64,000 nucleotides of DNA. Origin: Robiginitalea aurantiaca. GTDB lineage: Bacteria > Bacteroidota > Bacteroidia > Flavobacteriales > Flavobacteriaceae. The position numbers and the translations under genes were made by a program. The stretch is taken from assembly GCF_030380815.1 (NCBI RefSeq), contig NZ_JAUDUY010000003.1, positions 62,001 through 126,000 on the forward strand, in the 5' to 3' direction. Below, piece after piece: positions 1 through 64,000 of the stretch (position 1 is its first letter; each line of letters starts with the position of its first letter). The notes under the pieces are model-generated. The model saw only the letters and a program-made list of their open reading frames with translations. It ran no database searches and was not told the origin of the DNA.

Positions 1-114
1 TTCAAGTTGAAATCTTAGAAATACTAATTATAGAACATAAATTTTAAATCAAATTACTAAGGCAGATATTTTGGTGACTAAAGTCGATTCTTAAAAGTTA
101 TTTATATAGAAAAT

Positions 115-1626
115 CTAACTTTTGATAGCCATCAATAACTCCTTTTTAAAAATTGTAATAATCAGTAAGGTGTAAATAACAAACATTAATGCTCCCTTTA
201 GAATTATAACTTCAATTAACATTAGAGAACTTTCGGGGATGAATGCTAAAACAATAACGGACAAACAAATACTTAAAATAAATAGAAGTTTTTTCCATGT
301 TCTATTTTTTTTTAATGGAAATATATTCCCCCAATAAACACCTTGTTTCTTGGCCATTATAACGGATACTATACTTAGAACAATCATATTAAAAAGTGGG
401 ATAAATGATAGACCCCAGACCCCAAACATTTTAACGGCAAAAAAGCTAAAAATTGCGCTGGCAAGTTGAGACAAAGTCCAAAAGAAATATAATTTTTTAG
501 CCCCACCCAAAGCCACTGCAGATTTTCTAAAAAGAGCAGACATCATAATGAATGCTATACCAATCGTGTTTAGTATCAACATTATATAGGCTGTTTGGAA
601 TTCTGGTTCAGTCAGCTGGTCATTCTTCCAGAGAATTTGTAAAACTGATTTACCGATAACTACTGCCAAGCATATTTGAAGTATTCCAACAAGTCCCAAA
701 AACAATAATGGAGCTCTAAGATACGAGGCCAAATTACTCTCACCCTGAGCAACTTTCTTGGAAAATTTGGAAAAGAAAACCGTATTAATAGGGGTAAGTA
801 TAATACTTCGCGCCCTGCTACTAAGCTGCCTGGTATAACTAAAAATCGAAAGAATTCCTTCCGGCATTAAACTCGCCATTGCCGTTAGAATCACATTAAA
901 TAATTGAGTAGCTCCAACGTAGCCGGATGTTGTAAAAAGCACCTTAAAGAATTTATTTAAATCGAATTCATTAGTATTATAAACCAATTTATATCGAAAA
1001 CCTATTTTGTTTAAATAGTACAAACCGAGCAAAAACTCGACTATTTTTCCAATTAATAAAGCATATATAAGAATCCAAATACCAAATTTGTTGTGATATA
1101 CTAATATTAAACCCACTGAGATAATACTATTTACTAGGGCAGTAACCTCAGCTCGCCCGTAAACCTGTTCTGCATTTAAGGTAGTATTAATAAAAGATGC
1201 GATGATATTGAAAAGAATAAGAATTAACGAGGCCTGGAAAAGGGAGGTCGCGAGTTCCTGATTATTATTTACTAAGCCAGGCCCCATTATAGAAATAACC
1301 CAATATGCTCCAAAATAGAGTAATAACAAGATAAATATTAGAAATAACGTTACTCTGTTTAAGACTGCGGAAAGAAGTTTTGACGAGGACTCAATGCCGT
1401 TGCGTTCCTTTTCTTTAATATATTCAGGCAAAAAGACTTCAGCTAATTGTCCGCCTTGAGTTAAAGAGCTTACTAGGTATAAGGCTGACGTTGCCACGAA
1501 ATATGCGTCAACAGAACCGTTTGCGCCGAAGTAGCGAACCTGTAATACTGAGTAAACCAAACCGAATATTGCTCCAAATAATTTTAGGACAGTTAGCTTT
1601 CCAACGGCTTTAATAGAAGAAATCAA
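115..1626 (-). CDS. Polysaccharide/lipid-linked oligosaccharide flippase (Wzx/MurJ-like)
   Basis: Predicted inner-membrane flippase of the MOP superfamily that would move an undecaprenyl-linked repeat unit to the periplasmic face. The 503 aa protein is hydrophobic almost throughout, with roughly 12-14 membrane segments. Its N-terminus (ISSIKAVGKLTVLKLFGAIFG, then a YFGANGSVDAYFVA stretch near residue 32) resembles MurJ/MviN-like proteins found in polysaccharide loci. It lies 11 nt after the upstream gene and is the last gene of the operon seen here; the first 114 bases of the window hold only AT-rich sequence with no visible gene. The gene is much more AT-rich than the right-hand part of the locus. 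The superfamily is clear, but the exact substrate (O-unit or capsule repeat) is inferred from context only. Confidence 0.8.
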   Translation of the reverse strand: MISSIKAVGKLTVLKLFGAIFGLVYSVLQVRYFGANGSVDAYFVATSALYLVSSLTQGGQLAEVFLPEYIKEKERNGIESSSKLLSAVLNRVTLFLIFILLLLYFGAYWVISIMGPGLVNNNQELATSLFQASLILILFNIIASFINTTLNAEQVYGRAEVTALVNSIISVGLILVYHNKFGIWILIYALLIGKIVEFLLGLYYLNKIGFRYKLVYNTNEFDLNKFFKVLFTTSGYVGATQLFNVILTAMASLMPEGILSIFSYTRQLSSRARSIILTPINTVFFSKFSKKVAQGESNLASYLRAPLLFLGLVGILQICLAVVIGKSVLQILWKNDQLTEPEFQTAYIMLILNTIGIAFIMMSALFRKSAVALGGAKKLYFFWTLSQLASAIFSFFAVKMFGVWGLSFIPLFNMIVLSIVSVIMAKKQGVYWGNIFPLKKNRTWKKLLFILSICLSVIVLAFIPESSLMLIEVIILKGALMFVIYTLLIITIFKKELLMAIKS

Positions 1627-1637
1627 ATGCTTCTAGA

Positions 1638-3254
1638 CTATTTAAAAATAAAATCAGCAAAGGGTTCCTCACCGGAGATTCTTCGAATTATTTTATTGAT
1701 TGGGGCGTCTGAATCCTTTTTAAGTTCATCGTAAGAATAATATCCATAACCATTGAAAAGATTTGATTTGGTATAGCTCATTGGCATTTGATGTTGATAT
1801 TCAAACATCATCAAATAAAAGTATTTACGAGATAGATGTTTTTGATCTGGTAAAGGACTTGGTTCAGAGATCAATTTATCTATAATTTCAAAATAGTTTT
1901 TACGGTTCTGAGCATCATACGTAAAACCTTTTCCCCTATAATGTGTGTCAGAGATTAGAATGACAGGTTTTTCAGCGATAGCCATTTCCAAACCGACTGT
2001 GGAAGTATGGACAACGCCGATATCAGAAATATCTAAAACGTCAAAAGAATTAATATTATCATCTGGATTTATAATAGTTACATTCTCTGGGATTTTTCGA
2101 TTAAATGCATTAACAACTAGTTCTCCATAGCGCCCTTCTGTCCCTAAAACTTTTTCAGCCGGATGTATGCGGACTAAAAAATGAATATTGTTCTGAATTT
2201 TGAGCGTTTTGATAGTGTCAACAATACATTCTATGGGCGATTTAAAGGCAATGTCTCTTGATACATTTGCCGCATCCCAAATAAGGTTAGTAAAAAAGGT
2301 CACGACAGTACTACCCTCTTTAATTCTAAGTTGTTCTTTGACTCTAGATAAATCCTTTGCTCTGCCCGAGAAGTTATATGAAAATACATCTCCTTTTTGC
2401 AGAATGCGTTGACGTAGGTACGCATCGACCTTTTGCTCTTCTTCTTCTGAAAGAGAGTGATTTTTTAATCGAACCCAGGATTCACGAAAATCCCAAACAG
2501 GGGAAGGTCTATTAAGATTGAAGTTGCAATGGCCTTTGGTTTTTGCCCTGTCGTAACATATGAAGTTTATTCCTTCCTTGCGGCAGTACTCAACAATGGG
2601 TTGCCAGGTACAGTAAATGCCGTGAGAAAATAAAACGTAGTTAAAAGCTTTTTTTTCGTGAAGATTTCTGATCTGGAAATAATTTATCAGAGCTGTGTGT
2701 AGAAATTTTTTTGCAACATCATATGCGTCCTCATCAAATTGTAAGGATTTATAGTAACGATACATAACGCCTTCGACTATTTCGCCAAAGCCAATCCCTT
2801 CATATTCGAAATTAAGAATAGCATCTAAATCATTATTCGGCAGACTATTAACAACCTCGTAAACAGCTGGATCAGGAGTAATAAAACTATATTTAACTTT
2901 TGAGGCTGTTAAGATTTCTTTGGCTTTAGACACATTATTCTTCCAAAAATCTTCTTTACCCTTTTGTTCAATTACTTTTTTTGTAATCAATTCATTAATT
3001 GGGATTTCCTCATTGTAGATATAGTACTCTACTTCAAATCCATTTTCTTTTAATAAATGGTATAGTAATATTTCCACCGGCGTTAGAAACATTTTTCCAA
3101 TACCAGCATAAATAAGAATTTTTCTATTCGAATCATTCCTTTTAAAGGTTTGCTCAAAAAATTTTTTATAATAAGCTGTTTCCAATCTTTGAGAAACTAA
3201 CTTTTGATATACTCTTTGAACAAATGGAGTGTTTCCGTAAATGCTTCTTTTCAA
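1638..3254 (-). CDS. Capsule-type surface carbohydrate biosynthesis protein (putative glycosyltransferase)
   Basis: A 538 aa soluble protein resembling the capsule polysaccharide biosynthesis (KpsC/KpsS-like, GT-B fold) and CDP-glycerol-transferase-like group. The N-terminal half has a Rossmann-like start (KILIYAGIGKMFLTPVEILLYHLL near residue 45), and the C-terminal part carries the typical nucleotide-sugar-site stretch HTSTVGLEMAIAEKPVI followed by a YRGKGFTYD motif. It starts one base after the stop of the acyltransferase gene upstream, so the two are co-transcribed. It is the only obvious glycosyltransferase candidate in the window; others probably lie beyond the left edge. Base composition is AT-rich like its two left-hand neighbours. 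Donor and acceptor sugars cannot be told from sequence. Confidence 0.65.
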   Translation of the reverse strand: MKRSIYGNTPFVQRVYQKLVSQRLETAYYKKFFEQTFKRNDSNRKILIYAGIGKMFLTPVEILLYHLLKENGFEVEYYIYNEEIPINELITKKVIEQKGKEDFWKNNVSKAKEILTASKVKYSFITPDPAVYEVVNSLPNNDLDAILNFEYEGIGFGEIVEGVMYRYYKSLQFDEDAYDVAKKFLHTALINYFQIRNLHEKKAFNYVLFSHGIYCTWQPIVEYCRKEGINFICYDRAKTKGHCNFNLNRPSPVWDFRESWVRLKNHSLSEEEEQKVDAYLRQRILQKGDVFSYNFSGRAKDLSRVKEQLRIKEGSTVVTFFTNLIWDAANVSRDIAFKSPIECIVDTIKTLKIQNNIHFLVRIHPAEKVLGTEGRYGELVVNAFNRKIPENVTIINPDDNINSFDVLDISDIGVVHTSTVGLEMAIAEKPVILISDTHYRGKGFTYDAQNRKNYFEIIDKLISEPSPLPDQKHLSRKYFYLMMFEYQHQMPMSYTKSNLFNGYGYYSYDELKKDSDAPINKIIRRISGEEPFADFIFK

Positions 3255-3255
3255 A

Positions 3256-3894
3256 CTATTTCCATGTAGTATTAGACTGTATTACTTTTGCAGGGTTGCC
3301 TGCGGCAATTGAATTTGGGGGAATGCTTTTTACAACAACACTTCCCGATCCAATGATAGTGCCTGATCCTATTGTCACTCCCTTTAGAATTGTAGTTTTA
3401 GAACCAATTAACACTTTGTCGCCAATAATAATGGGCTTATGAGATTTAGGATTTGTTCCTACTAGATGAAAATCATCATCAAGTATTTGACAATCCCAGG
3501 AAATTGCACAATGCTCACCGATGTGTATTTTTTCTCGTGTAAAAATTAATGTGTTAGGGTTGATGTACGTTCCGTTTCCTATTCTAAGGTTTCCGGACAC
3601 ATAAATTTTGCACCCTTTTGCTATTCTTACAAAGCCATTAATCTGAACCTTACCAGTTTTATAAACTCTAAATACCCCTCTGCTTTTTGGTTGAAATCCC
3701 ATTTGATTACTTAAAAATCCTAAATATAGCCGGCCTCGATTTTCTATTTCCCCATGGTTCTTAAAATCAAAATAAAACGACTTAAAGAATTTAAAATTAG
3801 TTAATGGCCCCCAAATTATAAAGGTGAAAAAATCATCAAATTGATTTTCTGATTTAAAGATTTTTTTTAAAATTTTTAAAAAGGATTTAGGCAA
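3256..3894 (-). CDS. Left-handed beta-helix (hexapeptide) acyltransferase
   Basis: A 212 aa protein whose C-terminal half (about residues 85-205) is built of hexapeptide repeats such as IGNGTYINPNTLIF and IIGSGSVVVKSIPPNSIAAG, ending in GNPAKVI. This is the signature of the maa/nodL/wbbJ acetyltransferase family. Such enzymes transfer acetyl or other acyl groups from acyl-CoA to sugars, so it probably decorates the polysaccharide made by this locus. The N-terminal about 80 residues are basic and unusual for the family. An 81 nt gap separates it from the sulfotransferase gene upstream, and one base from the capsule gene downstream. Family is secure; the substrate is not known. Confidence 0.8.
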   Translation of the reverse strand: MPKSFLKILKKIFKSENQFDDFFTFIIWGPLTNFKFFKSFYFDFKNHGEIENRGRLYLGFLSNQMGFQPKSRGVFRVYKTGKVQINGFVRIAKGCKIYVSGNLRIGNGTYINPNTLIFTREKIHIGEHCAISWDCQILDDDFHLVGTNPKSHKPIIIGDKVLIGSKTTILKGVTIGSGTIIGSGSVVVKSIPPNSIAAGNPAKVIQSNTTWK

Positions 3895-3975
3895 AAGATT
3901 CTTCTGTTTAATGTTATCTCATTATGATTTAAGGTAATTTACTAACCATGTCAAATTTTATTAAATCTTATGGTA

Positions 3976-5124
3976 TTAGGTTGCGCCACTTACAGCTACT
4001 AACCCTTTCTTAGCCTTTATGTGCAATCTATTTTCTTTAAAGAAAACAAACTGATACATCGTGACTAATTGAAATATATAGTGTTGAAGACTTGATCCTT
4101 TAAATGGAAAGAGCAGGTAAAATAAGGCAAAAACCTTATTTTGAGTGCTAAGTTTCGTAGGTGGCCATTCCTTCAAATATAAAAGATGTAGCTGCCTTTC
4201 ATTCCAATTGGTAATTTTATGATATTGATCTACTCTTTTCAAAGCGGTATTGTCTAACGTGGTCTTATCGGAGAAAACAGATCCTGACATGGCCGGAACG
4301 CCTAATCTTGTTGGACTTGTAGGAGTGTTTTCGTCCTTGAGATCTAACCAATTAGATATAGATTGTAAGTTCTTTTTTGAGTTTTCAACAAGCTCTTCAA
4401 AATAGATAAGTTTGTAAGACTCTTCGCCAATATCCTTTAAATTCCTTTTCGCTAAGTTTATAGATGTCTGATCAATCTCAACATGACCAAGCACAAAATT
4501 AACTCGATTTATATGTCCCAATCTTTGACCATTCTTATTTTTCTGATATAATCTTCTCGTTTTGGCAGAGGTATATCTTGAGATTGGGTTTCTTAGTATT
4601 TGAAGAAATCTAAATTCGGGATAAATATCAAATGCTTCTTTGGCGAAAACTTCAGTAAAAAAGGGTTGCTTAAAAACCACGTACTGTAAAGTTTCCAACT
4701 TTTTTCTGGCATATTCATTACTCTGAACAAGGGCAAAAGCTAGTGCCTTAAAAATAATCTCAAGAGTTATTATGGAATTGCCAATATATTCCAAATAATA
4801 CTTACGAAATGCTACTGCATCTATAGAAATTAATAAATCGTTGCTGTATTCTTTTCGAATTTTGTAGGCATAATTTTTAAGCCTATGTTCATCGGCTAAA
4901 ATAGCCTGTTGTCCAGTGTTTTTTTTTGATATAAAATCAGCAGTAAAGTATTCGAGATTATTTTGATTCCGATAAAATTGTTCAAAAACGGAATGCTCAA
5001 GTGGAAATACTAACATATTTGGATGACTATCCAAAAGGTTAGAAAGTAATGTGGTTCCACTTCTTGGCGCACCACCAATAAATAAGAGTTTAGCGTTCTG
5101 TATTTTTTCTACCACGCCGTCCAT
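3976..5124 (-). CDS. Sulfotransferase family protein
   Basis: A 382 aa PAPS-dependent sulfotransferase-like protein. The 5'-phosphosulfate-binding P-loop-like motif GGAPRSGTTLLSNLLDS is at about residues 17-33, and a 3'-phosphate-binding type region (FLQILRNPISRYTSAK) follows near residue 195. Family members transfer sulfate to carbohydrate hydroxyls or amines, which points to a sulfated glycan, common in marine flavobacteria. The start overlaps the end of the SDR gene by 16 nt, so the two are translationally linked. No signal peptide is visible, so it would act in the cytosol on a nucleotide-sugar or lipid-linked intermediate. PAPS-synthesis genes are not in the window. Confidence 0.75.
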   Translation of the reverse strand: MDGVVEKIQNAKLLFIGGAPRSGTTLLSNLLDSHPNMLVFPLEHSVFEQFYRNQNNLEYFTADFISKKNTGQQAILADEHRLKNYAYKIRKEYSNDLLISIDAVAFRKYYLEYIGNSIITLEIIFKALAFALVQSNEYARKKLETLQYVVFKQPFFTEVFAKEAFDIYPEFRFLQILRNPISRYTSAKTRRLYQKNKNGQRLGHINRVNFVLGHVEIDQTSINLAKRNLKDIGEESYKLIYFEELVENSKKNLQSISNWLDLKDENTPTSPTRLGVPAMSGSVFSDKTTLDNTALKRVDQYHKITNWNERQLHLLYLKEWPPTKLSTQNKVFALFYLLFPFKGSSLQHYIFQLVTMYQFVFFKENRLHIKAKKGLVAVSGAT

Positions 5125-5927
5125 CCCCCGTCAACAATTAGGTTCGCTCCCGTCATATACCGAGAAGCATCGGACATTAAAAAAAGGATAGCCCCCTGAT
5201 AGTCTTCAGCTTTGGCCATTCTGCCAAGGGGGGTGAGCCGGGTATAGTTCGAAATAAATTCTTCGGATTGGTTATTGAAAACCCCACCCGGGCTTAGGCA
5301 ATTCGCCCTGATATTCTGCTCAGCTAAATGAGTGGCAAGGTAGCGGGTGAAATTTATCAAAGCGGCCTTGGAGGTACCGTAGGCCACCGGGGAATTAATC
5401 CCGGAATCCCCATAGATGCTTTTATTGGCACTGACCTTTCCATAGGTGGAGGAGATGTTGACAATCACTCCGCCCTTATTTTTTTTGAATAGGGGAATGA
5501 CTCCCTGACTCATCAGAAAGGCACCTTTAAGGTTTACATCGTGAACCATATCCCAGGCTTCTTCGGGGTAGTTTTCAAAATCGGCAAAGAAGTTTGAGGA
5601 AGTGTCCAGTTTACGGGTATTCCCTTTGAAGTGAAAACAGTTCACCAGACCGTACAGAGATCCAAAAGTAGCCTCGAGTTGCTCAAAAAATGTGGTGACA
5701 GAAGCTCTGCTGGAAACATCGAGTTTCTCTATGGTAATTTTTTCGGCTAGGTTCCCGTCAAGCTCGCTCAACTTATCCTTCGCCATTTCGACGTCTATGT
5801 CTGCAAGGACAACGGAAGCTCCGGCATCTGCCAGGATTTCACAAAAAGCAAATCCGATCTGTCCGGCCCCCCCGGCGACCACGATGGTTTTTCCTGTGAG
5901 ATCGAAGAGTTTATGATGTTGTTTCAT
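5109..5927 (-). CDS. Short-chain dehydrogenase/reductase (SDR)
   Basis: A 272 aa classical SDR. It has the N-terminal NAD(P)-binding GGAGQIGFAF motif (residues 18-27), an acidic residue after beta-2 (LADID) that favours NAD, the NISST catalytic-serine strand, and the YxxxK pair in AYGTSKAAL. The C-terminal IVDGGWTAW is typical. It overlaps the upstream Gfo/Idh/MocA gene by 4 nt and the downstream sulfotransferase by 16 nt. In nonulosonic acid and amino-sugar loci, such SDRs reduce or oxidise a sugar carbonyl, so I infer a sugar-modifying role. Specific substrate unknown. Confidence 0.8.
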   Translation of the reverse strand: MKQHHKLFDLTGKTIVVAGGAGQIGFAFCEILADAGASVVLADIDVEMAKDKLSELDGNLAEKITIEKLDVSSRASVTTFFEQLEATFGSLYGLVNCFHFKGNTRKLDTSSNFFADFENYPEEAWDMVHDVNLKGAFLMSQGVIPLFKKNKGGVIVNISSTYGKVSANKSIYGDSGINSPVAYGTSKAALINFTRYLATHLAEQNIRANCLSPGGVFNNQSEEFISNYTRLTPLGRMAKAEDYQGAILFLMSDASRYMTGANLIVDGGWTAW

Positions 5928-6907
5928 GTATGGATTCTTTGTCCTGTATTGCTCGATTCATGCATTTTGAGCATTAGTTCCGTATTCGAGACTGCGTGCT
6001 TCCCGTCCAGCTCATGTGTTGCAGTTCCGCTTTCAATTAGGGAGAGAAAATGCTGAACTTCTTCTGTATAAAGGCCATTCACATCAAAGGGTTCCTGAAT
6101 AGTGATTGCTTCAGGTTTTTCTTTGTGCTTTTGGATGATGACCTTATTTTCATGCCAGTCCCATAGAATTTCGCCTTCATCACAACGGATCTTGATATTG
6201 CGATCGTAATCTTTTTGCAAATAATTCAGATGTAGGCTAACGGTTTTCTCCCGGTATCCGAAAATGGCTTCACAAACTTCCTCCACATCGATTTTGAGTC
6301 GGTTCAAGTTTCGGGCTTCACAAACAACAGATTCGGGTTTGCCGAAAAAATATTGTATCAGATCGAGTTCATGAGTGATCGTATTGATTACCCCCCCACC
6401 GAGTTCGGACCGGGCCGCATAACTGATATGATAGTCTTCCCATGGATGCCAGTAGGGCAAATAACTTCCAAATTCAAAACGAGCCGAATAAACTTCGCCC
6501 AGTCGTTTTTCGTTAAGCAAGGTTTTAATGCGCCGTACCAAAGGGTGGTAGCGAAGCATAAAGCCGATAAAAAAGGTTCCGGTATACCCAGAGAGGAGCG
6601 CCTCTGCCTTTTGCATTCCCTCTGAATTGTGGATCAGGGGCTTCTCCATAAAGACGTGGAGGTTGTTTTTGATTCCCCATTCCAAACCTTCATTGTGAAG
6701 GGAAGTCGGGGTACATATAAAAATGGCGTCTAACCCAAGCTTTTCGGCTTCGACATAAGAGTTCAGCACGGCAACATTGAATTCTTTTTCAAATGACGGG
6801 TCCTGGTAACGCTTTAAAACCCAAATGGAATGATCGCCGAGGATTTGAAGGTTTTTAATGTGCCGCTGACCTATAGAGCCACCTCCAATAATTAGAAAAT
6901 TTGCCAA
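5924..6907 (-). CDS. Gfo/Idh/MocA-family sugar oxidoreductase
   Basis: A 327 aa NAD(P)-dependent oxidoreductase. A Rossmann GGGSIGQRHIKNL motif sits at residues 8-20, the characteristic EKP triad lysine is in FMEKPL (about residue 95), and a C-terminal alpha/beta domain follows with an HELD-L-Y-F-GKPESV region. Members oxidise or epimerise sugars and nucleotide sugars. It overlaps the SDR downstream by 4 nt and begins 3 nt after the methyltransferase upstream. An adjacent Gfo/Idh/MocA and SDR pair is common in nonulosonic acid gene clusters. Exact step not determinable. Confidence 0.82.
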   Translation of the reverse strand: MANFLIIGGGSIGQRHIKNLQILGDHSIWVLKRYQDPSFEKEFNVAVLNSYVEAEKLGLDAIFICTPTSLHNEGLEWGIKNNLHVFMEKPLIHNSEGMQKAEALLSGYTGTFFIGFMLRYHPLVRRIKTLLNEKRLGEVYSARFEFGSYLPYWHPWEDYHISYAARSELGGGVINTITHELDLIQYFFGKPESVVCEARNLNRLKIDVEEVCEAIFGYREKTVSLHLNYLQKDYDRNIKIRCDEGEILWDWHENKVIIQKHKEKPEAITIQEPFDVNGLYTEEVQHFLSLIESGTATHELDGKHAVSNTELMLKMHESSNTGQRIHT

Positions 6908-6910
6908 TCT

Positions 6911-9839
<2,929 letters not shown>

Positions 9840-9878
9840 TTATATTTTTATTGACTAATTAGGAAGCGTAATGAGTTG

Positions 9879-10757
9879 TCACTTTTCCTCAACCCGTTTC
9901 ATTAAATATTGTCCATAACCTGTGTTCGCCAAGGGTTCTGCGAGCTCGAGTAGTTTTTCTTTGGTGATAAATTCACGTTCGAAGGCGATCTCCTCAAGGC
10001 AAGCTATTTTAAGACCCTGTCTTTTTTCGATGGTCTGGATAAAACTGCTGGCCTCCAGCAGGGAGTCATACGTGCCGCAGTCCAGCCAGGCGTATCCCCG
10101 CCCCAGCAGGTTTACTTTGAGCTGGCCTTTTTCTAAAAAGGCCTGGTTTACAGCGGTAATCTCGAGTTCTCCACGGGCAGAGGGAGTGATTTTTTTTGCG
10201 ATCTGGACCACTTCATTGGTATAGAAGTAAAGCCCGACTACGGCATAGCTAGACTTGGGTTTGGCAGGTTTTTCCTCTATGGAAACGGCATCTCCGTCTT
10301 CATTAAATTCAACTACCCCATACCGTTCAGGATCCTCGACATAGTAACCAAAAACGGTGGATTTGCCCTCGTTCACAACTTGTGCTTTAGCCTGTAGTAA
10401 CTGCTGCGTCAATCCCTGTCCGTAAAAAATATTATCTCCCAGAATAAGGGCTACCTGGTCATTCCCAATAAATTCTGCTCCGATCAGGAAGGCCTGGGCG
10501 ATCCCCTCCGGGGCAGGCTGTACTTTATATGCAAGGGTCAGGCCAAAATCCGACCCATCGCCTAAGAGCTTCTGTATGTTCGGGAGGTCTTCCGGGGTCG
10601 AGATGATCAGGATTTCCCGGATGCCAGCCAACATAAGCACAGAAAGCGGGTAATAGATCATAGGCTTGTCGTAGACGTTCAGAAGTTGTTTGGAAACTCC
10701 CTTGGTAATGGGATACAAACGGGTTCCAGACCCCCCTGCCAGGACAATCCCTTTCAT
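9879..10757 (-). CDS. rmlA: Glucose-1-phosphate thymidylyltransferase
   Basis: Makes dTDP-glucose from glucose-1-phosphate and dTTP, the first step of dTDP-deoxysugar synthesis. The 292 aa length is the family norm. The N-terminal [18 protein letters not shown] signature and the [18 protein letters not shown] stretch match RmlA closely, and ILGDNIFYG carries the catalytic/metal Asp. It overlaps the end of rmlB by 4 nt. rmlC and rmlD are not in the window, so the product could be dTDP-4-keto-6-deoxyglucose feeding a different branch rather than rhamnose. Confidence 0.95.
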
Positions 10758-11815
10758 GTGGCGTTGTATTGAGATTCGTAATACGACTGGTACCGTCCTG
10801 AAGTCACATTTTCAAGCCAGACGTCATTGGCAAGGTACCAGTCAATCGTTTTGTCAAGGCCTTCCTCAAAGGTAACCGAAGGTTGCCATTCGAGTTCGTC
10901 ACTTATTTTGGTTGCGTCAATCGCATAGCGTTTATCGTGTCCGGGCCGGTCCGTAATAAAGGAAATCAATTTTTCGGAATAACCGTCTACCCGGCCGAGT
11001 TTCTTGTCCATGAGCCGGCATAAGAGCCGGATTAGATCGATGTTCTGCCATTCGTTGAACCCACCCACATTGTAGGTTTCTTTCTGTTTACCCTTGTGGA
11101 AAATAAGGTCGATGGCCCGGGCATGGTCCAGCACATAGAGCCAGTCGCGGGTATACCTGCCATCGCCGTATACCGGGAGGGGGATTTCATTGATGATGTT
11201 ATTTATAAAAAGGGGAATCAGTTTTTCGGGAAACTGGTTCGGGCCGTAATTGTTGGAGCAATTCGAAATGATATAAGGCAGGCCATAGGTTTCCCCCCAT
11301 GCCCGGACAAAATGATCTGAGCTCGCCTTACTGGCCGAATAGGGGGAGTTGGGTTGGTATGGAGTTTGCTCGGTAAAATAACCTGTTGTACCCAGGGTGC
11401 CGTATACTTCATCTGTACTGATGTGATAAAATAGTTTTCCGTCCAAATCATCACCCCAATGGTCACGGGCAGCGGTAATCAGATTCAGGGTTCCCAGGAT
11501 ATTTGTGTGTACAAAAGCAAGGGGGTCGGATATGGACCGGTCCACATGGGACTCTGCCGCCAGGTGGATAACCTTATCAAAATGGTATTTTTTAAAAAGT
11601 ACCTGCATCCCTTCGGCATCCCGGATGTCCCCCCGAAGGAAGTGATAATTCTCAGCTTCTTCCACATCTTTTAAGTTCTCCAGGTTCCCCGCATAAGTCA
11701 GGGCATCCAGGTTGTAAATCTGGTATTCGGGATACGTATTGACAAAAAGCCGCACGACGTGTGAACCGATAAAACCGGCACCTCCGGTAATCAGAATGTT
11801 TGAACGGGGCGTCAT
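10754..11815 (-). CDS. rmlB: dTDP-glucose 4,6-dehydratase
   Basis: Converts dTDP-glucose to dTDP-4-keto-6-deoxyglucose with bound NAD. The 353 aa protein has the extended-SDR NAD motif [13 protein letters not shown] (residues 10-22), the [12 protein letters not shown] signature, the STDEVYG catalytic loop and the [10 protein letters not shown] Tyr-x3-Lys pair, plus the [16 protein letters not shown] substrate region. It overlaps the dehydrogenase gene upstream by 4 nt and rmlA downstream by 4 nt, so all three are one operon. No odd features. Confidence 0.96.
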
Positions 11816-13125
11816 AATTTCGAAACCCCCTCTGAAGCGTCTTTAACCATATTCCTTAGGTCTACAATCATCCGGGCATGCTGTTGTATAAAATCAGCAT
11901 CGAAAACTTTGTGATTTGTCGCCAGCACGACACAGTCAGCCCCTGCTAATAAATCCTCGGTTAAAGGGGTGCTTTGGAAATCCCTTCCCTCCTTGGTCCG
12001 AAGTTCGGGGATGTAGGGATCGTGATAGCTGACCAGACCACCTTTATGTGCAGTGATGTCCATGATTTCCAATGCAGGGGATTCACGCGCATCATTGATG
12101 TTTGGCTTATAGGCTGCCCCGAGGAAAAGGATTTTACTGCCGTTTACCGCTTTCTGATGCCGGTTGAGGGCAGTAGCTATTTTGATGTACATATAATGGG
12201 GCATCCGCATATTGATATGCCCTGCTGTATGTATCATACTCAGGTCAAAATTGTACTTTTTGGCAATGTGTTCCAGGTAGAACGGATCCAGGGGGATGCA
12301 ATGCCCGCCAATTCCGGGCCCAGGATAAAACGCCTGAAATCCAAAAGGCTTTGTCTTGGCCGCTTCGATTACTTCCCAGATGTTGATATCCATTTTTCCC
12401 GATAGCAGTGCCAGCTCATTAATCAGGCTGATATTTACCAGGCGATACGTATTCTCCAGGATTTTTACCATTTCGGCAACCCTGGGAGAGCTTACCGGGT
12501 AAATTTGCTCTATTGCCTTTTCATAAAGGGCTTTGCCTATCTCCAGGCCATCTTCAGAAAGCGCTCCAAGGACCTTGGGCGTATTTCGTGTATGAAACTG
12601 GGGATTGCCGGGATCGACGCGTTCAGGACTATACGCCAGCCAAAAATCCACCCCCTGCTCAAGGCTGCTCTCCTTTTGCAGGATAGGTAAAATAAAATCT
12701 TCCGTAGTCGTTGGGTAGGTCGTGCTCTCAAGACAGATGAACGTACCCCGTTTCATGTGCTTCCCAATGGCTGTGCTCGCAGCCTCGATGTAAGACATAT
12801 CGGGTTTCCTGAACCGGTCCAGAGGGGTCGGCACACAGATGATAAGGGCATCACATTCTGCTATACGGGAAAAATCCGTGGTGGCTGAAAGCTTTAATTT
12901 GTCGATTACCACATCCCTGAGCACAGCGTCCCGGATATCTGAAATGTAGTTATCCCCTTTGTTGATTTTCTCAACTTTTCCAACGCTTTTGTCAAATCCC
13001 AGGGTGGTGATTCCAATCTCTGCAAAATTCACGGCCAGGGGCAATCCAACATAACCAAGTCCGATAATGCCTACGACTTCCTCCCCCTTATTTATTTTTT
13101 CTAGTAATGCAGTTTTAACTTTCAA
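11812..13125 (-). CDS. UDP-sugar (UDP-GlcNAc type) 6-dehydrogenase, WbpA/TviB-like
   Basis: NAD-dependent two-fold oxidation of a UDP-hexose C6 hydroxyl to the uronic acid. The N-terminal GIIGLGYVGLPLAVNFAE motif, the ICVPTPLDRFRKPD loop and the catalytic cysteine in GPGIGGHCIPLDP place it in the UDP-GlcNAc/UDP-ManNAc dehydrogenase group. I chose a TTG start at 13125 (about 437 aa), because this gives the normal family length. An upstream in-frame ATG at 13212 would add 29 residues of unlike sequence that begins right after a terminator hairpin. The gene follows the UpxY-like antiterminator after a 134 nt leader containing that terminator. It overlaps rmlB by 4 nt. Confidence 0.88.
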   Translation of the reverse strand: MKVKTALLEKINKGEEVVGIIGLGYVGLPLAVNFAEIGITTLGFDKSVGKVEKINKGDNYISDIRDAVLRDVVIDKLKLSATTDFSRIAECDALIICVPTPLDRFRKPDMSYIEAASTAIGKHMKRGTFICLESTTYPTTTEDFILPILQKESSLEQGVDFWLAYSPERVDPGNPQFHTRNTPKVLGALSEDGLEIGKALYEKAIEQIYPVSSPRVAEMVKILENTYRLVNISLINELALLSGKMDINIWEVIEAAKTKPFGFQAFYPGPGIGGHCIPLDPFYLEHIAKKYNFDLSMIHTAGHINMRMPHYMYIKIATALNRHQKAVNGSKILFLGAAYKPNINDARESPALEIMDITAHKGGLVSYHDPYIPELRTKEGRDFQSTPLTEDLLAGADCVVLATNHKVFDADFIQQHARMIVDLRNMVKDASEGVSKL

Positions 13126-13218
13126 AATCTGGTGAATCTGTTTTGCTTTTCGGTCTTTCCACGGCTCCGCCTCAGCGAGTCCCATGGAAAAATGGAAAAT
13201 ACTGAAGATCAATCACAT

Positions 13219-13251
13219 AAAAAAACCGCTTCGAATAAATTCGAGACGGTT
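13219..13251 (-). terminator. Intrinsic terminator/attenuator between upxY-like gene and the glycan genes
   Basis: On the minus strand the arms 13240-13251 and 13224-13235 form a 12 bp stem with two mismatches and a 4 nt loop, followed by seven U residues (13225-13219). It lies 9 nt after the stop of the antiterminator gene and about 94 nt before the dehydrogenase start. Its position fits a site where an RfaH/UpxY-type factor decides whether transcription continues into the 13 kb glycan operon; that role is inferred. Confidence 0.75.
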
Positions 13252-13259
13252 GCGCACCC

Positions 13260-13751
13260 TCAGGATGCGGTCCTTACCGGAACTACATCGCTTATCCGGG
13301 TGGTAATTTTATACCCCAGCACCGGTAATATCAGGCGGACCCTGGTAGAGCTGAGATGTTCCACAAAGGCTTGCTGGTCTTTCAGGGCACCCCTCAGAAG
13401 GACTACCTGGTCTCCTGGTTTAAGGGCTTCGACAAGCACATCTTCGCGTTCCTGCCCATGGAGGTAGGTCCGGATCATTTCTATTTCCGTGTCCCTGACT
13501 ACGGCAGGAGCCCCTTGCCAGTATAGGTACCTCAGGACTCCTGAATGGCAAAAAACAAGGTCCCGATCCTTTTCCGAAAGGCGGACAAAAACATAAGATG
13601 CGAAATAGGGGACGCGTATTTTTTTCTTCCGGTCACTCCATTGCCGAACTACCTGATAAGTGGGAGCAAAGGTTTCAATCCCCTGTTGCTGCAGTTTCTG
13701 GGATACTTTTATTTCGTTTCTCGGTTTGGTATGGAGGACGTACCAGCGCAT
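13260..13751 (-). CDS. NusG-family transcription antiterminator (RfaH/UpxY-like)
   Basis: A specialised NusG paralogue that would bind RNA polymerase and prevent premature termination in the polysaccharide operon. From the chosen start (MRWYVLHTKPRNE) it has the NGN domain (WYVLHTKPR...PYFASYVFVRL) and a C-terminal KOW domain (LKPGDQVVLLRGALKDQQAFVE), about 163 aa, matching UpxY/RfaH-type proteins. In-frame ATGs at 13802, 13787 and 13784 would extend it by 11-17 residues. With the 13751 start it still overlaps the end of the wecA-like gene by 77 nt in another frame. It sits at the head of the glycan operon, followed by a terminator-like hairpin, as expected for a locus-specific processive antiterminator. 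Confidence 0.85.
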   Translation of the reverse strand: MRWYVLHTKPRNEIKVSQKLQQQGIETFAPTYQVVRQWSDRKKKIRVPYFASYVFVRLSEKDRDLVFCHSGVLRYLYWQGAPAVVRDTEIEMIRTYLHGQEREDVLVEALKPGDQVVLLRGALKDQQAFVEHLSSTRVRLILPVLGYKITTRISDVVPVRTAS

Positions 13752-14916
13752 TTGGTTGGGATTGTGGTGATTTTGTTTGAGCATCATCTGCTTTCTTTTC
13801 ATAAATCGGATTCACCGGGGACATTGCCTTATTTTTCTTAAGGACCAATGGACCTAAAAATAGTGCAAATCCCATAATCAGCATACAAATTAAATGAAGG
13901 TGTATTGGAATATCCTGCATTTTCCAGCAAACCGCAATAAGGAGCACGGTTTTTAGCACGATCAGAAGGGTAGCATGGCCGTGGGAAAGTCCCAGATCCA
14001 GAAGGCGGTGATGGAGGTGGTTGCGATCCGGGGAAAATGGACTATGCCCTTTGAATGCCCTGAGCATAAAAACGCGCAGGGTATCGAGCAGGGGAAAGGC
14101 AAGGATTGTAAGTACAATTACAGGGGCGTTGGATAAGATAGGTTCCGCTGCGGCATCAGCATTGACTTTAAGGAATGATACAGCTTGATAGGCAAGCAAA
14201 AACCCGATAAAAAGCGAGCCTGAATCCCCCATAAAAATCTTTGTGGCATGGGATAGGTTGTATTTTAAAAACCCGATCAGGGCACCCGCCAGGACAAAAG
14301 AGACAATACTTAAGGCGATATTACCAGCGAAGAGGAAAAAAGCCCCGAATACCAAAGAGGCAACAAGCGCGACTGAACCTGCCAGTCCGTCAATTCCATC
14401 GATCAGGTTATAGGCATTGATAACCAGCAGGAAAACAAAGAAGGTAAAGACTATGGATACCCAATACGGCAACTGCCCTACTCCGAAAATGCCTTCCAGG
14501 CTTTCAATACGAACATCTGCCAGGACTATAACGATAAAAGCGGCAAGTAGCTGGCCGATAAATTTCTTCGTCGGATCCAGCCCAATCATGTCGTCTTTGA
14601 TGCCGAGAAAGAATAGGATTGAAATAGCAGCCATCAGGGCCAGGATATTGCTCAGGGTTCCATCGCCTATTCCTACCAGGCAGACAAGGCTCATTACCAG
14701 TACACTCACTACAATAAAGATGCCAGCCCCTCCATAGGTCGGCACGCGGTAAGAGTGTGAACTCCGCGCTTCGGGCTCGTCCATGAGGTTTTTCTCCTGG
14801 CTAAGCAATATGATCACCGGCTGCAGTCGGGAAGAAGCCCAATACGCCAAGAGCATCGCTCCCCCTGCTATCAGGTATGGATTCGTGAGAAACGAAGTAA
14901 GATTTTCAGTCAGCAT
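13675..14916 (-). CDS. WecA/TagO-like undecaprenyl-phosphate sugar-1-phosphate transferase
   Basis: Predicted integral membrane enzyme starting glycan assembly by moving a sugar-1-phosphate (commonly GlcNAc) from its UDP donor to undecaprenyl phosphate. The 413 aa protein has about 10-11 membrane segments and the family signatures: DDMIGLDPTKKF (catalytic Asp-Asp), NAYNLIDGIDGLAG, KIFMGDSGSLFIGF and the HLHHRLLDLGLSHGHA loop. The C-terminal about 50 residues are polar, low-complexity and longer than usual; their last part overlaps the upxY-like gene. It has a leader of about 240 nt upstream with a possible promoter near 15157 and a large hairpin. It is the first gene of the polysaccharide operon. 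Confidence 0.88.
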   Translation of the reverse strand: MLTENLTSFLTNPYLIAGGAMLLAYWASSRLQPVIILLSQEKNLMDEPEARSSHSYRVPTYGGAGIFIVVSVLVMSLVCLVGIGDGTLSNILALMAAISILFFLGIKDDMIGLDPTKKFIGQLLAAFIVIVLADVRIESLEGIFGVGQLPYWVSIVFTFFVFLLVINAYNLIDGIDGLAGSVALVASLVFGAFFLFAGNIALSIVSFVLAGALIGFLKYNLSHATKIFMGDSGSLFIGFLLAYQAVSFLKVNADAAAEPILSNAPVIVLTILAFPLLDTLRVFMLRAFKGHSPFSPDRNHLHHRLLDLGLSHGHATLLIVLKTVLLIAVCWKMQDIPIHLHLICMLIMGFALFLGPLVLKKNKAMSPVNPIYEKKADDAQTKSPQSQPNALVRPPYQTEKRNKSIPETAATGD

Positions 14917-15326
14917 ATTGCGATAATTCGTCCTTTAAGTGTCGAGTTGACATTCTAAGCCCCTGAAAGTGAAACCTGCGGAAATTTCTGGTGAAGCGGT
15001 AGTCGTTTTTTTTTCACAGAGTAGTTTTCAGCCAATAATCACAAGGGTTAAAATTCAAAAATCAAGATTCACGTATGCGCTTTTCGTTTTTCAATTTACT
15101 AAAAAAAAGCGCATTTCATCCTGTGAATTCAGCACTTAAACCTTAAATCTTTACTTCAAATGTAAGTATAAAGCAGAAAAAATGCTTTATCAATTGTTTA
15201 TTAATCGTCGAAAATTGTGTGTCTGGACTATAAACCTTTGAATATTCGTCGATTTAAAACGATAGAAGGCACGCCATTACAAGAGTTCATTTTTAAGGCA
15301 GCGTAAAAAAAACTGGGATACAAAGG
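14917..15326 (-). promoter_or_regulatory. Promoter and structured leader of the polysaccharide operon
   Basis: This 410 bp non-coding, AT-rich stretch precedes the wecA-like gene. On the minus strand, 15164-15157 reads TACATTTG, an exact match to the flavobacterial -7 box TAnnTTTG, giving a leader of roughly 235 nt. No well-spaced -33 TTG is present. Within the leader, 15075-15084 (ATGCGCTTTT) and 15105-15114 (AAAAGCGCAT) are perfect 10 bp inverted arms that can extend further through facing T and A runs. The hairpin is not followed directly by a U run, so it is not a plain terminator. No gene is seen in this interval. Leader structure upstream of an antiterminator-controlled operon suggests a regulatory role, which is inference. 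Confidence 0.5.
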
Positions 15327-17006
15327 TTAGTTTGCAGGTTTGATCACCTTGTGCTTGCCTACAGGGCTAACGGAATTGACTAGGCCCGAAGCGACACCTT
15401 TCCATACATAATTGCCCAGGCCTTTATAAGGGATTCTTTCAAATTCAATTTCACCCACTTTGATTCGCCCATTTTTATTTGGGTTTTCACTTTTTAAGAG
15501 CGTATTGGCAGCCCAGGAAAGGGTTTTTCGCTTGGTGTCATCGGGTTTGGCGAGCTCAACTTCAAGACCGTGATACAATAGCGTTAGCTCACCCGTCAGG
15601 GTCCGGGGCGTTCCTGTAATATCAAACCGGAGGCCGTCGAGTCTTCCTGAGGTAAACTTCAGTCCTGTAGCAGGTAAAACAGTATTGTTCAAACTGGAAA
15701 AATTCGAGGCGCCTTCCGTATATCCGGAAACGTGAAAAGTCCTGCCGTGGTAAGGCAATTCTATTTTTACGCCAATAGGAATACTTTTATCCAGTTTGGC
15801 TTGCAAATCCATGGTAATGGCTTCAGAATCTTCTAAGCCCTCAGTAATTGAAGTGAGATTGGTCAGCTGGAGGTTCAGATCTGAAAAATCGACTACGAGT
15901 GGGGCGTTATCACCCTCAGACTGTTCGGTATATTTAAGATAGGAGTCCTTTATTTCTATCGATCCAACACGAAGCGGAAAGTTAAGGGCCACCATTTTTT
16001 GGTTGAGAAACAATACTTTCCTACTCGTATCATATGGTTTTGCCTTGTCCCGATAAATTTCCAGATTAAGACTGTCCAATTCCATCTTTTTAACAAAGAC
16101 AATCCCTTCGTTCAAATATCCTTCCAAATCAAAATCTTCTAAAAACAGTCTTTTAACCGTCGCGTCGTAAATCTCATAACTATACCTGGCCTTTTTCCGG
16201 AAAGCATCCCTGTCTTCCCTGGGCTGGAAGGTAATCCCCTTGATTTCGAGGTTCTCTGAAGCGTAGGAGTACTCCAATTCCGCGATGGAGGTTTGGTACA
16301 GCTCTTTTTTTAAGTCAAGAACTTGCTGATCAAGTTGCAGGACCAATTCCTTAAGATTGGGTTCGAAAAAAGAGTCATCATCTCCTTCGGGTTTTATCAG
16401 GGACATGCCGCTTAGGGCTCCTCCGCTTGAGTTAAATGTCAATAAGGTGTCTTTGGTGTCTTTATGGATCTGATGTAAAATAAAACTGCCTAAATCAAAC
16501 CTCCCGAGGGAGAGCTTGTTAATGCCAGGAAGCCTGATCCCCTCAATAGCGGGACCTTTGGGCACGGTGTCTTTTTTGACTTTTTTCTTTGATTTAGGTG
16601 CGACTACCAGATCGAAACTTACTTTATTAATATCAATCTCATCAATTTGTATATTCTTATCCCACAGGAAATTCATCAAACCCACCCCCTTAACTGTAAT
16701 TTCATCCGCTTTTATTTCTCTCAGGGCCTTTCCGGCAAGTGTATCACTATAAAATACCTCACGGTATTCTTCTAGGGGTGTCATTCGGAAGTCCCTAAAG
16801 GTTATGCGTTCAGAGAGGATGTCAATATCGAGTTGATCATATGAAAAGCGATAGGTAGGCGTTGCCCAGCGTACTTCCAGTTTGTCCTTTAAATAGGCAT
16901 CAAGGGAGTTTTCGAGAATGGGATTGATCATGCCTTTGCCCAAAAGAAATACAAGGGCAATTACAAGCAAAAAAATACCAAAAAGTATTTTATATTTTTT
17001 CTTCAT
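15327..17006 (-). CDS. AsmA/DUF748-like membrane-anchored protein
   Basis: A 559 aa protein with one N-terminal membrane segment (residues about 6-25) and a long, beta-rich, probably periplasmic body. The layout and phrases such as SIEIKDSYLKYTE, VDFSDLNLQLTNLT and MDLQAKLDKSIPIGVKIELPYHG resemble AsmA/DUF748 proteins, which line lipid-transport bridges or act in outer-membrane assembly. No catalytic motif is visible. It is monocistronic by spacing (80 nt to mltF upstream and 410 nt to the polysaccharide locus). I am confident that it is real and envelope-located; the family call is by general resemblance. Confidence 0.65.
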   Translation of the reverse strand: MKKKYKILFGIFLLVIALVFLLGKGMINPILENSLDAYLKDKLEVRWATPTYRFSYDQLDIDILSERITFRDFRMTPLEEYREVFYSDTLAGKALREIKADEITVKGVGLMNFLWDKNIQIDEIDINKVSFDLVVAPKSKKKVKKDTVPKGPAIEGIRLPGINKLSLGRFDLGSFILHQIHKDTKDTLLTFNSSGGALSGMSLIKPEGDDDSFFEPNLKELVLQLDQQVLDLKKELYQTSIAELEYSYASENLEIKGITFQPREDRDAFRKKARYSYEIYDATVKRLFLEDFDLEGYLNEGIVFVKKMELDSLNLEIYRDKAKPYDTSRKVLFLNQKMVALNFPLRVGSIEIKDSYLKYTEQSEGDNAPLVVDFSDLNLQLTNLTSITEGLEDSEAITMDLQAKLDKSIPIGVKIELPYHGRTFHVSGYTEGASNFSSLNNTVLPATGLKFTSGRLDGLRFDITGTPRTLTGELTLLYHGLEVELAKPDDTKRKTLSWAANTLLKSENPNKNGRIKVGEIEFERIPYKGLGNYVWKGVASGLVNSVSPVGKHKVIKPAN

Positions 17007-17086
17007 CTGCCTTAAAACTACTCAAATGAGCATGAAAGATAACCCAAAAGCAAGGAAATATGCATAAATCATTGCAATCATTCAAT

Positions 17087-18523
17087 TCAGGGAACAAACG
17101 AAGCATAATGCCGGTAACGTTCCATGATTTGCCTCACATATCGGTAGGGTTCTACCCCCCGGACATATCCGTATTGGATAATGGGATCGTTGTAATTTTT
17201 AGGATAGCTCAAACCAAGAATAATCTGATCTACATTGCCCTCCCAGCAGTTCGGATCAAGGCCGCGGATGGCAGCCAGTCTCCGGGCATCTTCTACATGT
17301 CCTAATCCGCAATTATAGGCCGCAAGCGTGAATTTGATTTGATCCGTTGAATCAGGAACAGCCTCAAAGGCTTCTGAGAGCTGCCTGAGGTATCGGATTC
17401 CTCCTCGCAGGCTTTGTTCGGGATCCTCCGGATTTGCGATCTGTAATTCCTCTGCTGTGCTGGGCATAAGCTGCATAAGTCCCCTGGCATTGGTCCAGGC
17501 CCTTGCGGTGGGATCAAATCGGGATTCCTGATAAACTTGAGAGGCAAGTAATCGCCAGTCCCAACCCAGCGCTTTTGAGTAAATTTTAATCAGGCTATCA
17601 TATGGGCTAATACGTCCTTCGGTAAGGCTGAAAAATTCACTTTTCACCCTTCGGTTGAAGTTCCTTCTGTTCTCGAAGTACTTGCCATAGATATAGTTAA
17701 AATCGCCATCTGCCTTTTCGGCCTGAATCCATTGATCGGTGGCCTGTTTTAAGGCCGGGGAATTTTTACGCATCGCCCATCCGATACGTTGAGAAAAACT
17801 GACCGGGACACCCACATCGAGAATTGGATAGCTCGAGGCATTGATTTGCGCAAGATTCCTGTCCGCCACCGTATACTTTATCTTCTTATCCACTACCATT
17901 TTGATAATCTCATCTGTTGAAAGATTCCCATCCAGGGTATCGATATAAATGGCTCCCCCGATTTCACGGGAGAGGTTAACCAGACGCCTCAAGTACGAAG
18001 AGTTCTTGCGTACACTGACCGTATCCTTAATCAGCTCAACGGGATCCTGAACCAGGTCTTCCCGGATTGCGTCAAGGGTCATGCTGCGCCAATTGGCAGG
18101 TTTGCGCTGAACAAGCACCTGTTTAGTGAGGTAGAGATAGTCTGAGAAGGAGACTTCTTCTTTTCTGCCTTCGGTTATGGCAAGGCCATGGGCTACGAGG
18201 TCTACCTGCCCATTTTGCAGGATTTCGAGCATTTGGTCCAGATCCTGAGCTACACGTAGTTCGAGTTGTACACCAAGGCGCTTTGCCAGTCGTGTAAGCA
18301 TTTCGTACTCATACCCCATAGGCTGCCCCCGGTAGAGAAAATAACCGGTGGCACTATACGCGATAAGTGCGCGTAACTTACCTTCTTCCCGGATATCATC
18401 GAGGTCACGGCTAACTATTTCAGGAGTGTTTTTGACCGGATCCCCGGCTCGGGTTCCCTGGCACGCCACGGCCAATGCCAGAAGGCATATAGCAATACCA
18501 AAACGAACCATTTTTGCATTCAA
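17087..18523 (-). CDS. mltF: Membrane-bound lytic transglycosylase F-like lipoprotein
   Basis: Cleaves peptidoglycan glycan strands to 1,6-anhydromuropeptides in the periplasm. The 478 aa protein begins with a lipoprotein signal (LLALAVACQG, lipobox Cys at about residue 21). Residues about 45-270 form a solute-binding-protein family 3 domain (LIAYSATGYFLYRGQPMGYEYEM). Residues about 310-440 form the SLT lysozyme-like domain, with catalytic Glu in YQESRFDP followed by ARGLMQLMPSTA and LAAYNCGLGHV. This two-domain layout is diagnostic of MltF. A small membrane-peptide gene ends 82 nt upstream. Confidence 0.92.
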   Translation of the reverse strand: MNAKMVRFGIAICLLALAVACQGTRAGDPVKNTPEIVSRDLDDIREEGKLRALIAYSATGYFLYRGQPMGYEYEMLTRLAKRLGVQLELRVAQDLDQMLEILQNGQVDLVAHGLAITEGRKEEVSFSDYLYLTKQVLVQRKPANWRSMTLDAIREDLVQDPVELIKDTVSVRKNSSYLRRLVNLSREIGGAIYIDTLDGNLSTDEIIKMVVDKKIKYTVADRNLAQINASSYPILDVGVPVSFSQRIGWAMRKNSPALKQATDQWIQAEKADGDFNYIYGKYFENRRNFNRRVKSEFFSLTEGRISPYDSLIKIYSKALGWDWRLLASQVYQESRFDPTARAWTNARGLMQLMPSTAEELQIANPEDPEQSLRGGIRYLRQLSEAFEAVPDSTDQIKFTLAAYNCGLGHVEDARRLAAIRGLDPNCWEGNVDQIILGLSYPKNYNDPIIQYGYVRGVEPYRYVRQIMERYRHYASFVP

Positions 18524-18605
18524 AACAGCAAAAGGTAAAAAATTTAAGGGAGAAATACTTTAAGTGTAGCCTAACGGCTGCGCATCAGCAATATATGCAG
18601 GAGGA

Positions 18606-18782
18606 CTACCTTCCGGCTAGTGCATTGGAGGTAACCTCGAGAGAAGTGGCCAGTTCCCGCTCCATATCTTCAAGCCAGAGCGTCGACATTGAATCAGCAA
18701 TAACAACCACCAAAAATAGGATCAGTACAATGCCCAGAATGGTGAGGCAACGGGCGCAGAATAATTTTTCCGAGGATTTCAT
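18606..18782 (-). CDS. Small single-pass membrane protein (58 aa), unknown
   Basis: An unrecognised short reading frame starting at ATG 18782. It has a charged N-terminus with two cysteines (MKSSEKLFCARC), one strong membrane segment (about residues 13-29, LTILGIVLILFLVVVIA), then an acidic, amphipathic C-terminus (MSTLWLEDMERELATSLEV). It sits 82 nt upstream of mltF on the same strand, in a gap that would otherwise be empty. The membrane segment and sensible codon use argue for a real gene. Short length and the absence of a clear ribosome binding site limit confidence. Confidence 0.45.
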   Translation of the reverse strand: MKSSEKLFCARCLTILGIVLILFLVVVIADSMSTLWLEDMERELATSLEVTSNALAGR

Positions 18783-18915
18783 AAAAGTGTAATTGGTTGG
18801 TGTTCAACAAGCAAGTTAAAAAAATTTGTTTTAATTAACAAATATTTAAGAAAACAAGAGTCAGGCACTTAGGTGCAAAAATTACGACCCGGGGAAAGGC
18901 GTGAACAAAATAGAT

Positions 18916-19665
18916 TCAATGAACAATAGAATCCTTTGAGGATATAATTTTATCCATGATATTCCCTGCTTCTTCAAGGGTGTTGATGTACCGGGTTAAG
19001 CGGTAGAGGAAATCATCAATCAGGTTTTCATAAGTGATGTCCTGAAATACGGCCGTCTTCTCAATAGAGAGCCTGCTCGATTCCTTCCAGTTAAGAACCC
19101 CATATTTATCCATGTCTTTTAAGGGATATCGCGTGGTGAGATAGGCCAGGAGTTCCTCCTCCGTTTTTTGCTTCATTCCTGAATATTCTTCGTCAACACG
19201 TCCCATTACGCGGGTCCAATCATAGAGTAGGTTTTTTAGTCTGTCGTCGGAAATCAATTGTAATTTCCCTGACTGTATCAGATCTTCAAGCGCATTTTGA
19301 GAAGGAACGAAACGCGTGTACTCCAGGGACTCAAAAATCAGGCTGTCTGTATTGACCCCGGTTATTCTATCTTCCGGCCTTCCAAATAAATCCATCAGAA
19401 TTATATTGGCCTTTCGGGTTTTTTCAAGCCTTGTAAGGACCTCATTGAGAACCAGCCGGTTCGTGTGAAATTCCTGCCTCAAGGTACTGACAATTCCTTT
19501 TTCTTGTTGTCGGTTTTGGCGCTCCTCATTCCAGGTGTTGATCTGCAACGCGATCAGGATTCCAATAACTACCAGCACGATTTCTCCCAGTGCATACAAC
19601 ATATATCGTGAAGCCCGGTTTTTGGCGAGTAGGTTTTCCCGGAGTTTGCGAAAGAATGGAAACAT
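18916..19665 (-). CDS. DUF6090-family membrane protein
   Basis: A 249 aa protein with the typical N-terminus of a family very common in Flavobacteriia: a basic stretch (FRKLRENLLAKNRASRYMLYALGE), one membrane segment (VLVVIGILIALQI) and the conserved NTWNEERQ that follows. The rest is a soluble, helical and mostly charged domain. Function is unknown. It starts one nt after the stop of the gene at 19667-20392, so the two form an operon. A truncated relative lies at 21754-22053. Confidence 0.78.
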   Translation of the reverse strand: MFPFFRKLRENLLAKNRASRYMLYALGEIVLVVIGILIALQINTWNEERQNRQQEKGIVSTLRQEFHTNRLVLNEVLTRLEKTRKANIILMDLFGRPEDRITGVNTDSLIFESLEYTRFVPSQNALEDLIQSGKLQLISDDRLKNLLYDWTRVMGRVDEEYSGMKQKTEEELLAYLTTRYPLKDMDKYGVLNWKESSRLSIEKTAVFQDITYENLIDDFLYRLTRYINTLEEAGNIMDKIISSKDSIVH

Positions 19666-19666
19666 G

Positions 19667-20392
19667 CTAATTTACCTTATTGGCCAGGGTATCGTGGTGT
19701 TCCAGGAGTAGGGACCTCAGGTAGCTCCCAATAAACTTTACCCCTTTAAAACCTGCTTTTTTGGCAGCTGCATCTTCCATTTCAAGGGTTACACCGCCGT
19801 CATCGGCATAAGCCTGCAGGCTTTTATATGCCCCGATCGTAAAAATATCCCATGAAGGTCCGAGCACCCTGGTAAAGATCAGGTTGGGGGGATGATTTAA
19901 ATGGGCATAAAACCGATTTTCAGCCTCTCGCTGCTCGAGGAGTTCGGTTTGCTTGCCCGCCAGGGCTGAAAAGATTTCAATATGATAAAAATTATTCGAT
20001 CCGAAAGCCGTTTCGAACACATCTACAGCCGGTCCTTTAACAAAGGCCTCTTCCTGATAACTCAGCAGGTCGTGAAAAATGTCCCCATACGGTTTTTCGA
20101 GGGTTTGAGACCCTTTTCGTATTTGTTGTTGGTCTGTGGTAAAATAGGCTTCAAGGGATTCTATGGGGAAGATGAGCATTAAGTCCCAATGATCTCCCTG
20201 GCTATGCCGCAACAGATATGGCTGCTCCATGCCAAGGGCTTCATGGTTGTCAACATCCTTTTTAATCTCGTCAATTAGCTCCAATAACTTCCCCGGTGCT
20301 GCCCGATAGAGAACGACTTTATATAATTGCTCCTGTCCAAAGACCGAAGTCGTCAGAAGGCACAGCAGCAGTGCGCAAAGTTTGTTTTTCAT
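19667..20392 (-). CDS. Secreted protein of unknown function with two similar alpha/beta halves
   Basis: About 241 aa from the start MKNKLCALLLCLLTTSVFGQE, which gives a clean signal peptide (cleavage after FGQ). An ATG three codons upstream is also possible. The mature protein seems to have two related halves: each begins with a strand like YKVVLYRAAPGKLLELIDEI or YHIEIFSALAGKQTELLEQR and contains a WDLMLIFPIESLEAY / WDIFTIGAYKSLQAY strand-helix unit. This pattern suggests a tandem dimeric alpha/beta-barrel (ABM/NIPSNAP-like) fold; that is inference, and no function follows from it. It is followed at once by the DUF6090 gene. Confidence 0.65.
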   Translation of the reverse strand: MKNKLCALLLCLLTTSVFGQEQLYKVVLYRAAPGKLLELIDEIKKDVDNHEALGMEQPYLLRHSQGDHWDLMLIFPIESLEAYFTTDQQQIRKGSQTLEKPYGDIFHDLLSYQEEAFVKGPAVDVFETAFGSNNFYHIEIFSALAGKQTELLEQREAENRFYAHLNHPPNLIFTRVLGPSWDIFTIGAYKSLQAYADDGGVTLEMEDAAAKKAGFKGVKFIGSYLRSLLLEHHDTLANKVN

Positions 20393-20464
20393 AGAACACA
20401 AGATACAGATTCTGTCCGGATAGGCCGGAAGCTTATCTGTATGGTGCTTTCAAAGCAATAAAGG

Positions 20465-21757
20465 CTATGCCTTTTCGGTCTTGGGACTGAGGAGGTAGGT
20501 TATGGCCCCTACTGAAAGAATTGCGAGGCCCATGAGGCTTTCCCGGGGTTGGTTTACGATAAGATACCCCAATATCCAAACGCTGAACATCAGGAAAAGC
20601 AGGGGCAACCAGGGAAAGAAAGGCGACTGGTAGTAGGTGGCTGACGGATTTCTTTTTCTCAGGATAAAAACCCCTCCCACAGCGAGTGCGGAGCTGAGTT
20701 GCAGTATAAATCCGCAATAGAGCAATACGCTTTCGAAAGTTCCAGTCATGATGTAGAAAATACTGATGATGCCCTGAAACCAGATGGCCACAACCGGGAT
20801 ACCATTTCTGTTTTTTCGCTTAAGAAATCGCCATAAATCGTAGTCCTCACTCATCGCCATGGAAACCCTGGGGCCTACCCATATCATGGCGCTTATACTG
20901 GAGATCAGAAAGAAGGCAATCAGGAAATTTATGCCAGAAGCGCCCCGGGCTCCAAAGACCTCTGTGGCAAAAACATGGCCCACATCGATCTGACCTTGCA
21001 AGGCATCCAGGCTTCCGTGTTTTAAGAAGACCATCTGGAGGGAAACATATAACAGCGTTACGACCAGGGTACCGCGAACCAGGGCTTTTGGGAGGTTTTG
21101 CCGGGGTTGTTCTATCTCGTCCAGGATATATGCAGCGGCGTTCCATCCGGTATACGAATAACTTACATACACAAAAGCAATGGCAAAAGTGGGGGTGAGT
21201 ATTTCACCGGTCCAGGATACCGAGAAATCAAGTGCAGAAACCTCACTTGTGACAAAGAGCCCGGCCATAATTAGAAAAACAAGCAACAGGACTTTAAACC
21301 AGGTAGCAAAGGCCTGGAATCTGCTGCTCACCTCAATATTAAAGGAATGGATTACGGAGATCAATACGACAATTCCTGTTGCCATTGCGGTTGGGGAAAT
21401 CGAAACGACGTTATCCAGGTATGCGCCAAGAGCCATGGCTGCCAGGGCTGTTGGCGCAGCAAAACCAACGATGAGGGAAACCCATCCCGCCAGGTAGCCC
21501 ACAAAGGGATGGTATAATTTTGTCAGGAAGACGTATTCCCCTCCCGACCGGGCATAGGCACTGCCGACTTCTGCGTAACAGAATGCCCCCACAAGCGCCA
21601 TGACACCCCCGAGGACCCATAGCGCACCAATGGACCATGTATTTTGCACATCCAGAAGCTGGAAACCCAGGCTGGTAAAAACCCCGGTGCCAATCATATT
21701 CGCCACCACCAGGGCCGCAGCCACTTTCCATCCAATTTTTTTGGTCATCACATTCAT
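20465..21757 (-). CDS. APC-family amino acid permease
   Basis: A 430 aa inner-membrane transporter with about 12 hydrophobic segments. The first helix carries the APC substrate-binding glycine motif MIGTGVFTSLGF (residues 21-32), and helix 6 carries the FVYVSYSYTGWNAAAYILDEI region typical of amino acid-polyamine permeases. It is probably a proton-coupled amino acid importer. Its start overlaps the stop of the truncated DUF6090 frame (21754-21757). No substrate can be assigned. Confidence 0.88.
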   Translation of the reverse strand: MNVMTKKIGWKVAAALVVANMIGTGVFTSLGFQLLDVQNTWSIGALWVLGGVMALVGAFCYAEVGSAYARSGGEYVFLTKLYHPFVGYLAGWVSLIVGFAAPTALAAMALGAYLDNVVSISPTAMATGIVVLISVIHSFNIEVSSRFQAFATWFKVLLLVFLIMAGLFVTSEVSALDFSVSWTGEILTPTFAIAFVYVSYSYTGWNAAAYILDEIEQPRQNLPKALVRGTLVVTLLYVSLQMVFLKHGSLDALQGQIDVGHVFATEVFGARGASGINFLIAFFLISSISAMIWVGPRVSMAMSEDYDLWRFLKRKNRNGIPVVAIWFQGIISIFYIMTGTFESVLLYCGFILQLSSALAVGGVFILRKRNPSATYYQSPFFPWLPLLFLMFSVWILGYLIVNQPRESLMGLAILSVGAITYLLSPKTEKA

Positions 21758-22053
21758 CCCGGGTGGCTTAGTAATGTGACGTCATATTTGGTTGCTGCCA
21801 GGTAAACACCTTTATTGCCTTCAGATACCTTTCTGGCATCCTGGAGGTTTTCCGTGAACTCTCCCTTAAGGTCAAGTAGGGTTTTTAGCCCTGTTTCCTG
21901 AAGCTTTTTGTCCTCATTCCAAGTATTGATCTGTAAGGCCGGCAAAATCCCAACGGTGACAAGAAGGATTCCCCCCATCGTATAAAACATGTAACGGCCC
22001 CAACTGTTTTTTTTAATCAGGATTTTCCGGACTTTACGAAGGAGGGTGATCAT
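21754..22053 (-). pseudogene. Truncated DUF6090-family gene
   Basis: A 99 aa frame with the same N-terminal architecture as the full-length DUF6090 protein at 18916-19665: a basic start (RKVRKILIKKNSWGRYMFY), a membrane segment and the conserved LQINTWNED. It stops after only about a third of the usual length (about 240-250 aa), at the ATG of the permease gene. A deletion joining the truncated gene directly to the permease is the simplest explanation. Expression as a short membrane protein is possible, so 'pseudogene' is my best guess rather than a certainty. Confidence 0.55.
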
Positions 22054-22084
22054 TGTTGGAAAAGATGAGTCTCAAGAATGCGAA

Positions 22085-25000
22085 TTAATTTTTCTTGTTG
22101 TTCCCAAATGACTTGTCCGGGAATGGAGGGGGTTGGGGCACCTCCCTGGGGTCCTTTCTGATCTCCTCCTGAAGGAATTCGATCGCGCGCTCCAGTTGGG
22201 CATCTTTTCCCTTATACGTAGCATGGGGGAGATTGTCCAGTACAATATCGGGTTCAAAGCCATGCCCTTCAATAAGCCATTCCCCATTATCCCCATAAAC
22301 GCCCATCATGGGAGCCCTGGCAAGACCACCGTCGCTCAGGCGGTTCGCGCTGCTAAGCCAGATCTCGCCGCCCCAGGTCCGTACTCCTATAGTCGTACCC
22401 AGCCCGAGTTTTTTAAAGCCATCTGCAAAAGCCTCCCCATCGGAATAGGTATTTTCATTGACCAGTACTACGATATGACCCCGAAAGGCGTATTGCATAT
22501 TCCAGGTGGGTTTCCCGCTTCGGGTGGCCCAGTACATCCATGCCTTTCGAAGCAGTTTTTCAAGGATAAAACTGTCGATGTTCCCCCCAAAATTGTAGCG
22601 GACATCTATGATCAGCCCCTTGCGGTTAAAAACAGGGTAGAACTCCCTGTAGAATTGACTGATGTCATTGGAACCCATGGCGCGCAGGTGGAGGTAGCCC
22701 ACCTCTTTGTTTGTGGCTGCCTCAACCGCCAGACGGTTTTTGTATTCCCAGTCCCGATACCTGAGATTGTAGGTGCTTCCCATCGGCTTAACGATATGAT
22801 CCCTTGTTTTTCCTTCAGATAATACGGTAAGACGCACTTGTTTTCCTTCCTGGTTTCGAATGAGCTCACCCATTTCTACGGCCTCCAATACGGGTTTACC
22901 ATTGACCCGGGTAATCACATCTCCCTCCGAGATATTCAGATAGGGGTCGTCGAGGGGTGATTTTTCATTGGGATAGTCCGGGTCTGCCCGGTAAATTTTT
23001 TCGATTTTAAAGCCACCGGCTTTTTCATCCCTGCTGAAAACAGCCCCTAAACTGGCCACAGATATATCAGCAGCGTCTTCACGGGTGTCTCCTCCGCGTA
23101 CGCTGGTGTGCAGGGCAGAGAGTTCACCCACGAAGCGCCCGATGAGGTCTGAGAGTTCCTCCCGGGTAGTGACCCGATCAACCAGGGGGAGGTATTTGGC
23201 ATACATGGCATCCCAGTCGACGCCATGCATATTTTTATCGTAGAAATAATCCCGTTCCATGCGCCAGGCATCCGTATAGATTTGGCGCCATTCCTCCCTT
23301 GGCGTAATGGAAAATTTCCAGTTCTTCAGGGGAATTTTTGATTCGGCCAGATCTTTGACCTCGGAACTACCAGCCTTAATCATATAGAAATCTGAGCCCT
23401 TGCGAAGGAGCATTTTCTTCCTGTTTCCCGTTAAGTCATATGTTCTCAGATCGGAAACCACTGTTTTTAATTCAGGAGAATCATTTCCTATTTTAAGTGC
23501 TTTGAGATCAGATTTTGGACGCAGTCCCGAGCCCCGTTCCATAAGGTAGATCGCCTGATCGGAAACCTGAAGGTTGCGGTAATTCCCCGGGGATACCGGC
23601 ACTTCTTCCAGTCGTTCCTGGATACCATCCAGATCAATACTGACCGTAACTTCTTTCTCTTTCTCTTTTCCTTTCTCTTTCGATTCCGAGTCTGATGCTT
23701 CTTCTTCTTCTTCCTGCTGCAATTCATCGGCTTCCCTGAAGGGAGAGCGCGTGCCTGATTTCAGGGCGGTGTGGTAAACCTTATACCGGGCCTCAAAATA
23801 GGGCTCAGGCTGACGCGATCCCCACGGAGACCCCACCAAAGAGGTAAAACTCCTGTCGGACAGAAAATAGATAAAACGACCATCCGCACTCCAGGCCGGG
23901 GACTGAGAATTTGCCCGGTCAGTGGTCAGATATGCGCTTTTGTCTGTCGCTGTGTTGTACAATACAATTCGCGTCATCAGATTATCTGCACTTTCTTCAT
24001 AGGCCAGCCATTTCCCATCGGGGGACCAGGCGGGATTGCCTACATAGTTGTCGAGTTTGGAGATCCGCTTGCTTTTGCCGGTATTCAGGTCCAGGATAAA
24101 CATGCGTTCCAAAAGGTCTTTGTAGGCCAGCCCTTTGCCGTCAGGGGAAGGAACACCTTCAAAACGAAGGATTTCACCGTCTTTGGTCAGGGCTTTTTCA
24201 GCACCGATTCCTTCCGCAGGGAGGGCGACAAATTCAAACTCCCCACTTTCGTCGGACAGGACATATACGGATGAACCATCTTCGGAGAATACGGCATCGC
24301 GGTATCTGACACCGCTCTTCTCAGTAAATTCAATATACCTCCCATCCTTAACCGGAGCAATGAATACGCGGCCTCTTGCCGTTAGCACAACTTTTTCACC
24401 CTTGGGATCTGGTTTGGCCTGGGTGATGTACTGTGACGGGTTTTCCTCCCACTTTTCCCGCAACTGGTCCAAATCTGAAGTAAGTCGGATATCAATTTTG
24501 GAAAAAACGTCGGATGTGATATCGTAAATCCAGAGATCGGCACCTCGCTGGTATACGATTTTACCTTCTGAGATTCGGGCATAGCGAACGTCAAAATCCT
24601 CGTGTTCTGTATGTTGTTTCAGATCCGACCCGGATTCATCCATCGACCATATATTCATAGTCCCATCCCGGTCCGAGATAAAGTATACCCGATTCTGATA
24701 CCACATCGGGTGATGACTTTCCCCTGCGTAATCTTTTGTAAGCCTGACCGCTTCGGGATTACCGTCTTTAAATTTCCAGATCTGTCTGGCAGTGCCCCCT
24801 TTATATCGCTTGGTCACATTTCTGTGATAGGCCGGCCTTACAAAGTAGAGGGTTTCCCCCGAGGCGTCATAGGAGGCTTCACTGGCCTGATAAAGCGGGA
24901 CAACTTCTTTTGATTTTACCTCAGGATCAATTTCAACTACCTGATAATCGGGAACTCCGGAAAAAGCCCGGGTCTGATAGACGACCTTGCCATCAGGGGT

Positions 25001-25363
25001 CCAGGAATTGACAAACGAAGGATCCCGTTCATATGTCCATCTTGTTGGCAGCCCTCCGATTGCCGGCATGGTATACACCTCTGTCGGGCCTTCATAACTG
25101 GCAGAAAATGCAATTGTGGCGCCATCAGGGGAAAATACGGGAAAGGCTTCCTGCTCGGGATGGCTGGTGAGCCTTTGTGCCATACCCCCGGAAACAGGAA
25201 CGGTCCATAAGTCTCCTTCAGCCGTGAAAACGATACGGTCTCCATGAATATCGGGATATTGATAATACCCTTCAAAACCCTGGGATTGCAGGGTCTGCAT
25301 ACAGCCAGTGGCAAATAGGATTAAGGTCAGGAAGCGGGTCAAACGAAATGGGTTATAGCTCAT
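22085..25363 (-). CDS. Tricorn-like S41 protease with beta-propeller and PDZ domains
   Basis: A 1092 aa exported protein related to tricorn protease. After a hydrophobic export signal (residues about 8-28), the N-terminal part (about 35-300) and a second part (about 310-560) are TolB/WD-like propeller repeats (GDRIVFTAEGDLWTVPVSGG, PVFSPDGATIAFSASYEG, PAWSPDGKWLAYEE). Residues about 700-790 form the tricorn core helical domain, about 790-890 a PDZ domain, and the C-terminus the S41 peptidase with the catalytic serine in NENTYSDGEAFADGF. A Glu/Lys-rich linker lies near residues 545-575. It probably degrades peptides in the periplasm. The stop is 31 nt upstream of the truncated DUF6090 gene. 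Confidence 0.9.
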   Translation of the reverse strand: MSYNPFRLTRFLTLILFATGCMQTLQSQGFEGYYQYPDIHGDRIVFTAEGDLWTVPVSGGMAQRLTSHPEQEAFPVFSPDGATIAFSASYEGPTEVYTMPAIGGLPTRWTYERDPSFVNSWTPDGKVVYQTRAFSGVPDYQVVEIDPEVKSKEVVPLYQASEASYDASGETLYFVRPAYHRNVTKRYKGGTARQIWKFKDGNPEAVRLTKDYAGESHHPMWYQNRVYFISDRDGTMNIWSMDESGSDLKQHTEHEDFDVRYARISEGKIVYQRGADLWIYDITSDVFSKIDIRLTSDLDQLREKWEENPSQYITQAKPDPKGEKVVLTARGRVFIAPVKDGRYIEFTEKSGVRYRDAVFSEDGSSVYVLSDESGEFEFVALPAEGIGAEKALTKDGEILRFEGVPSPDGKGLAYKDLLERMFILDLNTGKSKRISKLDNYVGNPAWSPDGKWLAYEESADNLMTRIVLYNTATDKSAYLTTDRANSQSPAWSADGRFIYFLSDRSFTSLVGSPWGSRQPEPYFEARYKVYHTALKSGTRSPFREADELQQEEEEEASDSESKEKGKEKEKEVTVSIDLDGIQERLEEVPVSPGNYRNLQVSDQAIYLMERGSGLRPKSDLKALKIGNDSPELKTVVSDLRTYDLTGNRKKMLLRKGSDFYMIKAGSSEVKDLAESKIPLKNWKFSITPREEWRQIYTDAWRMERDYFYDKNMHGVDWDAMYAKYLPLVDRVTTREELSDLIGRFVGELSALHTSVRGGDTREDAADISVASLGAVFSRDEKAGGFKIEKIYRADPDYPNEKSPLDDPYLNISEGDVITRVNGKPVLEAVEMGELIRNQEGKQVRLTVLSEGKTRDHIVKPMGSTYNLRYRDWEYKNRLAVEAATNKEVGYLHLRAMGSNDISQFYREFYPVFNRKGLIIDVRYNFGGNIDSFILEKLLRKAWMYWATRSGKPTWNMQYAFRGHIVVLVNENTYSDGEAFADGFKKLGLGTTIGVRTWGGEIWLSSANRLSDGGLARAPMMGVYGDNGEWLIEGHGFEPDIVLDNLPHATYKGKDAQLERAIEFLQEEIRKDPREVPQPPPFPDKSFGNNKKN

Positions 25364-25450
25364 GGATCAGAGGTTATGGATTTTAGAATATTGAAAACTA
25401 CAAAAAAAAGGGAGCTGCCCTATTATGAAGGAGGCCTATCCTTGGATGGA

Positions 25451-25480
25451 CAAAAAAAAACAGCCCCGAATCCGGGGCTG
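25451..25480 (-). terminator. Intrinsic terminator after the helix-hairpin-helix gene
   Basis: Perfect 8 bp arms CAGCCCCG (25461-25468) and CGGGGCTG (25473-25480) with a 4 nt loop. On the minus strand they are followed by nine U residues (25460-25452). It ends the transcript of the gene at 25502-25915. Confidence 0.9.
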
Positions 25481-25501
25481 CCTGTATTAAAAAATGGCGT
25501 T

Positions 25502-25915
25502 TTAAACACCGCCTTTCAGGACGTCCTGCCATTTGGCCAGTTCATCCCATTCGCCGAGTTCGGCCAGTTTTGCCTGGGCCGGCCAGGTTCCGGTCATGCC
25601 CCTGTGGGTGGCAAAATTAGGACCAGCATCGTTAATTAACTTTTCAAGGAAGCTCACGGAAGTCTCGGATAATTGTCTGTAGCTGATAATACCCTTGTTG
25701 TTGAGCAGGCCTTCTATTTTAGGGCCGATTCCCTCCACTTTGGTCAAATCCTGTTTTACCGCTGCGGGAGCCGCTGCAGCGCCACCTCCGAAGAGTTGCT
25801 TGAGAAGCCAACCCAGCAGCAGGCCTAGAATAAAGGCTCCAAGAAGCCATAAAAACCAGGGCCAGAAGACATCAGACCCGTCACACGCCATTGTATTTAT
25901 TTGAACTAAACTCAT
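25502..25915 (-). CDS. Membrane-anchored helix-hairpin-helix protein
   Basis: A 137 aa protein with one N-terminal membrane segment (about residues 17-38, WPWFLWLLGAFILGLLLGWLL), an Ala/Gly-rich linker, and a C-terminal helix-hairpin-helix unit (DLTKVEGIGPKIEGLLNNKGI, about residues 56-76). This resembles the HhH domain found in L21-like and NADH-dehydrogenase-E-associated proteins of Bacteroidota. The conserved TWPAQAKLAELGEWDEL tail follows. An alternative start is Met9. It lies 30 nt downstream of the OmpA-family gene and ends in a strong terminator, so these two genes probably share a transcript. Function unknown. Confidence 0.75.
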   Translation of the reverse strand: MSLVQINTMACDGSDVFWPWFLWLLGAFILGLLLGWLLKQLFGGGAAAAPAAVKQDLTKVEGIGPKIEGLLNNKGIISYRQLSETSVSFLEKLINDAGPNFATHRGMTGTWPAQAKLAELGEWDELAKWQDVLKGGV

Positions 25916-25945
25916 ATTGATAGTTTTACAGTTTACGTAGAATAA

Positions 25946-26719
25946 TTATTTAATGATTTGTACAGTTACCCGCCTGTTGCGTTGCTTGTTCTCAGGTGAA
26001 TCGTTTGGAACTGCCGGGTCGGATTCTCCGGCGGATTGAATCTCAATCTTGGATTCATCAACGCCTAGGGAAATCAGATGGGCCTTGTACTCTTCAGCAC
26101 GCTCTCTTCCAAGTTCCAGGTTATACGCTTCTTCTCCGTCGGAATCCGTATGGCCTACAAGCAGGATGCGGTCCCCGGTTTCTTTAAGGTATTCCGAAAC
26201 TTCCTCTGAAAAGGCATAAACAGCCGGAGTCACGATTTCCTGGTCGGAATCGTATTTGTATAAAATTGCTGTCCGGTCATAGAGTTCAATGACGTCATCG
26301 TTTCGGGTGACCCATTTGTACTGAAGTTCGTGGAGCATGTTGGCCATAGTACTTTCACAGTCATCAACCGGACGGCGACCTACCACGATGTCATCTGGAT
26401 CTAATTCTGTGAATAATGCTTTGACCTTTTCGGCCCGTGCTACACCAGCAGAGGGGTCTTCATTCCCAAAATAGGGAGCCACCAGTAAGAGTTTCTTTCC
26501 TGTAATCCTGGCATTGAGGATTTCCTTTTTCTTATCCGGCCACAGTTCATTTGTGATGACCTCGCCTGTTGAACAATCAAAGATCAGAGGGCCATACTGA
26601 ACGACGACCTCCATCTCTTCTTCCGGGCAACAAACCACCGTGTCTTTGTACCAGCCCCAGGCCAGCCACGCGAGCAGCAGAAAGAGAAGAAAAAGTAATA
26701 ATGCTAAAGCTTTTTTCAT
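25946..26719 (-). CDS. OmpA-family peptidoglycan-binding protein
   Basis: A 257 aa protein anchored by an N-terminal membrane segment (residues 3-23, a run of Ala/Leu/Trp). The C-terminal OmpA/MotB domain (about residues 165-255) has the typical ILLVGHTDSDGEEAYNLELGRERAEEYKAHL and SPENKQRNRRVTVQI stretches that hold diaminopimelate in peptidoglycan. The central part (about 50-150) is unlike anything I recognise. It likely tethers the membrane to the cell wall, together with the co-transcribed HhH protein. Confidence 0.85.
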   Translation of the reverse strand: MKKALALLLFLLFLLLAWLAWGWYKDTVVCCPEEEMEVVVQYGPLIFDCSTGEVITNELWPDKKKEILNARITGKKLLLVAPYFGNEDPSAGVARAEKVKALFTELDPDDIVVGRRPVDDCESTMANMLHELQYKWVTRNDDVIELYDRTAILYKYDSDQEIVTPAVYAFSEEVSEYLKETGDRILLVGHTDSDGEEAYNLELGRERAEEYKAHLISLGVDESKIEIQSAGESDPAVPNDSPENKQRNRRVTVQIIK

Positions 26720-26872
26720 TCCTTATGATTTTTGTTAAAAAGTTCCAAAAGATATGTTAAAAAGCCTGAATTTCAAAGAAAGCGGCAACAGTGTTTTAAA
26801 AACGTATACACGGAGCGGAAATCTTTCCGCAAAACCAGGGGTTCTCGAGGCCTCAAAAGAGAAGTTCAATAA

Positions 26873-26917
26873 TGTAACAAAAGTCACAATATACTGGTCA
26901 GACACGTGTTAATTTTG
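26873..26917 (+). promoter_or_regulatory. Crp/Fnr-type operator A and promoter of the DUF983-regulator operon
   Basis: Operator TGTAACAAAAGTCACA (26873-26888) is followed after 21 nt by TAATTTTG (26910-26917), an exact -7 box. The right half-site differs by one base from the perfect palindrome seen elsewhere in the island. The spacing puts the operator centre near -41.5, which suggests autoregulation by the Crp/Fnr protein encoded in the operon. The rest of 26720-26905 shows no gene. Confidence 0.7.
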
Positions 26918-26935
26918 TACTTTGAAAATGACATT

Positions 26936-27334
26936 ATGATAGGAAAAGGTTCTAAGCTTTACAGCATTCTTTTTATGAAATGCCCCAGATGTCATGAAGG
27001 ACGCTTTCTTCAGAACCATCCGTATAACCTCAGCAGTATGAATAAGGTAAGGGACACCTGCCCGAGCTGTGGATTGAAATACAAGTTGGAGCCGAGCTTT
27101 TACTATGGATCCATGTATGTTTCCTATGGGGTAGGTGTGGCTATCGCGGTAGCTGCGTATGTTTTGATATACCTTTTGGGACTTGACCTGGGCATTGCCG
27201 GTATTTTTGGTGTAATTGTGGGCACCTTGATACTCCTGATGCCATTTATAGGGGCAGTTTCTAAATCAATATGGGCTAATTTCTTTTTTAACTACGACGA
27301 GGAATACGCCCAAAAAGCCAGAGAAAACACATGA
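26936..27334 (+). CDS. DUF983-family zinc-ribbon membrane protein
   Basis: About 132 aa from the start MIGKGSKLYSILFMKCPRC. An upstream in-frame ATG at 26906 would place the start within the promoter. Two CxxC pairs (CPRCHEG and CPSCGLKY) form a probable zinc ribbon, followed by two membrane segments (about residues 60-80 and 85-108) and a polar tail. DUF983 proteins are small membrane proteins of unknown function. The last codons overlap the regulator's start by 4 nt (ATGA), so the two genes are translationally coupled and share promoter A. Confidence 0.85.
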   Translation: MIGKGSKLYSILFMKCPRCHEGRFLQNHPYNLSSMNKVRDTCPSCGLKYKLEPSFYYGSMYVSYGVGVAIAVAAYVLIYLLGLDLGIAGIFGVIVGTLILLMPFIGAVSKSIWANFFFNYDEEYAQKARENT

Positions 27335-27963
27335 TACAGGAGTTGAAAGCCAGTTACGGCAAACTTTTTGAAGAGGCGCTGATCAATGAAATTGCTCAGG
27401 TTGGGACTTTTAAAGAAGTGCCGGCCGGCCATAAATTGATGGAAATCGGGGAGTACATCAAAGGGATGCCCTTGCTTATTTCAGGAGTGATTAAGGTGTT
27501 GAGGGAAGACCCTGACGGGGATGAACTTCTGCTGTATTACCTGGAGCAGGGAGACACTTGTTCCATGACCATGAGTTGTTGTATCGGACAGGCTAAAAGT
27601 GAGATTCGCGCCATTGCCGAGACCGATGCCAAACTTATCATGGTCCCGGTTCGCAAGATGGAGGAATGGACGGCCAAATATCGTTCCTGGAGGAATTTTG
27701 TTTTTGAGAGTTACAACAACCGCCTCAATGAAATGTTGCTGACTATCGATACCATAGCGTTTATGAATATGGATGAGCGACTGGTGAGTTATCTCAGGGA
27801 GAAGGCCCGCGTTAACCAGGATTCCATCATCCACAATACGCATCAGGAAATCGCCTATGATTTGCACAGTTCCCGTGTGGTTATTTCGCGTTTGCTCAAG
27901 AAACTGGAGCAAATGGGAAAACTCGAAATCCATCGGAATTATCTGAAAATTCTCGATCTATAA
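27331..27963 (+). CDS. Crp/Fnr-family transcriptional regulator
   Basis: A 210 aa regulator with an N-terminal cyclic-nucleotide-binding-like beta-roll (about residues 20-120) and a C-terminal winged helix-turn-helix (THQEIAYDLHSSRVVISRLLKKLEQ, about 165-190). The sensor domain holds three close cysteines, Cys77, Cys83 and Cys84 (DTCSMTMSCC). There is no FNR-type N-terminal Fe-S cysteine cluster. It sits at the left edge of a sulfur-oxidation island whose promoters carry seven Crp/Fnr-type palindromes, so it is the obvious candidate to control them. Thiol modification by sulfane sulfur is a possible signal; that is inference. Confidence 0.88.
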   Translation: MIQELKASYGKLFEEALINEIAQVGTFKEVPAGHKLMEIGEYIKGMPLLISGVIKVLREDPDGDELLLYYLEQGDTCSMTMSCCIGQAKSEIRAIAETDAKLIMVPVRKMEEWTAKYRSWRNFVFESYNNRLNEMLLTIDTIAFMNMDERLVSYLREKARVNQDSIIHNTHQEIAYDLHSSRVVISRLLKKLEQMGKLEIHRNYLKILDL

Positions 27964-28010
27964 GGTTAGGGTTTTAACCCAAAGACCCTGCCGCCCTAAA
28001 TTAATGTGAT

Positions 28011-29744
28011 ATGCTCAAACGATATTTTCCCATACTGGAATGGTTGCCGGGTTATCAGAAGCAGTGGCTTTCCGGGGATCTTTCCGCCGGACTGACGGTA
28101 GGGATTATGCTGATTCCCCAGGGCATGGCCTACGCCATGATTGCCGGGCTGCCGCCGGTCTTTGGTCTATATGCTGCCCTGGTGCCTCAGATCATCTATG
28201 CCCTAATGGGAACCTCGCGTCAGTTGGCCGTGGGACCCGTAGCCATGGACTCCCTGCTTGTAGCCTCAGGTCTGGGAGCGCTGGCCCTTTCAGGCATTGA
28301 AGAATATATCGCCATGGCCCTTTTCCTGGCCCTTTTTATGGGTGGGATTCAATTGCTTTTCGGGCTTCTGAAGATGGGGTTCATGGTCAACTTCTTGTCA
28401 AAACCGGTGATCAGCGGTTTTACTTCAGCCGCTGCCATAATCATCGGATTGAGCCAGTTAAAACATTTGTTGGGCACATCAATAGCCGGAAGCAGTCAGA
28501 TTCATGTCCTTTTAAGCAATGCCCTTAAAACCGTTGGGGATACGAACCTGATCACCCTTGGGATCGGGATCGGGGCAATCGTGCTGATCAAAGGCTTAAA
28601 AAAGCTGAATCCAAAGATCCCCGGGGCACTTATTGCCGTCATCCTGGGGGTCATTCTGGTGTATTTTCTCGGGCTCTCATCCTCGGGTGTGCTCATCGTT
28701 GGCGATGTGCCTGACGGACTTCCCTCCCTGACTTTACCTGTGATGGATACCGGTAGAATTGCCCAACTGTTCCCAATCGCCTTAACCCTTGCCTTAATCG
28801 CCTTTATGGAAGCAATTTCAGTGGCCAAGGCCGTTGAAGAAAAAAGAGGGGAGCGTCATGTAAATGCAAATCAGGAACTGGTGGCTCTGGGGGCGTCAAA
28901 CATCATTGGATCCCTTTTTCAATCCTATCCGACCACTGGCGGGTTTTCACGTACCGCAGTCAACGATCAGGCGGGAGCACATACAGGTCTGGCTTCCCTG
29001 ATTAGCAGCGGTGTAGTTGGCTTAACCCTGCTTTTTCTGACCCCGGCATTTTACTATCTGCCCAATGCGGTTCTCGCCTCCATAATCATGGTTGCTGTAT
29101 TTGGTCTGATAGACGTTAAGTATCCGGCACGACTCTGGAAAAACAGAAAGGATGAATTTGCACTCCTTTTGGTCACCTTCGTGCTGACCCTCGGGCTGGG
29201 AATCAAAGAGGGTATTCTCCTGGGGGTTTTACTTTCCTTGCTTTTGCTGGTTTACCGGATTTCCAAACCCCATATTGCCATTTTAGGGAGGATCCGTGAC
29301 ACCAATCATTTCAGGAACCTCGACCGATTTACGACAGATGCGGAGAACCCGGAGGACTTTTTGATCCTTCGTTTTGACGGCCAACTATTTTTCGGGAACA
29401 AAGACTATTTCCGCACACAATTACAGCGGCGAATGGCGAAGAAGGGCGACGCGCTCAAATTCATTATTCTCAATGCTGAAGCCGTTAACTATATCGACAG
29501 TACCGCAGTCTTTATGCTGCGTGCTCTGGTGGCGGACTTGAAAAAGGAGAACATTCGCTTTGCCGTGGCCGGGGCCATAGGCCCTACCCGGGATATCCTT
29601 CATACTAGTGGTTTGATTAAGGATATTGGAAAAGAAAACCTGTTCGCCAATACAAACGAGGCCTATACGCATCTGAAAATGTTGAGGGATCGTTCGGAAA
29701 TTGAAGCCAGGATCGCTACACAGACGGCCAGCGGGGTAATGTAA
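28011..29744 (+). CDS. SulP-family anion (sulfate) transporter with STAS domain
   Basis: A 577 aa inner-membrane transporter. About 12 membrane segments carry the SulP signature (GLTVGIMLIPQGMAYAMIAGLPPVFGLYAA, residues 28-57). The cytosolic C-terminal STAS domain (about 440-560, NAEAVNYIDSTAVFMLRAL) contains the usual Asp-Ser-Thr loop. SulP proteins move sulfate, bicarbonate or other anions. It begins 47 nt after the regulator gene with no operator of its own at the standard position, so it probably rides on promoter A. In this setting it may move sulfate, the end product of sulfide oxidation. Confidence 0.87.
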   Translation: MLKRYFPILEWLPGYQKQWLSGDLSAGLTVGIMLIPQGMAYAMIAGLPPVFGLYAALVPQIIYALMGTSRQLAVGPVAMDSLLVASGLGALALSGIEEYIAMALFLALFMGGIQLLFGLLKMGFMVNFLSKPVISGFTSAAAIIIGLSQLKHLLGTSIAGSSQIHVLLSNALKTVGDTNLITLGIGIGAIVLIKGLKKLNPKIPGALIAVILGVILVYFLGLSSSGVLIVGDVPDGLPSLTLPVMDTGRIAQLFPIALTLALIAFMEAISVAKAVEEKRGERHVNANQELVALGASNIIGSLFQSYPTTGGFSRTAVNDQAGAHTGLASLISSGVVGLTLLFLTPAFYYLPNAVLASIIMVAVFGLIDVKYPARLWKNRKDEFALLLVTFVLTLGLGIKEGILLGVLLSLLLLVYRISKPHIAILGRIRDTNHFRNLDRFTTDAENPEDFLILRFDGQLFFGNKDYFRTQLQRRMAKKGDALKFIILNAEAVNYIDSTAVFMLRALVADLKKENIRFAVAGAIGPTRDILHTSGLIKDIGKENLFANTNEAYTHLKMLRDRSEIEARIATQTASGVM

Positions 29745-29784
29745 CTTAAGTGACTGAACGTATGGCAGTGTAGTCGTACTTTTA
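29740..29784 (+). promoter_or_regulatory. Crp/Fnr-type operator B and promoter of the first persulfide dioxygenase gene
   Basis: Operator TGTAACTTAAGTGACT (29740-29755) overlaps the SulP stop codon. After 21 nt comes TACTTTTA (29777-29784), one base off TAnnTTTG. This is the weakest operator (two mismatches in the right half), but the spacing is identical to the other six. Confidence 0.6.
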
Positions 29785-29814
29785 TTTCAAGTAAAATCAA
29801 AAAAGTAAAGAAAG

Positions 29815-31233
29815 ATGAAAGTTGAACAAATTTATACAGGATGTCTTGCTCACGCAGCCTATTACATCGAAAGCAAAGGAGAAGCAGCAGTTTTTGACCC
29901 GCTCAGGGAGGTTCAGCCTTATATCGACAGGGCCCAGATAGATAATGCGGAAATCAAATATGTTTTTGAGACGCATTTCCACGCTGACTTTGTCAGTGGA
30001 CACCTCGATCTCCAGAAGAAGACCGGAGCAGCTATTGTTTTTGGCCCGAATGCCAAACCCGGATATGATGCCACCATAGCAGAGGATGGGCAGGTGTTTA
30101 CTGTAGGGGATTACAAGGTCAAGGTAATCCATACCCCAGGGCATACGATGGAGAGTACCACATATTTGCTGATAGATGAAAATGACAAAATGCACGGGAT
30201 TATTACAGGGGACACCTTATTTATTGGAGATGTAGGGCGTCCGGACCTCGCTCAGCACGTGGTTTCCGAACTAACTGAAGAGAAGCTTGCCAGCCACCTC
30301 TTTGATTCCCTGCGAAATAAAATCATGCCCTTGCCCGACCACCTTATCGTTTATCCCAATCACGGTGCGGGTTCCGCCTGTGGTAAGATGATGAGCAAGG
30401 AAACCACAGATACCCTTGGGAATCAGAAAAAGGTCAATTACGCCTTGAGGGCCGATATGACCCGTGAGGAGTTTATCAAAGAGCTGCTCACCGGATTAAC
30501 CGCCCCTCCCGGATATTTCCCTCAGAACGTTCTGTTGAACATTCAGGGGTACGAGTCCCTGGACGAGATTATGGAAAGGGGTACCCAGCCTTTAAGCCCT
30601 GAAGCCTTTGAGGCCGCTGCAAACGAAACAGGCGCCCTGGTCCTCGATACCCGGGATGCCTCGGATTTTGCGAAAGGCTTTATTCCCAACAGCATCAATA
30701 TTGGGTTGGAAGGTAACTTTGCCCAATGGGTAGGCGAAATGATCCCGGATGTAAAACAACCACTTCTTCTGGTCACCTATCCTGAAAAAGAAGAGGAGGC
30801 CGTTACCCGTCTATCCAGGGTAGGATACGATAATACCCTTGGCTTTTTGACCGGAGGCTTTGAAACCTGGGCAAAATCAGGAAAGGATTACGAAACAGCC
30901 GGAAGGGTTGAAGTTGGTGAGGTGGTAAAGCAATTTGAAAAAGATGCACTGCCACTGATCATCGATGTTCGCAAGAAAAGTGAATACGATTCAGAACACC
31001 TGATCGATGCGATTAATGTTCCATTGAATGAAATCAATCAGCACCTTGCACAATTCCCAAAGGAAAAACCTTTTTTGATCCACTGTGCCGGAGGCTATCG
31101 GAGTATGATTGCATCCTCAATCCTGAAACAAAGGGGATGGGATAACTTCTCAGATATAATCGGAGGCTTTGACGAGCTTAAGGAGACCTCCATGCCAAAA
31201 TCGGAGTACGTATGTCCTTCTACCCTGTTGTAG
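29815..31233 (+). CDS. CstB-like persulfide dioxygenase-rhodanese fusion (copy 1)
   Basis: A 472 aa three-domain enzyme expected to oxidise low-molecular-weight persulfides. Residues 1-240 are an ETHE1-like metallo-beta-lactamase domain with THFHAD (His54, His56, Asp58), His110 in HTPGH and Asp133 in TGD for iron. Cys189 lies in HGAGSACGK, as in Staphylococcus CstB. Residues about 255-350 are a rhodanese-like domain without a catalytic cysteine. Residues about 375-470 are an active-type rhodanese with Cys424 in HCAGGYRS. This is the order found in CstB, which makes thiosulfate or sulfite from persulfide. It has its own operator/promoter and terminator. A closely similar copy follows directly. 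Confidence 0.9.
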   Translation: MKVEQIYTGCLAHAAYYIESKGEAAVFDPLREVQPYIDRAQIDNAEIKYVFETHFHADFVSGHLDLQKKTGAAIVFGPNAKPGYDATIAEDGQVFTVGDYKVKVIHTPGHTMESTTYLLIDENDKMHGIITGDTLFIGDVGRPDLAQHVVSELTEEKLASHLFDSLRNKIMPLPDHLIVYPNHGAGSACGKMMSKETTDTLGNQKKVNYALRADMTREEFIKELLTGLTAPPGYFPQNVLLNIQGYESLDEIMERGTQPLSPEAFEAAANETGALVLDTRDASDFAKGFIPNSINIGLEGNFAQWVGEMIPDVKQPLLLVTYPEKEEEAVTRLSRVGYDNTLGFLTGGFETWAKSGKDYETAGRVEVGEVVKQFEKDALPLIIDVRKKSEYDSEHLIDAINVPLNEINQHLAQFPKEKPFLIHCAGGYRSMIASSILKQRGWDNFSDIIGGFDELKETSMPKSEYVCPSTLL

Positions 31234-31256
31234 GAGTTCACCTGTAACAGTTTGAG

Positions 31257-31283
31257 GCCCGCCTGATTTCAGGCGGGCTTTTT
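31257..31283 (+). terminator. Intrinsic terminator between the two CstB-like genes
   Basis: Perfect 10 bp arms GCCCGCCTGA (31257-31266) and TCAGGCGGGC (31269-31278), a 2 nt nominal loop, then a T run. It ends the copy 1 transcript just before operator C. Confidence 0.88.
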
Positions 31284-31287
31284 CTTG

Positions 31288-31332
31288 TGTAACCCTGGTT
31301 ACTGTATGGACCGACGTTTATTCTTAAATTTG
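31288..31332 (+). promoter_or_regulatory. Crp/Fnr-type operator C and promoter of the second persulfide dioxygenase gene
   Basis: Operator TGTAACCCTGGTTACT (31288-31303, one mismatch from a perfect palindrome), 21 nt spacer, then TAAATTTG (31325-31332), an exact -7 box. It begins only 5 nt after the upstream terminator's T run. Confidence 0.78.
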
Positions 31333-31360
31333 CCTAAGTTTTAATTTGGAAAATAGTACC

Positions 31361-32773
31361 ATGATAATAGAACAGATTTATACAGGTTGCCTGGCACAGG
31401 GAGCATATTATATTGAGAGTAAGGGTGAGGCCGCCATCATTGACCCCTTGAGGGAAGTGGGCCCCTATATCAAAAGGGCACGGCAGGACCGGGCTGAAAT
31501 CAAATATATTTTTGAAACCCACTTTCACGCCGATTTTGTCAGTGGACACCTGACCCTGTCGCGAAAAACGGGTGCGCCAATCGTTTTTGGCCCCCTGGCA
31601 AACCCAAGTTTTGAAGCAATAATTGCCGAAGACGGGCAGGAGTTCAAAATTGGAGACCTGACCCTGGTGGTGCTCCATACCCCGGGACACACCATGGAGA
31701 GTACTACGTATTTGCTCCGGGATGCAGAAGGAAAGGACCACGCTATTTTTAGCGGAGACACTTTGTTTTTAGGTGATGTTGGTCGTCCCGACCTGGCCCA
31801 AAAGGCCGCCGACATGACCCAGGAACAACTTGCCTCTACGCTCTTTGACAGTCTGAGATCCAAAATCATGCCCCTGGCTGACGATATTATCGTTTACCCG
31901 GCACACGGGGCGGGATCTGCATGTGGCAAAAACATGTCCAAGGAAACCGTAGACACGCTGGGGAATCAAAAAAAGACGAACTACGCCCTTCGTCCGGACA
32001 TGACCCGGGAAGAGTTTGTGGCTGAGGTAACCGATGGCCTGTTACCTCCCCCGAATTATTTTCCCCTGAATGTAAAGATGAATAAAGAGGGGTATGAAGA
32101 CATAGATCAGGTCCTGGAACGCGGAACTAAAGCCCTTTCTCCGGATGCTTTTGAAGTTGCAGCCAACGAAACAGGGGCTGTGGTACTTGATGTTCGCAGT
32201 GAGGATGATTTTGCAAAAGGACACATACCCCGTTCCATTTTTATTGGTCTTGACGGCAGTTTTGCCCCTTGGGTAGGCGCCCTGGTTGCGGATACGGCCC
32301 AACCGATTCTGCTTGTCGTTCCCGAAGGCCGGGAAGAAGAAGCGGTCACCCGACTTTCCAGAGTGGGATTCGATAATACCCTGGGATACCTCGAGGGTGG
32401 TTTTGAGGCATGGCGGAAAGCTTCCAAAGAATACGACACGGTGAGTCCGGTAGCTCCAAAGCAATTGAAAGTGCTTATGTCTGAAGATCCGCAAACCAAG
32501 GTCTTTGACGTAAGGAAAGAAAGTGAATACCTTTCTGAACATCTTTTAGAGGCCGAAAACACGCCTCTGGACTACCTGAATGACTTTTTGAGTGGTTTCC
32601 CAAAAGAGGAGGTCTTTTATCTTCACTGTGCCGGGGGTTACCGAAGCATGATTGCCGCTTCCATTCTTAAAAGTCGTGGAATTCACAATCTGGTGGATGT
32701 TTCCGGAGGTTTTAAAGCGATAAAGGAAGCCGGTCTTCCGGTATCGGATTACGTTTGCCCAAGTACGCTGTAA
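31361..32773 (+). CDS. CstB-like persulfide dioxygenase-rhodanese fusion (copy 2)
   Basis: 470 aa from the ATG at 31361 (MIIEQIYTGC), which aligns with the start of copy 1; an ATG five codons upstream is also in frame. Same three domains as copy 1: the iron-binding MBL domain (THFHADF, HTPGHTMES, SGDTLFLGDVGRPD), the GSACGK cysteine, a central rhodanese without cysteine (LLVVPEGREEEAVTRLSRV), and a C-terminal rhodanese with Cys423 in HCAGGYRS. By eye the two copies match at well over half of positions, so they arose by tandem duplication. All active residues are kept, so both should work; differing substrates or expression levels are possible. Confidence 0.9.
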   Translation: MIIEQIYTGCLAQGAYYIESKGEAAIIDPLREVGPYIKRARQDRAEIKYIFETHFHADFVSGHLTLSRKTGAPIVFGPLANPSFEAIIAEDGQEFKIGDLTLVVLHTPGHTMESTTYLLRDAEGKDHAIFSGDTLFLGDVGRPDLAQKAADMTQEQLASTLFDSLRSKIMPLADDIIVYPAHGAGSACGKNMSKETVDTLGNQKKTNYALRPDMTREEFVAEVTDGLLPPPNYFPLNVKMNKEGYEDIDQVLERGTKALSPDAFEVAANETGAVVLDVRSEDDFAKGHIPRSIFIGLDGSFAPWVGALVADTAQPILLVVPEGREEEAVTRLSRVGFDNTLGYLEGGFEAWRKASKEYDTVSPVAPKQLKVLMSEDPQTKVFDVRKESEYLSEHLLEAENTPLDYLNDFLSGFPKEEVFYLHCAGGYRSMIAASILKSRGIHNLVDVSGGFKAIKEAGLPVSDYVCPSTL

Positions 32774-32806
32774 CCGTTAAATCTTTTTTTACAGATTTTT
32801 CAGTTA

Positions 32807-32851
32807 TGTAACCAAAGTTACTGTAGCGGGAAACCGAAATACCTAAATTAG
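32807..32851 (+). promoter_or_regulatory. Crp/Fnr-type operator D and orphan promoter
   Basis: Operator TGTAACCAAAGTTACT (32807-32822), 21 nt spacer, then TAAATTAG (32844-32851), one base off the -7 consensus. No protein gene begins within 160 nt; a strong terminator intervenes at 32951-32985. See the candidate small RNA entry. Confidence 0.72.
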
Positions 32852-32855
32852 TATT

Positions 32856-32985
32856 GTGGTTGAAAAAGCCATAAGAATAAAAGCTTAAGTCCTGATTTAT
32901 TCAGGCAGGCAGTTAAAATTTAGATGGTTGAGTTGATTGTTTTTAGTGATAAAAGCGGCCTGATGTAGCGGGCCGCTTTTTTTTT
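32856..32985 (+). ncRNA. Candidate regulator-controlled small RNA (about 130 nt)
   Basis: The interval from the start expected 4-5 nt after the orphan promoter D box to the terminator at 32951-32985 is about 130 nt and holds no convincing reading frame. The longest ATG frame (32923-32967) codes for 14 residues and ends inside the terminator loop. The predicted RNA has a 5' hairpin (CCTGA at 32891-32895 pairing with TCAGG at 32901-32905), a single-stranded AU-rich middle, and a GC-rich terminator hairpin with a U tail, the normal layout of a bacterial trans-acting small RNA. The alternative is an attenuated leader of the lipoprotein gene at 33019. Expression is inferred only. Confidence 0.45.
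32951..32985 (+). terminator. Intrinsic terminator upstream of the heme lipoprotein gene
   Basis: Arms AAAAGCGGCC (32951-32960) and GGCCGCTTTT (32971-32980) are perfect 10 bp complements with a 10 nt loop, followed by further T residues to 32985. It is the only strong terminator between the second CstB-like gene and 33019. Confidence 0.88.
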
Positions 32986-33018
32986 GACTGACCTGAAAAT
33001 TTCCGAAAATCCGAATCG

Positions 33019-33639
33019 ATGAAATATCTTTTAATTCCTGTCTTTCTGCTGGCCGTACTGCTGGGCTGCAAAGACACCCAAAACCAAAAACAAGTACTGC
33101 CTTCCCACTCTGAAGCTTCAACAGGTGAAAAGGGAAATGAATTGAACTCGGCGGACTATCAGGAAAAAGGCATGGAATACGCCATGGCGGTTCAGGGGAC
33201 ACTGGGTAAAACACTCCAATCGGAAATTCAGAAATCCGGAATAAAGGAAGCTATTGTGTTCTGCAAGGTAGAGGCATTACCCATCACGGACAGCCTTTCG
33301 AAAAAATTCGGCGCATCTATAAGCAGGATCTCAGACAAGCCCAGGAACCCTGTTAATATGGCCGGGGCCGAAGAGATGAAATTAATTTCGAATTACAGAA
33401 CTGAATTGAGTCAGGGACAGAGTCCTGAAGGCCTGGTGGTTCGTCAGGATGACCGTACGAATTTTTACTATCCCATCCTGACCAATAACCTATGTCTTAA
33501 ATGCCATGGCGCCCCCGGGGATGATATTCGTCCAGACGTCCTTACGATCCTGGAGGAATACTATCCGCAGGATCAGGCAACGGGATATTCGTCCAATCAA
33601 CTGCGGGGACTCTGGAAAGTGTCCTTCTCAGAAAATTAA
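33019..33639 (+). CDS. DUF3365/Tll0287-like heme lipoprotein
   Basis: A 206 aa lipoprotein (signal MKYLLIPVFLLAVLLGC, lipid Cys17) with a DUF3365-type sensor/heme domain. The NFYYPILTNNLCLKCHG stretch provides a CxxCH c-type heme site at about residue 161, and the early AIVFCKVEALPI contributes the second conserved region of the family. It is probably a periplasmic or outer-membrane-anchored redox or gas-sensing heme protein. It starts 33 nt after a terminator, and I see no island operator at the standard distance, so its expression may be separate or by readthrough. The racemase gene follows after 21 nt. Confidence 0.8.
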   Translation: MKYLLIPVFLLAVLLGCKDTQNQKQVLPSHSEASTGEKGNELNSADYQEKGMEYAMAVQGTLGKTLQSEIQKSGIKEAIVFCKVEALPITDSLSKKFGASISRISDKPRNPVNMAGAEEMKLISNYRTELSQGQSPEGLVVRQDDRTNFYYPILTNNLCLKCHGAPGDDIRPDVLTILEEYYPQDQATGYSSNQLRGLWKVSFSEN

Positions 33640-33660
33640 ACTTTTAAAGCACCGTAGCAC

Positions 33661-34344
33661 ATGAGAACAATTGGTTTAATCGGAGGTACTTCATGGCATT
33701 CCACTATGGCCTATTACAAGATGATCAATGAGGGTGTTGGGGCCAGGATCGGCACCCAGGGAAATCCTGAACTCATCCTTTACAGCATCAACATCGAGAT
33801 CATGCGGGAGCAGAACCGCGAAAAAATCAACGCTAAATATCTGGAGGTTTCCCGAAGACTGATCGATGCCGGGGCAGAAGCTATCCTGATTTGCGCGAAT
33901 ACACCTCATATGGTTTACGATTTTGTACAGCCCCAAATCGAGGTGCCCATCCTGCACATTGCAGATGCCACTGGGCAGGAGGCCAAAAGGCTCGGGTTGA
34001 AGAAATTAGCGCTTCTCGGCAATCGGCCTACGATGACCGGGTCCTTTATCCCAAAGGTACTGGAAGAAAAATATGGCATCCAAACCCTGATCCCCGAATC
34101 GCATTGCCTCTCCCAGGCCCACACCTATGTTTCAGAAGAACTTACGCGCGGGAAGTTTACAGATCAGGCGCGAAGCTTTTTCACTACTCAGATTGAACTC
34201 CTAAAAGCACGGGGAGCCGATGGGGTCATTCTCGGGTGTACAGAGTTGCCTTTACTGCTAGAGGCCGGAGCGTTACCGCTGCCCGGTTTAGCCACCACTG
34301 ACCTGCATGCACAAATGGCCATTGATTTTATCCTGGATTCCTGA
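33661..34344 (+). CDS. Aspartate/glutamate racemase-family protein
   Basis: A 227 aa protein of the Asp/Glu/hydantoin racemase superfamily. It has the N-terminal IGLIGGTSWHSTMAYYK signature, the first catalytic cysteine in LICANTPHM (about residue 81), and the second in ILGCTELPLLL (about residue 193). Both cysteines are present, so PLP-independent racemase activity on an acidic amino acid is expected. It lies 21 nt after the heme lipoprotein gene and converges on the desaturase-like gene. A link to sulfur metabolism is not evident; it may act on a sulfinic or cysteate-type amino acid, but that is speculation. Confidence 0.85.
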   Translation: MRTIGLIGGTSWHSTMAYYKMINEGVGARIGTQGNPELILYSINIEIMREQNREKINAKYLEVSRRLIDAGAEAILICANTPHMVYDFVQPQIEVPILHIADATGQEAKRLGLKKLALLGNRPTMTGSFIPKVLEEKYGIQTLIPESHCLSQAHTYVSEELTRGKFTDQARSFFTTQIELLKARGADGVILGCTELPLLLEAGALPLPGLATTDLHAQMAIDFILDS

Positions 34345-34356
34345 TCAGGAAGCAGC

Positions 34357-35241
34357 CTATCCGTTGCCCTTTTTAGGTTTTGTGAATCCGTAGAGATTCT
34401 GGTGTACAAAATCCTTTGGGAAATCTGCATCTCCAGGGAACCCCAGTTCAATGGTTCCACTGTCCTCCGGAACGTAATTCGTTTTGAAAATATAATCCCA
34501 GAGACTCAGGCTTATACCAAAGTTCACACCGAATGAGCCCTCCGGAAGGACGTATGCATGATGGTAGAGATGCATTACCGGGTTGTTGAAAACGTATTTC
34601 AACGGACCCCAGGTGAGTTTGATATTCGCATGGTTAAGATGTCCAATGGAAATGGCGATAAAGTGCACAATATAGGCCTGTTCCGGTTCAAAACCTCCAA
34701 GGATCATCACCCCGAAAACCTTTAGCGGTTTGTAGAGTACATTCTCCATCCAGTGATATCTCAGATGGGCCGCAAACCCCATTTCCTTAACGCTGTGATG
34801 CACCTTGTGGAAATTCCATAGCACCCGGTATTTGTGCAGCAGGATATGGGTGAACCACTGTACAAAATCCAGTACAATAAAGAATACCAGGAGTTGCAGC
34901 CACATAGGCCAGGCACTCATATCCACTATAGCCAGGCTCTTCGCGGTGATGCCAATATCTGAAAAAAGCACTTCCAGCATCTTGTATACCCCGCTGATGA
35001 CGATGGCGAAAATGAAGAAATTAAAGAACATATAAAAGGCATCCAGCCAGAAGTCCTTCCGGAAAATGGACTGGTCCTTCCTCCAGGGGAATGCGATTTC
35101 AAGCATCCATACGATCAGGGAAATGGCTATAAGTCCCCAGAAGTAATTCGTATACCAGGGGACCTCGAATAAGATAGACTTCCAGGTCCATTGCAGTGTC
35201 CCCATAAAGGCGTTTCCAAATGCGTCAAAATATTTTTCCAT
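34357..35241 (-). CDS. Fatty acid hydroxylase/sterol desaturase-family membrane protein
   Basis: About 294 aa from ATG 35241 (MEKYFDAFGNAFMG). A longer frame from 35304 would overlap the rhodanese gene by 61 nt and is unlikely. Several membrane segments and the di-iron histidine motifs HILLH, HKVHH and HLYHHAY (with HLNHAN) mark the fatty acid hydroxylase superfamily (sterol desaturase, alkylglycerol monooxygenase and relatives). It is the last gene of the sulfite dehydrogenase operon, 2 nt after the rhodanese gene. Its role there is unexplained: it may hydroxylate a membrane lipid, perhaps a sulfonolipid or capnine-type precursor, but that is only a guess. Confidence 0.82.
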   Translation of the reverse strand: MEKYFDAFGNAFMGTLQWTWKSILFEVPWYTNYFWGLIAISLIVWMLEIAFPWRKDQSIFRKDFWLDAFYMFFNFFIFAIVISGVYKMLEVLFSDIGITAKSLAIVDMSAWPMWLQLLVFFIVLDFVQWFTHILLHKYRVLWNFHKVHHSVKEMGFAAHLRYHWMENVLYKPLKVFGVMILGGFEPEQAYIVHFIAISIGHLNHANIKLTWGPLKYVFNNPVMHLYHHAYVLPEGSFGVNFGISLSLWDYIFKTNYVPEDSGTIELGFPGDADFPKDFVHQNLYGFTKPKKGNG

Positions 35242-35243
35242 AG

Positions 35244-36203
35244 CTACTGTAAAATTAATGTGGTACTGTCTTTTTCTATCGGGGCTCCTTCCGAAGCACT
35301 CCATTCCAACCAGGATCCATCATAGTTGTAGACCCGGGTATATCCTAATAGTTGCGTTAAAACAAAAAAAGTATGAGCCGAACGAACACCCGAATGGCAA
35401 TATACCACGACAGGGGTGTCCTTGTCTTCCGGCAGGCCTTTGTAAACCTTAGTTAATTCTTCCAGGGTACGGAATTTCTTGGTTCCGTGAAAGTCCACAG
35501 CGTGCGCCCAGTCGATGTTGATGCTTCCGGGAATACGCCCTGCGGTTTTAGCCCCTTTTTTTATTCGCTTTCCTGAGTGTTCATCGGTAGTCCGGGCATC
35601 TATCAGGGTTCCGTGTTCCGCTACAAGAAGGGAATGCAAACTGTCCTTTTCAATTTTCAGGTGAGGCGCGTCCCTCAGGGGAAACCTGAATGATCCTTCA
35701 GGACGGGGTTCATAGGCAATGCTGACCTCCCCTTTTTCATTCTGCCAACTCTGTAATCCCCCGTTGAGCAACCGCACCTGGTTAAAGCCATAGGTTCTTA
35801 GAACCCACCACAGGCGTGCTGCATTCACATTGCCCTGATCGTCGTAGAGAATCAGGCTGTCTTTTGAAGAGATGCCGTGGGAGGACAGTAATTTTTCAAT
35901 TTCAGATTTTGTGGCCATCATGCCCCGCACATGGTGCGTATGATCCTCAATATCACTGCGCCAAAGGGGGATTGCACCTTCGAGATGACCCTGATCGAAG
36001 GCCTCCCGTTCTCTGAAATCAATGATCCGGATGTCTTCATTATTCTGAATCGCCAAAAGTTCGTCCACCTCGATCAACGATTCCGGATGCGCATAATTAA
36101 GGGTTTTTACCCCGGCTTTTTCGGAATCCAGAGGCGTGACTTCCCTCCCCCGGCAGGCGGAGAGCATAATGAGCAGGATCAAAAGCTTATTCTTCCAGCG
36201 CAT
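35244..36203 (-). CDS. Exported double-rhodanese sulfurtransferase (lipoprotein)
   Basis: About 319 aa from ATG 36203 (MRWKNKLLILLIMLSACRG), which gives a lipoprotein signal. A longer frame to 36290 would lose this and overlap the cytochrome gene more. Two rhodanese domains follow: an N-terminal one with no clear catalytic cysteine (residues about 45-155, IRIIDFREREAFDQGHLEGAIPL) and a C-terminal one (about 175-300) with Cys269 in VVYCHSGVRSAH. This two-domain layout matches thiosulfate or 3-mercaptopyruvate sulfurtransferases. It overlaps the cytochrome gene by 17 nt. It likely moves sulfane sulfur in the periplasm next to the sulfite dehydrogenase. Confidence 0.88.
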   Translation of the reverse strand: MRWKNKLLILLIMLSACRGREVTPLDSEKAGVKTLNYAHPESLIEVDELLAIQNNEDIRIIDFREREAFDQGHLEGAIPLWRSDIEDHTHHVRGMMATKSEIEKLLSSHGISSKDSLILYDDQGNVNAARLWWVLRTYGFNQVRLLNGGLQSWQNEKGEVSIAYEPRPEGSFRFPLRDAPHLKIEKDSLHSLLVAEHGTLIDARTTDEHSGKRIKKGAKTAGRIPGSINIDWAHAVDFHGTKKFRTLEELTKVYKGLPEDKDTPVVVYCHSGVRSAHTFFVLTQLLGYTRVYNYDGSWLEWSASEGAPIEKDSTTLILQ

Positions 36204-36669
36204 ACCATTGAATATTCTCGAGGTTCTGACGGCGTCCTTTTTCACCAGGCGCGTAATAGGTAGCCAGATAGGCCACGATGATGTCTTCATTCTTACCCAG
36301 ATCCCAAAGGTTCTGGGTTTCCTGCATCCATTTGATTGTGGAGCGCCATCCTTCGGCGTTCATCCGGTTTTGGGTGACCAGTTTCGCAGAATGGCAATTT
36401 GTACAGTTATTCACTACCGTCATAAGGCCTTCACCTTCAACAAATCCGGTTCGCAGGTGAATCCCGTTCTCAATTTTGTCGAAATCATCTTCTTCGGGAG
36501 GCGTAACCACGACGAGTGCTTCCGGTTCAGGGGAAAATGCGGAGAGGGTGGGGTCGATCATCAGGTATACCAGGAATCCCCCCACGACCATGAACATCGC
36601 GAAGATAATCCCCATCATCCTCGATATCGCACGTGCGCTTTGTTCAAATTTACTTGCCGGATTTTCCAT
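36187..36669 (-). CDS. Membrane-anchored c-type cytochrome (SorB-like electron acceptor)
   Basis: About 160 aa from ATG 36669 (MENPASKFEQ). One N-terminal membrane segment (about residues 18-37) is followed by a periplasmic domain with one heme-binding CxxCH (Cys89, Cys92, His93 in NNCTNCHSAK) and a likely distal methionine in the WMQET region. The start overlaps the stop of the sulfite dehydrogenase gene by 1 nt (TGATG). This pairing mirrors SorAB, where a cytochrome takes electrons from the molybdenum subunit, so a role as electron acceptor for sulfite oxidation is very likely. Confidence 0.87.
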   Translation of the reverse strand: MENPASKFEQSARAISRMMGIIFAMFMVVGGFLVYLMIDPTLSAFSPEPEALVVVTPPEEDDFDKIENGIHLRTGFVEGEGLMTVVNNCTNCHSAKLVTQNRMNAEGWRSTIKWMQETQNLWDLGKNEDIIVAYLATYYAPGEKGRRQNLENIQWYALEE

Positions 36670-37889
36670 CAGCTGATTTTTACGGCAATTCGGTGGCAGG
36701 CATTGTTGAGGTATCCTTTCGGATTCCATCCGGGCAGGACCATCGGCTGGGCATTGCCCTTGCTGTCAATTGCCCGGGCCCAAACCTCGTAATATCCTTT
36801 TTTCGGGAATTCTGCTACCCCTGAAAAATGTTGCCACGCCAAACGGTTGGCAGGCGCTTCAAGGGTACAGTCCTTCCAGGTACTTCCAAAATCTATGGAG
36901 TATTGCATTTTTGTGACTTCGAGTTCCCCTGCCCAGGCATGTCCCCTGAAAGACAGTGATTTCCCGAGGGGAAGTGTCGCTCCGGTCTTCGGATAGGTAA
37001 TAAGCGATTTTACAGGCATGGACTCGATGATGCAGAGGTCTTCATCCGCTACTTTTGTGCCGGGAGCCACGGGATTGCAAGGGACCCGGTAGGAATCCCC
37101 GGTCATTTTGGGCCCGTCATGTACCTGGTTGCGCACACTGATGCCCGTGAGCCATTTGCCCGAGGTTGACGCAGGCCAGCCACCGGCAACAAGCCGAAGC
37201 GGATGTCCGTGGGCCAGTGGGATGTCTGCTCCGTTCATTTGAAAAGCGAGGAGGGTCTCATCCTGCATCGCTTTGGCCATCGGGAAACCCCTGGAGATGG
37301 GTTCTTTCTTTGGGTCTCCGCTAAGGTGGGTGTCTGCAGCGTGAAACCCGATATAAACCGCATCCGATTTGACGCCTACATCTTCCAGGACATCCCTAAG
37401 GCGCACTCCTGTCCATTCGGCACTATGAACGGCTCCAACGCTCCATTGATTTCCTTTGGCAGGCGGGTTGAATTCGCTTCTTCCATTGCCTCCGCACTCA
37501 ATGGTCAATTGATAGGTATGTACAGAAAAACGGGATTTAAGCTCAGAAAGGCTGTAGCTTTTGTTGCCCTGAACGGATTCACCGTCAAAGCTAAGCGTCC
37601 AGGTGCCGGGGTCAATTTCCTGTGGAATGATCCCATTGTTACGAATAAACATATACCTGTTCGGAGTGATCGGATCGTCCAGCAAATGGGCCAGAGATTC
37701 AATATTCCATGGTTTGTCATTGAGGACTTTCATCTCCTGATCCTTATCGAACATCTTGAAGGGATCCGGATCCTGAAGGCCCAATGGGATATATCCTTTT
37801 GGCAGCACACCGCCAAAAACAATTTCGGTACCGAGTAACGCAGCCATGGCGCTTAGACCGGAATTCTGAACAAATTTTCTTCGGTTCAT
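36669..37889 (-). CDS. Molybdopterin sulfite dehydrogenase (SorA-like, Tat-exported)
   Basis: A 406 aa periplasmic enzyme predicted to oxidise sulfite to sulfate. The N-terminus MNRRKFVQNSGLSAMAALLG is a twin-arginine signal. The Moco domain (about residues 80-285) has the conserved molybdenum-ligand Cys132 in TIECGGNGRS and the HGHPLRLVAGGWPASTSGKWL region of the sulfite oxidase family. The C-terminal Mo-co dimerisation domain covers about 295-405. No heme domain is fused; electrons would pass to the cytochrome encoded next. It is the first gene of a four-gene operon and is preceded by the perfect palindromic operator E. Confidence 0.92.
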   Translation of the reverse strand: MNRRKFVQNSGLSAMAALLGTEIVFGGVLPKGYIPLGLQDPDPFKMFDKDQEMKVLNDKPWNIESLAHLLDDPITPNRYMFIRNNGIIPQEIDPGTWTLSFDGESVQGNKSYSLSELKSRFSVHTYQLTIECGGNGRSEFNPPAKGNQWSVGAVHSAEWTGVRLRDVLEDVGVKSDAVYIGFHAADTHLSGDPKKEPISRGFPMAKAMQDETLLAFQMNGADIPLAHGHPLRLVAGGWPASTSGKWLTGISVRNQVHDGPKMTGDSYRVPCNPVAPGTKVADEDLCIIESMPVKSLITYPKTGATLPLGKSLSFRGHAWAGELEVTKMQYSIDFGSTWKDCTLEAPANRLAWQHFSGVAEFPKKGYYEVWARAIDSKGNAQPMVLPGWNPKGYLNNACHRIAVKIS

Positions 37890-37914
37890 GTGAATGCGAA
37901 TTGAGAATAATTCA

Positions 37915-37959
37915 TAAACTTAAGGGATTTTGGCAGAATGATCTGTAACCTTGGTTACA
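37915..37959 (-). promoter_or_regulatory. Crp/Fnr-type operator E and promoter of the sulfite dehydrogenase operon
   Basis: A perfect palindrome reading TGTAACCTTGGTTACA on the plus strand (37944-37959). On the minus strand, 21 nt further down, is TAAGTTTA (37922-37915), one base off TAnnTTTG. It drives the minus-strand operon starting at 37889. Operator F faces the other way 117 bp to the right. Confidence 0.78.
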
Positions 37960-38060
37960 ATGCCGGGGGGTCGGCTTTATTTTTTGCTTTAAATCCCAAA
38001 TGGCCGGATTCCAGCCCAAAAGCGCCGGCAGCCACAAATACGCAGTTTTATTCCACTTAG

Positions 38061-38105
38061 TGTAACCTTTGTTACAATGAAAAGGAGTAGAAATATTTAC
38101 CTTTA
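38061..38105 (+). promoter_or_regulatory. Crp/Fnr-type operator F and promoter of the sulfide:quinone reductase gene
   Basis: A perfect palindrome TGTAACCTTTGTTACA (38061-38076), 21 nt spacer, then TACCTTTA (38098-38105), one base off TAnnTTTG. The gene starts at 38132. No -33 TTG is needed in this layout if the regulator recruits polymerase. Confidence 0.8.
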
Positions 38106-38131
38106 AAGTTCTTTAAACAACCTGTACTACT

Positions 38132-39379
38132 ATGGAATCACATTTCGAAATTCTTGTAATCGGCGGAGGAACAGGGGGCATTATGACTGCCGCCAAATTG
38201 TTGCAGGAGGACAAATCCCTTAAAGTCGGAATCATTGAACCGGCAGAAACTCATTATTACCAGCCAGCCTGGACCCTTGTAGGTGCCGGAACTTTTGATT
38301 ACAAAAAGACCGCCCGCCCGATGCGCTCTGTCATACCCAAAAGAGCTACCTGGATTCAGGATAGTGCAACGGGATTTAAGCCCGAGGCCAATACAGTAAT
38401 GACTAAATCCAGTGGTGACCTGACCTACGATTACCTCGTTGTTGCCCCGGGATTGGTTTATGACTGGAGCCTTGTTCCCGGCCTTGGCGATGCCATGGAC
38501 AAGGACGTGGTTTGCAGTAATTACACAGACCCGGAACACACCTGGGAAGTGCTTAAAAACTTCAAAGGGGGGACTGCGCTTTTTACCCAGCCGGCCACTC
38601 CTATAAAATGCGGGGGAGCTCCTCAGAAAATCATGTACCTTGCTGAAAGCTACTACAGGAAAGCCGGGGTCCGGGATAAAACCGATGTGGTTTTTGCGAC
38701 TCCCGGAACTACGATTTTCGGGGTTCCGGAGGTTAAGAAAACACTTCTGGAAATCGTTGATCGCAAGGATATCAACCTCAGATTTGGCTATAAACTGGTA
38801 AAGGTAGACGGCCCGAACCGGATAGCCTGGTATTCTTTTATGGACCATGAGCGGGAATACAACCACAAGGATATCCGGATCGAAAAAGACGGGGACCTGA
38901 CCGGCATCCACTTTGATATGATGCATACAGCCCCTCCTTCCACAGCCCCGAAATTCATTCAGGATTCACCTCTGGCCAATGAAGGAAAATGGTTGAACAT
39001 CGATAAACACACCATGCAGAGCCCTGACTACCCCAACGTTTTTGGGCTTGGGGATGTTGCCGGGATCCCGGCGGCCAAAACGGGCGCTGCGATCCGCAAA
39101 CAGGTTCCGGTTATCGTTGAGAATATCCAGCTCCTAAAGTCCAGGAATATCCTGGGTACGACTACCTATAATGGGTATTCCTCATGTCCTATCGTTACGG
39201 ATTATGGGAAAATGGTGCTTGCGGAATTTGATTACGACAACAATTTTACTCCGGATCCCAAGCTGAAACTGATGGGAATAACGGACTCGTACCGGGAGCA
39301 CTGGAGGTTGTGGATGCTGAAGAAGTACGGCCTTCCCTATCTCTATTGGAACAAAATGCTCAAGGGTCAGGATGTGTAA
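38132..39379 (+). CDS. sqr: Sulfide:quinone oxidoreductase, type II (SQOR-like)
   Basis: A 415 aa FAD enzyme that would oxidise sulfide at the membrane, pass electrons to quinone and place sulfane sulfur on a thiol acceptor. The N-terminal FAD motif is EILVIGGGTGGIMTAAKL (residues 6-23). Two redox cysteines expected for SQR are seen, Cys160 in PIKCGGAPQK and Cys352 in YSSCPIV. The FAD-binding GLGDVAGIP follows the second Rossmann fold. The sequence resembles mitochondrial/type II SQOR rather than FCSD. It follows a perfect operator, and its own stop overlaps operator G for the next unit. Confidence 0.9.
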   Translation: MESHFEILVIGGGTGGIMTAAKLLQEDKSLKVGIIEPAETHYYQPAWTLVGAGTFDYKKTARPMRSVIPKRATWIQDSATGFKPEANTVMTKSSGDLTYDYLVVAPGLVYDWSLVPGLGDAMDKDVVCSNYTDPEHTWEVLKNFKGGTALFTQPATPIKCGGAPQKIMYLAESYYRKAGVRDKTDVVFATPGTTIFGVPEVKKTLLEIVDRKDINLRFGYKLVKVDGPNRIAWYSFMDHEREYNHKDIRIEKDGDLTGIHFDMMHTAPPSTAPKFIQDSPLANEGKWLNIDKHTMQSPDYPNVFGLGDVAGIPAAKTGAAIRKQVPVIVENIQLLKSRNILGTTTYNGYSSCPIVTDYGKMVLAEFDYDNNFTPDPKLKLMGITDSYREHWRLWMLKKYGLPYLYWNKMLKGQDV

Positions 39380-39419
39380 CCTGGGTTACCCGGATATCCA
39401 AATGAAAGCATTTGCTTTG
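39375..39419 (+). promoter_or_regulatory. Crp/Fnr-type operator G and promoter of the YeeE/YedE pair
   Basis: Operator TGTAACCTGGGTTACC (39375-39390, one mismatch) overlaps the SQR stop codon. After 21 nt comes TTGCTTTG (39412-39419), one base off TAnnTTTG. It is the second case, with operator B, where the operator is built into the 3' end of the preceding gene. Confidence 0.7.
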
Positions 39420-39450
39420 CAAATCGATTTAGCTTTTTAAAAATACAGAT

Positions 39451-40011
39451 ATGAATTTGATTATGGAACCCTGGCCCTGGTATGTTTCCGGGGCGGCAAT
39501 TGCGCTGGTTATGCTTTTGCTTTTGCTGGTTGGAAAGAATTTTGGGATGTCATCCAACCTTAGGACTTTTTGTACGCTTTGCGGAGCGGGGAAGAGCTCG
39601 GAGTTTTTCCAGTTCGACTGGAAGTCCCAGAAATGGAACCTGATTGTGGTTTTAGGAGCCATCATCGGGGGGTACATTGGTGCGAATCACCTGAGTACCG
39701 ATGTGGCGGTAGACATCAATCCGAAAACCGTTGCTGAATTGCAGACACTGGGCTTTAACAGCGCAGGCAAAGAGTACCTCCCGGATGAACTTTTCGATTC
39801 CGGTATCTGGACAAACCCGAAAACAATATTGCTGCTCGCCCTGGGCGGGTTTATGGTCGGTTTTGGAGCCAGATACGCCGGCGGATGTACCTCCGGCCAC
39901 GCCATTTCGGGCCTGAGCAATCTGCAATGGCCATCGCTGCTTGCGGTAATCGGATTTTTTGCCGGAGGAATGGTCATGATTTATTTCTTATACCCCTTAA
40001 TTTTTGGATGA
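39451..40011 (+). CDS. YeeE/YedE-family membrane protein, first half
   Basis: A 186 aa membrane protein with about four segments and the family signature GCTSGHAISGL (about residues 147-157), plus a preceding GFMVGFGARYAGG. YeeE/YedE (TsuA-related, DUF395) proteins take up thiosulfate or other sulfur compounds through conserved cysteines. An FCTLCG pair near residue 38 is an additional cysteine cluster. The first ATG lies at 39451, with Met5 an alternative. The stop overlaps the start of the second half-protein (ATGATG). Uptake of thiosulfate or sulfane sulfur into the pathway is the likely job. Confidence 0.85.
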   Translation: MNLIMEPWPWYVSGAAIALVMLLLLLVGKNFGMSSNLRTFCTLCGAGKSSEFFQFDWKSQKWNLIVVLGAIIGGYIGANHLSTDVAVDINPKTVAELQTLGFNSAGKEYLPDELFDSGIWTNPKTILLLALGGFMVGFGARYAGGCTSGHAISGLSNLQWPSLLAVIGFFAGGMVMIYFLYPLIFG

Positions 40012-40424
40012 TGCGAAGTCTGAGTTATCTACTTATTGGAATCTTTTTTGGTATTACAATGTTTAAATCTGAAGCCGCGAGCTGGTTTCGGATCTACGAG
40101 ATGTTCAAGTTCGATGCTTTCCACATGTATGGTATTATCGGGACTGCAGTTGTGCTTGGAGTGATCATTGTACAGATTATAAAACGCTTTGGTGTCAAGT
40201 CCTTTTACGGGGAGCCCATTGAATTTGAACCCAAGGAAAAAAGCGTTCCGCGCTATATAATTGGTGGGTTTATATTTGGTTTGGGTTGGGCCCTGGCAGG
40301 TGCCTGCCCAGGACCGATGTTCACCCTTGTCGGGGCCGGGTACATGCCTATTCTGATCGTTATCGCAGGGGCGGTAGCCGGGACGTGGTTGTACGGGGTA
40401 GTGCGGGATAAACTCCCCCATTAA
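40008..40424 (+). CDS. YeeE/YedE-family membrane protein, second half
   Basis: About 138 aa from ATG 40008 (or 40011, MRSLSYLLIGIFFG). It has about four membrane segments and the second family signature GLGWALAGACPGPMFTLVGAG (about residues 92-112), with the conserved cysteine of CPGP. In many bacteria the two halves form a single YeeE/YedE protein; here they are separate genes overlapping by 4 nt, as often seen in Bacteroidota. They probably form one transporter with the upstream half. Confidence 0.87.
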   Translation: MMRSLSYLLIGIFFGITMFKSEAASWFRIYEMFKFDAFHMYGIIGTAVVLGVIIVQIIKRFGVKSFYGEPIEFEPKEKSVPRYIIGGFIFGLGWALAGACPGPMFTLVGAGYMPILIVIAGAVAGTWLYGVVRDKLPH

Positions 40425-40427
40425 CCT

Positions 40428-41186
40428 TTACTGAACCATAATCAGTATGGCCCCCAGGGCAGTGAGAAAAAGGATTATCCTGCGGTAGGAAGTGTCCCGA
40501 ATAAGCCGGACCAGTCGTACCCCGGCAAAAAGACCGACCAGAACTCCGGGCAACAGCCAAAGGTCTGTCCGGAGTACTTCTGCGTCAATGGTCTTCCACA
40601 CAAAAATATGCAGGGGCAGTTTAAACCAGTTGGTCAGTAAGAAAAGCCAGGCCGCGGTTCCGATAAATTCATTTTTGGGAAGGCGCATTGCCAGAAAGTA
40701 AAGGTTGGAAAAAGGCCCGGCCAGATTCCCGATCATTGTGGTAACCCCGGCTGCCAAACCCATAAACCCCGCAAAGGCAGGGTGCTGTGGGACGCGTTTG
40801 GATTTTCGGATATCCCACCATCCCATCAAAAGCACACTCCCCAGGATGATGACTGCCATTGCCCATTTGAAGACTTGCTCCGGCAGGTCTTTGCCAACCC
40901 ACGCCCCGAGCACAATCCCGAGCACCATCCAGGGGATGAATCGCTTTAAATGATCCCATCGGGCATGTCTGTTGTAGTACAGGACAGCGAATAGATCCCC
41001 AAACATCAGCAGGGGTAAAATCTGGCCAGTTGACTGGCGCGCCCCAAATGCCAGGGCCATCAGGGTTACTGCAAAGATTCCGGTTCCTTTCAATCCTGAC
41101 TTGGCAAGACCCAGGACCAGGGCGCCGGCCAGGGCAATTAAATATGGGGTTGTACCCTGATCAGGTTGAAAGAGAAAGTAAAGCAT
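40428..41186 (-). CDS. TauE/SafE-family sulfite/anion exporter
   Basis: A 252 aa membrane protein with about eight segments and the TauE/SafE pattern (ALVLGLAKSGLKGTGIFAVTLMALAFG near residue 20, and VTTMIGNLAGPFSNLYFLAM near residue 150). Family members export sulfite, sulfoacetate or related anions, and TauE accompanies CstA/CstB/SQR in the Staphylococcus cst operon. It is convergent with the YeeE/YedE pair (3 nt gap). I found no island-type operator upstream of it, so it may be expressed constitutively or otherwise regulated. Confidence 0.87.
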   Translation of the reverse strand: MLYFLFQPDQGTTPYLIALAGALVLGLAKSGLKGTGIFAVTLMALAFGARQSTGQILPLLMFGDLFAVLYYNRHARWDHLKRFIPWMVLGIVLGAWVGKDLPEQVFKWAMAVIILGSVLLMGWWDIRKSKRVPQHPAFAGFMGLAAGVTTMIGNLAGPFSNLYFLAMRLPKNEFIGTAAWLFLLTNWFKLPLHIFVWKTIDAEVLRTDLWLLPGVLVGLFAGVRLVRLIRDTSYRRIILFLTALGAILIMVQ

Positions 41187-41255
41187 TGGGAAACGGGTCA
41201 GAGCCTAAAGGTATTTTAAAATATAATATCTTTAGCCGGTAACCGCTACCAAACT

Positions 41256-43085
41256 ATGGAACTCACCACCCTGGATTACGCCTTTATTATTGGGTTTTTC
41301 ACCCTTGTACTTGGAATCGGAATCGGGGTTTCCCGTAAATCGGGAAAAAGCACTGCAGAATATTTCTTATCCGGGCGGAGCATGCCCTGGTGGCTTCTTG
41401 GCTTTTCCATGGTCGCCACCACGTTTTCAACGGACACGCCCAACCTTGTCACCGATATTGTCCGGGTCAATGGAGTATCCGGTAACTGGGTCTGGTGGGC
41501 ATTCTTACTTACCGGGCTCCTCACCGTTTTTGTCTACGCAAAACTGTGGAGACGCTCCGGGGTAACTACGGATATGGAGTTCTACGACCTCCGTTACGGT
41601 GGGAAACCCGCACATTTCTTAAGAGGATTCAGGGCGGTATACCTGGGAATCATATTTAATATTCTCGCCATGTCCGCGGTTACACTGGCGGCGATCAAAA
41701 TAGGACAGGTCATGTTGGGCTTATCCCCGGTACAAACCGTTCTGATCGGCGGAGTCATCACGGTGATATTTAGCGCTGCCGGCGGTTTTCGGGGCGTGGT
41801 TTATACAGATTTCCTGCTCTTTTTTGTCGCCCTTGCTGGGGCGGTAGGCGCAGCTTATTACCTTGTAAATATTCCGGAAGTAGGTGGCGTAACCCAACTT
41901 TTAGCGCATGAAAACGTTGCGGGTAAGCTCTCTATACTACCCGATTTCTCGGACACTGAAGCCCTTATTGGAATCCTGATCATCCCTCTGGCCGTCCAAT
42001 GGTGGAGTGCCTGGTATCCGGGCGCAGAACCCGGAGGAGGTGGTTATATTGCCCAGCGGATGCTGGCAGCAAAAAATGAAAATCACGCGGTGGGGGCGAC
42101 GTTTTTTTTCAATATCATGCACTATGCGCTGCGTCCCTGGCCATGGATTCTGGTTGCCCTGGCTTCCCTGGTCGTTTTTCCGGATGTGGCGAGCATACAC
42201 GAAGCCTTCCCGAATGTAGAAGAAAGCAAGTTGGGCAATGACCTGGCCTATTCGGCCATGCTCACCAAATTGCCGCCGGGCCTTCTCGGGATTGTCCTCG
42301 CTTCCCTGGGAGCGGCTTATATGTCTACGATCTCAACGCACCTGAACTGGGGATCCTCCTATGTGGTCAATGATTTCTACAAGCAACAAATTAAGCCTGA
42401 AGCCTCCGAGCGTGAACTGGTTGCTGTGGGACGTATCACCACTGTGGTTCTCATGGTTTTCAGCGCGATCCTCGCGCTCTTTCTGACCAATGCGCTCCAG
42501 CTCTTTGATATTATCCTGATGTTTGGTGCGGGTACCGGCCTGATATTTATTTTGAGATGGTTCTGGTGGCGCATTAACGCCTGGAGTGAGATATCAGCCA
42601 TGTTTATATCGGGGCTGATTTCCATCTTATTTAATTTTACGAGTTTGGGCAGCTATCTCTTTGGGGGAGCCGCTCCGTCAGGGGAGGTTTTAGAAGGGCT
42701 GTTGCCTGCCTGGAGTAAGTTCCCTGTGGTCGTCCTGATTACTTCAATCGTCTGGCTGGTCGTGACTTTTGCCACACCTGCCGAACGTGCGGAGACGCTC
42801 AGGGCATTTTACAAAAGGACCCAGCCTGGCGGTCCTGGCTGGAAGCGTATTGTCGATCAGGCGAAAAGAGAAGGTGTGGAGTTGGATCTTGGAAAGAAAT
42901 GGAGTGTGCCTTCCGGAATTCTGGCCATGTTACTGGGATGCCTGCTCGTGTACAGCTGCATGTTTGCGACAGGGAACTGGATTTATGGAAACTATCCCCT
43001 GGCCACGGGGCTAACAGTCGCGGTGATTGTTTCAGCCTGGTTGTTAAAACGGATTTGGAGTAAAATAAAAGGTGATATCTTATGA
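41256..43085 (+). CDS. Sodium:solute symporter (SSS family)
   Basis: A 609 aa inner-membrane symporter with about 13-14 segments. Family features include DYAFIIGFFTLVLGIGIGVSRKSGKSTAEYFLSGRSMPWW at the N-terminus and AYMSTISTHLNWGSSYVVNDFY near residue 355. The Na+-binding Ser/Thr residues of the latter helix are kept. Extended length fits the SSS sub-group with a long C-terminal part common in Bacteroidota. It overlaps the DUF5009-like gene by 4 nt, so both are co-expressed, and a sugar or amino-sugar substrate is the best guess. A possible -7 box TATCTTTA lies at 41227-41234. Confidence 0.88.
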   Translation: MELTTLDYAFIIGFFTLVLGIGIGVSRKSGKSTAEYFLSGRSMPWWLLGFSMVATTFSTDTPNLVTDIVRVNGVSGNWVWWAFLLTGLLTVFVYAKLWRRSGVTTDMEFYDLRYGGKPAHFLRGFRAVYLGIIFNILAMSAVTLAAIKIGQVMLGLSPVQTVLIGGVITVIFSAAGGFRGVVYTDFLLFFVALAGAVGAAYYLVNIPEVGGVTQLLAHENVAGKLSILPDFSDTEALIGILIIPLAVQWWSAWYPGAEPGGGGYIAQRMLAAKNENHAVGATFFFNIMHYALRPWPWILVALASLVVFPDVASIHEAFPNVEESKLGNDLAYSAMLTKLPPGLLGIVLASLGAAYMSTISTHLNWGSSYVVNDFYKQQIKPEASERELVAVGRITTVVLMVFSAILALFLTNALQLFDIILMFGAGTGLIFILRWFWWRINAWSEISAMFISGLISILFNFTSLGSYLFGGAAPSGEVLEGLLPAWSKFPVVVLITSIVWLVVTFATPAERAETLRAFYKRTQPGGPGWKRIVDQAKREGVELDLGKKWSVPSGILAMLLGCLLVYSCMFATGNWIYGNYPLATGLTVAVIVSAWLLKRIWSKIKGDIL

Positions 43086-44170
43086 GAGAGCGCATTGTTT
43101 CAGTAGACATTTTCAGGGGCTTGACGATTGCCCTGATGATTCTGGTCAATACCCCGGGAACCTGGTCGGCAGTATATCCGCCTTTGCGACATGCGACCTG
43201 GCATGGATACACCCCGACGGATCTCGTTTTTCCCTTCTTCCTGTTTATTGTAGGAACCTCCATTGTCTTTGCCTACAGGAACAAGCAACCGAGCCCGGCA
43301 GTTTACCGTAAGATTGTAATCCGAACACTGAAACTCATTGGCCTGGGGCTGTTTCTGGGGGCGTTTAAGATATCGTCACCCTTTATTTTACCTTTTGAGG
43401 AAATCCGTTTTCCTGGAGTGTTACAGCGTATTGGGGTTGTTTTTTTCGCCGCATCCATACTCTACCTGAATTTCAACTGGAAAGTACTTTTGGGTATAGC
43501 CATTACAATTCTGCTCGGCTATTGGGTCTGGATGGGATTCATTCCGATAGAGGGTCAGGCACCTACCTTTGAGCGGGCTGCGAATAATTGGGCAAATTAT
43601 ATCGACCTGAACTTTCTGGGAACCCATATGTATAAGGAGGATTATGATCCGGAAGGAATTTTGAGCACACTACCCGCAATTGTGTCCTCAATACTTGGCA
43701 TTTTTACAGGCCTTGTATTGGTGGGCCCCAAGGGCAATAAAATCCGTTCGATGGTCCTCATGGGAGTTGGGATGGTTCTGCTCGGGCACCTCTGGGACCT
43801 CGTATTTCCGATCAATAAGGCCTTGTGGACCAGCAGTTTTGTCTTGGTTACCGCCGGATGGGCAAACCTGGTACTGGCACTGATTTACTATTTTTCGGAT
43901 GTCCGCGGTTTGTCTTTTGGCAGTATTTTCCGGTATGCCGGAGCCAACGCGATAACCGTGTATTTCCTCTCCAGCTTTATTAGCAGTATTTTCTATCAGA
44001 TAACGGATGAAGCAGGAGTTTCGCTGCACGAACAGTTATTCAATTCCATATTCGTACATCAGGGATTGTCCATGGAATTTTCCTCCCTTCTCTATGGCCT
44101 GACAGTTACGGGCTTTTACCTGTTATTGGGTTGGTGGATGTACAGGAAAAAGATCTTTATCAAAGTTTAG
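43082..44170 (+). CDS. DUF5009/HGSNAT-like membrane acyltransferase
   Basis: A 362 aa membrane protein with about 10-11 segments. The start RIVSVDIFRGLTIALMILVNTPG, the WHGYTPTDLVFPFFLFIVGTSI stretch and the later FRYAGANAITVYFLSSF match the heparan-alpha-glucosaminide N-acetyltransferase/DUF5009 (NagX-like) family. The histidine in the WHGYTPTD stretch corresponds to the region of the acetyl-carrying residue in HGSNAT. It probably acetylates or otherwise handles an amino sugar across the membrane, in step with the overlapping SSS transporter. The stop overlaps the end of ribE by 4 nt, tail to tail. Confidence 0.85.
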   Translation: MRERIVSVDIFRGLTIALMILVNTPGTWSAVYPPLRHATWHGYTPTDLVFPFFLFIVGTSIVFAYRNKQPSPAVYRKIVIRTLKLIGLGLFLGAFKISSPFILPFEEIRFPGVLQRIGVVFFAASILYLNFNWKVLLGIAITILLGYWVWMGFIPIEGQAPTFERAANNWANYIDLNFLGTHMYKEDYDPEGILSTLPAIVSSILGIFTGLVLVGPKGNKIRSMVLMGVGMVLLGHLWDLVFPINKALWTSSFVLVTAGWANLVLALIYYFSDVRGLSFGSIFRYAGANAITVYFLSSFISSIFYQITDEAGVSLHEQLFNSIFVHQGLSMEFSSLLYGLTVTGFYLLLGWWMYRKKIFIKV

Positions 44171-44760
44171 GAGGTATATCCCTCCATAAGCCTTGCGACA
44201 TATTTACCAATCATATCGAATTCGAGGTTGACACGACTCCCCACCTTATATTCCTTAAACCGGGTGTGATCATAAGTGTAGGGGATGATGGCAACACTAA
44301 AACTGCCCGGGCCTGAATCGACCACCGTAAGGCTTACCCCATCTACTGTTATGGAACCTTTTTCAATGGTGATACGGCTGGGGTGCATGTCGTATTTGAA
44401 ATGGTATTTCCAGCTACCCCCGAGGTCTTCGACCTGAGTGCATTCGGCAACCTGATCCACATGCCCCTGAACGATATGCCCGTCCAATCTGGCCCCGAGG
44501 GCCATTGCGCGCTCCAGATTGACCTTATTGCCCTTTTTCAGGTCCCCCAGGTTGCTTCTCCGCAGGGTCTCTTCAATGGCCGTAACCGTATAGGAGTCGC
44601 CTTCGATGGCTACCACGGTGAGGCAGACTCCGTTGTGCGCAAGGCTCTGGTCAATTTTTAACTCTTGCGCCAGAGGAGTTTTAAGCGTGATATTCAGGTT
44701 GGTCTGGTCGTTTTCCAGATGTTGGACTGTGCCGAGGGTTTCGATAATACCTGTAAACAT
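44167..44760 (-). CDS. ribE: Riboflavin synthase, alpha subunit
   Basis: Converts two 6,7-dimethyl-8-ribityllumazine molecules to riboflavin. The 197 aa product starting at MFTGIIETLGTV (44760) has the two homologous lumazine-binding barrels: residues about 1-88 (MFTGIIE, HNGVCLTVVAIEGDSYTV) and 97-185 (LDGHIVQGHVDQV, VDGVSLTVVDSG). Length and both LTVV motifs match the family. An upstream in-frame ATG at 44805 adds 15 unlike residues and is rejected. It is divergent from pdxA across a 57 bp gap. Confidence 0.95.
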   Translation of the reverse strand: MFTGIIETLGTVQHLENDQTNLNITLKTPLAQELKIDQSLAHNGVCLTVVAIEGDSYTVTAIEETLRRSNLGDLKKGNKVNLERAMALGARLDGHIVQGHVDQVAECTQVEDLGGSWKYHFKYDMHPSRITIEKGSITVDGVSLTVVDSGPGSFSVAIIPYTYDHTRFKEYKVGSRVNLEFDMIGKYVARLMEGYTS

Positions 44761-44817
44761 AGTAAGGGGAAATTGAGTAATTTTGACGGGATTTATAAGA
44801 TACAAAGGTACAGATTC

Positions 44818-45888
44818 ATGCAGGATACGGAGGATAAAATTAAAGTGGGTATTTCAATAGGCGACTTGAACGGGATTGGTTCGGAAGTGGCATTGAAAAC
44901 ATTCGAAGACAGCCGGATGCTCGATTTTTGCACCCCGATTTTTTTTGCTTCCAATAAGACGATATCATTCCTTTCCAACCATTTTAAAATACCGATTAAG
45001 TTTCATGGGATTCCGGATGCTTCGGATGCCATTCACGGAAAGGTCAATGTGGTCAATGTATGGAAAGAAACCCCTGAAATTACATTTGGCCAACCCACAG
45101 AAAAGGCGGGATCCTTTGCCATACGATCACTCCAGGCTGCTGTGAAAGCCCTGAAAGAGGGGAGTATTGATGTCCTGGTAACCGCACCCATCAATAAAAA
45201 GACGATTCAAAGTAAGGATTTTAAATTCCCGGGGCATACCGACTATCTCGCTCGGGAACTCGGGGGTAAAAGCCTGATGTTTATGGTGACGGACACGCTC
45301 AAGATCGGATTGCTGACCGATCATGTCCCCGTCAAGGAAGCCCCATCGCTTATCACCAGGGGTTTGATTCTCGAAAAGGTCCGCGCCATGGAGAATTCCC
45401 TTATCCGGGATTTCGGGATTTCCAGGCCTAAAATCGCAGTGCTTGGCATCAATCCGCACAGCGGCGACGACGGCGTCATTGGTAGTGAAGATGACGACGT
45501 GCTCAGGCCGGCCCTGAAGGAGTTGTCTGAAGGCAAACATTTGGTTTTCGGGCCGTATGCAGCGGACACTTTCTTCGCCTCAGATGCCTACTTAAAATTC
45601 GATGGTGTTTTAGCTGCCTATCACGACCAGGGCCTGATCCCTTTTAAGACCCTTTCCTTTGGTAAGGGTGTAAACTTTACGGCAGGATTGGATCGCATTC
45701 GCACTTCGCCTGATCATGGGACGGCTTTTGATATTGCCGGAATGAATAAGGCGAACCCGGAATCTTTTAAAGAAGCTGTGTTTACCGGAATACATATTTT
45801 CCGTGAGCGGTTTCAGTACGACGAACTAACGAGGAATCCACTTAAAAAGAGCCGCTTGAGACGTCGCGGGAAAGGGGAAGATCGATAG
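44818..45888 (+). CDS. pdxA: 4-hydroxythreonine-4-phosphate dehydrogenase
   Basis: An NAD-dependent enzyme of DXP-dependent pyridoxal phosphate synthesis. The 356 aa product from ATG 44818 (MQDTEDKIKVGISIGDLNGIGSEVALK) has the PdxA start motif G-D-x-N-G-I-G. The metal histidines lie in KFPGHTDYLA, in the NPHSGDDGVIG region and in AAYHDQGLIPFKTL. The RTSPDHGTAFDIAG signature follows near the end. A -7 box TAATTTTG is present at 44778-44785. Immediately downstream is the DUF177-rpmF unit with its own promoter. Confidence 0.95.
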   Translation: MQDTEDKIKVGISIGDLNGIGSEVALKTFEDSRMLDFCTPIFFASNKTISFLSNHFKIPIKFHGIPDASDAIHGKVNVVNVWKETPEITFGQPTEKAGSFAIRSLQAAVKALKEGSIDVLVTAPINKKTIQSKDFKFPGHTDYLARELGGKSLMFMVTDTLKIGLLTDHVPVKEAPSLITRGLILEKVRAMENSLIRDFGISRPKIAVLGINPHSGDDGVIGSEDDDVLRPALKELSEGKHLVFGPYAADTFFASDAYLKFDGVLAAYHDQGLIPFKTLSFGKGVNFTAGLDRIRTSPDHGTAFDIAGMNKANPESFKEAVFTGIHIFRERFQYDELTRNPLKKSRLRRRGKGEDR

Positions 45889-45909
45889 TCAATTATTGGT
45901 TTAAATACT

Positions 45910-45938
45910 TTGGTTTTTATAAAAATTAAGTATCTTTG
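45910..45938 (+). promoter_or_regulatory. Flavobacterial promoter of the DUF177-rpmF operon
   Basis: TTG (45910-45912), 18 nt spacer, then TATCTTTG (45931-45938), an exact TAnnTTTG -7 box, 14 nt before the DUF177 start. This is a good match to the house-keeping promoter of Bacteroidota. Confidence 0.75.
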
Positions 45939-45952
45939 CACGCCCTAATTGA

Positions 45953-46501
45953 ATGGAAAAGGAGATGAGGCATAAGGAGTTTGAAATTCCTTTTTCGGGA
46001 TTAAAGCTGGGGAAACATCAGTTTGATTTTCAAATTGAGAAAGCGTTCTTTGACTCGTATCAGTACGATGAATTCAATGATGCTGATATACAGGTTACAG
46101 CGGTGCTCAATAAAATGAGTACCATGATGGAATTAGCGCTGAGCGCAAAGGGTACGGTAAATCTGGCGTGTGACCTGACCAGTGAACCCTATGACCAGCC
46201 TATCGAAAGTGACCTTGAATTGGTGATTAAGTTCGGTGAGGCCTTTAATGACGAGGATGATGAAATCCTCGTTCTTGCTGAGGGCTCACATCAATTCAAT
46301 ATTGCCCAGTACATTTATGAAATGCTTGTACTGTCGGTGCCTACAAAACGGGTACACCCCGGGATTAAGGATGGCACCCTGGATTCAGAAATATTAAAGA
46401 GGCTGGAGGAATTACAGCCAAAAGAGATCAAAAACGAAGAGAACGAAATAGATCCCAGATGGGATGCATTAAAGAGTTTACTAATAGACAAAAAAAAATA
46501 G
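45953..46501 (+). CDS. DUF177/YceD-family protein
   Basis: A 182 aa member of the DUF177 (YceD) family, whose genes lie upstream of rpmF in most bacteria. It shows the FEIPFSGLKLGKHQFDFQIE start and the typical LACDLTSEPYDQPIESDLEL middle. YceD-type proteins are linked to 23S rRNA or ribosome-assembly functions. The cysteine of the CDLTS motif is kept. rpmF follows after 6 nt. A start at the second Met (MRHKEFEIPF) is possible. Confidence 0.9.
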   Translation: MEKEMRHKEFEIPFSGLKLGKHQFDFQIEKAFFDSYQYDEFNDADIQVTAVLNKMSTMMELALSAKGTVNLACDLTSEPYDQPIESDLELVIKFGEAFNDEDDEILVLAEGSHQFNIAQYIYEMLVLSVPTKRVHPGIKDGTLDSEILKRLEELQPKEIKNEENEIDPRWDALKSLLIDKKK

Positions 46502-46507
46502 CGTACC

Positions 46508-46705
46508 ATGGCACATCCTAAAAGAAAGATTTCCAAGACCAGAAGGGATAAACGTCGCACCCATTACAAGGCAACGGCCCCAACCCTGGCAAAAGATCCG
46601 ACAACTGGAGAGATGCATCTTTTCCACAGGGCGCACTGGCACGAAGGTAAATTGTATTACAGAGGCCAGGTACTCGTGGATAAATCGGAAGAGGCCACAG
46701 CCTAA
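46508..46705 (+). CDS. rpmF: 50S ribosomal protein L32
   Basis: A 65 aa ribosomal protein with the L32 start [20 protein letters not shown]. It has no cysteines in the C-terminal half ([18 protein letters not shown]), so this is the zinc-independent form usual in Bacteroidota. It is 6 nt after the DUF177 gene and 21 nt before a strong terminator. Confidence 0.97.
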
Positions 46706-46726
46706 GGATGTACAAACAGACTACGG

Positions 46727-46757
46727 ACTCCCACTGAATAAAGTGGGAGTTTTTTTA
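46727..46757 (+). terminator. Intrinsic terminator after rpmF
   Basis: Arms ACTCCCACT (46727-46735) and AGTGGGAGT (46742-46750) form a perfect 9 bp stem with a 6 nt loop, followed by a T run to 46757. Confidence 0.93.
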
Positions 46758-46870
46758 TGGCCTGTATTGCTCAAAAAACAATAGATAAGGGCTGAAATTC
46801 GTGGAAAATCCTTATTTTTCACGGATTTTGAGGCCTTTTTTAAGGGTTCAATCATAAAAACGTGTCTTTA

Positions 46871-47869
46871 ATGAATAGGTTAACAGCAGCGATTACCGCT
46901 GTGGGAGCTTACGTTCCGGAGTATCGACTCACGAATTCCATCCTGGAAACCATGGTTGATACCAACGATGAATGGATCACCTCCCGGACCGGAATCAAGG
47001 AACGAAGGATACTGAAAGACCCAGACAAGGGGACCTCGTACCTGGCAATTGAGGCAGCCAAGGACCTTATCCGCAAGCGAAATCTCGATCCTGCAGAAAT
47101 CGATTTGGTTATTCTGGGCACGGCAACACCAGACTTACCTGTGGCTTCCACAGCTGTATATGTGGCTTCTGAAATCGGAGCGGTCAATGCTTTCGCCTAT
47201 GACTTGCAGGCGGCATGTTCTAATTTTTTATATGGAATGTCAACGGCAGCCCGATATATTGAATCAGGCCGGTATAAGAAAGTGCTCCTGATCGGTGCAG
47301 ATAAAATGTCTTCGATCATCGATTATACAGACAGGACTACATGTATCATCTTTGGCGATGGAGCAGGGGCAGTCCTGTTTGAGCCTTCTGAGGAAGGTTT
47401 GGGCCTGATAGATGAATACCTCAGGTCGGACGGTACCGGAAGGAAATTTCTTCAGATTGAAGCTGGAGGATCCCTGATGCCTCCCTCGGAGGAAACCGTC
47501 AGGAATAAAAAGCATTACGTTTTTCAGGACGGGAAGTCCGTTTTTAAATTTGCCGTTTCAAATATGGCCGATGTGGCAGCAAAAATCATGGAGCGCAATT
47601 CGCTTTCCCATGAAGATGTCAACTGGTTGGTGCCTCACCAGGCGAATAAGCGAATTATCGATGCCACGGCAAACCGAATGGGCCTGGATCACTCAAAAGT
47701 CATGATGAACATCGAGAAATACGGGAATACGACTTCGGCAACGCTTCCGCTACTCCTGCACGATTACGAAAAACAGCTCAATAAACGGGATAATCTGGTA
47801 TTTGCCGCTTTCGGCGGAGGGTTCACCTGGGGATCAATTTACCTCAAATGGGCCTATAACACAAAATAG
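46871..47869 (+). CDS. fabH: 3-oxoacyl-ACP synthase III
   Basis: Initiates fatty acid synthesis by condensing an acyl-CoA with malonyl-ACP. The 332 aa product from ATG 46871 (MNRLTAAITAVGAYVPEYRL) has the catalytic Cys116 in LQAACSNFLYG, His in PHQANKRI and Asn in YGNTTSA, plus TSRTGIKERR at the N-terminus. A GTG three codons upstream is a weaker alternative. accB and accC follow at once, giving a fatty-acid-initiation cluster. An imperfect inverted repeat lies about 50 nt upstream (46800-46823). Confidence 0.96.
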   Translation: MNRLTAAITAVGAYVPEYRLTNSILETMVDTNDEWITSRTGIKERRILKDPDKGTSYLAIEAAKDLIRKRNLDPAEIDLVILGTATPDLPVASTAVYVASEIGAVNAFAYDLQAACSNFLYGMSTAARYIESGRYKKVLLIGADKMSSIIDYTDRTTCIIFGDGAGAVLFEPSEEGLGLIDEYLRSDGTGRKFLQIEAGGSLMPPSEETVRNKKHYVFQDGKSVFKFAVSNMADVAAKIMERNSLSHEDVNWLVPHQANKRIIDATANRMGLDHSKVMMNIEKYGNTTSATLPLLLHDYEKQLNKRDNLVFAAFGGGFTWGSIYLKWAYNTK

Positions 47870-47893
47870 AAACAAACAAGAAAACCTGAATCC

Positions 47894-48370
47894 ATGGATA
47901 TTAAAGAAATTCAAAGCCTCATCAAATTTGTGGCTAAATCAGGAGCCAGTGAAGTAAAGCTGGAGACGGATGATATCAAAATCACAATCCGTACGGGCCC
48001 GACATCAAGCGGCACGGAAACGACCTATGTGCAACAGATTCCGATGCAAGCAGCTCCTGTGGCCGCCCCTGCGCCTGTTGCTTCCCAGCCAACCCCTGAA
48101 AGTCAGGAGAAAGAAGGCGAGGAATCCAAATACATCACAATCAAATCTCCGATCATAGGTACTTTCTACAGGAAACCTTCCCCGGATAAACCGGCTTTTG
48201 TTGAAGTGGGCGATTCCATTTCTCAGGGGGATGTACTCTGTGTGATCGAGGCCATGAAACTCTTCAACGATATTGAATCGGAAGTCTCAGGGAAGATTGT
48301 TAAAGTACTCGTTGAGGACTCTTCCCCTGTGGAGTTTGACCAACCTTTATTCCTGGTCGATCCCTCATAA
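47894..48370 (+). CDS. accB: Acetyl-CoA carboxylase biotin carboxyl carrier protein
   Basis: A 158 aa carrier protein. The N-terminal helical region (residues 1-35) is followed by an Ala/Pro-rich flexible linker (about 52-75) and a biotinyl domain whose biotin-attachment motif is [10 protein letters not shown] (about residue 121). Biotin on this lysine is carboxylated by AccC. The gene lies 24 nt after fabH and 56 nt before accC. Confidence 0.96.
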
Positions 48371-48426
48371 GGAACCAGAACTCCCGAGACTGTTTTTTAA
48401 TCATTAATCCGCCAAGAAGACGCGCC

Positions 48427-49782
48427 ATGTTCAAGAAAATACTGATTGCAAATCGCGGGGAAATCGCCATGCGCATCATACGGACCTGCAAGGAAATGGG
48501 AATCAAGACCGTTGCGGTCTACTCCAAAGCTGATGAGGAAAGTCTTCATGTCCGTTTTGCAGATGAAGCGGTTTGTATCGGCCCAGCGCCGAGTTCCGAA
48601 TCGTATCTGAAAATACCCAATATCATTGCAGCCGCAGAAATCACAAATGCCGATGCGATCCATCCGGGATACGGATTCCTTTCAGAAAACTCCAAGTTTT
48701 CGAGGATTTGCGCTGAGCACGACATAAAGTTTATCGGTGCTACCGGGGACCATATCGACAAAATGGGGGATAAGGCCTCCGCCAAAGCTACGATGAAGAA
48801 GGCTGGCGTTCCTACCATTCCGGGTTCTGAGGGAATCCTGAAAGATGTTAAGGAGGCCAAGAAGATTGCCGGCAAAATGGGGTATCCGGTGATGATTAAA
48901 GCTACGGCCGGAGGTGGGGGAAAGGGAATGCGTGCCATTTGGAAAGAGGAAGACCTCGAGAAGAATTACGAGAGTGCGGTACAGGAGGCAAAAGCGTCCT
49001 TTGGGAATGGGGGCATGTACATGGAGAAACTCATCGAAGAACCCCGGCATATTGAGATACAGATTATCGGGGACCAGTACGGGAAGGCGTGCCACCTTTC
49101 GGAAAGGGATTGTTCTGTCCAAAGACGACATCAGAAACTCACCGAAGAGACCCCTTCTCCCTTTATGACCGATAAGCTCAGGGAAGAAATGGGCAATGCG
49201 GCTATTAAGGCGGCAGAATACATAAAATACGAAGGAGCCGGTACGGTGGAATTTCTGGTGGACAAACATCGGAATTTCTATTTTATGGAAATGAATACGC
49301 GGATCCAGGTGGAACATCCTATTACAGAACAAGTAATTGATTACGACCTGATCCGGGAGCAAATTCTTGTGGCCGGCGGCGTGCCAATTTCGGGTAAGAA
49401 TTATGTGCCAAAGCTGCATTCTATCGAATGCCGTATCAACGCTGAGGATCCGTATAACGATTTTCGCCCTTCCCCAGGAAGGATCACCACGCTTCACACG
49501 CCCGGAGGGCACGGGGTTCGACTGGACACCCATGTCTATAGCGGATACGTGATCCCACCCAATTACGACTCCATGATTGCCAAGTTGATCACTACCGCCC
49601 AAACCCGGGAGGAAGCGATCAACAAAATGAGGCGTGCCCTCGATGAATTTGTGATTGAAGGCGTAAAAACAACAATTCCATTTCATCTGCAATTGATGAA
49701 CCACCCGGATTACCTGGCTGGGAATTACACGACAAAATTCATGGAAGACTTCGTCATGGATCCGATCTCTGAGGAATCCTGA
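48427..49782 (+). CDS. accC: Acetyl-CoA carboxylase biotin carboxylase subunit
   Basis: A 451 aa ATP-dependent enzyme that carboxylates biotin on AccB. The N-terminal [23 protein letters not shown], the glycine-rich ATP loop [12 protein letters not shown], the [12 protein letters not shown] region and the active-site [14 protein letters not shown] are all present in order. Length is standard (about 450). It ends the fabH-accB-accC cluster. Confidence 0.97.
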
Positions 49783-49809
49783 AGTCCTAATCCTTAAAGG
49801 CAATTACGC

Positions 49810-50934
49810 ATGAACTTGAGCTACTGGGAGCTGAAAACCTGGCTGGACAAGCTCGATTTCTGTATTGTCGGCAGTGGAATTACAGGGCTGAGTTGTGCCC
49901 TGGAACTTCGTGAATCCCACCCTGAGGCCCGAATCCTGATTCTTGAAAAAGGGGTGTTTCCCCAGGGGGCAAGCACTAAAAATGCGGGCTTTGCCTGTTT
50001 TGGCAGCCTTACCGAAATCCTTTCAGACCTGCAGCAACATTCGGAGGATGAAGTGGTAGCTTTGGTGGAACAGCGCCTGAGCGGGATAAAATTGCTACGC
50101 AAACGACTTGGGGATAAAGCTCTCGACTTCCGACAATGGGGGGGATATGAAATTTTTCAGGAGAAAGATGCTGCAGTATTTGAGGGTTGTCTCAATGAAA
50201 TGGACCGGATCAATGCCCTGTTGGAACCCGTTTTTGGAAAGTCGTGTTTTCGTCTGGCCGAGAACACTTTTGGTTTCAGGGGAGTGCTGCCAGAATTAAT
50301 TCTGCATTCGGCTGAAGGGCAAATTGATACCGGAAAGATGATGCAGGCCCTGCTCAACAAGGTGCAGGGTCATAACAACCCCGTAATGATCCTTAATGGA
50401 GTCGAGCTCAAAAGCTATACAGACCTTGGGCATACGGTGGCGATAGGTACAAATCGGTTCGATTTCAAGGCCGGAAAACTCTTGCTGGCGACAAATGGAT
50501 TCGCAGGCCATTCCGGAGCCGCTTTGGTTCGTCCGGCTCGTGCCCAAGTACTGATTACGGAGCCCATTCCCAAACTGGCTATTCACGGGACATTTCATAT
50601 GGACGAAGGCTTTTATTATTTCAGAAATGTGGGACAGCGTATCTTATTCGGAGGCGGAAGAAACCTGGATCCTGAAGGAGAAACTACAACAGAATTTGGT
50701 CAGACACCCCTGATACAGGATAAACTGGAAGCCCTCCTGAGGGAAGTAATCCTTCCGGGGATTCCCTTCCGGATCGCGCAACGCTGGAGCGGTATTATGG
50801 GTGTTGGGCCACAAAAGAGACCCATAGTTGAAAAGTTTTCAGAGAATGTAGCCTGTGGGGTCCGTCTTGGTGGGATGGGAGTGGCCATTGGTAGCCATGT
50901 CGGTAAAGAACTTGCCGGGTTGGCCAACGGATAA
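49810..50934 (+). CDS. FAD-dependent oxidoreductase (DAO/glycine-oxidase-like)
   Basis: A 374 aa flavoprotein. The N-terminal FAD-binding motif is FCIVGSGITGLSCALELRE (about residues 17-35), followed by the GASTKNAGFACFGSLTE region seen in DAO-family proteins that handle amines or amino acids. The C-terminal RWSGIMGVGPQKRPIV and VACGVRLGGMGVAIGSHVGKELA match the family's second FAD segment. It starts 27 nt after accC, so it may be on the same transcript, though no functional link is known. Substrate unknown. Confidence 0.85.
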   Translation: MNLSYWELKTWLDKLDFCIVGSGITGLSCALELRESHPEARILILEKGVFPQGASTKNAGFACFGSLTEILSDLQQHSEDEVVALVEQRLSGIKLLRKRLGDKALDFRQWGGYEIFQEKDAAVFEGCLNEMDRINALLEPVFGKSCFRLAENTFGFRGVLPELILHSAEGQIDTGKMMQALLNKVQGHNNPVMILNGVELKSYTDLGHTVAIGTNRFDFKAGKLLLATNGFAGHSGAALVRPARAQVLITEPIPKLAIHGTFHMDEGFYYFRNVGQRILFGGGRNLDPEGETTTEFGQTPLIQDKLEALLREVILPGIPFRIAQRWSGIMGVGPQKRPIVEKFSENVACGVRLGGMGVAIGSHVGKELAGLANG

Positions 50935-51016
50935 ATACCCAAATTCCAGGGCGCGTTTTTTTTATTTCATTTTATTACCTGATCTTCAGGATTGAAATCT
51001 ACTCAGCATAAAGATA

Positions 51017-52348
51017 TTGGAACTTGTTTACCTGCTTGTCGCCGTATTGATCATCATTTGGATGACTACCCGTTTGAAGATACACCCCTTTCTGGTACTG
51101 CTGGTGGTTTCTATGGCTTATGGCGCATTTGCAGGGATGTCCCTGGAGTCCCTTGTAATAGCAATTAATGAGGGATTTGGAAGGACTATGGGCAAGATTG
51201 GTTTGATCATTGTCCTCGGGGTCATGATCGGCGCCTTTCTGGAACATACCGGAGGTGCCCGGGCGATTGCCGAAAAGACACTATCCTGGATAGGTAACAG
51301 GCGAATCCCCCTTGCAATGGCCGTTCTCGGGTATATTGTTTCTATTCCTGTATTCGCCGACAGTGGCTATATGCTCCTAGATCCACTCGGGAAGAGCATG
51401 AGCCGGAAAGCGGGGGTTTCCCTCGCCGGCGGGGCTATCGCCCTGGGCCTGGGTCTGATGGTTTCTCATACCCTTGTTCCACCCACGCCGGGACCCATTG
51501 CAGCTGCGGGAATCCTGGAAGCAGATCTTGGCCTAGTCATCCTCTTTGGGGTCCCGGTCAGTTTGCTGGCCCTGGCTGTATCCATCTGGTTTGCCAGCCG
51601 GGTGGCCTCAAAAACCTATATTGAGCCCGAACCGGTTTCCAACAGTGCCCCTATACCGGATCTTGTCCGGGAGTATCGACCACCAGTTTTTTTGGCCCTT
51701 TTGCCTATTGCGATGCCGATTCTGCTAATTGTTTTAAAATCGGTATTTGGTGCTAAGGGTGCCGCGGCCATCGGAGTTTCGGCCTGGGTTAATTTTCTCG
51801 GAGAACCTGTTATTGCCCTGATGATTGGTCTGCTGCTTTGCCTTTTACTTCCCCAAAAATTAAACGTGCATATGCTGGCTTCGGATGGCTGGGTCGGTAA
51901 GGCCATTCGGGATTCCGCCTCAATACTGCTGATTACCGGGGCCGGAGGAATATTTGGCACCGTACTCCAGGAATCCGGGATCGCGGAATCCCTTGGGAAT
52001 AGACTGGTCACCTATAATCTTGGGATTTTTCTGCCCTTTGTACTTGCGGCTGTCCTCAAAACAGCCCAGGGTTCCTCTACTGTTGCGCTGATTACAGCGG
52101 CCTCGATACTCTTTCCAATGATGCCGGCCCTTGGCCTTGAGACGGAAGTTCAGAAAGCGCTGGCAGTCGTAGCCCTGGGAGCCGGGTCCTCGGTAATCTC
52201 ACATGCGAACGACAGCTTTTTCTGGGTAGTCACCCAAATGAGCGGCATGGATGTGCGTACGGGGTATAAACTTTTTGGGGGCGGCACCTTCCTTCTGGGC
52301 ACCAGTGCGGCAGTGGGTGTATTTGTCTGCTCGCTGCTCTTTGCTTAA
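51017..52348 (+). CDS. GntP-family organic acid:proton symporter
   Basis: A 443 aa membrane transporter with about 12-13 segments of the gluconate permease (GntP) family. GRTMGKIGLIIVLGVMIGAFLEHTGGARAIAEKTL and PVFADSGYMLLDPLG are typical, as are the helix-breaking HTLVPPTPGPIAAAGIL and the C-terminal ISHANDSFFWVVTQMSGM. It would import gluconate-type sugar acids or related hydroxy-acids. The start is a TTG at 51017; no ATG lies at the right place. It ends 6 nt from the convergent ABC gene. Confidence 0.9.
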   Translation: MELVYLLVAVLIIIWMTTRLKIHPFLVLLVVSMAYGAFAGMSLESLVIAINEGFGRTMGKIGLIIVLGVMIGAFLEHTGGARAIAEKTLSWIGNRRIPLAMAVLGYIVSIPVFADSGYMLLDPLGKSMSRKAGVSLAGGAIALGLGLMVSHTLVPPTPGPIAAAGILEADLGLVILFGVPVSLLALAVSIWFASRVASKTYIEPEPVSNSAPIPDLVREYRPPVFLALLPIAMPILLIVLKSVFGAKGAAAIGVSAWVNFLGEPVIALMIGLLLCLLLPQKLNVHMLASDGWVGKAIRDSASILLITGAGGIFGTVLQESGIAESLGNRLVTYNLGIFLPFVLAAVLKTAQGSSTVALITAASILFPMMPALGLETEVQKALAVVALGAGSSVISHANDSFFWVVTQMSGMDVRTGYKLFGGGTFLLGTSAAVGVFVCSLLFA

Positions 52349-52354
52349 TCCGGG

Positions 52355-53332
52355 TTATATCGGCATGCGTTTGTTGATGGTTTCCAGGGATACATTCAGG
52401 AATATCTTTTTCCCTTTCTCTATGGGTTTTTCCGAATCGAAATACACCCCTCTGCCCGAATCCAGAACCCCGTAATTTCGGTAATGACTCCCGAGATAAT
52501 ACGTGTGTTTCACGGTAACGGGCATACCTGATTTACCAGAAATGCGGAATTCGTGGGCGTAGACAATAATATTCCGGGTCGTGGAAGCATAAGATTTAAG
52601 CACCTCTATTGGCACCAGGTTTGCCTCACCCAGCAATTCTGCGGTGTAAAGGGTTCTCGGTTTTTCGAATATGTCATCCGTGTGGCGGAGGTCCAGGATT
52701 TCCCTGTCCTTTAAGACCATAATCCGATCCGCGAATGGGAGTACATCGAAGAAATCATGAGAAGCACAGATACAACTTATGTTTTCCTTTTTGAGGAACC
52801 CAAAGAGGTTTCGCCTGAGTTTATTCCGCCGAAAATGATCGATATGGCTAAAAGGCTCATCGAGCAGAAGAATTTCGGGCCTAAGGGCAAGAACACGGGC
52901 GAGGGCCACACGCTGCTGTTCTCCTCCACTCAGGAATTGTACCTTGACATCCCGGTATTGCTCCAGCTCCATTGTCTCCATTAGCTCTACCGTCCTGGCA
53001 GCCCTTTGTTCAGGGTCCGTAGCGGACAGGTATTTGCTGATGTTTTCGGCAACAGTTGCATAGGGCATCAGATCAAAATCCTGTGCCAGGTATTTGATGT
53101 ATTCACCCCCGGGCAGCAATTGATATGCAGGACCTTTTATAGGGTGATTTTTCCATGTAATACTGCCTTCTTCAAACGGAAGGGCCCCATAGAGTAGTTT
53201 AAGCAAGGTGCTTTTCCCACAACCGCTCTCTCCCATAACAGCCACGTATTCCCCCCTGGAGACCCTAAAACTGAGATCCTCCAGGACCGGTTGCTTATCA
53301 TATCCGAATGTCAGATGACGTACCTTGAGCAT
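52355..53332 (-). CDS. ABC transporter ATP-binding protein, stand-alone
   Basis: About 325 aa from ATG 53332 (MLKVRHLTFGYDKQPVLEDLSF); a longer frame from 53356 runs through a terminator hairpin. Walker A is GESGCGKST (about residues 35-43), the signature is LSGGEQQRVALA, Walker B is ILLLDEPFSH, and the H-loop is CASHD. Residues about 230-325 form a C-terminal accessory domain ending in the conserved-looking NVSLETINKR. No permease gene lies nearby, so the partner is unknown; it could serve a transporter encoded elsewhere. Confidence 0.85.
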   Translation of the reverse strand: MLKVRHLTFGYDKQPVLEDLSFRVSRGEYVAVMGESGCGKSTLLKLLYGALPFEEGSITWKNHPIKGPAYQLLPGGEYIKYLAQDFDLMPYATVAENISKYLSATDPEQRAARTVELMETMELEQYRDVKVQFLSGGEQQRVALARVLALRPEILLLDEPFSHIDHFRRNKLRRNLFGFLKKENISCICASHDFFDVLPFADRIMVLKDREILDLRHTDDIFEKPRTLYTAELLGEANLVPIEVLKSYASTTRNIIVYAHEFRISGKSGMPVTVKHTYYLGSHYRNYGVLDSGRGVYFDSEKPIEKGKKIFLNVSLETINKRMPI

Positions 53333-53338
53333 AGTGCT

Positions 53339-53371
53339 AAAAAAAATCCGTTTCATATGGGAAACGGATTT
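53339..53371 (-). terminator. Intrinsic terminator between prolyl oligopeptidase and ABC genes
   Basis: Perfect 11 bp arms (53344-53354 and 53361-53371) with a 6 nt loop. On the minus strand the stem is followed by U residues (53346-53339). It ends the prolyl oligopeptidase transcript just upstream of the ABC start. Confidence 0.88.
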
Positions 53372-53387
53372 CTAAATTAAGGGTTTT

Positions 53388-55541
53388 TTATTCCTTAAAG
53401 TCTTTGAATACAGCTTTATTGGGAAGCGATTCAAATCCCATATTATACAAGGTAAAGCCAAAGATATCCGCATACTGTTCAATGGTCTTGCTGATAGGAG
53501 TCCCCGCCCCGTGCCCGGCATTGGTCTCTATGCGTATTAAAACCGGATTGGTCCCGCTGTGCTTTTCCTGCAATGTGGCTGCGAACTTAAAACTATGTGC
53601 CGGGACAACCCGGTCGTCGTGGTCTCCTGTAGTTACCAGCGTAGCCGGATACGCCACCCCATCTTTAATATTGTGGAGGGGCGAATACCCTTTGAGATAC
53701 TGGAACATTTCATCGCTATCCTCCGAGGTTCCGTAGTCATATGACCAGCCCGCGCCAGAGGTAAAGGTATGGTATCGAAGCATGTCCAGCACCCCTACTG
53801 CCGGCAGGGCAACCTTCATCAGGTCGGGGCGTTGTGTCATTACCGCTCCGACGAGGAGTCCTCCGTTTGAGCCCCCGCGAATAGCGAGATATTCCGGGCT
53901 TGTATAACCTTCGGAAATCAGGTATTCCCCTGCTGCAATAAAGTCATCGAATACGTTTTGTTTGTTTGTTTTTGTTCCGGCGTTGTGCCAGTCCTTACCG
54001 TATTCTCCCCCTCCTCGCAGATTGGGTACCGCGTAAATGCCGCCCTGTTCCAGCCAAATGGCATTCACCGTGCTGAAACTGGGCGTAAGGCTGATGTTAA
54101 AGCCACCGTATCCGTAAAGTATTGTTGGATTCTTCCCATTCAACTCCAGGCCTTTTTTGTGGGTGATCATCATTGGAATTCTGGTGCCGTCTGCAGAGGT
54201 ATAGAAAACCTGGTTCGAATCGTACTGATCAGGATCAAAATCGATTTCCGGTTTCCAGTATACTTCATAGTCACCGGTATCTGCATTGAATTTATACGAA
54301 GTGCCCGGAGTATTGTAGTTTGTAAAACTGAAATAGAGTTCTTTCTGTTCTTTTTTACCTCTGAAGCCCCCGGCACTTCCCATTCCAGGTAATTCTACCT
54401 CCCGGACAAGATTCCCGTCATAGTCGTATTGCAGTACTTTTGAAATAGCGTCCACCATATATTCGGTAAAGAAATACCCTCCTCCCGTACCCGGCACCAA
54501 AACGTTTTCGGTCTCAGGGATAAAATCTTGCCAGTTTTCAGGACCCGGGTTGGCTGCATCTACAGTTACAATCCGTTGGTTGGGAGCCTCCAGATTGGTC
54601 ACGATGTAAAGTTTGGATCCGACATTTTCAATCACATAGCTGTCGCTATCCTCATGATCGAGGATGGGAACTATCGGCGCATCAGGACGGCTCAGATCCC
54701 GGAGGAACAGCTTGTTTCCGGAGGTCGTGTTGGAGGCTGAAATGACCAGAAACCGGTCATCCTCAGTTACAGTTGCGCTGACGTATCTGTGTTTTTCCCC
54801 GGGAACACCCCCGAAAATAAGCTGATCCGCTTCCTGTGGGGTACCCATTTTATGGTAGTACACCTTATGCTGGTCTGTCTTTGCTGAGAGTTCGCTCCCT
54901 TCAGGTTTATCATAACTGGAATAATAGAAACCTTCCTGGCCTTTCCAGGAAATACCGCTGAATTTGACGTCTGTCAGCGTGTCCTCCATAATTTCCCTGC
55001 TCCTGGCGTCTATCACAATGATTTTCCTCCAGTCGCTCCCACCCTCTGAAATGGAATAGGCTGTCAGGGAACCATCTTTGGAGAAACTGAGGCCGGAAAG
55101 GGATGTTGTCCCATCTTCAGAGAACGTATTGGGATCCAGGAAGACTTCTGCAGCACCTTCTCCGGCTTTGCGATAAACCACAGACTGGTTTTGCAATCCA
55201 TCATTTTTAAAGAAATAGGTAAACGCTCCCTCGATAAAAGGAGTTCCAAGTTTTTCGTAATCCCAGAGTTCCTGCAAACGGTTTTTAAGGGCTTCCCGAT
55301 ACGGGATTTTTTCAAGGAAGGAAAAGGTGACCTCATTTTGATTTTCCACCCAGGTTTCGGTTTCAGAACTTCTGTCGTCTTCCAACCATCTGTAAGGGTC
55401 CGCTACCTGTGTGTTAAAGTAGGTGTCTACGGTGTCTACTTTGGGTGTTTGGGGGTATTCTAGGGCCATTGGCGCTTGGGTTTTATCCTGGCAGGAAAGG
55501 AGTAATCCTGTAAGGGCAAGTAATGTTAGAAAGCTTTTCAT
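53388..55541 (-). CDS. Prolyl oligopeptidase (S9A) lipoprotein
   Basis: A 717 aa exported serine peptidase that cleaves after proline in short peptides. The N-terminus is a lipoprotein signal ([14 protein letters not shown], Cys17). Residues about 80-440 form the seven-bladed propeller that filters substrates. The C-terminal alpha/beta-hydrolase domain has the catalytic serine in [11 protein letters not shown], the aspartate in GDHDDRVVP and the histidine in NAGHGAGTP. The [13 protein letters not shown] start region is typical of S9A. A -7 box reads TATTTTTG on the minus strand (55569-55562). Confidence 0.95.
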
Positions 55542-55617
55542 ACGCTGGTTTTTGAGGCTCTCAAAAATACCATAAAAAGTATTCTGCCGTCAATAGGATA
55601 CGGTGTTTAACAGATTT

Positions 55618-56616
55618 TTAAGCGGGTTGGGCAAGTTTGGAATCAAGGAGGTATTCAGCAATCTGAACGGCATTAGTCGCTGCACCTTTTCGCAAGTTAT
55701 CTGCGACAATCCATAGGTTAAGGCTTCTGGGCTGACTTTCATCCCTTCGGATTCTCCCGACGAATACCTCGTCTTTTTGATGCGCAGTAACCGGCATTGG
55801 GTATAGATTGGCTTCAGGGGTATCCTGCAGTATAATTCCAGGGGTTTGCGAGAGGAGCTCCCGAACCTCCCTGAGGTCAAAATCCGTGTGAAATTCAATA
55901 TTTACAGATTCGGAATGTCCTCCTGCGGTGGGAATCCTCACCGCTGTGGCCGTTACGGAAAATGTGCGGTCATCCAATATTTTCTGAGGCTCCCGGGCAA
56001 GTTTCATCTCTTCTTTCGTATACCCGTTTTCCATAAAAATATCACAATGGGGAAGTGCGTTCTTGTAGATGGGATGCGGATAGGCCATCTTTCCCTCAAT
56101 ACCGGACACTTCATTTTCCAATTGTTGTACGGCTTCGACTCCAGTTCCTGAAACGGACTGATATGTGGAAATCACAACCCGTTTCATTTTGTATTTAGCA
56201 TGAAGCGGGGCCAGAACCATAACCAGTTGTATGGTTGAACAATTTGGGTTGGCTATAATCTTATCCGAAACTTCAAGGGATGAGGCATTGATTTCCGGAA
56301 CGATCAACTTTATTTCCGGATCCATACGCCAGGCTGAGGAGTTGTCTATCACTGTCGTTCCGGCTGCCGCAAACCTCGGTGCCCACTCCAGGGATGTGGC
56401 TGCCCCTGCTGAAAAGAGTGCCATGTCAGGTTTGGATTCCAGGGCCTGCTGCAGTCCGATTACGGCTACAGCCGCTCCGCGGAACAGGAGCTTCTTGCCT
56501 ATGGACCGCTCTGAAGCTACAAGCAATATCTCATCGACAGGGAATTTTCGTTCCTCGAGCACCTTTAACATCACTTCTCCAACCATTCCGGTGGCACCTA
56601 CTACAGCGAGTTTCAT
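55618..56616 (-). CDS. asd: Aspartate-semialdehyde dehydrogenase
   Basis: Makes aspartate-semialdehyde for lysine, threonine, methionine and diaminopimelate synthesis. The 332 aa product starts at MKLAVVGATGMVGEVMLKVLEE (56616; ATG 56625 is three codons upstream). The NADP motif, the catalytic cysteine in NPNCSTIQL and the substrate-binding TYQSVSGTG loop are present. GGHSESVNIEF near the C-terminus carries the active-site histidine. Length is normal. Confidence 0.96.
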   Translation of the reverse strand: MKLAVVGATGMVGEVMLKVLEERKFPVDEILLVASERSIGKKLLFRGAAVAVIGLQQALESKPDMALFSAGAATSLEWAPRFAAAGTTVIDNSSAWRMDPEIKLIVPEINASSLEVSDKIIANPNCSTIQLVMVLAPLHAKYKMKRVVISTYQSVSGTGVEAVQQLENEVSGIEGKMAYPHPIYKNALPHCDIFMENGYTKEEMKLAREPQKILDDRTFSVTATAVRIPTAGGHSESVNIEFHTDFDLREVRELLSQTPGIILQDTPEANLYPMPVTAHQKDEVFVGRIRRDESQPRSLNLWIVADNLRKGAATNAVQIAEYLLDSKLAQPA

Positions 56617-56910
56617 ACCGTACACATTTTGGGGTAAAAGTAGTCAAGCAGCCTATTCTGTCAAAACGAGGCGTTTTTTAAAACAGAATCCTCCCAAATT
56701 GTTAAAATTTATGTTCGTCCGCTTCAGCGGGATTTCCCTCTGAAATCGGATAGTTTATAAGGTATGGATTATCCCATTTTGTTTTGGAATCCGAAGGTTC
56801 TGAATCAAGTGTTTGCTTAAAGGAATCGGAATGTGATGTTGTTTGCTCCCCGATAATCCTGGTAAAGCCTGGCCATTCCCGATTAGGGATTCCCCCAGGG
56901 GCTGTTAAAA
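56617..56910. other. Non-coding interval upstream of asd; no convincing gene
   Basis: Between the asd start and the mscL terminator lie about 290 bases. A 92-codon open frame exists on the minus strand (56702-56980). It runs through the mscL terminator, has no recognisable domain, and its first 30 residues have the look of read-through of structured DNA, so I do not call it a gene. A shorter peptide from its C-terminal half (Ser/Glu/Asn-rich) cannot be excluded. The asd promoter must lie here, but I see no clear TAnnTTTG at the right place. Confidence 0.5.
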
Positions 56911-56941
56911 GAAAAACCGCTTCGACGGCACGAAGCGGTTT
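56911..56941 (-). terminator. Intrinsic terminator after mscL
   Basis: Perfect 11 bp arms AAACCGCTTCG (56914-56924) and CGAAGCGGTTT (56931-56941), 6 nt loop, followed on the minus strand by a U run (56916-56912). It lies 53 nt after the mscL stop. The arm sequence resembles that of the terminator at 13219-13251. Confidence 0.9.
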
Positions 56942-56994
56942 AGGGTTAATAAAAGCTGCGGTGCAGCGGTGTTCGCGCATAAGCGCGGGCTTGT

Positions 56995-57408
56995 TTATTG
57001 CTTCTTGAGCAGGTCGCGTATTTCTGTGAGTAGTTCTTCCTGGGTTGGCCCTGCCGGTTCAGGCGCAGGGGCTTCTTCTTCCTTCGTACGTACTTTATTA
57101 TACGATTTCACAATCATGAACAGCACAAAACCTACAATGATAAGATTGATGATGGAATTGATCCAGGCACCGTATCGGATCGCGCTTTCCGGGGTCACCA
57201 CGGTGCCGTCTGATCCCATTACTGCTTCTGAAAGAACGATTTTAAATTCTGCAAAATCAATGCCTCCGGCAAAGTACCCTACGACGGGCATCATGATGTC
57301 ATTTACAAAACCGTTGACCACGAGTCCCACGGCTCCCGCAAGAAGGACAGCAACCGCAAGGTCGATTACATTTCCGGTCATGATGAAATTTCTAAATTCT
57401 TTGAGCAT
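56995..57408 (-). CDS. mscL: Large-conductance mechanosensitive channel
   Basis: A 137 aa pore protein that opens under membrane tension to release solutes. The start LKEFRNFIMTGNVIDLAVAVLLAGAVGLVVNGFVNDIMMPVVG is the MscL N-terminal helix and TM1. TM2 (INSIINLIIVGFVLFMIVKSYN) and a short cytosolic C-terminal helix follow. Length is normal. It is monocistronic, with its own terminator. Confidence 0.95.
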   Translation of the reverse strand: MLKEFRNFIMTGNVIDLAVAVLLAGAVGLVVNGFVNDIMMPVVGYFAGGIDFAEFKIVLSEAVMGSDGTVVTPESAIRYGAWINSIINLIIVGFVLFMIVKSYNKVRTKEEEAPAPEPAGPTQEELLTEIRDLLKKQ

Positions 57409-57470
57409 GGTGTTTGGTTTAGTGATTACTAGTACTAAGGTAATAAATTTCAGTATGTTCTAACTGAATT

Positions 57471-58580
57471 TTAAGCTCCGGTAATTACCCTGGGAACGCG
57501 CTGGGAGATACCCGTTAACAGTTCATAGGAAATAGTATCCGCTCTGGAAGCCAAGTGCTCTGCGGAAAAACGATCCCCGAAGAAAACAACTTCATCACCT
57601 TCCTTACAGGTAATTCCGGTAATGTCCACCATGGTCATATCCATACAGACATTCCCGATGATTGGCGCTGGCATGCCAGCGATGTAAACCACTCCTTTTC
57701 CCTGACCGTATTGTCTCCCAATGCCATCTGCATGACCGATGGGCAGGGTTGCAGTGATCCGGTAATCCGGTGCCTGGTACCCCTTGTTGTAACCCACCCA
57801 TTCCCCCGGTTCAATCTTATGTATTTGGGAAATCTTTGTGCGCAATTTCGATACGGGCCTGAGCAAGGGGTCTGACTCAGGATCGTTTGAATAACCATAG
57901 AGACCAATCCCGGTGCGAACCATATCCCATTGTGCCTGGGGATAGTTGAAAACCCCTGAAGTGTTCAGCAGGTGCTTAAAGGGACGCACTTCAAAGTGCT
58001 TATCCCATTGGTTGACGATCGCCCCGAATTTCTGAATCTGCCCGAGTGTAAAATCCCTTTCGCCCAGATCGTCTGAAGCCGCCAGATGGGAAAAGAGGGA
58101 GCGAATCTCTATGGCATCCGTAGCGTTGAGTTGTCGGCCAATCCATTCCAGATCGGTTTCCCAAAAACCCAGGCGGTTCAGTCCGGTGTTGAACTTTAAA
58201 TGAACGGGATACGCCTGTTGTTTCTGATCTGTGGCGATCCGGATAAATTCCTGTAAGATCCTCGGGCTGTAAAGACTGGGTTCCAGGCAAGCCTCAATAA
58301 GCCCCTCCATCCCATTTGGCTGGGGGTGCAGCACCAGGATCGGTACCCGGATACCCACTTTCCGCAAGTGCACCCCTTCCGAACCATAGGCGACTCCAAG
58401 GTAGTCTACCCCCAACCCTTCGAGTTTTTGCGCTATGGCAACCGAATCGCTTCCATAGGCAAAAGCCTTGACGACTCCCAGCATTCTGGTCTTTGGCAGG
58501 ATTCGGGAGCGCAGCACCTGATAATTATGCTCAAGGGCGTTCAGGTCAATTTCTAGAATGGTTTCAGGAGTCTTCTGCAT
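57471..58580 (-). CDS. alr: Alanine racemase
   Basis: A PLP enzyme making D-alanine for peptidoglycan. The 369 aa product has the PLP lysine (Lys38) in [13 protein letters not shown], the RTGIGLYGY stretch and the catalytic tyrosine region [10 protein letters not shown], plus the [14 protein letters not shown] signature. The usual K-A-N-A-Y-G is KAFAYG here, a small variation. Its start overlaps the end of tdk by 17 nt, so both are translated from one message. Confidence 0.95.
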
Positions 58581-59217
58581 TCCCGGAATTTTTGCTGGTG
58601 ATTACCTGCGGATCCTTTACTTCGAGCTTGTTTATTTTTTCCTTGAGCATCGCTTTATAGAAAGCCGCCCTGCTAAGGGGTTCATATTCTTCAGTTTCCC
58701 CCAATAGTACCAGGCGGTCGCTTTGTGATTTTCGAAAGCTGTAATGAGCCAGGTTGCCCGTCCTCGGACAGATGGCATGTACTTTGGTAACGTACTCCGC
58801 AGTCGCCATTAGGGCGGGCATGGGCCCAAAAGGATTCCCCTTGAAGTCCATATCCAGGCCTGCTACGACGACGCGAACCCCACTGTTGGCCAAATCATTG
58901 CAAACGGTGACTATTTCATCGTCGAAAAACTGGGCCTCATCAATTCCCACCACATGGCAATCATCGGCGAGCAATCTGATGTTCGCTGCAGCCGGGACAG
59001 GGGTAGACCTGATTTCATTCTCATCGTGGGAAATCACTTTTTCTTCATGATACCGCGTGTCGACGATAGGCTTGAAGATCTCCACCTTCTGCCGGGCGAA
59101 CTTGGCGCGTTTCAGACGCCTGATAAGCTCCTCTGTTTTACCCGAAAACATGGAGCCGCAGATCACTTCGATCCAACCGAATTGTTCTTCCGGGTTAACG
59201 GTATTTTCGAGAAACAT
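58564..59217 (-). CDS. tdk: Thymidine kinase (type II)
   Basis: Phosphorylates thymidine for salvage. The 217 aa product has the P-loop [18 protein letters not shown] (about residues 21-38), the DEAQFFDDE motif and the lasso region [37 protein letters not shown]. The usual second zinc pair of cysteines is absent: the lasso shows a single Cys. Zinc binding may therefore be lost or different. It overlaps alr by 17 nt. Confidence 0.94.
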
Positions 59218-59322
59218 TTTGTAATTTTAGACTAAATAATAACCTTCCGTCGTTTTCCTTCGGTAGAGGTTATAAAAGTATGAAAAATACGGGCCGGGAA
59301 TTACGGCTCAGAAGAAAACGCT

Positions 59323-60009
59323 ATGAAACGGAAACTAAGAGCTGAATTGACAGGACTGGCGAGCAAAATTCTTTCAGACGATAAAATGACAGAACTGCCC
59401 GTGCTATACGAACAGGCGCGAATGCTCTATGAGAAACTCGCAGTATTGAACTTTATTGAAGAAAAACTTCAGGACCTTGAAGTGGATGTCAGTAAGAGTT
59501 CTGTCGCATCTAAATTTGAAAAAATGGCAACGGCAGTCCTCAACGAGAATAAGCGTGTGCCGGAAAGCAATCCGCACGATGAGGACATTATTATTCCGGG
59601 GATCGATACGATCAAACACATGGTGTCTGAAATGCCCGGAGGGGAAGAACTGGAAGGCATTCTGGCCCAGTTTTTACAGCAGAATGATTTCGTGAAAAAC
59701 GATAAGGATACCGTCACCCCGACTGCTGAGGATATAGCCGGAGTGCGCCCGGCGCGATCTCTTAATGACACGCTTACGGCGAAAGACATTACCATGGGGC
59801 TAAACGACCGGCTGGCTTTTGTAAAGCATTTATTTAATGACAGCACGGAAGATTTTAATCGGATATTGTCTCAATTGAACACCATGGATTCACACAAAAA
59901 CTCTGTGGAATTCATCGAGAAGATGGTTAAACCGGAATACGAGAACTGGACCGGCAAGGAAGAATACGAAAGTAGATTTCTTGCCATGATCGAACGGCGT
60001 TTTTCCTGA
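59323..60009 (+). CDS. Conserved hypothetical protein of Bacteroidota type
   Basis: A 228 aa soluble protein that I do not recognise beyond its resemblance to conserved hypothetical proteins of flavobacteria. It is largely alpha-helical. It has an N-terminal helical part (residues 1-50), a Pro/Asp-rich middle segment (about 75-95), and a C-terminal block (SLNDTLTAKDITMGLNDRLAFVKHLFNDSTEDFNRIL) that looks like the conserved core. No signal peptide or membrane segment is seen. It is divergent from tdk and 69 nt upstream of rsmI. Confidence 0.75.
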   Translation: MKRKLRAELTGLASKILSDDKMTELPVLYEQARMLYEKLAVLNFIEEKLQDLEVDVSKSSVASKFEKMATAVLNENKRVPESNPHDEDIIIPGIDTIKHMVSEMPGGEELEGILAQFLQQNDFVKNDKDTVTPTAEDIAGVRPARSLNDTLTAKDITMGLNDRLAFVKHLFNDSTEDFNRILSQLNTMDSHKNSVEFIEKMVKPEYENWTGKEEYESRFLAMIERRFS

Positions 60010-60078
60010 GGTTCATAGACGGATTATCACAAGGCCGGGATGCTGCATGCATTTTCGGCCTTCGTTTCTTTAAAGAAT

Positions 60079-60753
60079 ATGGTCGGCTCACTTATTATCG
60101 TCCCAACTCCCATCGGCAACCTGGGGGATATTACCCTCAGGGCTCTTGAGGTACTTAAGTCCGTAGACCTGGTACTGGCTGAGGATACGCGAACCAGTGG
60201 AAATCTTTTAAAGCACTTTCAGATCTCAACTCCCCTGCGTTCCTATCACATGCATAATGAACACCGGGTATTGGACCAATTGGTCAGCCGGATCAAAGCC
60301 GGGGATACCCTGGCCCTGATTTCCGATGCGGGAACCCCTGGAATTTCCGACCCCGGGTTTCTGTTGATTCGGGAATGCATTCAGGAGGGGATTTCTGTAA
60401 CCTGCCTGCCAGGGCCTACTGCCCTGATTCCCGCCCTGGTCAATAGTGGATTCCCTTCGGACCGCTTTGTTTTTGAGGGATTTCTGCCTCCGAAGAAAGG
60501 ACGTCAAACCCGATTACAACTTCTTGCGAAAGAAAGCAGGACGCTTATTTTTTACGAAAGCCCGCATAAACTTCTGCGAACCCTAACGCAATTCATTGCG
60601 CATTTTGGTGCAGAAAGACAACTAACGGTATCCCGTGAACTGACCAAAATCTACGAAGAAACCATTCGGGGTTCAGTGGCCGAGGTATTAAGCCATTTTG
60701 AAAAACACCCTCCAAAAGGGGAGCTTGTAATCGTCGTTGAGGGCTTTAAATAG
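60079..60753 (+). CDS. rsmI: 16S rRNA (cytidine-1402-2'-O)-methyltransferase
   Basis: Methylates the 2'-O of C1402 in 16S rRNA. The 224 aa product from ATG 60079 (MVGSLIIVPTPIGNLGDITLRAL) has the tetrapyrrole-methylase-like SAM fold with VPTPIGNLGD, LAEDTRTSGNLLKH, SDAGTPGISDPGF and PGPTALIPALVNSGF in order. An in-frame ATG 13 codons upstream lacks conservation. Length is a little shorter than the E. coli enzyme (286 aa), as usual in Bacteroidota. Confidence 0.95.
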   Translation: MVGSLIIVPTPIGNLGDITLRALEVLKSVDLVLAEDTRTSGNLLKHFQISTPLRSYHMHNEHRVLDQLVSRIKAGDTLALISDAGTPGISDPGFLLIRECIQEGISVTCLPGPTALIPALVNSGFPSDRFVFEGFLPPKKGRQTRLQLLAKESRTLIFYESPHKLLRTLTQFIAHFGAERQLTVSRELTKIYEETIRGSVAEVLSHFEKHPPKGELVIVVEGFK

Positions 60754-60832
60754 CCGGTGATGCCGGTAGCACTCCAGATTCGAATTTTGATTTTCCGTTT
60801 AAAAAGGAAAGTGATTTTTGAACAGGTCTTCC

Positions 60833-61435
60833 TCAATAAGCGCTTCCGTCGTGTTTCCCTTTGTCCCAACCGTATTTAGAGAGGAATTTATCCCCACTTT
60901 CCACGGCCCCATCTTCGATGGATGTCCCCATGGAATCGTTCCAGCGGTTTAAATATCCGAACAGGGAAATCACACCCAGGATCTCGACTATTTCGCCATC
61001 ATTCCAATAGGTGTGAAGCCTCTTTTTAAGGTCAGCGTCTACGGTATTGGGTATCTGGGAGGCTGCAAGGGCGAAATCCAGGGCAGCGCGTTCTCCTTCG
61101 GTGAAAGAGGCATGCGTGCGGTATTGCCAGATGTTATCCAGCTTTTCCTGTTCCGCTCCGTAGCGCTCCGCAGCACGAATGGAATGGGCCTGACAATAGC
61201 GGCAACCGGCTGCATTGCTGCTCACCCAGGCGATCATGCGTTTCAAAGCTGAAGTCACCCTTCCTTCATTAGCCATAACAGCTTTATTCAATTCAATAAA
61301 GGCTTTGGATATGGCCGGACGGTGTTGCATCGTAAGGACGGAGTTCGGACAAAACCCAAGGGTTTCATTAAAGAATTCTGCCAGCTTCCAGGTCTCGGGA
61401 TCGCTATTGGGGTCAAGGGGTTCTACCAAGGCCAT
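60833..61435 (-). CDS. AhpD-like carboxymuconolactone decarboxylase-family protein
   Basis: A 200 aa alkylhydroperoxidase-like protein. The redox CxxC motif lies in NAAGCRYCQAHSIRAAE (about residues 77-93), with the histidine relay typical of AhpD. The TQIPNTVDADL to GEIVEILGVISLFGYLNRWND region matches the family's second half. It may reduce peroxides or take part in thiol-based redox chemistry. It is divergent from the OsmC-family gene across 49 bp. Confidence 0.85.
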   Translation of the reverse strand: MALVEPLDPNSDPETWKLAEFFNETLGFCPNSVLTMQHRPAISKAFIELNKAVMANEGRVTSALKRMIAWVSSNAAGCRYCQAHSIRAAERYGAEQEKLDNIWQYRTHASFTEGERAALDFALAASQIPNTVDADLKKRLHTYWNDGEIVEILGVISLFGYLNRWNDSMGTSIEDGAVESGDKFLSKYGWDKGKHDGSAY

Positions 61436-61484
61436 TGTAGGGGGATTTTATTGTATTTTTGATTTTTACAAGTAACGAAAAATT

Positions 61485-61913
61485 ATGGCTTCTTCCAACT
61501 ATGTGAAAACCAGGTGGATGGGGAATATGGCTTTTGAGAGCAATAACCCCTCCGGACAAACTTTTAAAATAGACGCCAGCCCCGATGAAGGGGGTCAGGG
61601 GGACGGTCTCAGGCCCAAAGCACTTATGCTTAGTTCGCTTGCCGGATGTTCCGGTTTGGACGTTGCATTTATCATCCGGAAAATGAAACTCGAGATCGAC
61701 AGTTTTCACATCGATATTCATGCCCGTCTTACGGATACCCAACCCCAGACATACGAAAATGTTCAGATGGAGTTCCATTTCTTTGGTTCGAATTTAAACG
61801 AAGCCAAACTCAAACGGGCGGTTACCTTATCAGTGGATACCTATTGCGGAGTCATGAAAATGTTCCGGAGTTTTGCTGAGGTGTCTGTCAGTTCAAAGTT
61901 TCATCACCAATAG
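61485..61913 (+). CDS. OsmC-family peroxiredoxin-like protein
   Basis: A 142 aa thiol protein. The first conserved cysteine lies in LSSLAGCSGLDVAFIIRKM (about residue 50) and the second in VDTYCGVMKMF (about residue 125), as in OsmC/Ohr/YhfA proteins. The family reduces organic hydroperoxides or polysulfide-type substrates through these thiols. The neighbour AhpD-like gene suggests a joint redox role. Confidence 0.87.
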   Translation: MASSNYVKTRWMGNMAFESNNPSGQTFKIDASPDEGGQGDGLRPKALMLSSLAGCSGLDVAFIIRKMKLEIDSFHIDIHARLTDTQPQTYENVQMEFHFFGSNLNEAKLKRAVTLSVDTYCGVMKMFRSFAEVSVSSKFHHQ

Positions 61914-61989
61914 CAGACTACACAGTCCCCAATTGGAAATCCTGAAAGGCGATTTCAGATTCCGGGAGTATTGTTAACCTAAAGCATCG

Positions 61990-63693
61990 ATGCGCTGGAT
62001 TTATAAACCCAAACCGGACAGTGAGTCGACAGCTGCTCTGGCGGATTCGCTCAACGTGGACCCTTTAATCGCGGGCCTCCTTGTTCAGAGGGGTATTCTC
62101 GATTATGAACAGGCCCGTCTGTTTTTCAGACCTCAGCTCCAACACCTGCACGACCCATTCCTTATGCGGGATATGGATCTGGCGACCGCGCGAATTGAAA
62201 GCGCGATTCGGAATGAAGAGCGCATCCTGGTTTATGGGGACTATGATGTAGACGGGACTACTGCTGTTTCCCTGCTGGTCGATTATCTGGTATCCTATTA
62301 CCCGCATGTAGCTTCATATATCCCCGATCGATACCTGGAAGGGTATGGGATCTCGTATCGGGGCATCGATTTTGCAGCTGACAATGAGTTTCAACTCATC
62401 ATCGCACTGGATTGTGGTATCAAGGCTGTGGACCAGGTGGCCTATGCCAGTCAAAAAGGAATTCACTTTATCATATGCGACCATCACAGGCCAGGTGACC
62501 GATTGCCGGAAGCGGTTGCCGTGCTGGATCCCAAGCGGGATGACTGCACTTATCCGTATAGTGATTTATGTGGTTGTGGGGTTGGATTTAAACTTATTCA
62601 GGCCCTGCAGTACAATAAAGGACATTCCGTTGAATCCCTTCGTCCTTATCTGGATTTGGTGGCTGTGGCCATCGCCGCTGACATCGTTCCCATCACGGGG
62701 GAGAACCGGATTCTTACCCATTATGGCCTGCAAGTGGTCAATGAGCGTACGCGTCCCGGCCTGAGGGCCCTGATGCAGGAAATTAATAGAGATCACTATC
62801 AGGTTTCCGATCTTGTCTTCCAATTGGCCCCCAGACTGAACGCTGCCGGAAGGATGCAGCACGGGGACCAGGCCGTACAACTCCTGACAGCACGTGATTA
62901 TAATCTGGCGGCAGAACTGGCAAGGGAGATCGAATTATTGAATCAGGAGCGGAAGGGTACGGATAAGCAAATGACTGAGGAAGCTCTGGCAATGATCTCC
63001 GAAGATGGGGAAGAATCCCGGATGAGTACTGTTGTTTACAGGGATTCCTGGCATAAAGGAGTTATTGGGATTGTAGCTTCAAGGCTGATGGAAACCTACT
63101 ACCGGCCTACACTGGTCTTTACCCGGAGCGGGGATAAACTTGCCGCTTCAGCACGTTCAGTTCGCGGTTTTGACGTATATCAGGCCCTGGAGGCCTGTGC
63201 AGATTATATTGAACAGTTTGGAGGCCACACCTATGCGGCGGGTTTAACGCTTCAGGAGGACATGTATGAGGCGTTTAAGGGGAGATTTGAAGCTGTGGTG
63301 TCGGAGACCCTCCTGCCTGAACACCGCGAACCCCAGATACAGATTGATATGCCGGTGCATTTGAGGGAAATGACCCCAAAGCTGGCCCGAATTCTGAAAG
63401 AATTTGCGCCTTTTGGCCCCGGAAATCCCAGTCCGGTTTTCACGGCTGGACCTTTAAGGGATTCCGGCTATGCCCGGACCGTTGGCGAAAATGGGGATCA
63501 TCTTAAACTGGCCGTTCTGCAGGAGGATGCAGGGCCTTTTGGCGGAATTGGGTTTGGCCTTGGAAAACACCTGGGTTTGGTTAAGGGGGGTGCTCCGTTT
63601 TGGGTGGTATTCTCGCTGGAGGAGAATGCCTGGAAAGGCAAAACAAGTCTACAGCTAAAAATCAGGGATATTACAGGGGAACCACCTCAGTAA
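61990..63693 (+). CDS. recJ: Single-stranded-DNA-specific exonuclease RecJ
   Basis: A 567 aa 5'-3' exonuclease for recombination and mismatch repair. The DHH phosphoesterase domain has the metal-binding VYGDYDVDGTTAV and CDHHRPGDRLPEA motifs. The DHHA1 domain has GHTYAAGLTLQ near residue 415, and a C-terminal OB-like domain follows. It overlaps the end of the lpxH-like gene by 7 bp, tail to tail. Confidence 0.96.
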   Translation: MRWIYKPKPDSESTAALADSLNVDPLIAGLLVQRGILDYEQARLFFRPQLQHLHDPFLMRDMDLATARIESAIRNEERILVYGDYDVDGTTAVSLLVDYLVSYYPHVASYIPDRYLEGYGISYRGIDFAADNEFQLIIALDCGIKAVDQVAYASQKGIHFIICDHHRPGDRLPEAVAVLDPKRDDCTYPYSDLCGCGVGFKLIQALQYNKGHSVESLRPYLDLVAVAIAADIVPITGENRILTHYGLQVVNERTRPGLRALMQEINRDHYQVSDLVFQLAPRLNAAGRMQHGDQAVQLLTARDYNLAAELAREIELLNQERKGTDKQMTEEALAMISEDGEESRMSTVVYRDSWHKGVIGIVASRLMETYYRPTLVFTRSGDKLAASARSVRGFDVYQALEACADYIEQFGGHTYAAGLTLQEDMYEAFKGRFEAVVSETLLPEHREPQIQIDMPVHLREMTPKLARILKEFAPFGPGNPSPVFTAGPLRDSGYARTVGENGDHLKLAVLQEDAGPFGGIGFGLGKHLGLVKGGAPFWVVFSLEENAWKGKTSLQLKIRDITGEPPQ

Positions 63694-64000
63694 TCCTTTT
63701 CGAAATACACCAATTGAAGGTCTTTCCCGTCAAAGACCCCATAACTGAAGTAGCCGATCCAATCCCCCAGGTTTATATACCTGGATTCCTTTGAGAGCTC
63801 GATGTCCAGAGGCAGGTGGCGATGGCCGAAAACAAAATAATCATAATGCCGGGCCTCCAGTTTCTTTTTGGCATATTGGACCAGCCATTCTTTGTCTTCG
63901 CCCAGAAAATGGACATCTTCTTCACCTGAAATCAAGCGGTTTTTGACTGAAAAATACTGCGCAACACGCACCCCAAGGTCTGGATGTAACCATCGAAAGA
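63687..64000 (-). CDS. UDP-2,3-diacylglucosamine diphosphatase-like phosphoesterase (partial, 5' end outside window)
   Basis: The last about 105 residues of a metallophosphoesterase that continues past the right edge; no start codon of the full protein is in the window. The visible part reads WLHPDLGVRVAQYFS near the edge, followed by FVFGHRHLPLDIEL (metal-ligand His residues) and INLGDWIGYFSYGVFDG, matching the LpxH-type family of Bacteroidota. It would cleave UDP-2,3-diacylglucosamine in lipid A synthesis. The stop overlaps that of recJ. Confidence 0.82.
   Translation of the reverse strand, partial: FRWLHPDLGVRVAQYFSVKNRLISGEEDVHFLGEDKEWLVQYAKKKLEARHYDYFVFGHRHLPLDIELSKESRYINLGDWIGYFSYGVFDGKDLQLVYFEKDY

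Follow-up and report, generated by a model that had tools for sequence, protein, structure and literature searches.

A predicted short RNA under a Crp/Fnr-type sulfur regulon in Robiginitalea

Within a 64,000-nt stretch of the Robiginitalea aurantiaca genome, hereafter the window, we found that one promoter of a sulfide oxidation gene cluster is followed by a terminated interval that likely encodes a new RNA of about 130 nt, controlled by a Crp/Fnr-type sulfur regulon and restricted to the genus. By sequence, the interval has the attributes of an sRNA: a promoter of its own, a 3' end at an intrinsic terminator, and no conserved coding frame. On the other hand, the gene behind the terminator appears to be reachable only by read-through, and these two findings point to different roles. 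The RNA may serve as a leader subject to regulated early termination, as an sRNA that terminates incompletely, or in both ways. Considering the locus as a whole, its best explanation is an activated, Hfq-independent base-pairing sRNA with a leaky terminator that feeds a lipoprotein gene, an account in which we place somewhat more belief than doubt. Trans action, which is plausible, is the leading proposed mechanism, and cis attenuation is its main rival. The features concerned are as follows.

27331 to 27963, plus strand: gene of the Crp/Fnr-family regulator, presumed activator of operator D.
31346 to 32773, plus strand: MBL-rhodanese gene, upstream of operator D.
32808 to 32821, plus strand: operator D, GTAACCAAAGTTAC, an inverted repeat GTAAC-N4-GTTAC kept in seven genomes.
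32844 to 32851, plus strand: -7 box, TAAATTAG, with five of the six defined bases of TAnnTTTG, 29 bp from the centre of operator D.
32856 to 32985, plus strand: predicted non-coding RNA of about 130 nt, its start inferred from the position of the box.
32856 to 32872, plus strand: small 5' hairpin GUGGUU/AGCCAU, weakly evidenced.
32926 to 32948, plus strand: invariant 23-nt element, GGTTGAGTTGATTGTTTTTAGTG, largely single-stranded and identical in all seven genomes.
32951 to 32985, plus strand: intrinsic terminator, stem AAAGCGGCC/GGCCGCTTT and T run; stem nearly invariant, loop variable.
33019 to 33639, plus strand: Tll0287-like (PF11845) lipoprotein gene with a CLKCH haem motif, downstream of the terminator.

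Judged by the similarity of its gene products, the cluster around operator D consists of sulfide oxidation genes. It includes the Crp/Fnr regulator, a SulP transporter, two MBL-rhodanese fusions, a SorA/SorB-like sulfite dehydrogenase, a type III sulfide:quinone-reductase-like protein, and thiosulfate-transporter-like proteins, all of these names denoting similarity only, with NCBIfam scores below the equivalog cut-offs. The regulator at 27331 is presumed to activate operator D, given its linkage and the presence of an operator ahead of the operon to which it belongs. That operator (26874-26887), which precedes the DUF983 and Crp/Fnr genes, carries one mismatch (GTAAC-N4-GTCAC), and a GTCAC half-site recurs in 9 of 10 genomes; it is perhaps an autoregulatory site that has been kept weak. 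Another operator (29741-29754) shares bases with the stop codon of SulP, whose gene ends at 29744.

Seven operators of the form GTAACNNNNGTTAC were located in the cluster, two of them with one mismatch. Every one is accompanied by a box with at least five of the six defined bases of TAnnTTTG, exactly 29 bp from the operator centre, so the first-pass annotation, which had described operator D and its box at 32844-32851 as built like the other six, was right in this respect. The operator pattern alone, with two mismatches allowed, was not above chance in the window (17 observed, 15 expected). The composite GTAACNNNNGTTAC-N22-TANNTTNG, with at most one mismatch, occurred 74 times in the 10 Robiginitalea genomes, against 3 times for the reversed pattern. 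The box consensus and its placement at -12 to -5 are those described previously (PMC9723704). Based on this placement and the spacing of 29 bp, the centre of operator D lies at about -41.5 from an inferred RNA start at 32856, which is the position of a class II activator. Among 13 regulon promoters examined outside the D position, 11 have a start codon 16-45 nt past the box; operator D is thus exceptional. Outside the cluster, the operator-box motif was also seen before a thioredoxin-like gene (G000:C11:310283), where it recurs in genomes G001, G004, and G009, and before a peroxiredoxin-like gene (G000:C22:151083), and the sulfur regulon seems to reach thiol redox genes.

The interval behind the box ends as the first-pass annotation had stated, with a terminator hairpin and T run at 32951-32985, although the stem was counted as 12 pairs (32951-32980, 7 of them G-C). 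This is the joint-largest stem of the 27 terminator-like matches in 26700-43300. The annotation's interval of about 130 nt with a 5' hairpin was likewise found, the hairpin being the small one at 32856-32872; a hairpin can also form here in the other genomes, with one two-sided pair change in genome G008. None of 200 dinucleotide shuffles folds as well as the predicted RNA (32856-32985; z -3.8), an advantage due chiefly to the terminator hairpin. No Rfam 15 family matched in the window and all scores in the interval were below the gathering cut-off, which speaks against a known RNA family.

The distribution of the locus was then considered. Operator D, the box, the RNA, and the terminator are found in synteny in 7 of 10 Robiginitalea genomes, and the order was the same in all seven: MBL-rhodanese gene, operator D, box at 29 bp, variable stretch, element, terminator, and Tll0287-like gene. 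BLAST with the interval matched the six other genomes of the genus in the 3' part only, and an exact 21-mer of the element matched Robiginitalea sediminis, R. aestuariiviva, R. marina, and a Robiginitalea MAG. The 397 family genomes yielded only four sporadic matches outside the genus, with three mismatches. The RNA is present in a single copy in its own genome and the element was not found in viral contigs, which speaks against a multi-copy or mobile element. The three Robiginitalea genomes without the RNA keep the regulon and an MBL-rhodanese gene, and they are also without the Tll0287-like gene. All seven carriers of the RNA thus have this gene too, and the other three genomes have neither. 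In the tree of the first MBL-rhodanese protein, which takes in two of the three RNA-less genomes, one gain or loss is enough to account for this distribution; RNA and gene are thus linked by a single event, which is weak evidence of a functional tie.

Conservation within the RNA was very uneven. The 5' part cannot be aligned between the two clades, and the distance from operator to element falls from about 118 nt to 76 nt in one genome; the 3' module, composed of the 23-nt element and the terminator stem, is nearly frozen, with a constant spacing between the two. The 23-mer is the sole string of at least 12 nt common to all seven genomes across the locus, and once G001, whose contig spans only part of the locus, is omitted, it is followed by a shared string of 17 nt. 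Its conservation makes the element the presumed functional core of the RNA. Few proteins of the cluster change as fast as the adjoining Tll0287-like lipoprotein (33019-33639; 40-65% identity between relatives), yet its gene lies next to this frozen element. A second terminator, that of the first MBL-rhodanese gene (31254-31281), is located just ahead of operator C, only a few bases away. In nearly every one of the seven genomes its stem is different, both arms changing together. Since this stem varies freely whereas the D stem is frozen, the constraint at D acts on the sequence of the hairpin and not on mere termination.

This comparison bears on the simplest reading of the locus, in which the hairpin is an ordinary 3' terminator of the MBL-rhodanese mRNA, operator D serves a poorly expressed lipoprotein gene, and any short RNA arises as a by-product or by processing of a 3' end. 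The stretch from the MBL-rhodanese stop codon to the gene at 33019 contains no second terminator, and with none ahead of operator D, the MBL-rhodanese gene probably shares the one at 32951. Nevertheless, such a reading leaves unexplained why 23 nt and a stem are kept identical in seven genomes while the neighbouring terminator changes freely, and why promoter and terminator follow each other in a fixed order in all seven. We consider it quite improbable.

A coding explanation of the conserved module was also weighed. The interval had been described as having no plausible reading frame; in fact it holds a frame of 14 codons (MVELIVFS...) with its ATG at 32924 and its stop inside the terminator loop, but the pattern of conservation speaks against a gene. 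If the frame were translated as a leader peptide, a ribosome meeting the terminator stem would set the read-through, and the ATG in 6 of 7 genomes and the stop within the loop in 4 of 7 are in line with this. However, in genome G008 the ATG is replaced by AAG, the stop lies far beyond the loop in the three remaining genomes, and the seven degenerate codons show no synonymous change across the seven genomes, while in the neighbouring regulator and MBL-rhodanese genes only about 8% of the codons for invariant residues are themselves invariant. Codon invariance, the missing ATG, and the unconserved stops led us to reject the peptide-coding reading, and a leader peptide is very improbable indeed.

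The main rival concerns the gene downstream. The first-pass annotation had operator D followed by no gene, which is correct up to the terminator; beyond it, the gene at 33019 starts 33 nt past the T run (17-56 nt past the terminator across this gene and its orthologues) and has no recognisable promoter of its own. No consistent -7 box was found in the gap between terminator and ATG of this gene and its orthologues, and an independent promoter was dropped as a candidate because none was consistent across them. With so short a gap and no recognisable promoter, the gene probably depends on read-through. Accordingly, a terminator stands between a promoter and a gene without a recognisable promoter, as in a cis attenuator: the RNA would be the leader of the haem lipoprotein gene, and the element would sense a protein or signal that gates read-through. 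The apparent need for read-through, the unchanging spacing between element and stem, and the co-occurrence of RNA and gene are all compatible with this. Against it, no conserved antiterminator fold was found. Apart from the terminator, the consensus fold of the interval shows only a weak hairpin of A-U and G-U pairs within the element, with hardly any covariation, although protein-mediated attenuation would need no antiterminator structure. In addition, 28 homologous genes elsewhere in the family have neither operator nor terminator upstream in a crude scan, and one event on the tree suffices for the co-occurrence. Cis attenuation as the whole explanation is thus possible but rather unlikely.

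Turning to base pairing in trans, we found no convincing target in any of the searches. A whole-genome search for the 18-nt anti-seed of the element, with at most three mismatches, returned no recurring gene, and the regulon's own leaders showed no consistent pairing with the element. Leaders were also compared between 580 kb of the window's contig and the syntenic stretches of two relatives (325 three-genome and 251 two-genome ortholog leaders, about one-sixth of the leaders of the genome). The best of the 325 three-genome leaders had a mean duplex energy of -21.2 kcal/mol, which was equalled or beaten by 2 of 40 shuffled seeds. This best candidate, which belongs to a DUF1761-like small membrane protein, was rejected as a target, its leader being equally conserved in the three RNA-less genomes, with somewhat weaker energies. 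The leader, CACTATTAACCAATTAAC, lies just before the start codon and shows strong conservation in nine Robiginitalea genomes, RNA carriers and RNA-less ones alike. Hence the earlier search proposal for conserved pairing targets yielded none from anti-seed, regulon leaders, or three-genome leaders, and the suggested repression of sulfur-assimilation or iron-sulfur genes found no support. Of the layout claimed for a trans-acting sRNA, the activated promoter and the terminated, apparently non-coding RNA were borne out by sequence, in seven genomes; a convincing trans target was not found. No Hfq was detected in the genus.

The predicted RNA combines traits of several known systems. In the FnrS-type sRNAs of enterobacteria, an activator of the Crp/Fnr family drives a short terminated RNA, as is predicted here; FnrS needs Hfq, which was not found in Robiginitalea, and here the RNA is followed by a gene without a recognisable promoter of its own. 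DapZ and MicL are 3'-region sRNAs with their own promoters that share the terminator of the upstream mRNA. The present RNA resembles them in a promoter just behind or inside an mRNA 3' end and in a shared terminator, but its downstream gene seems reliant on read-through of that terminator. SreA of Listeria is a terminator-attenuated leader that also acts in trans, and the Robiginitalea RNA could likewise be a prematurely ended leader released as an sRNA; in contrast, neither a riboswitch fold nor an antiterminator was found in it. FopS of Bacteroides thetaiotaomicron is an Hfq-independent Bacteroidota sRNA with a single-stranded seed and a terminator (PMC11697453). Like FopS and GibS (PMC11697453), the RNA would be a short Bacteroidota RNA with a conserved single-stranded stretch and an intrinsic terminator that works without Hfq. 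However, its sequence is different (24 bits with the GibS model, against a gathering score of 115), its conserved stretch adjoins the terminator instead of lying at the 5' end, it occurs in a single copy, and it is connected with a Crp/Fnr sulfur regulon rather than with polysaccharide use. In Flavobacterium psychrophilum, Rfp18 and further independent sRNAs, found by transcriptomics, have TAnnTTTG promoters and are conserved in their genus (PMC9723704). Our RNA, predicted from sequence, is comparable by description as a Flavobacteriaceae RNA with such a promoter and conservation within the genus, whereas Rfp18 has been linked to proteases (PMC9723704).

Based on these results, we propose the following model. 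The Crp/Fnr-family activator of sulfide oxidation would bind operator D at about -41.5, and transcription would start near 32856, from a promoter in the 3' region of the MBL-rhodanese gene, whose terminator is probably shared. RNA polymerase would make an RNA of about 130 nt and mostly stop at the hairpin at 32951-32985. The conserved 3' module, a mostly single-stranded 23-nt element and a fixed hairpin, would be the functional part. The RNA would most likely be a base-pairing sRNA working without Hfq and made whenever sulfur oxidation is on. Leaky termination would supply the haem lipoprotein gene, and the RNA may double as its leader. A stronger form, in which an Hfq-independent sRNA of the sulfur regulon has dual function, its frozen element and hairpin engaging a trans partner and setting read-through in cis, seems unlikely. 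A limited literature search found no sRNA of a sulfur-oxidation regulon in Bacteroidota. An element and hairpin that stay nearly identical while the flanking DNA and the adjacent protein diverge provide a handle on post-transcriptional regulation in Hfq-free bacteria, and they raise a testable question, namely, whether the RNA acts on other messages or gates read-through into the neighbouring haem protein gene.
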